Source: a virus. From it: DNA of 22,332 nt. Made by a program: the position numbers and the translations under genes. A model generated the notes under the pieces. The model saw only the letters and a list, made by a program, of their open reading frames with translations. It searched no databases and was not told where the DNA came from. The stretch is taken from the IMG/VR virus record IMGVR_UViG_3300047462_000304, positions 1-22,332 of that record; one strand, 5' to 3'. Shown here one piece after another: positions 1 through 22,332 of this stretch (positions are counted from its first letter, which is position 1; each line of letters begins with the position of its first letter).

Positions 1-498
1 TGATCTGGCTGGAAGATCAAGGAATGGCATATGGATAGCAGAGAATGCAACAACACGGACAAAAATTTCGTATGGAATACCAACAATATCTACGATCTGC
101 TTATTTGCCTTATCAGCACCAGCAATCGTAATATCCTTTCCATCTTCAAATAGAGTTGAATAGCTTCCTGAAGCACCAGCCTTAACCTTTCTGTAGCGAG
201 TGATTATATAGTTGACACCATTTTTCTCAAATTCAACAGCAACAATCATATTCTTCTTGTTGACGTTATTGATAAGGTTATCTTTGGAGATGTTGGAAAT
301 TGGTTTATCATATACACCATAAACCAGTGCATTTAAGAGAGCTGTCTTTCCAACCCCATTTGCACCTGCACCACTTTGGGTATTGTCTAAGTCTTCACCA
401 AGTAGGAGTGTTGTTCCAGGACGGTTTAATTGAACCGTCGTAGGAATTGCTCCATACGATAGGAAGTTTTGAACAGTGAGCGACTTAAATGTTATCAC
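1..498 (-). CDS. 46: gp46-like recombination endonuclease subunit, ABC/SMC-type ATPase (N-terminal part, 166 codons in window)
   Basis: Large subunit of the T4 gp46/gp47 complex (the phage counterpart of Rad50/Mre11 and SbcC/SbcD), which processes double-strand ends for recombination-dependent replication. Translating the minus strand from a GTG at 498-496 gives an SMC-type N terminus: a short strand followed by QNFLSYG (residues 10-16), then the Walker A motif GANGVGKT at residues 45-52. Between strand 2 (LLLGE, 31-35) and the Walker loop there is an insertion of about ten residues (DLDNTQSGA) compared with T4 gp46. No ATG lies near the expected N terminus, and the GTG has a good ribosome-binding site at 505-510, so GTG is the likely start. 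The frame is open to the window edge; the coiled coil, Walker B and C terminus lie outside. It follows gp47 by 10 bp in the same operon, as expected for the pair. Identity is secure from motif plus neighbour. Confidence 0.93.
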   Translation of the reverse strand, partial: MITFKSLTVQNFLSYGAIPTTVQLNRPGTTLLLGEDLDNTQSGAGANGVGKTALLNALVYGVYDKPISNISKDNLINNVNKKNMIVAVEFEKNGVNYIITRYRKVKAGASGSYSTLFEDGKDITIAGADKANKQIVDIVGIPYEIFVRVVAFSAIHMPFLDLPARS

Positions 499-504
499 CC
501 TTCA

Positions 505-510
505 CCCCTT
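505..510 (-). promoter_or_regulatory. Ribosome-binding site of gp46 (AAGGGG)
   Basis: Reads AAGGGG on the minus strand, 6 nt before the GTG at 498-496. Its first two A's are the end of the gp47 stop codon TAA (511-509), so ribosomes ending gp47 would sit on it. This supports the unusual GTG start and coupled synthesis of the two subunits. Confidence 0.7.
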
Positions 511-1612
511 AAATTTCTTTTTTATCTGGGTCATCTTCACTTCTCAAACCAAGATAGATTTGAGAGAGCATATCATTGTTAATGTGATCACTCTGAATAT
601 CTTTCAACATTAAGTGAACCATTTCATCAACAGTTGAGAGTTTTGAATCAAGTAAAGTCGTTTGAATTTTGTTTTCGGTTTCAGTTGTAATTTCTGTATC
701 TGAAAGAGCTGCTGTAATTTCAGGGGACTCTTCAAGAATAAACTCTCGAAGTTTCGCCTTCTCTGTATAATGCTTTCGTAAGAAGTTGCTTTCTTCGAAA
801 GAGATTGGCATATCTACCAAAACCTTAACTCGTGCTTCGTTTGGTAGGACGATCTTCTTTTCCAACACTTCGGACAAAACAGTCTTGATATATTTTGGAC
901 ATTGATCCCAATCAATCCAAGTTGGTTCTTGTTTGGTATGATCGTAGATCATCATTCCACGAGCAGTATCTCCAGCATCACCAAAATCCATAGGAAATGT
1001 ATTTCCCATATAAATAATATTGTCATTTGCTTGACGCTTATGGAAGTGTCCCGATATAATATGCTTTGGACCTTTAAAGTCATGATGGCTTGGACCAACA
1101 GGAAGAACCATACCATATCCTGTAACTTCAAATCCCTTAAATTCAAAGTGTCCAGCCCAATATGGGATAGAGAGATATTTTGTCAGGCTTGGATACTCTT
1201 CGTGGAACATATAAGGAACAAACAGAGCATCGTTAAGGATCTCCTTAACGACTGTAGGCTGTTCTATTACCTTAAAGTTCTTAAACTCTTGAAAGTGAAT
1301 AATTGAATGGATCTCACGAGTATGACGTTGATACAAATCGTGATTACCAATAACAAAGTATACAGGAATGCCAAGATCATTAAGCTTCTTAGCACCCTTG
1401 TATGAATAATTTAACGTAGCAATATTGAGAGCAGAACGATTTTCATTCCAATCACCAAGGAATGCGACATAATCAATATTTCCATCTTTCTTTACTTGAT
1501 CGCAAAACCAATCAATAAAGGCAAGACAATCTTCGTTATGTTGTTGGGAGTTTGCCTTTTTACCAAAATGGATATCGGTGCAAAAAGCTCCGCGTTTTAA
1601 CGTCTTTTTCAT
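509..1612 (-). CDS. 47: gp47-like recombination endonuclease subunit, Mre11/SbcD-type metallophosphoesterase
   Basis: Nuclease subunit partnering gp46. The 367-residue protein shows the calcineurin-like phosphoesterase motifs in order: D13-x-H15 (CTDIHFG), GDW at 53-55 (D54), GNHD at 89-92, H155 (AGHFEF), and GHFH at 188-191. These are the residues that bind the two metal ions in Mre11/SbcD. T4 gp47 is 339 residues, so length fits. The reading frame extends upstream to 1660, but the ATG at 1612-1610 is preferred: it puts the first strand directly before the DxH motif, and it overlaps the stop of the upstream small gene as ATGA. The C-terminal third is acidic and helical and probably contacts gp46. 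It lies 10 bp upstream of gp46 and is the third gene of the operon that begins with the sigma factor. Confidence 0.94.
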   Translation of the reverse strand: MKKTLKRGAFCTDIHFGKKANSQQHNEDCLAFIDWFCDQVKKDGNIDYVAFLGDWNENRSALNIATLNYSYKGAKKLNDLGIPVYFVIGNHDLYQRHTREIHSIIHFQEFKNFKVIEQPTVVKEILNDALFVPYMFHEEYPSLTKYLSIPYWAGHFEFKGFEVTGYGMVLPVGPSHHDFKGPKHIISGHFHKRQANDNIIYMGNTFPMDFGDAGDTARGMMIYDHTKQEPTWIDWDQCPKYIKTVLSEVLEKKIVLPNEARVKVLVDMPISFEESNFLRKHYTEKAKLREFILEESPEITAALSDTEITTETENKIQTTLLDSKLSTVDEMVHLMLKDIQSDHINNDMLSQIYLGLRSEDDPDKKEI

Positions 1613-1839
1613 TTTGGACGACCCCAAATCTGAAATCCACAGATTGGCGGTTGCCACCATTTTCGGTAGTTTGGTGTAAAAATATCAAATCGGTGAAGTT
1701 TTGTAATAGGTCGAACACAATATGAACAATCCCAAAATGCCCATACAAATAGTCCCAGCGATGGGACTTTGTAGGGTTTAAGTAGTGGATAGTGCCATGG
1801 TGTTTTTACACCTTTGAATAAATCAAATTCGTTTTTCAT
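1609..1839 (-). CDS. Small Trp/Cys-rich protein of unknown function between gp55 and gp47
   Basis: A 76-residue frame filling the space between the sigma factor and gp47. It starts 17 nt after the gp55 stop codon and its TGA overlaps the gp47 ATG (ATGA at 1612-1609), the arrangement of translationally coupled genes; this position is the main reason to call it real. The protein has six tryptophans (W15, W33, W36, W61, W62, W72) and three cysteines, two of them as C38-x2-C41. It begins KNEFDLF and holds the stretch TPWHYPLLKPYKVP (13-26), then an aromatic run FVWAFWDC (31-38). There is no clear signal peptide; the aromatic run is too short and polar-flanked to be a confident membrane helix. I do not recognise a domain. 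It may be a partner of gp47/gp46 or of gp55. The ribosome-binding site is weak. Confidence 0.7.
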   Translation of the reverse strand: MKNEFDLFKGVKTPWHYPLLKPYKVPSLGLFVWAFWDCSYCVRPITKLHRFDIFTPNYRKWWQPPICGFQIWGRPK

Positions 1840-1856
1840 TAATCGCTTTATAGTTG

Positions 1857-2606
1857 TTAGTATGATTCTGGAATTGCAGAATCTTCCTCAACACTATCTG
1901 GCTCAGAATGGAATGTGTCAACATCTTCGTGCAGTTTTGTAGGGGCTTCAACCGTTTCATGATCCGCTGCTTCACTACTTGCTTGCTTCTCTTCGTAGTC
2001 ATATGCATAACCAAATGATGGGTTCATTCCCTTATCAATCAACACTTCATCCTTAATATCACGCTGACGTTTTTCTTGATTTAGGTATTGGATAAACGAA
2101 TTTTTAATACACTGGGTAAAGAATGCAAATGGGTTTGAACTCTTTGCTGGATCAAATGACTTCCACGTCTTAACTAACATCAACATTGCATAACTTTGAA
2201 AGTCATCGTTGTATGTGTAGTTTGCAAAGTTTCCCTTCTTTGCATAACGAGATGTCAAGAGCATTAACATCTTGGCAAGCTCATCAGACATCTTTTCGTT
2301 CTTTTTACTTAAGATAACTTGAGCAAGCAAATCTCGATTGTTCAAATACTTAACAGGACGCTTGGACTTAACTGGTGCTTCGACGGTAATACCATATGGT
2401 TTAAGTTCTTCTGCGCTTACTGGAATTGGAGCAGGAACAGGTAAATCCAATTCCTCAAAAATAGATTTCTTGGTTTTAGGTTTATGGTATGACTTATACT
2501 TTTTCTTGGCTACTTTTTTAGCAACCTTCTTCTTGGCAGTCTTCTTTGCGACTTTCTTTTTCTTCTTGACAGGAATGTAATAGCTCTTCTTCTTGGCTTT
2601 CTTCAT
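1857..2606 (-). CDS. 55: gp55-like late-transcription sigma factor with lysine-rich N-terminal tail
   Basis: Phage sigma factor that directs host RNA polymerase to late promoters. The core (about residues 85-200) follows T4 gp55: YLNNRDLL at 87-94 (T4 has YVNNKELL), a helix with TSRYAKKGNFANYT (118-131), and the region-2-like segment with TWKSFDPAKSSNPFAFF (147-163) leading to NQEKRQRD (176-183), which should read the -10 element. The 249-residue protein exceeds T4 gp55 (185) by two additions. Residues 1-47 hold 25 lysines with KKVAKK-type repeats like the tails of histone H1 or bacterial H1-like proteins. Residues 204-249 are acidic. The usual gp55 C-terminal clamp-binding hydrophobic patch (SLDFLYE in T4) is not visible; the end reads DSAIPESY. 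No other Met precedes residue 106, so the tail is part of the gene. The ribosome-binding site is AGGA, 12 nt before the ATG. Confidence 0.92.
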   Translation of the reverse strand: MKKAKKKSYYIPVKKKKKVAKKTAKKKVAKKVAKKKYKSYHKPKTKKSIFEELDLPVPAPIPVSAEELKPYGITVEAPVKSKRPVKYLNNRDLLAQVILSKKNEKMSDELAKMLMLLTSRYAKKGNFANYTYNDDFQSYAMLMLVKTWKSFDPAKSSNPFAFFTQCIKNSFIQYLNQEKRQRDIKDEVLIDKGMNPSFGYAYDYEEKQASSEAADHETVEAPTKLHEDVDTFHSEPDSVEEDSAIPESY

Positions 2607-2634
2607 TTTTATTGTTTTCCTACGTTAAGGGTTG

Positions 2635-2662
2635 ACTATACGGCAAAAATTGTGTTGGTCAA
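2635..2662 (-). promoter_or_regulatory. Sigma70-like promoter driving the gp55-gp47-gp46 operon
   Basis: On the minus strand TTGACC (2662-2657) and TATAGT (2640-2635) are separated by 16 bp. The predicted start near 2628 gives a leader of about 22 nt before the gp55 ATG at 2606. The -35 differs by one base from TTGACA and the -10 by two bases from TATAAT. No T4-type MotA box is evident, so early expression by unmodified host polymerase is the simplest reading. Confidence 0.6.
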
Positions 2663-2666
2663 CAGC

Positions 2667-2674
2667 CATAAATA
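2667..2674 (+). promoter_or_regulatory. T4-type late promoter of the baseplate operon (CATAAATA)
   Basis: One mismatch to the T4 late consensus TATAAATA. The last base is 22 nt before the ATG at 2697, exactly as at the promoter of the giant gene (12074 to 12097). Transcription should start near 2680, just before the ribosome-binding site AGGGGA (2685-2690). No -35 element is needed for this promoter class. The adjacent gp55 gene encodes the matching sigma factor. Confidence 0.7.
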
Positions 2675-2696
2675 TCTCATTCACAGGGGATATTGA

Positions 2697-3389
2697 ATGG
2701 CTGATTATAAGGTTAAACTAACACGTGCTGCTTCGGCTAACTTGGGACCTGGAAAGGTTGAAAGAGTTGTTTGGGATGCTACACCCGAATTTAGCGAAAG
2801 TCGGCAAGTAATGTATAAGAACATTGATCCAATTCATGCCCCAGGTGCTATTTATCAGTATGCCAATACAGGTTCCCGCACATTTAGTATTTCGGGTAAA
2901 TTTATTTCTCGTTCAGTAAACGAAGCAACAAAGACGCTTGCATACATTCAGTATTTACGAACTTGGGCAATGCCTGTCTTTGGTATTGTTGGAGCAAATC
3001 CAGCTCTTGGTGAAGATATTTTAGGTGCGCCACCTGCTGTTCTTTTACTAACAGCTTATGCAATTGGCAATCCAGGACCAACAGTAGCATCTATTGAAGT
3101 TGATCTTCAAAACACTGCTGGCACGAACACTTACATGACAAATAGAGATAGCACACCTTATAATAAAACTGTTCCTGCTATTGGCAATAACATATTTGAA
3201 GTTCCAGTCGTAATTACAAGTTTGGAAATTCCGTATCCTTCGGATGTTGATTATATTCCAACAATTAACAACATTCCAGTTCCAACAATTACGACTGTCT
3301 CTTTGCAGTTAACAGAAACTCATTCTCCAAACAAGTATTCACAGTTCAATCTACAAGCATTTAAAATGGGCAACTTGGTAAACTTCTAA
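2697..3389 (+). CDS. Putative baseplate tail-tube cap/initiator protein (gp48/gp54-like)
   Basis: A 230-residue protein, first gene of the late baseplate operon, with ribosome-binding site AGGGGA 6 nt before the ATG. It contains a tube-protein-like pattern: FSISGKFISRS (63-73), a helix NEATKTLAYIQYLRTWAMP (75-93), a central loop region, and a final pair of strands, VPVVITSLEIPYP then TTVSLQLTETHSPNKYSQFNL, before a short C-terminal helix. This layout resembles the C-terminal tube-like domain of T4 gp48/gp54, where a strand with QSIRF is followed by a strand FTLEITMRE. The match is by pattern and position, not by clear identity, and the protein lacks the long N-terminal arm of T4 gp48. A tape-measure-end or hub cap protein is the main alternative. 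It is followed after 1 bp by gene 53, so the two are probably coupled. Confidence 0.55.
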   Translation: MADYKVKLTRAASANLGPGKVERVVWDATPEFSESRQVMYKNIDPIHAPGAIYQYANTGSRTFSISGKFISRSVNEATKTLAYIQYLRTWAMPVFGIVGANPALGEDILGAPPAVLLLTAYAIGNPGPTVASIEVDLQNTAGTNTYMTNRDSTPYNKTVPAIGNNIFEVPVVITSLEIPYPSDVDYIPTINNIPVPTITTVSLQLTETHSPNKYSQFNLQAFKMGNLVNF

Positions 3390-3390
3390 C

Positions 3391-3777
3391 ATGGCAAACA
3401 CAACAGTTTTTAATACACAACCTACAGCATCAACAGATGTTACAAATTCACGCTACGTACAGGGTGGGTTGACTGATGTATTCACTGATCGTTTGGGATG
3501 GTGGGATGGATATAAACTAACTGCTGCAACGGATGATCTTACATTTACTCTTGCACCAAAGTATAATACACGCCCTGATCTTCTTGCATATGATTTGTAC
3601 GGAGCAGCAAATTTAATGTGGGTTGTTTTACAGTACAATTTAATTGTAGATATCAATGATGAGTTTGTTACAGGTGCAAAAATAACATTACCATCAAAGT
3701 CAAGACTTTTCTCTTCAATACTAACTTACCAATCAGGTGGAAATCCAGTTACAACAATTACAAACACATCTGATTAA
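3391..3777 (+). CDS. 53: gp53-like baseplate wedge protein
   Basis: Wedge component that, in T4, completes the wedge and lets wedges join around the hub. The 128-residue protein has the hallmarks of the family: YVQGGLTDVFTDRLGWWDG (about 22-40) and the LysM-like half YDLYGAANLMWVVLQYN (67-83), followed by VDINDEFVTGAKITLPSKSRL (an asparagine-to-proline loop typical of the family). T4 gp53 is 196 residues; the shorter form lacking the extra C-terminal part is common outside T4's close relatives. The start ATG is 1 bp after the previous stop with no strong ribosome-binding site, so coupled translation is likely. The C-terminal 20 residues are Thr/Ser/Asn-rich and probably flexible. Confidence 0.87.
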   Translation: MANTTVFNTQPTASTDVTNSRYVQGGLTDVFTDRLGWWDGYKLTAATDDLTFTLAPKYNTRPDLLAYDLYGAANLMWVVLQYNLIVDINDEFVTGAKITLPSKSRLFSSILTYQSGGNPVTTITNTSD

Positions 3778-3798
3778 AAATAAACACAATATACCCAT

Positions 3799-5982
3799 AT
3801 GGCAACTGTATCAACAAACACAAATCCTTCTGAAACACCTACAACAACACCTGTTTCAGCAAACGACAATACTTCAAATCCACTCAAGGCATATCGTTCG
3901 TATTCCTATCATTTTATTTTGGTAGTAATGGATACAACTGCATACCTTGATATATCTAATGCTTCAACAAGAAATTTAGTTAATCAAAATCCAACTCCTG
4001 GAAACGTTGCAAGCCAAGTTGGCAATAGTAGTTTCTATGATCGTAGAGATCCTGTAAACAATCCTCGTATGATTATGCAGGATGCAAATGGTTTAGGTAA
4101 TTATTCAATTTTTATTGATACTCGTCAAGATACAGACTTTATTATTGAAGATGTTGAGTGGGGCACAACGTTTATTGGTAATTCAAATACAAGTGATTCT
4201 CCTGTAGGATTGAATACATTTTTAACTGATGGACAGATGAGGATTGTTGAACCTCGTGGTGCTGAATTTTTAAATGCACTTGCTGCTTATGCAGATCCAA
4301 AACAATTAAACACAGATCCTGCAACAATGCCAATGATGATGAAAATTGTCTTTGTTGGACACAAAGATGATGGCACGTCTGAAATTGTACCTGTTAATGT
4401 TCCACCATTTGGAATCGTCTTTACAGATATCACTGGAAGCATTGATGCAAATGGTACGACGTATATGATTAAGTATTGTGGTCTTCTAAATGGAGCTGCA
4501 TGGAACCAAACATACGATTCGATTGTTGATGGCATGACGTTTTATTTTATTCCAAATTTAGATTTAGCAGGACATTTAGCAGCTTTCCAAGCTGCCATTA
4601 ATGCAAAATATTTAACAGATCGACAAGAAGTTATTGACAATTATGCTAAGGCAACAACTCCTTCAGTAAACCTCTCAAAAACTGCTATAATTGAATGGCA
4701 TTTGGTTCTTCGAACTGATGGTGCAGAAAAACTAACCAAACTCAACGATTTTGGAATCCTTTGTCCTGATCAATCGAAGAATGAAGGTATTGTAATGCAG
4801 TACAAAGGTACAAAGGAAGGTGGAATTGCTGAATTGATTAGTAAATTAATGAGTTCGTCAAAACAATGGACAGATGTTCAAATAACTGGACACGAGAATA
4901 TCAAAGAAGCAGATGATATTACAACTCGCTATGCATTTAAAATCTCTACACAGTTTGAAAAAACAAGCGTTAAGAATGGCAACAAGTTCATTCTAACTTA
5001 CTACATTGATGAATATAGCTACTCTGCAGTTGATGTTGTAGATAACCAATCTGGGCAAGGTAATGCAAAACCACCTACGATTAATCCAAACAATGTTTAT
5101 ACGTTTGACTATATCTTTACTGGTAAGAATATTGACATCCAAAAATTGGAAATGAATCTATCATTGGGATATGCTCTATGGATATCCCTCGTAACATCTC
5201 GTTCAATGCCAACACAAACAGAAGATATTGTTGGATCAATAGGTAATGCTGCGACAATACAAACAAGACCAATACAAACAAATATGGATCCACGAGAATC
5301 TATCCGTTTGGGGACACCAATTTGGCCAACAGTTGTTGCAAAGGAAACAGCAAAGAAAGAACTAAAGAGTGATGCAGCTGTTGCATCTGCGGATGCACTT
5401 TGGCGCAACTTTGCAAGCTACCAATCAATTCAAACAGATTTGTCAATCCTTGGAAATCCAAATCTTATTCAGAAGATTTCAAGTCCAAGCACAACTGGTC
5501 CTGACTACGTTAAGATCAACGTAAAGATGCCAAGTACAACAGATGATATTTGGGAGTATGAACAAAGCAATAATTTATATCCAAGTGGATATTATAAAAC
5601 ATTTTGGTTTGATGGTTATTACAATATCATAACTGCAAAGAATAGATTTATGGGTGGTCAGTTTACTCAAGATTTGCAATTGATTGGTATTCCACAAGTT
5701 TCATCTGATATGATTGCAAACAATGCTCTTCAATCTTTCCAAGACCAAAGTGCACAAACTCCTCAACCGGTTTTGTCCAATCAAGTTGCAACGCCTCAAT
5801 CACAACCTGATCAATCAACATTGACAGGTTCCAATGGTGAAATAAATCAGTCTAATAATTTTATTCAGACAACGGGCACTCCAACAACACAACAAGCCTC
5901 TCCATCACCAACAACATTTTCGTTGTTGGATCAGACAATCTCTGAAGCAATGGCGAGTGCAAAGACAACAATTAAGAGTTAA
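3799..5982 (+). CDS. Large virion structural protein, probable baseplate hub component
   Basis: A 727-residue protein between gene 53 and the spike gene. The N terminus (1-30) is a Thr/Asn/Pro-rich flexible leader, followed by a conserved-looking block YRSYSYHFILVVMDTTAYLD (33-52) that marks the start of the folded part. The middle (50-640) is mixed alpha/beta with many aromatic residues and no enzyme motif. The last 90 residues are low-complexity (Gln, Ser, Thr, Pro, Asn), ending with a short Ala/Ser helix. No signal peptide or membrane segment is visible. Being 2 bp upstream of the gp5-like spike suggests the hub on which the spike sits (the gp27 role), but this is inference from context; I recognise no diagnostic gp27 motif. 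The ATG at 3799 has no evident ribosome-binding site, though there is no better start. Confidence 0.9.
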   Translation: MATVSTNTNPSETPTTTPVSANDNTSNPLKAYRSYSYHFILVVMDTTAYLDISNASTRNLVNQNPTPGNVASQVGNSSFYDRRDPVNNPRMIMQDANGLGNYSIFIDTRQDTDFIIEDVEWGTTFIGNSNTSDSPVGLNTFLTDGQMRIVEPRGAEFLNALAAYADPKQLNTDPATMPMMMKIVFVGHKDDGTSEIVPVNVPPFGIVFTDITGSIDANGTTYMIKYCGLLNGAAWNQTYDSIVDGMTFYFIPNLDLAGHLAAFQAAINAKYLTDRQEVIDNYAKATTPSVNLSKTAIIEWHLVLRTDGAEKLTKLNDFGILCPDQSKNEGIVMQYKGTKEGGIAELISKLMSSSKQWTDVQITGHENIKEADDITTRYAFKISTQFEKTSVKNGNKFILTYYIDEYSYSAVDVVDNQSGQGNAKPPTINPNNVYTFDYIFTGKNIDIQKLEMNLSLGYALWISLVTSRSMPTQTEDIVGSIGNAATIQTRPIQTNMDPRESIRLGTPIWPTVVAKETAKKELKSDAAVASADALWRNFASYQSIQTDLSILGNPNLIQKISSPSTTGPDYVKINVKMPSTTDDIWEYEQSNNLYPSGYYKTFWFDGYYNIITAKNRFMGGQFTQDLQLIGIPQVSSDMIANNALQSFQDQSAQTPQPVLSNQVATPQSQPDQSTLTGSNGEINQSNNFIQTTGTPTTQQASPSPTTFSLLDQTISEAMASAKTTIKS

Positions 5983-5984
5983 TT

Positions 5985-7565
5985 ATGAGTGGTATGTTTA
6001 ATGCAATTGATACATCGAGTACAGATTACGACGAACGAAAGTTAACAATTTCTATTGGTCGTGTTGTTGATACAAATGATCCTATGCAAATGGGTCGTGT
6101 TCGTGCATACGTTGCAGGACTTGATCGAAATACAAATAAAGTTGGTGATATTCCGTTTGCTATCTACTGTTCACCATTTGCAGGACATCAACAAGTTCAA
6201 TCTCGTGGTCCTGAAGATGGTGTATACACAACTGGTCCAGTTGCATATGGAATGTTTGCAATTCCAAAGGTTGGTACTGATGTTCTTATTGCATGTGTGA
6301 ATGGTGATCCAACAATACGAATTTGGTTTGGTGCATTATTTGGTACACTTCTTACAGGAACTTTACCTCACGGTAGATACACATTTAATAATCCAAATGC
6401 TGCAGAGTCTGGTGATCTTGATGGTCCACTTTCTGCTTCAGAACAACCAATCCAACCACTTTATAATAATCAAACAACTGCATATACAAGAACAACAGCA
6501 GTTGCATCAAACGATGCTGCCATAGATACAAAACCTCGTAAGAATTTTGAGTGGCGTGTTCGTGGAGCAGATTTTCAATCTGCTGCACTTGGTAATATTC
6601 AAAAGAATTTACCTGAACAGAAGGTTTCAAATTTAACAGATGACCGAAACGTCTCTTACACTGAAGAAGATGGAACAAAATTTCATCAAGGTAATTTCAC
6701 ACAAGGATATAGATTAAGCCGTATTCAACCAAACGCTACATATGATCCAGCACAAGTTGATGGTGGTCAAAATCTTGATCCACAAACTTATAGTTGTACA
6801 ACTCCAGGTTTTCATTCGTGGGCAATGGATGATCGTCCTGAAAATTGTCGCATTCGTTGGAGAACAAGTTCAGGTCATCAAGTCTTATTGGATGATACAA
6901 ACGAACGTATCTATATCTCAACAGCAGATGGCAATAACTGGGTTGAAATGGATCAAAGTGGAAATATTGATATCTTTGCAGCGCGCCGAGTTTCAATTCG
7001 TGCAGCATTGGATGTTAATATCACAACCGATGCAACGTTTCGTGTATATGCAAAGGAAGGAATCCACATGACAAGTCAAGGTGAAATTCGAATGTCATCT
7101 TCAAAAGATACGATTATCACATCGGATCAGAATCTACAAATAACAACCGTAAACGATGTAAACATTACTTCAGGAAGCGATGCAAACCTTTCTATTGGTG
7201 GAACATTAAATTTGCAATCGGGTGGTGATACAAATATTAACTCTGGTGGTGCAGGATTATGGACAGCTGGTTCAACAATGGATATGCTCTCATCCTCTGC
7301 TTATACACTAACAGCATCAACTGTGAATTTTAATGGACCACAAGCTGCTACTGCAGGAACCGCAGATATTGCAAATCAGTATCAGGCATACTTTACAAAC
7401 AGGGTTCCGGAGCATGAACCGTATGGAAGAATTATGATGGATAAAAATGCTACAGATAACGATAGCGACAATAATTTTAGTTTGGAATTGACATATACAG
7501 ACCCAAATGTAGGACGTGTAGAACTTGGTGAAACAATTCCACGTAATTCGCGTTGGCATCGCTAA
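5985..7565 (+). CDS. 5: gp5-like baseplate central spike protein without lysozyme domain
   Basis: Trimeric spike at the tip of the tail tube. Residues 20-125 form an OB-fold: IGRVVDTNDPMQMGRVRAYV, then AIPKVGTDVLIACVNGDPTIRIWFG, as in gp5/VgrG proteins. Residues 285-455 form the spike: RIRWRTSSGHQVLLDDT followed by short strand repeats of the type VNIT/NLSIGG/LNLQSGG/TNINSGG, the pattern of a triple-stranded beta-helix. The segment between (130-280) is loop-rich and lacks the Glu/Asp/Thr catalytic lysozyme layout of T4 gp5; total length is 526 against 575 in T4. The C terminus (470-526) contains NRVPEHEPYGR, a conserved-looking tail, and is probably where a tip or neighbour protein binds. It starts 2 bp after the preceding gene, with AAGAG just upstream as a modest ribosome-binding site. 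Confidence 0.9.
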   Translation: MSGMFNAIDTSSTDYDERKLTISIGRVVDTNDPMQMGRVRAYVAGLDRNTNKVGDIPFAIYCSPFAGHQQVQSRGPEDGVYTTGPVAYGMFAIPKVGTDVLIACVNGDPTIRIWFGALFGTLLTGTLPHGRYTFNNPNAAESGDLDGPLSASEQPIQPLYNNQTTAYTRTTAVASNDAAIDTKPRKNFEWRVRGADFQSAALGNIQKNLPEQKVSNLTDDRNVSYTEEDGTKFHQGNFTQGYRLSRIQPNATYDPAQVDGGQNLDPQTYSCTTPGFHSWAMDDRPENCRIRWRTSSGHQVLLDDTNERIYISTADGNNWVEMDQSGNIDIFAARRVSIRAALDVNITTDATFRVYAKEGIHMTSQGEIRMSSSKDTIITSDQNLQITTVNDVNITSGSDANLSIGGTLNLQSGGDTNINSGGAGLWTAGSTMDMLSSSAYTLTASTVNFNGPQAATAGTADIANQYQAYFTNRVPEHEPYGRIMMDKNATDNDSDNNFSLELTYTDPNVGRVELGETIPRNSRWHR

Positions 7566-7597
7566 ATTCAACAATTTACCCTTTGGATAAATAGGTA

Positions 7598-7969
7598 ATG
7601 GCAATCTATATCGGTTATTCAAGCTACGAGTTCATGAAGAACAAATCATTCCTGTTGACAGACATTCAACTTGTGGAAATGGATTTATTAAATAACATCT
7701 ATACACGACGTGGATCTCGTGTAATGATGCCTGCATATGGCACATTGATTCCGGAACTTGTATTTGAACCGTTAGATGATGAAACAATCTCTACAGTTCA
7801 GAGTGAATTGGCAAATGTATTTAATGCTGATCCACGTGTAAACTTGCTCTCGTTGAATGTTCAACCAAATTATGACACATATACATTAACAGCAACAGCA
7901 CTCTTACTTTATGTTGAACTCAACACAACGCAGCCTTTCCAGCTAAATATTCAATTTGAGGCATCTTGA
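7598..7969 (+). CDS. 25: gp25-like baseplate wedge protein
   Basis: A 123-residue member of the gp25/GPW family (T4 gp25 has 132), which nucleates sheath assembly and joins gp6 and gp53 in the core of the wedge. Family features: a helix near the N terminus with DIQLVEMDLLNNIYTRRGSR (24-43), the Gly-Ser-Arg turn followed by MMPAYGTLIPELVFEPLDD (45-63), a helix TISTVQSELANVF, then paired C-terminal strands ending QLNIQFEAS. The stop overlaps the leader of the endonuclease-like gene that follows. GGAT at 7585-7588 lies 9 nt before the ATG as a weak ribosome-binding site. In related phages gene 6 is expected directly downstream. Confidence 0.93.
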   Translation: MAIYIGYSSYEFMKNKSFLLTDIQLVEMDLLNNIYTRRGSRVMMPAYGTLIPELVFEPLDDETISTVQSELANVFNADPRVNLLSLNVQPNYDTYTLTATALLLYVELNTTQPFQLNIQFEAS

Positions 7970-7971
7970 TA

Positions 7972-8709
7972 ATGAGAGGTAATCAATTTACAACGGAACA
8001 ATTTATTACTCGTGCTAAAGAATTACACGACAATAAGTATGATTATTCCCAAGTGCTATATAAAAACAACTACACAAAAGTAGATATTGTTTGTAAAGAC
8101 CATGGCGTATTTCAACAAATTCCATCATCTCATATTGGGAAAAAGCCTAATGGCTGTATTTCCTGCGCAAAACAAATAGCACGCAATGTAAATAAAATTA
8201 CTACCCAAGATTTTATCAAAAAAGCTCAAATTGTTCACGGAACAAAATATGATTATTCAAAAGTAGAATATCAAAACAACTATACAAACATTGAAATTGT
8301 ATGTTCTATTCATGGTAGCTTCTTTCAATTACCATGGGCACATACAAGTGGTAAATTTGGTTGTTCTTATTGTGCTAATATGAAGAAGGGATTAAAAATT
8401 AATAGATTTCCTGATCGTGATACTATCGTGTACTTGGTGAAACTATACAATGAACAAGAACAATTTTTAAAGATTGGAATTACAGCACAAGAAATTAATT
8501 CACGTTTACATTCTCATACTAATGATTACAAATTTGACATAGTTCAACCCAAAACAATCAAAGGAAAAGAAGCATCTGTGTTAGAACAAACAATTTTGAA
8601 ACGGTTGAAGGATAACCAATATATTCCATTACATAAATTTGATGGATACACAGAATGCTTTAAATATTCAAAGCAAAACGTCGAAAGGATCACATCATGG
8701 CTCGTTTAG
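7972..8709 (+). CDS. Homing-endonuclease-like protein: two zinc-binding DUF723-type repeats plus GIY-YIG-type nuclease domain
   Basis: A 245-residue free-standing mobile-gene product inserted between gp25 and gp6. Residues 8-65 and 77-134 are two copies of one repeat: a helix, then KYDYSxVxY, NNYT, a C-x3-HG motif (C41/H44; C111/H114), and a C-x2-C pair (C62/C65; C131/C134). This is the repeat often found in phage endonucleases as a DNA-binding unit. Residues 151-215 resemble a GIY-YIG nuclease in variant form: TIVYLVKL, then FLKIGIT (165-171), R178 and a candidate catalytic E205 (SVLEQTILKRL). Start: the frame opens with a TTG at 7966, but the ATG at 7972 sits 10 nt after GAGG (7958-7961) and is preferred. 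It is far richer in lysine than the adjacent baseplate genes and overlaps gp6 by 13 bp. Cleavage activity is inferred. Confidence 0.87.
   Translation: MRGNQFTTEQFITRAKELHDNKYDYSQVLYKNNYTKVDIVCKDHGVFQQIPSSHIGKKPNGCISCAKQIARNVNKITTQDFIKKAQIVHGTKYDYSKVEYQNNYTNIEIVCSIHGSFFQLPWAHTSGKFGCSYCANMKKGLKINRFPDRDTIVYLVKLYNEQEQFLKIGITAQEINSRLHSHTNDYKFDIVQPKTIKGKEASVLEQTILKRLKDNQYIPLHKFDGYTECFKYSKQNVERITSWLV
8684..8689 (+). promoter_or_regulatory. Ribosome-binding site of gp6 (AAAGGA), inside the endonuclease gene
   Basis: AAAGGA lies 7 nt before the gp6 ATG at 8697 and is also codons of the endonuclease-like gene (whose stop is at 8707-8709). Expression of gp6 therefore relies on sequence that belongs to the inserted gene. 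Confidence 0.7.
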
Positions 8710-11700
8710 TCAATGCCGCAGAGGCGTACCAGACGGTATATACTGCTTTCGCTACAGTAAACTTTTCTGCCTATGATTATAATACAGTTAAACAAAGTTT
8801 GCTTGCGTATGTTCAGCTCTATTATCCTGAAGATTTTAACGACTACATTGAATCAAGCGAATTCATAGTTATCCTCGAAATGTTTGCGTATATGGCAGAA
8901 TTGCTTGCCTATCGTAATGACTTAAACGCTCACGAAAATTTCATGAGTACGGCTGAACGTCAAGAATCAGTCCTCCGTCTTGCAAGTTTTATCTCATACA
9001 CACCAACACGTAATATTCCATGTCGTGGTTTGGTAAAGATTACTTCAATAACCACTTCACAAAGTGTTTACGATAGCCTTGGAAACAACCTTGCAAATGT
9101 TAAAGTTGTTTGGAATGATACATCAAACACAAATTGGCAAGAACAATTCTTCTTAATTATCAACAACGTCTTAACGCAAACATTTGGCTCTGTATTACCA
9201 AGTGATCGTGTTCAAGTAGGTGATGTATTGTTGGAGCTCTATACTTTAAACAATAGTCCACTTGGATCTTCTGGTGGCGCTCCTGTGTTTAGTTATTCTG
9301 CAACGGCACAAGGAACAAGCTACCCAATGGAACTTGTTTCTTCAACGTTAACTTCTAATGGTCCAACTGAACAACGTCCTGAAAATAATATGTTGTTTAG
9401 CTTAATGTATGCTAACGATGGTCTTGGCAATGGTTCGCCTACCACTGGATTTTTGATTTACACAAAGCAGGGTACGTTAACCAGTACGACAACAACATTT
9501 GATGGTATTACACCTAACCAAACATTTGATATTAATGTTAACAACATTAACGATACGGACGTATGGGTTAACAACATTAATGCAAACACAGGTGCAACAC
9601 TTACAGTAAATCCACTTCCAACATCATATACGAGTGTCTCTCCAGGTTATACAACCACGTATGGGTATTGGTTTCCAGTTGATACAGCTGGTGCACAAAA
9701 CATTATCTTTAACTACACAAGCAATAATCGCCACCAATACCAAGTTGAGTCCGATGCAAACGATCAGATTACATTAATCTTTGGTGATGGTGAAATGGTA
9801 GACATTCCACAAGGTACATTTGAGATTTGGTATCGCACATCAGCAAATGATGGTGGTAGTATTCCAGCAACAGCAGTAACAAATCAAACAGCATCATTTA
9901 GTTATGTTGATTTAACAGATACCACACAAACGCTAACGTTTACATTCTCATTAACTGGTTCATTGTTAAACTCTGCAGAGAGCGAAGATATTGAGCATAT
10001 TCGTACAACAGCACCGGATGTGTACGCTACGCAAGATCGTATGGTTAATGCACAAGACTACAACTCGTATATGTTGCAAGATCCTTCAATCTTGAAGCTA
10101 ACAGCATTTAATAGAACATTTGCTGGTGAATCTGAATATAGTTATTGGTATGATCCTTCGGAAACGTATGCAAACGTTAAAATATTTGGTGATGACCTTG
10201 CAATTTACTTCCAAGGAATCTTTCCACCAAATGGTAAATTAATTACCGTATCAACTCCTGTTAGTGCTGAAACATTAGTTCTTAATTACATTCAACCATT
10301 ACTTGCATCAATAGATTTCTTTACAACACTTGCACCAGTATACAATAGTTTAGGTGGCAATCCAGCATCATTACGAACTGCATTTACGTCAGCGGAATTA
10401 ACATCAATCCTTGCTGTTCTTAATAACTCTGCATACCAAACAATTTACTTCTATTATTCAGTAGCAGAAAATGCTTGGGCAACAAGCACTGGTAATTCTG
10501 TAAATCCACCTGACTCAACATACACGTATATGATTTTGGTCAATAAGGTATTCAATGGTTCAAACCAAACAGGTTGGACAGTTAACTATGCATCAACACA
10601 AATGATTGCACAAAGCGTTTCAACCAATTTTTGGAATACGAATAATGGCACATCAACAATTAACTATGATACGTTAAATTCAAGTCAAGATACAATTGTA
10701 ATCCTTTCTGCTAATATTAACGCACAAAACCAAATCCTTGGAGAGAACCTAACATACAATGTACTTTCACAAGTAATTAATCCGTTAACACCTGGTCTTC
10801 CAAACCTATCAGAACTTAACATTCTTCCAACTGATGCAAATGGTGATGGTATTCCTGAAGATATGGACCAGGTTGAGTTGTTAAACTTTACACAAGCATT
10901 TACTTTGTCAACTTCTGCAACACCAACACCAACAGCAGCAACACCATACGTAACTTCTTATTTGTTGTCTTCTTTACCAATTGCACCAACTCCAACAAAT
11001 TTAGCACCTAACTCTGGAAGATTCTATATTACATTGCCACGTTCATTTGTTGTTGGTTATGAAGCAACAGATTTAAGCGTAACGATTGTACCAGTAGGTT
11101 GGACAGGTTCACCTATCCCTGTAACAAGCGATACTTCACAACCATTTTACTTTACAAATTATGTTGTAGCTGGAAGCAATGCTATCGTTAGCTATCAAAT
11201 TACGATTGGTGGAACAATTGCAGCAGATTCAAATCACGTAATTGGTGCAGGTGATGTTGTAAACGTTACAATGAATGACTTTGTGTATTTAAATAGAACA
11301 ACAGTTAGTGATCCATACGTTCCTACTCTTACAACAGATGCAGTGAAAACACTATGGGCAGCAAACATAGGTACAACATCACAACTACAAACATACGTTC
11401 GTTATCCAGGTCGCTATCCATTTAATTTTGCTTGGTTCCATCAATCACAAGATTTCTACTTAATTGATCCAGCAGCAACTAACATTATTGATATGTACAT
11501 TATTACAACTGGATACTATCAGTCGCTTCAACAGTGGCTTAATGGTCAAACGGATGTACGACCAACACTTCCAACTTCATTGGATTTAAGAACTTCATAC
11601 GGAACATTATTGCAAGCCGCAATGATATCAGATACGGTTGTTCTACATTCCGGAGATTTCACGCTATTGTTTGGATCAAATGCGGATCCAACACTACAAG

Positions 11701-12038
11701 CAACGTTTGCAGTTGTTCGTCCAACAACAAATGTTACATTAACAGATAATCAAGTTCAAACAGAGATTGTATCAATTATTCAAGACTTCTTTGACCCAAA
11801 CTACTGGGCATTTGGTGAGACATTTTACTTCACAGAACTTGCAGCAGAAATCCAAAACCAACTTGCGTCAGAAATTGATACGATCGTAATTGTTCCATCA
11901 AACGCTGCAAACCAGTTTGGTGATTTGTTTGAGATTACTCCAGGAGAGAACCAACTCTTCCTTGCAGACATTGCAACAAGTCAGATCAACATCGTTACGG
12001 CGTTGACTCCACAAGTACTACGTCAGGCAGGTTATTAA
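8697..12038 (+). CDS. 6: gp6-like baseplate wedge protein (expanded, 1113 residues)
   Basis: Major wedge protein; gp6 dimers form the inner ring of the baseplate. The N-terminal 110 residues are characteristic: TVKQSLLAYVQLYYPEDFNDYIESSEFIVILEM is split around residues 30-62, continuing with AYMAELLAYRNDLNAHENFM and RQESVLRLASFISYTP. The C-terminal part (about 950-1113) also fits: IIDMYIITTGYY, VVLHSGDFTLLFG, then FFDPNYWAFGETFYF and TIVIVP, ending TPQVLRQAGY. T4 gp6 is 660 residues; the extra length lies in the middle (about 200-900) in Thr/Asn/Ser-rich beta segments. A DANGDGIPED motif at 713-722 looks like a calcium-binding loop. The ATG at 8697 has ribosome-binding site AAAGGA and overlaps the upstream gene by 13 bp. 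It ends the first late operon; 58 bp separate it from the giant gene. Confidence 0.92.
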   Translation: MARLVNAAEAYQTVYTAFATVNFSAYDYNTVKQSLLAYVQLYYPEDFNDYIESSEFIVILEMFAYMAELLAYRNDLNAHENFMSTAERQESVLRLASFISYTPTRNIPCRGLVKITSITTSQSVYDSLGNNLANVKVVWNDTSNTNWQEQFFLIINNVLTQTFGSVLPSDRVQVGDVLLELYTLNNSPLGSSGGAPVFSYSATAQGTSYPMELVSSTLTSNGPTEQRPENNMLFSLMYANDGLGNGSPTTGFLIYTKQGTLTSTTTTFDGITPNQTFDINVNNINDTDVWVNNINANTGATLTVNPLPTSYTSVSPGYTTTYGYWFPVDTAGAQNIIFNYTSNNRHQYQVESDANDQITLIFGDGEMVDIPQGTFEIWYRTSANDGGSIPATAVTNQTASFSYVDLTDTTQTLTFTFSLTGSLLNSAESEDIEHIRTTAPDVYATQDRMVNAQDYNSYMLQDPSILKLTAFNRTFAGESEYSYWYDPSETYANVKIFGDDLAIYFQGIFPPNGKLITVSTPVSAETLVLNYIQPLLASIDFFTTLAPVYNSLGGNPASLRTAFTSAELTSILAVLNNSAYQTIYFYYSVAENAWATSTGNSVNPPDSTYTYMILVNKVFNGSNQTGWTVNYASTQMIAQSVSTNFWNTNNGTSTINYDTLNSSQDTIVILSANINAQNQILGENLTYNVLSQVINPLTPGLPNLSELNILPTDANGDGIPEDMDQVELLNFTQAFTLSTSATPTPTAATPYVTSYLLSSLPIAPTPTNLAPNSGRFYITLPRSFVVGYEATDLSVTIVPVGWTGSPIPVTSDTSQPFYFTNYVVAGSNAIVSYQITIGGTIAADSNHVIGAGDVVNVTMNDFVYLNRTTVSDPYVPTLTTDAVKTLWAANIGTTSQLQTYVRYPGRYPFNFAWFHQSQDFYLIDPAATNIIDMYIITTGYYQSLQQWLNGQTDVRPTLPTSLDLRTSYGTLLQAAMISDTVVLHSGDFTLLFGSNADPTLQATFAVVRPTTNVTLTDNQVQTEIVSIIQDFFDPNYWAFGETFYFTELAAEIQNQLASEIDTIVIVPSNAANQFGDLFEITPGENQLFLADIATSQINIVTALTPQVLRQAGY

Positions 12039-12057
12039 CTGCTGAAAAAATCACGTG

Positions 12058-12085
12058 GTTCCTCTTCATAAATATGAATTGGAAC
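12058..12085 (+). repeat. Inverted repeat centred on the late promoter of the giant gene
   Basis: GTTCC-TC-TTCATA-AA-TATGAA-TT-GGAAC is symmetrical about 12071/12072, with 11 of 14 positions pairing. The CATAAATA promoter element sits in the middle. Most of it would lie upstream of the transcript start, so a DNA-level role (protein binding) fits better than an RNA hairpin; a run-through hairpin from the upstream operon is the alternative. Confidence 0.55.
12067..12074 (+). promoter_or_regulatory. T4-type late promoter of the giant structural gene (CATAAATA)
   Basis: Same octamer and same distance to the start codon (22 nt between) as the promoter at 2667-2674. Both continue as CATAAATAT. The ribosome-binding site GGAGA (12088-12092) follows, just before the ATG at 12097. 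It lies in the 58 bp gap after gp6, one of only two gene-spaced late promoters in the window. Confidence 0.7.
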
Positions 12086-12096
12086 GCGGAGACATA

Positions 12097-15000
12097 ATGA
12101 CAGCAACTGACCCAAATTCAGACTATAATACAAATAGTACTGATCTATTTCAACTATTACCACAGCCATATCAATCTGATACCAATCGATCGATAATGAG
12201 CAATCTGTTTAATCGTTTCTTATCTAAAGAAGAAACGGTTCATACGGTTGGTTATATTGGAATGGGAAACCTTCAAGCAGTTGTTCCTCGTCAAATTAAA
12301 GAACCAACAGTTCATCGTCAAGCATATCAACTGCAACCTATTTTGTACGAGAAGATTGGTTCTGTTGAACACATCTCTTCTTGGTACGATATTTTAAATG
12401 GTTTAACAGCACAAGGTGTTGAGATTACTCGTCAAGGATTTGACGTACTTAATCCAACCTCTTCATATAAAGGCTGGGCAGCAGCACTTGAATTTAATTG
12501 GGCTCCACCAATCGATATTAACAAAATCGTAAACTATGGTGATTACTATTGGTACGATCCAAACGACATTCAATCTCAACCACAATACATTACTGTAAAG
12601 AGTGAATGTACGTCTGCAAATGCATTGGTTGACTTCTATCAAAACTTAATAACACAAAATGGTGCAACATACACAATTGTTGGATTGATTCCTACGTCAA
12701 GTTCAATTATTATTGAAGGCAATTTTGCAACAATGTTTGCAGCAGGTTTTATTTTCTACATTGAAAATAGCACCAACACAGATTTAAACGATACGTTCCA
12801 AACGGTTGTATCTTCAACATACAATGCAACAGAGAATGAAACTACGATAGTGATTCAATCTACATTTACCGATAATACAGTAAGTGGTGATATTTCACTT
12901 ACACAACAACTTACAGTCTATCAAAATATTGCAACTTGTAAATGTACAGGATATCAAAATTGGAACTCATCAACTGGATGTACAAATCAAGTTCTTAATA
13001 CAGGACTCAACCAATGGATCAGTGAAAATCGTTGGGTGCATAAGGCAGATATTACAAACTTTACAATTGCAAAACGCGCACAAATTCCTATTATTGAATT
13101 TGAGCCGGAGTTGGAATTAAGTGAATGGACATATACTACATATACTTGGGAATATCGTTCAAGCATTCAAAATTCCTTTGCTGCAACAACATTTACTCCA
13201 ACTCGTCTTGAGTTAGAGCCACTTAATCTTTACACAAACACATCTACAACAATTACTTTTGATGAACGATATGGTGATTTAACGTCTATATTTGTTCCTG
13301 GTTTTAAATTTGCAATCAGTGGAATTACACAACTATGGGTTGTACAAAGTTCAGTCTTCCAACGTGTATCGCTACCATATGGTGCATTCCAAACAACGAT
13401 TACACTTACATCAACGCTTCCAACGCTAACACCATCAATAAACTATGTCTATCCTGCTACAACATCCGTAGGAGATCCCTTTACAAAGTATGGTGATCAG
13501 TGGTTGTTTATTGGAATAAACACAACAACGGCAATTAACCATCAATCTGAAAACAATATGGTTAATCCTTCTGCACAACCTGCAGTATTGGATTCGTCAG
13601 GAAATTTTAACTATAGACTCCTACCATATGGTGAAGAGTTTGATATTATTAATAGTGGTGTAACAACACTTACATTAAGTTCAACATACATTCCACCTGG
13701 TTCAACAAGAACATTGCAGCAACGATCATTGGTAGGGACAAATGATATTCGTGTTTACTTAAATGGTATTCGTCAGTACGGAACATACGATGAAAATGGT
13801 ACTGTGTATGTTACAGGAGTTACATTCTTTACAGCACTTCAACCTTCTGACATAGTTCAGATTCAAGTAGGTGAAGCAACGTATCAAGACTTTGGAAATT
13901 ATGCAATTCCTGTTCGCACAATTTTAAACGATGTTGAATATGCAGCAGTAGGATCACAACTTGTAAGTCTCGTTCAGTATCGTCTTGCAGAACAGGTAAA
14001 GACTGGAATTAATCAATATCCATTGTTTGACATCTACTATACAAATTCACAACCAGCAGGAATTGCTAACCCAATATTTGGATATTACCAAAGTTCTTCG
14101 GGTGTTCTTTATTCCTATGTTGGTCAACGTATTGTTCAAGCAGATGATGGTAGCATTGAGTTTCAAAACTACTTGGTTAAAACAAACAATGGTGAGTTGT
14201 ATGCTTATCGCAACTATAATAAGAGTGTCCATACGTATTGGTACAATCCAAATACTTCTACTGTGTACGTATGGACAGGTGAAACTTGGTCTTCCAAATA
14301 TGAAACATCAGGTGGTGTATGGATATCACCAGTCGTTCAGGCAGGATTACCAACAAGTCCAGTTGTTGGATTAATTGCATATAACACAACAAACAACACC
14401 CTTCAACAATGGAATGGTGCGGCTTGGGAATCACTAACCTCATTTTACATCTCAACATCAGATGAAACTTTGGAAACAAATTGGCGCCACGGAACCAACA
14501 ACGAACAATTTATTGCAGAGCAAGTTGATTGGCAAGTCCGTACATATGCTGAATATACAGCAGATTACAACGCATATATTGCTCAAGGTAATACAGATGC
14601 AGAATGGACACAAATACAAGATAAGTACATTGTTCCATCTTGGTACACAGATACAACAACTCCTGCACCTGTTACACAAGGACCACTTTGGATTGGTAAT
14701 TGGCAGATCCCTGATCCTCTTTACTACAACGTAGATCACGAAGATTGGCAATATATTTCACTTACAGATTTGCAAACACACTTTACTTCTATTGTTACTT
14801 CACAACCATCAGTTCCAGGATTTGGTGGTCAAGCATCTGCAAACTGGCGCTTAATTGATTATACAAATATCAACTGGGGACTTGGTGGAACGATTAAGGA
14901 ATACGATAACTCCTTTGATACATTCTTATCCACACAATTTATTGACACTGTAACACCTCCATCGTTGTTTACGTTTGCACAAAGTCAATACGAAGACATT

Positions 15001-18000
15001 ATTCTAATGTTGCGTGATATTATGTCTCGTAATTTGGTCACGTATATGACCAATGTAACAACGTCAGTTATTTTGGATCCAAGTGCTTATATTTCATCGC
15101 AAGTTATTACAAATTACGAAGAAAATGAATCTGCAAATTTAATCTATGGTGATAGCACAACATATACAGAAGCAACAGCAACAACTCCTGCAACTGGTAT
15201 CCAAAATTGGATTGCAACTTTACCATACTTTGGAATTGTTCCAAAGGTAGCCCCATATATTTTTAATGACCCACATCTTGGTATTGCAGGTGTAATGCAT
15301 CACGATGGGCATCGTGCAACTTATGCCCTACCACAAACAACAATTATTGGATTGCAACAGGTTATTGTTAACTCTCCTGATACACGTGCAGGAACAGAGA
15401 AGATTGGTCGTATCTCTCTTAACAATCCTCCAAAATCGCAAGCAACATTTATTACCCAGTTCAGTTCTGTTCTTCGTAATGGTGTTTACTGGTTGCAAGG
15501 TACAACACTCTATCGTTTAATGGTTGCAAATGTTGGAACATCTCCTCCTTCAATTCCTGTTCCTGATGGTTCTCTATGGTGGGACACTGGTACAGCAACT
15601 TTACGACAACAACTAACAGTTGGTGGGACAATCACATATCCACCAGCACCAGGTTTTGCTGTTGGTGGAGGTTTGCTCTATAATGGTGCAACAGTCCAGT
15701 CATCAACAATTTCTGCGTGGCAAGTTATTGATTTAAACCAAATTTATCTTGATGTAATTTTGGCTGCTGAAATAGATCTATACAATCAAGCACCAGCAGC
15801 ACCAATTACACCACCAATTAATTTTGCAGCATTGCAAGCAGAAGATTCAACATTGTATGAAACATATTTGCAACAGCAATTTAATGCATATTGTTTAGAA
15901 CTGCAAATTGCAACACCATTTGCAAACAATACGTATACTGCAACAAACCCATTTACGTGGAACTATAAGTATTCTACTCTTATCACACCACCACGATCAG
16001 GTTCTATTCCTTCAGGTGGTACATGGCAGGATGTTTATACAAAAGCATATGGTACTCCATATCCACATTTAGAACCATGGGCATTACAAGGATATGTAGA
16101 CAAACCAACATGGTGGGATACTCTTTTCTTAAACACCAATCCACAATTACTTGGTACTCGTCGTTGGAGATATAGTCATGGTATTCCAGTAATTGCAACA
16201 ACACCAACTGCAATTGTATTTGCAGGTAATGTTGCACCATCGTTTACTGGATTTGATTCATTTACAATGTTCCTTACAGATAATGTATCCAAACAAGTAT
16301 TCACAATCACCAATGTTGTATATGCACTTGGTAATACGACTGTATCTGTTGCACAAGCAACAACCAGTGTTTTGGTTGGTGCATTGGCTGCTGTTGGTAT
16401 GTGGGATTATATTCTACGTGGTGCAATTCCAGTTGGATATGCAACACCAAACGTTTCCTCTATACCACAATACCTTTACGTATCGGTTAATATTTCAAAC
16501 AACTCATATAGCGATGGATCATTAATTTACAACCCTGATGATGTATTTCCTCCATATTGGGCTTACATGAATCATTTTCCTTCTCCAGTTGCTGCAATAA
16601 ATGTTTCTGTTCGTTCTCTGTTTGATAATATTAGCGAGATTGATCTTGAAAATGCTGACTATGTATGGAATGATTCAGGACCAATTCAATGGCAATGGGA
16701 ACAAACTACAAACTATTTGTATGGATTGCTAACTGTTGCATACTTAATGGAACCAGTTCGTACAATTCAAGCAATATTTGGAACAAAGTTTAACTACATT
16801 AATCAACTACCAGTTGATAGTCTAACTGGTCAGGTAATGAGTCATACCAACACAAATTTTCACGGTGAAATTACAACAGGCAATCAGATTGTTTCTGTTA
16901 ATGGTATTAACCAGTGGTATGTAAACTTTAACCGCTATGCAGGATTTGATGCAAGTTATTCTGACTTTCGTGCTCTGTGGACAGCATGGACAGCACCACT
17001 TACATATTTGTATGGTGGATTTATTGATACAACATCTTTAAGTGTTCAACATCGAGTTGTTTCAATCTCTCCTCAAGACTACAACGTTACAATTAAGCGT
17101 TCGCCTGGTGTTGCAAACTTTTGGATTGATGCATTTGAAGTATTAATTACAAACGTTCCACCTAACTTAAATCAGTACGATACACAAAACCAATGGGAAC
17201 TACAGGTCTCCTCTCTTGCTCCTGTTGCTCGTACCATTTCATATTATGGTGTTCAGCAGTATGACTTCTATGCAAATCCAATAACAAGCATTTGCACATT
17301 GTTTTCATATCCAATTGTTGCAGCAAACGCAACCCAAAATTCCTTTACTGTTGCAGGTAACGTTTCGCAAGTATTTGGACTACCAAATGGTACAACAACG
17401 TTTGAAGTTGCAGGAAACAATGCTGGTTCATACACAGTTATTTCCTCATCATACGATCCAACGCTTGACCAAACAGTAATCCTTACTTCAGGTGTACCAA
17501 CATCTGTTCCAGGTGGAATGCTAACAGCAACAAATTATCGTACAATTCCTTGGGCAACTGGAACGTTAATAAATCTTGCAACAACAGAATTCTTACCGCT
17601 TCCTCTTGAAACAGGATTGCAATATTTCATTAACGTTCTAACACCAACAACATTCCAATTGTTCTATAGCCAATTGGATATGACTGCTAACATACCAATT
17701 TTGTTTACCTCACAACCTGCTGGAATTCAACGCATTGGAACTTTGTATAATTCCTTTGTTGCATTAAATGGTGCTAACTCATCAACAACGTGGTCGCATT
17801 ACACTGTTGATAAAACATTTGTTAAGCAAACAACCCTTCCTGCAACAATAAACGGTATTCAGGATTTTATTAACTTGGTTGATGGATATTCTGCATATCA
17901 GAAAAATCAAGGATTTGGTATTAATGTTGAAGGATCATATACAGATCCAGCAACAAGCCAACCAGTAAGTTGGCAGAATGAACTTGAACGTTTTATTGAC

Positions 18001-21000
18001 TGGGCATATCAACAACGTACTGTTCGTCGTACACGAATGAGCAATAAGTATGCTGTTGATATTAATTACACAGCGGGTTCATTTACATTTACTTCACAAA
18101 ACCCTGGCTACCTACCAGGAACGCCAGTTGTTGTTTGGTCATTTGGTGGAGGTCTACCAAACCCATTATTAATTGGTCAAACATACTACATTATTAACAA
18201 TACGGATGGATCAGTAAGTCTTGCAAGCAATTATCAAAACGCTGCTGCAAGTGTTGCAATTCCAATTACCTATCAAGGTGGTGTTGGACAAATCTATATC
18301 TCCAATGCTGAACTATATGCAGCAGAACTTCCAACATATGAACTTAACCCATTCCGTAATGCTTTATGGTTCTCACCACCATACGGTATCGTTTCAAATA
18401 TTATCGTTGGACCATTTGCAGATGTGTTCTCTGAACAATTAATTTTTGACCAATACGGTCGCCGTCTATCTCCAAGCGATGTTCGTGTATTTCGTCAGGA
18501 TAAAATTACACAGATTCAATTTGAAGGTGGCGTATACAACGATGTACAACCAATCTACAACCAGCAATTTAATCCATACCAATACTTGCACATTGGTGGT
18601 GCAAATATCTATTTGGATACGTATGAGCATATGATGTGGTTTAATGACTACACAACCGCTGGTGCGTTAATTTACGAACCATTCCTTGGATTAAATATTA
18701 CGAAGTTTGAACTTGATGTCTACAAGCAAGACTCATTTACAGAACGTCCAAATGTTGGTGGATACTTCCTATCACAACCTTACAACCAAGGTGGTGAACT
18801 ATTACCTAACTTGGAAGAGTCAACAAATATCCTTCGCTACATATACGATTCATACCAAGTACCTGAAACGTTTCCTGAAGTTTTACGTGCACGTGCACTA
18901 TTGGGTTATACGGGAGTTACGAATTATCTCTCTCAAATTAATCTAACAGCCAAATCGCAGTTTCTTTTTTGGAAGGGAGCAATTCATAGCAAGGGATCAC
19001 TAAATGCAATCACTGCATTTATTAACTCACGTCGCTTTGTTAATGCATCGGTTGATGAATTTTGGGCATACAAGGTGGCAGATTACGGTTCTACTAAAAT
19101 TCCTGAATACCTTGGAATGTACTTAACGATTAACGATACAATTGCAAATGAACTTCGTTTACAGTTTGAATTAACAGACCAAATCTGTTTACCAGGTTAT
19201 GGTATTGAAACGTTTGGTGATACGGATTGTGGATATGCAAATCCACCAAATTCAACTGTATCTGTATCAGGTGTTGATCCAACATTCACAGCAATTTCAA
19301 TGACAGATCAAACTCGTTGGTATAACCAACCTGATGTTCTTGAAACATTAGTTCCTGATGGTGGTGTCCTATACTTTGACTTGATACCAAAGCAAAAATT
19401 GGTTATCTATACAGCATCAACTATTGCTGCATTTATTAGTAGCAACGTAGTTCCTCTAACTTCAGAAGTTGGTGTAATTATTAACACAACAACTACAATA
19501 AACGGTAGTTTGTACGCATACTCCTTCTGGACATACAATGGTTCAGAGTTTATTTTTGCGGGTGGATGGAATCCATTGGCAACAATTCCAACATTACCAA
19601 TCTTCCGTCATAACTTTATGGCAGATGCAATCACAATGACAATGGAATGGTATCCAGGTGGAACACAAACAACAATTTCTTCTGCACCAGCTGGTCAACA
19701 ATTATCGTTAACAATTCCATACCTTCCACTAACAAACTCACTATCAGTCTTTAAGGATGGAACACAACTACAAATTGGTGTAGATTTTGTTGAAAGTCTT
19801 GAACCATACCCAGCACCTGTTTCCATTGATCACGTAGCTGGTGGTATATTTTTTGTTGTTGGTGATTATGTTGGAGTGTTTACTCCAACAACAGAATTTA
19901 CTGTTGCATCAGCACCTGCAAACGATGGTACATATCGTGTTTCGTCTTCAACATTTGATGGTACATACACACAGATTACACCAACACCAGCTGTTGCAAC
20001 ACCAACTGCAGGTGGAGGTGGTACAATTCAAGTTGCAACAATACTTGGATACAAACTCTATTTTGCAGATACAATTAGCGGAAGTAAGATTGAAGTTGTT
20101 TATGGTCCAAGTCAATTAGGTCAGGACACGCAGTTCCAACTCGTCAATACAAACATCGTCAATCTTCTTTCGCAAGAATTAGTAGAGAACCTATTCACTA
20201 ACAATTCAACACTTACAATTTGGGGATTGGAAGTTAATAAGGAAGCAGAAAATCCAGCGTACGTAATTGATACAGAAGCAAACGTATCTCTAACACCACT
20301 AACATTCTGGGATCCAGCTCGTGGTTATCACTACTACGAAGCATTGAATACAATCAATGTTCAATCAAATACAGATCCAGCAAATTATGACATTACTACT
20401 GGTGGATTAGCAGGTTGGAAACAAAACCAAGTTGGTATAACTTGGATGGATACAACAAACTTGGACTACTTGCCATACTACGATACGTTGGTAGAAACAG
20501 ATCAGGAAACAAGATTTGCAAACTGGGGCAAGTTAGCAGACAACGGTGCAATTCACATTTATGAGTGGGTAGGAACTTCATATTCTCCTTCTGAATACAA
20601 TGCAATTGCTGCTGTCCAGGAAGGTGATAGTTCAATTGATGCATCTGTGCGTTTGTCAGGTACTGTAAGACAAGACGTTCGTTATCGCAACCGCGCATAC
20701 TCAACTGCAACTGTTACAGCATCAACAGCAGGTAACTCAACAATCGTATTAACTGCTCCAGCAGTATCTACTGATTCAACAGGATTAGTTTCAACGACAA
20801 ACTATTCATTTACAATTACTGTTAATGGAACGTTTACGAGAACTGTGACAGCTCTTGGTTCAACAATGCCAACAATGACTGATTTGTTAAGAATTCTAAC
20901 AGCACAACTTGCAACGTACAACGCAACAATTACTCTTTCTGGTGCAAGCATAGTTGTTGCAAGTAATACTATTGGTTCAGGTTCGTCAATTGCAATTTCT

Positions 21001-22332
21001 GAATTTGGTGCAGGTGCAGGACTATTCTCATCCCTTACCAACCCATCGTGGGCATATTCAGGAATTACAGCAACTGCAGGTGCACCAACAACAATTACAT
21101 TGACAAATCCATCAGAATTTCCTGCTGGTAATTATGGTGTAATCTTCTCATCTACTGGAACACTACCAACTGGATTGGCTGCTTCAACTGTATACAATGT
21201 TACAATTTCTGGTTCAACCGTAACACTTCCATCGGGAACTGCAATCACTAGTGTAGGATCTGGTACATTAACAGTTGCAAACTCTGTATGGACAAGCAAT
21301 TGGACTCTTGATATACAACAACGTGTTGATTTGGATGCAGCAATAGATGCATCAGTATCAGGTACTGTTTACACATTTGAAGTACCATCAGGATTTGTTG
21401 GTAAAACTGTAAACATCTATGTGAATGGTGCAAGTGTTGGAACAAACACTACTTTGTCAACTACACTATCGTTTGATAGTACCACACTACCTAAGATTAA
21501 CCACCAAGATCGCGTTTCACTTATTATTCCGGTTCACGTTCCAACGGCAACAGAACTTGCATTTAACCCATCTACGGCAGATGATGGTACAACGCAGATT
21601 CAATACCAGTACATTACAAACTATGTTGCAACTCAACAATTTGACACAACACTAAATGCTGCTTCATACACTTATTACTATTGGGTAGAGAATAAAACAA
21701 CTCCACCTGCAAAGAATACAAATGCAGAAACAATCACACAAGCAGCAAGTGATATCCTTGCTCCTCCTGCACCATATATGTTCTTTGCAGCACCAATAAC
21801 TGGTGGCAATAATGGTCAACCACTTCCTCCAAGTTTGGTTGCAAATACGGAGACTGGTGAAACAATTACAGAACCATATCGTTTCTCTCAAGCAATCGTT
21901 CGTGGTCTTCGTGGATACGTTGATGATGAGAATCGCTACGTAATTAGATGGACACGTGATTTCTCATTACGCGATAGCTTGAAGTTTGGACCATCTCCAT
22001 TAGCTCTCAAAGCATATCACCAAGAGTGGTTTATGTTCCGTGAACAGCAATTAAGCAACGTACCGTTGGATCTATGGAACAAGATTACAGAAGCAATGGC
22101 AGGCTACCTATTAACAGATTCTTCAACACGTGTTCCATCACTTGCACGTCAACTTTACGATGCAACATATGGAAAGAGTACCCAATATGGTATTGGTACT
22201 GATCATGCATTTTGTAATGGTGCAACTGCTATTGCAACAATTACAGCATACCTAAACGATCCAGCAAATAACTTCTATCCAACGGATATGGACAACTTCT
22301 TTGCAACGTATAACTTCAATACCCCTGCAAAT
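12097..22332 (+). CDS. Giant modular virion structural protein (at least 3412 residues, C terminus beyond window)
   Basis: One uninterrupted frame from the ATG at 12097 to the window end. The first 160 residues look like a conserved head: LFQLLPQPYQSDTNRSI, then GYIG (about 53), RQAYQLQP, and FNWAPPIDINKIVNYGDYYWYDP (split around 134-155). This head recalls large structural proteins of T4-like marine phages. The rest is Thr/Asn/Gln-rich beta sequence with repeated phage modules (listed separately), WNGAAW/WTGETW-type aromatic motifs at 726-777, and NG-hairpin units such as VYLNG and IYVNG. Near the window end (about 3260-3412) the sequence changes to helical, charged sequence (RYVIRWTRDFSLRDSLKFG). 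No enzyme motif is seen. It sits in the T4 gene 7 position (gp7 has 1032 residues), so it may be a wedge protein grown by module gain, or a side-fibre/adhesin. The function is inferred; the gene itself is certain. Ribosome-binding site GGAGA. Confidence 0.93.
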   Translation, partial: MTATDPNSDYNTNSTDLFQLLPQPYQSDTNRSIMSNLFNRFLSKEETVHTVGYIGMGNLQAVVPRQIKEPTVHRQAYQLQPILYEKIGSVEHISSWYDILNGLTAQGVEITRQGFDVLNPTSSYKGWAAALEFNWAPPIDINKIVNYGDYYWYDPNDIQSQPQYITVKSECTSANALVDFYQNLITQNGATYTIVGLIPTSSSIIIEGNFATMFAAGFIFYIENSTNTDLNDTFQTVVSSTYNATENETTIVIQSTFTDNTVSGDISLTQQLTVYQNIATCKCTGYQNWNSSTGCTNQVLNTGLNQWISENRWVHKADITNFTIAKRAQIPIIEFEPELELSEWTYTTYTWEYRSSIQNSFAATTFTPTRLELEPLNLYTNTSTTITFDERYGDLTSIFVPGFKFAISGITQLWVVQSSVFQRVSLPYGAFQTTITLTSTLPTLTPSINYVYPATTSVGDPFTKYGDQWLFIGINTTTAINHQSENNMVNPSAQPAVLDSSGNFNYRLLPYGEEFDIINSGVTTLTLSSTYIPPGSTRTLQQRSLVGTNDIRVYLNGIRQYGTYDENGTVYVTGVTFFTALQPSDIVQIQVGEATYQDFGNYAIPVRTILNDVEYAAVGSQLVSLVQYRLAEQVKTGINQYPLFDIYYTNSQPAGIANPIFGYYQSSSGVLYSYVGQRIVQADDGSIEFQNYLVKTNNGELYAYRNYNKSVHTYWYNPNTSTVYVWTGETWSSKYETSGGVWISPVVQAGLPTSPVVGLIAYNTTNNTLQQWNGAAWESLTSFYISTSDETLETNWRHGTNNEQFIAEQVDWQVRTYAEYTADYNAYIAQGNTDAEWTQIQDKYIVPSWYTDTTTPAPVTQGPLWIGNWQIPDPLYYNVDHEDWQYISLTDLQTHFTSIVTSQPSVPGFGGQASANWRLIDYTNINWGLGGTIKEYDNSFDTFLSTQFIDTVTPPSLFTFAQSQYEDIILMLRDIMSRNLVTYMTNVTTSVILDPSAYISSQVITNYEENESANLIYGDSTTYTEATATTPATGIQNWIATLPYFGIVPKVAPYIFNDPHLGIAGVMHHDGHRATYALPQTTIIGLQQVIVNSPDTRAGTEKIGRISLNNPPKSQATFITQFSSVLRNGVYWLQGTTLYRLMVANVGTSPPSIPVPDGSLWWDTGTATLRQQLTVGGTITYPPAPGFAVGGGLLYNGATVQSSTISAWQVIDLNQIYLDVILAAEIDLYNQAPAAPITPPINFAALQAEDSTLYETYLQQQFNAYCLELQIATPFANNTYTATNPFTWNYKYSTLITPPRSGSIPSGGTWQDVYTKAYGTPYPHLEPWALQGYVDKPTWWDTLFLNTNPQLLGTRRWRYSHGIPVIATTPTAIVFAGNVAPSFTGFDSFTMFLTDNVSKQVFTITNVVYALGNTTVSVAQATTSVLVGALAAVGMWDYILRGAIPVGYATPNVSSIPQYLYVSVNISNNSYSDGSLIYNPDDVFPPYWAYMNHFPSPVAAINVSVRSLFDNISEIDLENADYVWNDSGPIQWQWEQTTNYLYGLLTVAYLMEPVRTIQAIFGTKFNYINQLPVDSLTGQVMSHTNTNFHGEITTGNQIVSVNGINQWYVNFNRYAGFDASYSDFRALWTAWTAPLTYLYGGFIDTTSLSVQHRVVSISPQDYNVTIKRSPGVANFWIDAFEVLITNVPPNLNQYDTQNQWELQVSSLAPVARTISYYGVQQYDFYANPITSICTLFSYPIVAANATQNSFTVAGNVSQVFGLPNGTTTFEVAGNNAGSYTVISSSYDPTLDQTVILTSGVPTSVPGGMLTATNYRTIPWATGTLINLATTEFLPLPLETGLQYFINVLTPTTFQLFYSQLDMTANIPILFTSQPAGIQRIGTLYNSFVALNGANSSTTWSHYTVDKTFVKQTTLPATINGIQDFINLVDGYSAYQKNQGFGINVEGSYTDPATSQPVSWQNELERFIDWAYQQRTVRRTRMSNKYAVDINYTAGSFTFTSQNPGYLPGTPVVVWSFGGGLPNPLLIGQTYYIINNTDGSVSLASNYQNAAASVAIPITYQGGVGQIYISNAELYAAELPTYELNPFRNALWFSPPYGIVSNIIVGPFADVFSEQLIFDQYGRRLSPSDVRVFRQDKITQIQFEGGVYNDVQPIYNQQFNPYQYLHIGGANIYLDTYEHMMWFNDYTTAGALIYEPFLGLNITKFELDVYKQDSFTERPNVGGYFLSQPYNQGGELLPNLEESTNILRYIYDSYQVPETFPEVLRARALLGYTGVTNYLSQINLTAKSQFLFWKGAIHSKGSLNAITAFINSRRFVNASVDEFWAYKVADYGSTKIPEYLGMYLTINDTIANELRLQFELTDQICLPGYGIETFGDTDCGYANPPNSTVSVSGVDPTFTAISMTDQTRWYNQPDVLETLVPDGGVLYFDLIPKQKLVIYTASTIAAFISSNVVPLTSEVGVIINTTTTINGSLYAYSFWTYNGSEFIFAGGWNPLATIPTLPIFRHNFMADAITMTMEWYPGGTQTTISSAPAGQQLSLTIPYLPLTNSLSVFKDGTQLQIGVDFVESLEPYPAPVSIDHVAGGIFFVVGDYVGVFTPTTEFTVASAPANDGTYRVSSSTFDGTYTQITPTPAVATPTAGGGGTIQVATILGYKLYFADTISGSKIEVVYGPSQLGQDTQFQLVNTNIVNLLSQELVENLFTNNSTLTIWGLEVNKEAENPAYVIDTEANVSLTPLTFWDPARGYHYYEALNTINVQSNTDPANYDITTGGLAGWKQNQVGITWMDTTNLDYLPYYDTLVETDQETRFANWGKLADNGAIHIYEWVGTSYSPSEYNAIAAVQEGDSSIDASVRLSGTVRQDVRYRNRAYSTATVTASTAGNSTIVLTAPAVSTDSTGLVSTTNYSFTITVNGTFTRTVTALGSTMPTMTDLLRILTAQLATYNATITLSGASIVVASNTIGSGSSIAISEFGAGAGLFSSLTNPSWAYSGITATAGAPTTITLTNPSEFPAGNYGVIFSSTGTLPTGLAASTVYNVTISGSTVTLPSGTAITSVGSGTLTVANSVWTSNWTLDIQQRVDLDAAIDASVSGTVYTFEVPSGFVGKTVNIYVNGASVGTNTTLSTTLSFDSTTLPKINHQDRVSLIIPVHVPTATELAFNPSTADDGTTQIQYQYITNYVATQQFDTTLNAASYTYYYWVENKTTPPAKNTNAETITQAASDILAPPAPYMFFAAPITGGNNGQPLPPSLVANTETGETITEPYRFSQAIVRGLRGYVDDENRYVIRWTRDFSLRDSLKFGPSPLALKAYHQEWFMFREQQLSNVPLDLWNKITEAMAGYLLTDSSTRVPSLARQLYDATYGKSTQYGIGTDHAFCNGATAIATITAYLNDPANNFYPTDMDNFFATYNFNTPAN
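13246..13434 (+). repeat. Module A copy 1 in the giant protein (weak)
   Basis: Residues 384-446. TTITFDERYG then FVPGFKFAISG, WVVQSSVF and TTITLTS. It follows the module pattern F-x-x-x-(G/E), F-x-x-G-x-x-F-x-(V/I)-x-G, (Y/W)-x-V-x-S-S, T-x-I-x-L-T-S, but is the most divergent copy together with copy 2. Confidence 0.4.
16195..16380 (+). repeat. Module A copy 2 in the giant protein (weak)
   Basis: Residues 1367-1428. TAIVFAGNVAPSF aligns with NSFTVAGNVSQVF of copy 3; then FTMFLTD, VFTITNVVYALGNTTVSVAQAT. The second half is degenerate. Confidence 0.45.
17323..17517 (+). repeat. Module A copy 3 in the giant protein (best match)
   Basis: Residues 1743-1807. NSFTVAGNVSQVF, GTTTFEVAGNNAGSYTVISS, SYDPTLDQTVILTSGVP. 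This is the phage structural module of the form F-x-V-x-G-(D/N)-x-x-x-x-F ... F-x-V-x-G-(S/N)-x-N-x-G-x-Y-x-V-x-S-S-x-Y ... T-x-I-x-(V/L)-T, seen in many tail and baseplate proteins. Confidence 0.6.
17533..17739 (+). repeat. Module B copy 1 in the giant protein
   Basis: Residues 1813-1881, directly after module A copy 3. LPLPLETGLQYFINVLTPTT, FQLFYSQLD, IPILFTSQPAG. Pattern: LP-x-(G/P)-L-x-x-G-x-x-Y-(Y/F)-(V/I)-x-N/V, F-x-L, PI-x-F-T-x-x-x-G. Confidence 0.55.
18076..18300 (+). repeat. Module B copy 2 in the giant protein
   Basis: Residues 1994-2068. GGGLPNPLLIGQTYYIINNT, then SVSLASNYQNA and IPITYQGGVG. It matches copy 1 in order and spacing: Leu-Pro turn, Gly-x-x-Tyr-Tyr-Ile strand, short Leu strand, final Pro-Ile strand and Gly-rich end. 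Confidence 0.55.
19840..20019 (+). repeat. Module A copy 4 in the giant protein
   Basis: Residues 2582-2641. GIFFVVGDYVGVFTP, TEFTVASAPANDGTYRVSSS, FDGTYTQITPTPAV. The NDGTYRVSSSTFDG part aligns well with NAGSYTVISSSYDP of copy 3. Confidence 0.55.
20638..20666 (+). repeat. Left direct repeat flanking a two-module block
   Basis: GATGCATCTGTG, six bases, then TCAGGTACTGT; encodes DASVRLSGTV from residue 2848. Its partner is at 21346-21368, in the same reading frame. Confidence 0.45.
20707..21060 (+). repeat. Flagellin-IN-like beta module inside the direct repeats
   Basis: Residues 2871-2988. STIVLTAPAV, YSFTITVNGTFTRTVTALG, a helix TDLLRILTAQLATY, then ATITLSGASIVVAS, GSGSSIAISEF. The order (strand, NGT hairpin, helix picking a set of indices, strand, SSI strand) is that of small flagellin-IN/phage fibre modules. 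It occurs once in this window; the resemblance is by pattern only. Confidence 0.4.
21085..21288 (+). repeat. Module B copy 3 in the giant protein
   Basis: Residues 2997-3064. TTITLTNPSEFPAG, STGTLPTGLAASTVYNVTIS, STVTLPSGTAITSVGSGTLTV. This is the clearest copy of the LPTGL-x-A-x-T-x-Y-x-V module known from phage tail proteins and lies in the block bracketed by direct repeats. Confidence 0.6.
21346..21368 (+). repeat. Right direct repeat flanking a two-module block
   Basis: GATGCATCAGTA then TCAGGTACTGT; encodes DASVSGTV from residue 3084. It shares GATGCATC and the 11-mer TCAGGTACTGT with 20638-20666. The starts are 708 bp apart (236 codons) and the 11-mers 702 bp apart, both multiples of three. 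Confidence 0.45.

Follow-up and report, generated by a model that had tools for sequence, protein, structure and literature searches.

A giant virion protein whose gene directly follows that of gp6 in the T4-like baseplate cassette of jumbo phages

Gene content and order of the locus

The window, by which we mean the whole 22,332-base stretch of DNA that was analyzed, is a complete IMG/VR record of a linear fragment, and the record ends where the window ends. Genes resembling those for gp46, gp47 and gp55 lie on the minus strand at the left of a plus-strand cassette. This cassette encodes, in order, a virion protein, gp53, a 727-residue protein, a gp5-like hub protein, gp25, a homing endonuclease, gp6 and a giant protein (Table 1). 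The giant's frame begins with an ATG at 12097, just 3' of a GGAG and 58 bases after gp6 (an in-frame GTG at 12055 could also serve as the start), and runs for 3412 codons without a stop to base 22332. It occupies 45.8% of the window, which agrees with the initial annotation of a single open frame of at least 3412 residues filling the last 46%.

Because the IMG/VR record stops at this point, the frame that had been described as still open simply reaches the end of the contig. Nine close relatives (L008, L009, L012, L014, L017, L018, L019, L021 and L034) have a further 59-66 residues, mostly 59 or 60, beyond the position aligned with the window's last codon. Thus, the full protein is expected to have about 3,470 residues. 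The 3412 residues that have been sequenced correspond to 376.6 kDa with a pI of 4.5.

Table 1. Coordinates of the features discussed, in the window unless S-SSM5 is named
Feature	Position	Strand	Basis or remark
gp55 (late sigma factor) homolog	1857..2606	-	
gp53-like baseplate wedge protein	3391..3777	+	profile match
727-residue protein	3799..5982	+	
gp5-like baseplate hub protein	5985..7565	+	profile match
gp25 baseplate wedge homolog	7598..7969	+	profile match
Homing endonuclease	7966..8709	+	T5orf172 domain, E 1.8e-7
gp6 baseplate wedge homolog, 1113 residues	8697..12038	+	phrog_10646, E 2.7e-260
Giant virion structural protein, PHROG 10938 family	12097..22332	+	3412 residues; 3' end missing, ~60 residues more expected
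Giant: conserved head, residues 1-160, LLPQPYQSDTNRSIMSNLFNRFLSKEE motif	12097..12576	+	profile and relatives
Giant: beta module, residues 179-274, repeat copy at 1723-1817	12631..12918	+	self-comparison
Giant: Trp-rich beta stretch, residues ~711-792, WTGETW and sole WNG	14227..14472	+	sequence, model; weak PHROG 2295 match
Giant: helical block, residues ~817-1017	14545..15147	+	AlphaFold model
Giant: conserved core, residues 1880-2365, KGS/KGT motif at ~2298	17734..19191	+	relatives
Giant: C-terminal module, residues 2690-2870; separate gene from about here in L010, L011, L026	20164..20706	+	relatives
Giant: conserved C-terminal domain, residues 3241-3412, more charged, incomplete	21817..22332	+	composition, relatives
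S-SSM5 giant: PF23786 positions 4-53	residues ~2-50 (base 56342)		E 0.002 within genome
S-SSM5 giant: PF23786 positions 159-221	residues ~666-728 (base 58334)		E 6e-6 within genome
S-SSM5 giant: PF23786 positions 235-280	residues ~3454-3495 (base 66698)		E 3e-4 within genome

The cassette ending in gp25, gp6 and the giant is conserved among relatives. Among the 69 loci with enough upstream sequence, gp6 immediately precedes the giant in 52 (median gap, 65 bases) and was not seen in that place in 17. A corresponding gene order is found in the jumbo phages XacN1, RAS14, GAP32, PA5oct, CBB and Vibrio 2.275, with some genes unnamed in some records and with different leftward genes in XacN1 and RAS14. 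Atu_ph07 has the genes for gp25, gp6 and the giant side by side, and Salicola SCTP-2 has its giant apart from gp6. The gene 7 position first proposed for this frame is therefore supported by its place immediately 3' of gp6, directly downstream of a gp53-gp5-gp25-gp6 cassette, in the window and in the jumbo phages that share this order.

Three neighboring genes have features of their own. The homing endonuclease gene is squeezed between gp25 and gp6. T4 and Ps15 have such genes in or close to the corresponding interval, segC before gp6 in the former and one between gp25 and gp6 in the latter. In two other loci (L012 and L018), a gene whose product has an N-terminus resembling that of the window's endonuclease follows the giant. 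The 727-residue protein, encoded between gp53 and the gp5-like gene, has no PHROG or Pfam match above cut-off, although the proteins at the corresponding place in PA5oct, GAP32 and CBB carry virion-protein annotations. About 50 residues at the N-terminus of the gp55 homolog form a histone-like tail rich in lysine, KKKKKVAKKTAKKKVAKKVAKKK, which is partly encoded by a 27-base tandem repeat at 2498-2558 and is absent from gp55 of GAP32, CBB and PA5oct.

A family of giant virion proteins

The giant matches PHROG 10938, a virion structural protein family with a profile of 3,324 positions, in six stretches (E 4.4e-58); gp230 of GAP32 fits this profile along its full length. Searches by tblastn gave matches in 39 phage records with the window protein and in 60 of 50,697 phage records, nearly all of 280-490 kb, with the N-terminus of the PA5oct protein. 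An alignment search of viral contigs produced 216 relatives, from which 79 loci were retained. The closest of these (L008, L009, L012 and L014) share 38-39% identity with the window protein over 2,700-3,150 residues.

The Rak2-like giants GAP32 gp230, CBB_236, PA5oct gp355, XacN1 ORF325 and that of RAS14 share with the window protein the slot after gp6, the head, the core and the C-terminal module. They are also of similar length (3138-3857 residues). Identity to the window protein is ~31% for XacN1 and RAS14 (tblastn pieces) and ~21-22% over aligned columns for GAP32, CBB and PA5oct, and the module content between the conserved segments differs. In size and place, the window giant is thus an ordinary member of this known family of virion proteins from Rak2-like jumbo phages.

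Lengths vary within the family, from 3,138 to 4,449 residues in named relatives and from 2,264 to 4,457 in complete metagenomic members. The shortest of the latter (L026) is a split giant, in which two adjacent frames (2,264 and 644 residues) replace the single one. The giant is likewise divided in L010 and L011, with the break between residues 2350 and 2690, and in L055 (1,305 and 1,368 residues), near residue 1590; sequencing errors are possible in all of these cases. Two further loci (L052 and L056) have short giants of 1,868-1,904 residues, followed in L052 by a 606-residue frame without a PHROG match. At the other extreme, L077 contains a relative of at least 5,133 residues (5192-20590) whose frame runs off the end of the sequence retrieved.

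Conserved segments of the window giant are residues 1-160, near 300-370, 850-1060, 1206-1350, 1500-1650, the core at 1880-2365, the C-terminal module at 2690-2870 and the C-terminus after 3250. The core has a near-constant length of ~475 residues in most close relatives. An AlphaFold2 model of residues 1-1080 (pLDDT 84, pTM 0.74) consists mostly of beta modules, interrupted by the helical block, and a model of the core (pLDDT 82, pTM 0.62) places helices around the KGS motif. Among the PDB matches listed by Foldseek for these two models, there was neither gp7 nor any other convincing relative. Matches to coronavirus spike, an E1 enzyme and the HEV capsid were rejected as beta-module coincidences (large rmsd or at most ~100 columns). 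When compared with predicted viral structures, the core model matches other giants, including that of Atu_ph07, and proteins of uncultured phages.

These data confirm part of what had been read from the sequence at the outset. The conserved-looking head stands, because its LLP...FNR-L-TK motif is shared by almost every relative whose start is intact. Of the repeated beta modules, the beta content is borne out by the model of residues 1-1080, whereas repetition is weak, with two pairs detectable in the sequence: 179-274/1723-1817 (28% identity, E 8e-6) and 1764-1841/2854-2930 (E 0.003). The supposed Trp-Asn-Gly motifs reduce to one WNG, at residue 772, and the related WTGETW. The final change to charged sequence is a modest one (after residue 3200, 7.5% K+R and 10% D+E, compared with 2-7% and 5.5-11.5% elsewhere). 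The C-terminal region is well conserved, with 35-52% identity in most close relatives. The claim that the gene is a large part of the genome's cost is not supported: genomes of relatives are 287-490 kb, so the giant accounts for only about 3%.

Mass spectrometry of relatives indicates that these proteins are virion components. In CBB virions, CBB_236 was represented by 21 peptides (7.72% coverage) and CBB_237, which is gp6, by 13 peptides (12.47% coverage; PMC5259590). In phAPEC6 virions, gp245 (381.88 kDa), which we take to be the giant's homolog from its size and its place beside the wedge protein gp244, yielded 17 peptides (7.6% coverage), and gp244 yielded 21 (24.2% coverage; PMC7247149). 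PA5oct gp355 is flagged ESI-MS/MS in its database record. Coverage lower than that of gp6 in CBB and phAPEC6 fits a copy number below that of gp6 but proves nothing, because coverage depends on the protein too. The initial annotation's interpretation is thus supported in its structural role, as known from these relatives, and in its gp7 position; its alternative of a new kind of protein is wrong, given that the giant belongs to PHROG 10938, for which there are 60 named phage records.

Comparison with gp7

The gene after gp6 encodes gp7 or a giant in T4, in Dickeya phage JA15, in Stenotrophomonas phage Ps15 and in cyanophages. T4 gp7, which initiates wedge assembly, is, like the window giant, a virion protein encoded directly 3' of gp6. 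At 1032 residues, the length originally quoted for it, it is three times shorter. The compact gp7 of the Ackermannviridae (PF23786; 284 residues in JA15) occupies the same place and is twelve times shorter.

No significant similarity between the window giant and T4 gp7 or compact gp7 was found by Pfam, PHROG, hmmsearch or profile-profile comparison. Profiles of the T4 family (phrog_964; Pfam Gp7_helical, Gp7_5th and Gp7_6th) do not match it, and the phrog_964 search recovered T4, Ps15 and S-SSM5 as controls. PF23786 matches neither the window giant nor its jumbo relatives. Profile-profile comparison of 17 segments of the giant with T4 gp5, gp6, gp7, gp8, gp9, gp10, gp11 and gp53 also gave nothing. 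A segment with the pattern FYxxKGxxxSxxxLFKxLY, termed KG, links T4, compact and cyanophage gp7 to one another (hhalign probability 93-98%). When gp7 segments were scanned against the giants of the window (helical, KG and HPxGF) and PA5oct (helical and KG), the best place for KG was the KGS motif in the former (residues 2293-2311, probability 3%) and residues 1907-1925 in the latter, both at noise level. Because scores of 16-17 arise too for other gp7 segments at unrelated places, this alignment is not evidence either way.

The gp7 reading would be removed by a separate gp7 gene. None was recognized in eight related jumbo-phage records searched with PF23786 or phrog_964, and T4, JA15, Ps15 and the S-SSM5 giant were positive in one or both searches.

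A precedent for giants in this place comes from the Kyanoviridae, whose proteins encoded directly 3' of gp6 have 6171 (S-SSM5), 6378 (S-RIM2), 6817 (ACG-2014d) and 7124 (P-SSM7) residues. In the segment comparisons made, they show no significant similarity to the window's family. Unlike the window giant, that of S-SSM5 carries recognizable gp7 segments. Compact gp7 (PF23786, 284 positions) matches it at three places, in order (Table 1; residue numbers were computed from a gene start at base 56339). Each place alone is below the family cut-off, but residues 1-800, which contain two of the three, pass it (32.2 versus 27 bits), and phrog_964 matches at the KG segment. Inserts of ~600 and ~2,700 residues can thus divide a gp7 core, as is shown for S-SSM5 only. 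Some records name the cyanophage proteins baseplate wedge initiator, and the homolog in P-HM1 is annotated as gp7. Across 26 T4-like genomes compared in one study, gp7 is listed in the non-cyanophage core only (PMC3037559). Among our loci, L122 (40-18555) is the S-SSM5 giant and L123 (2153-23527) is that of P-SSM7, whose gene makes up 12% of its genome.

A proposed role in the baseplate and its alternatives

The family of virion proteins to which the window giant belongs has its gene immediately downstream of gp6 within a T4-like baseplate cassette, and the giant probably replaces the much smaller gp7 of T4. We favor, with moderate confidence, the view that it is a baseplate wedge component holding the position of gp7 in a Rak2-like jumbo myovirus. 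The PHROG 10938 match, gene order, virion data, lack of another recognizable gp7, the cyanophage precedent and the splits support this view. Against it are the negative sequence tests, the absence of gp7 from the PDB matches listed for the core model, the placement in SCTP-2 and the 17 loci in which gp6 was not seen directly upstream. The expanded wedge protein that was originally suggested is plausible in light of the cyanophages, but homology to gp7 was not detected by sequence tests. By analogy with T4, the protein would join a gp6 dimer and initiate the wedge through the head, the core and the C-terminal domain, with about one copy per wedge and six per virion. The remaining ~2,500 residues, mostly beta modules that separate and follow these conserved segments, would form the outer body of the baseplate and provide docking surfaces for fibers. 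Serial insertion and fusion of modules could have produced the giant's size; the variation in length within the family (about 2,700 to 4,450 residues) and the splitting of some relatives into adjacent genes support this.

An unlikely, though not negligible, alternative is that the giant is a baseplate-attached adhesin or fiber-docking arm that does not descend from gp7, whose function would reside in another, unrecognized protein or in an enlarged gp6. The lack of a gp7 signature and the predominance of beta modules in the AlphaFold model are compatible with this alternative, as is the size of gp6 (1113 residues in the window versus 660 in T4). Small parts of the giant also have weak Foldseek matches to phage tail-complex proteins, capsule depolymerases and the N-terminus of CBA120 TSP4, and the PA5oct giant has a weak match of chitin-binding type, below cut-off. 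However, no lectin, depolymerase or fiber family exceeds the Pfam or PHROG cut-off in the window giant, and GAP32 and CBB have separate tail-fiber genes. The place beside gp6, which is conserved across jumbo phages of different hosts, also argues against an adhesin, because adhesins that are specific to a host tend to vary and to change position.

Fusion of several wedge proteins in one chain, for example gp7 with an equivalent of gp8 or gp10, would account both for the size of the giant and for its natural splits near residues 1590 (L055) and 2350-2690 (L010, L011 and L026). The downstream genes scanned include no match to gp8, gp9 or gp10, as such a fusion would have it. However, no segment of the giant matches a T4 gp8, gp9, gp10 or gp11 profile, and PA5oct has a separate downstream gene noted as gp10-like, so we regard this origin as improbable. 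A chance open frame or an assembly artefact, which the run to the contig end might have suggested, has virtually no probability and is refuted by the relatives: the giant aligns over as many as 3,150 residues, at 30-39% identity, with sequences from dozens of independent contigs as well as from isolated phages.

If the wedge reading is correct and the giants in this slot are gp7, they supply a component missing from the inventory of large phage baseplates. In T4-related tails, the gene after gp6 might then be a focus of protein gigantism: gp7 would span lengths of 284 to over 7,000 residues, with insertions of hundreds or even thousands of residues breaking up its core, whose segments would still have to meet in the folded wedge. 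We advance this idea tentatively; it is supported by the matches in one cyanophage, and the same process may have carried the window's family beyond sequence recognition. If true, gp7 would be a striking case of a core protein that insertions have enlarged ~25-fold without displacing it from the machine. Structural biologists would also gain a named target in cultivable jumbo phages.

The motif DPVQGLVDYxxxIKPYHTKVVEVLVEYV opens a gene that follows the giant, either directly or a short way on, in about 30 loci (L008-L034 and others). Two copies of this gene that were scanned (L014 and L018) have no PHROG family, and the gene was rejected as a candidate for a missing third gp7 segment (probability <1%). 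In two loci, the motif is fused into the giant itself, at residue 2804 (L081) and residue 3438 (L082).
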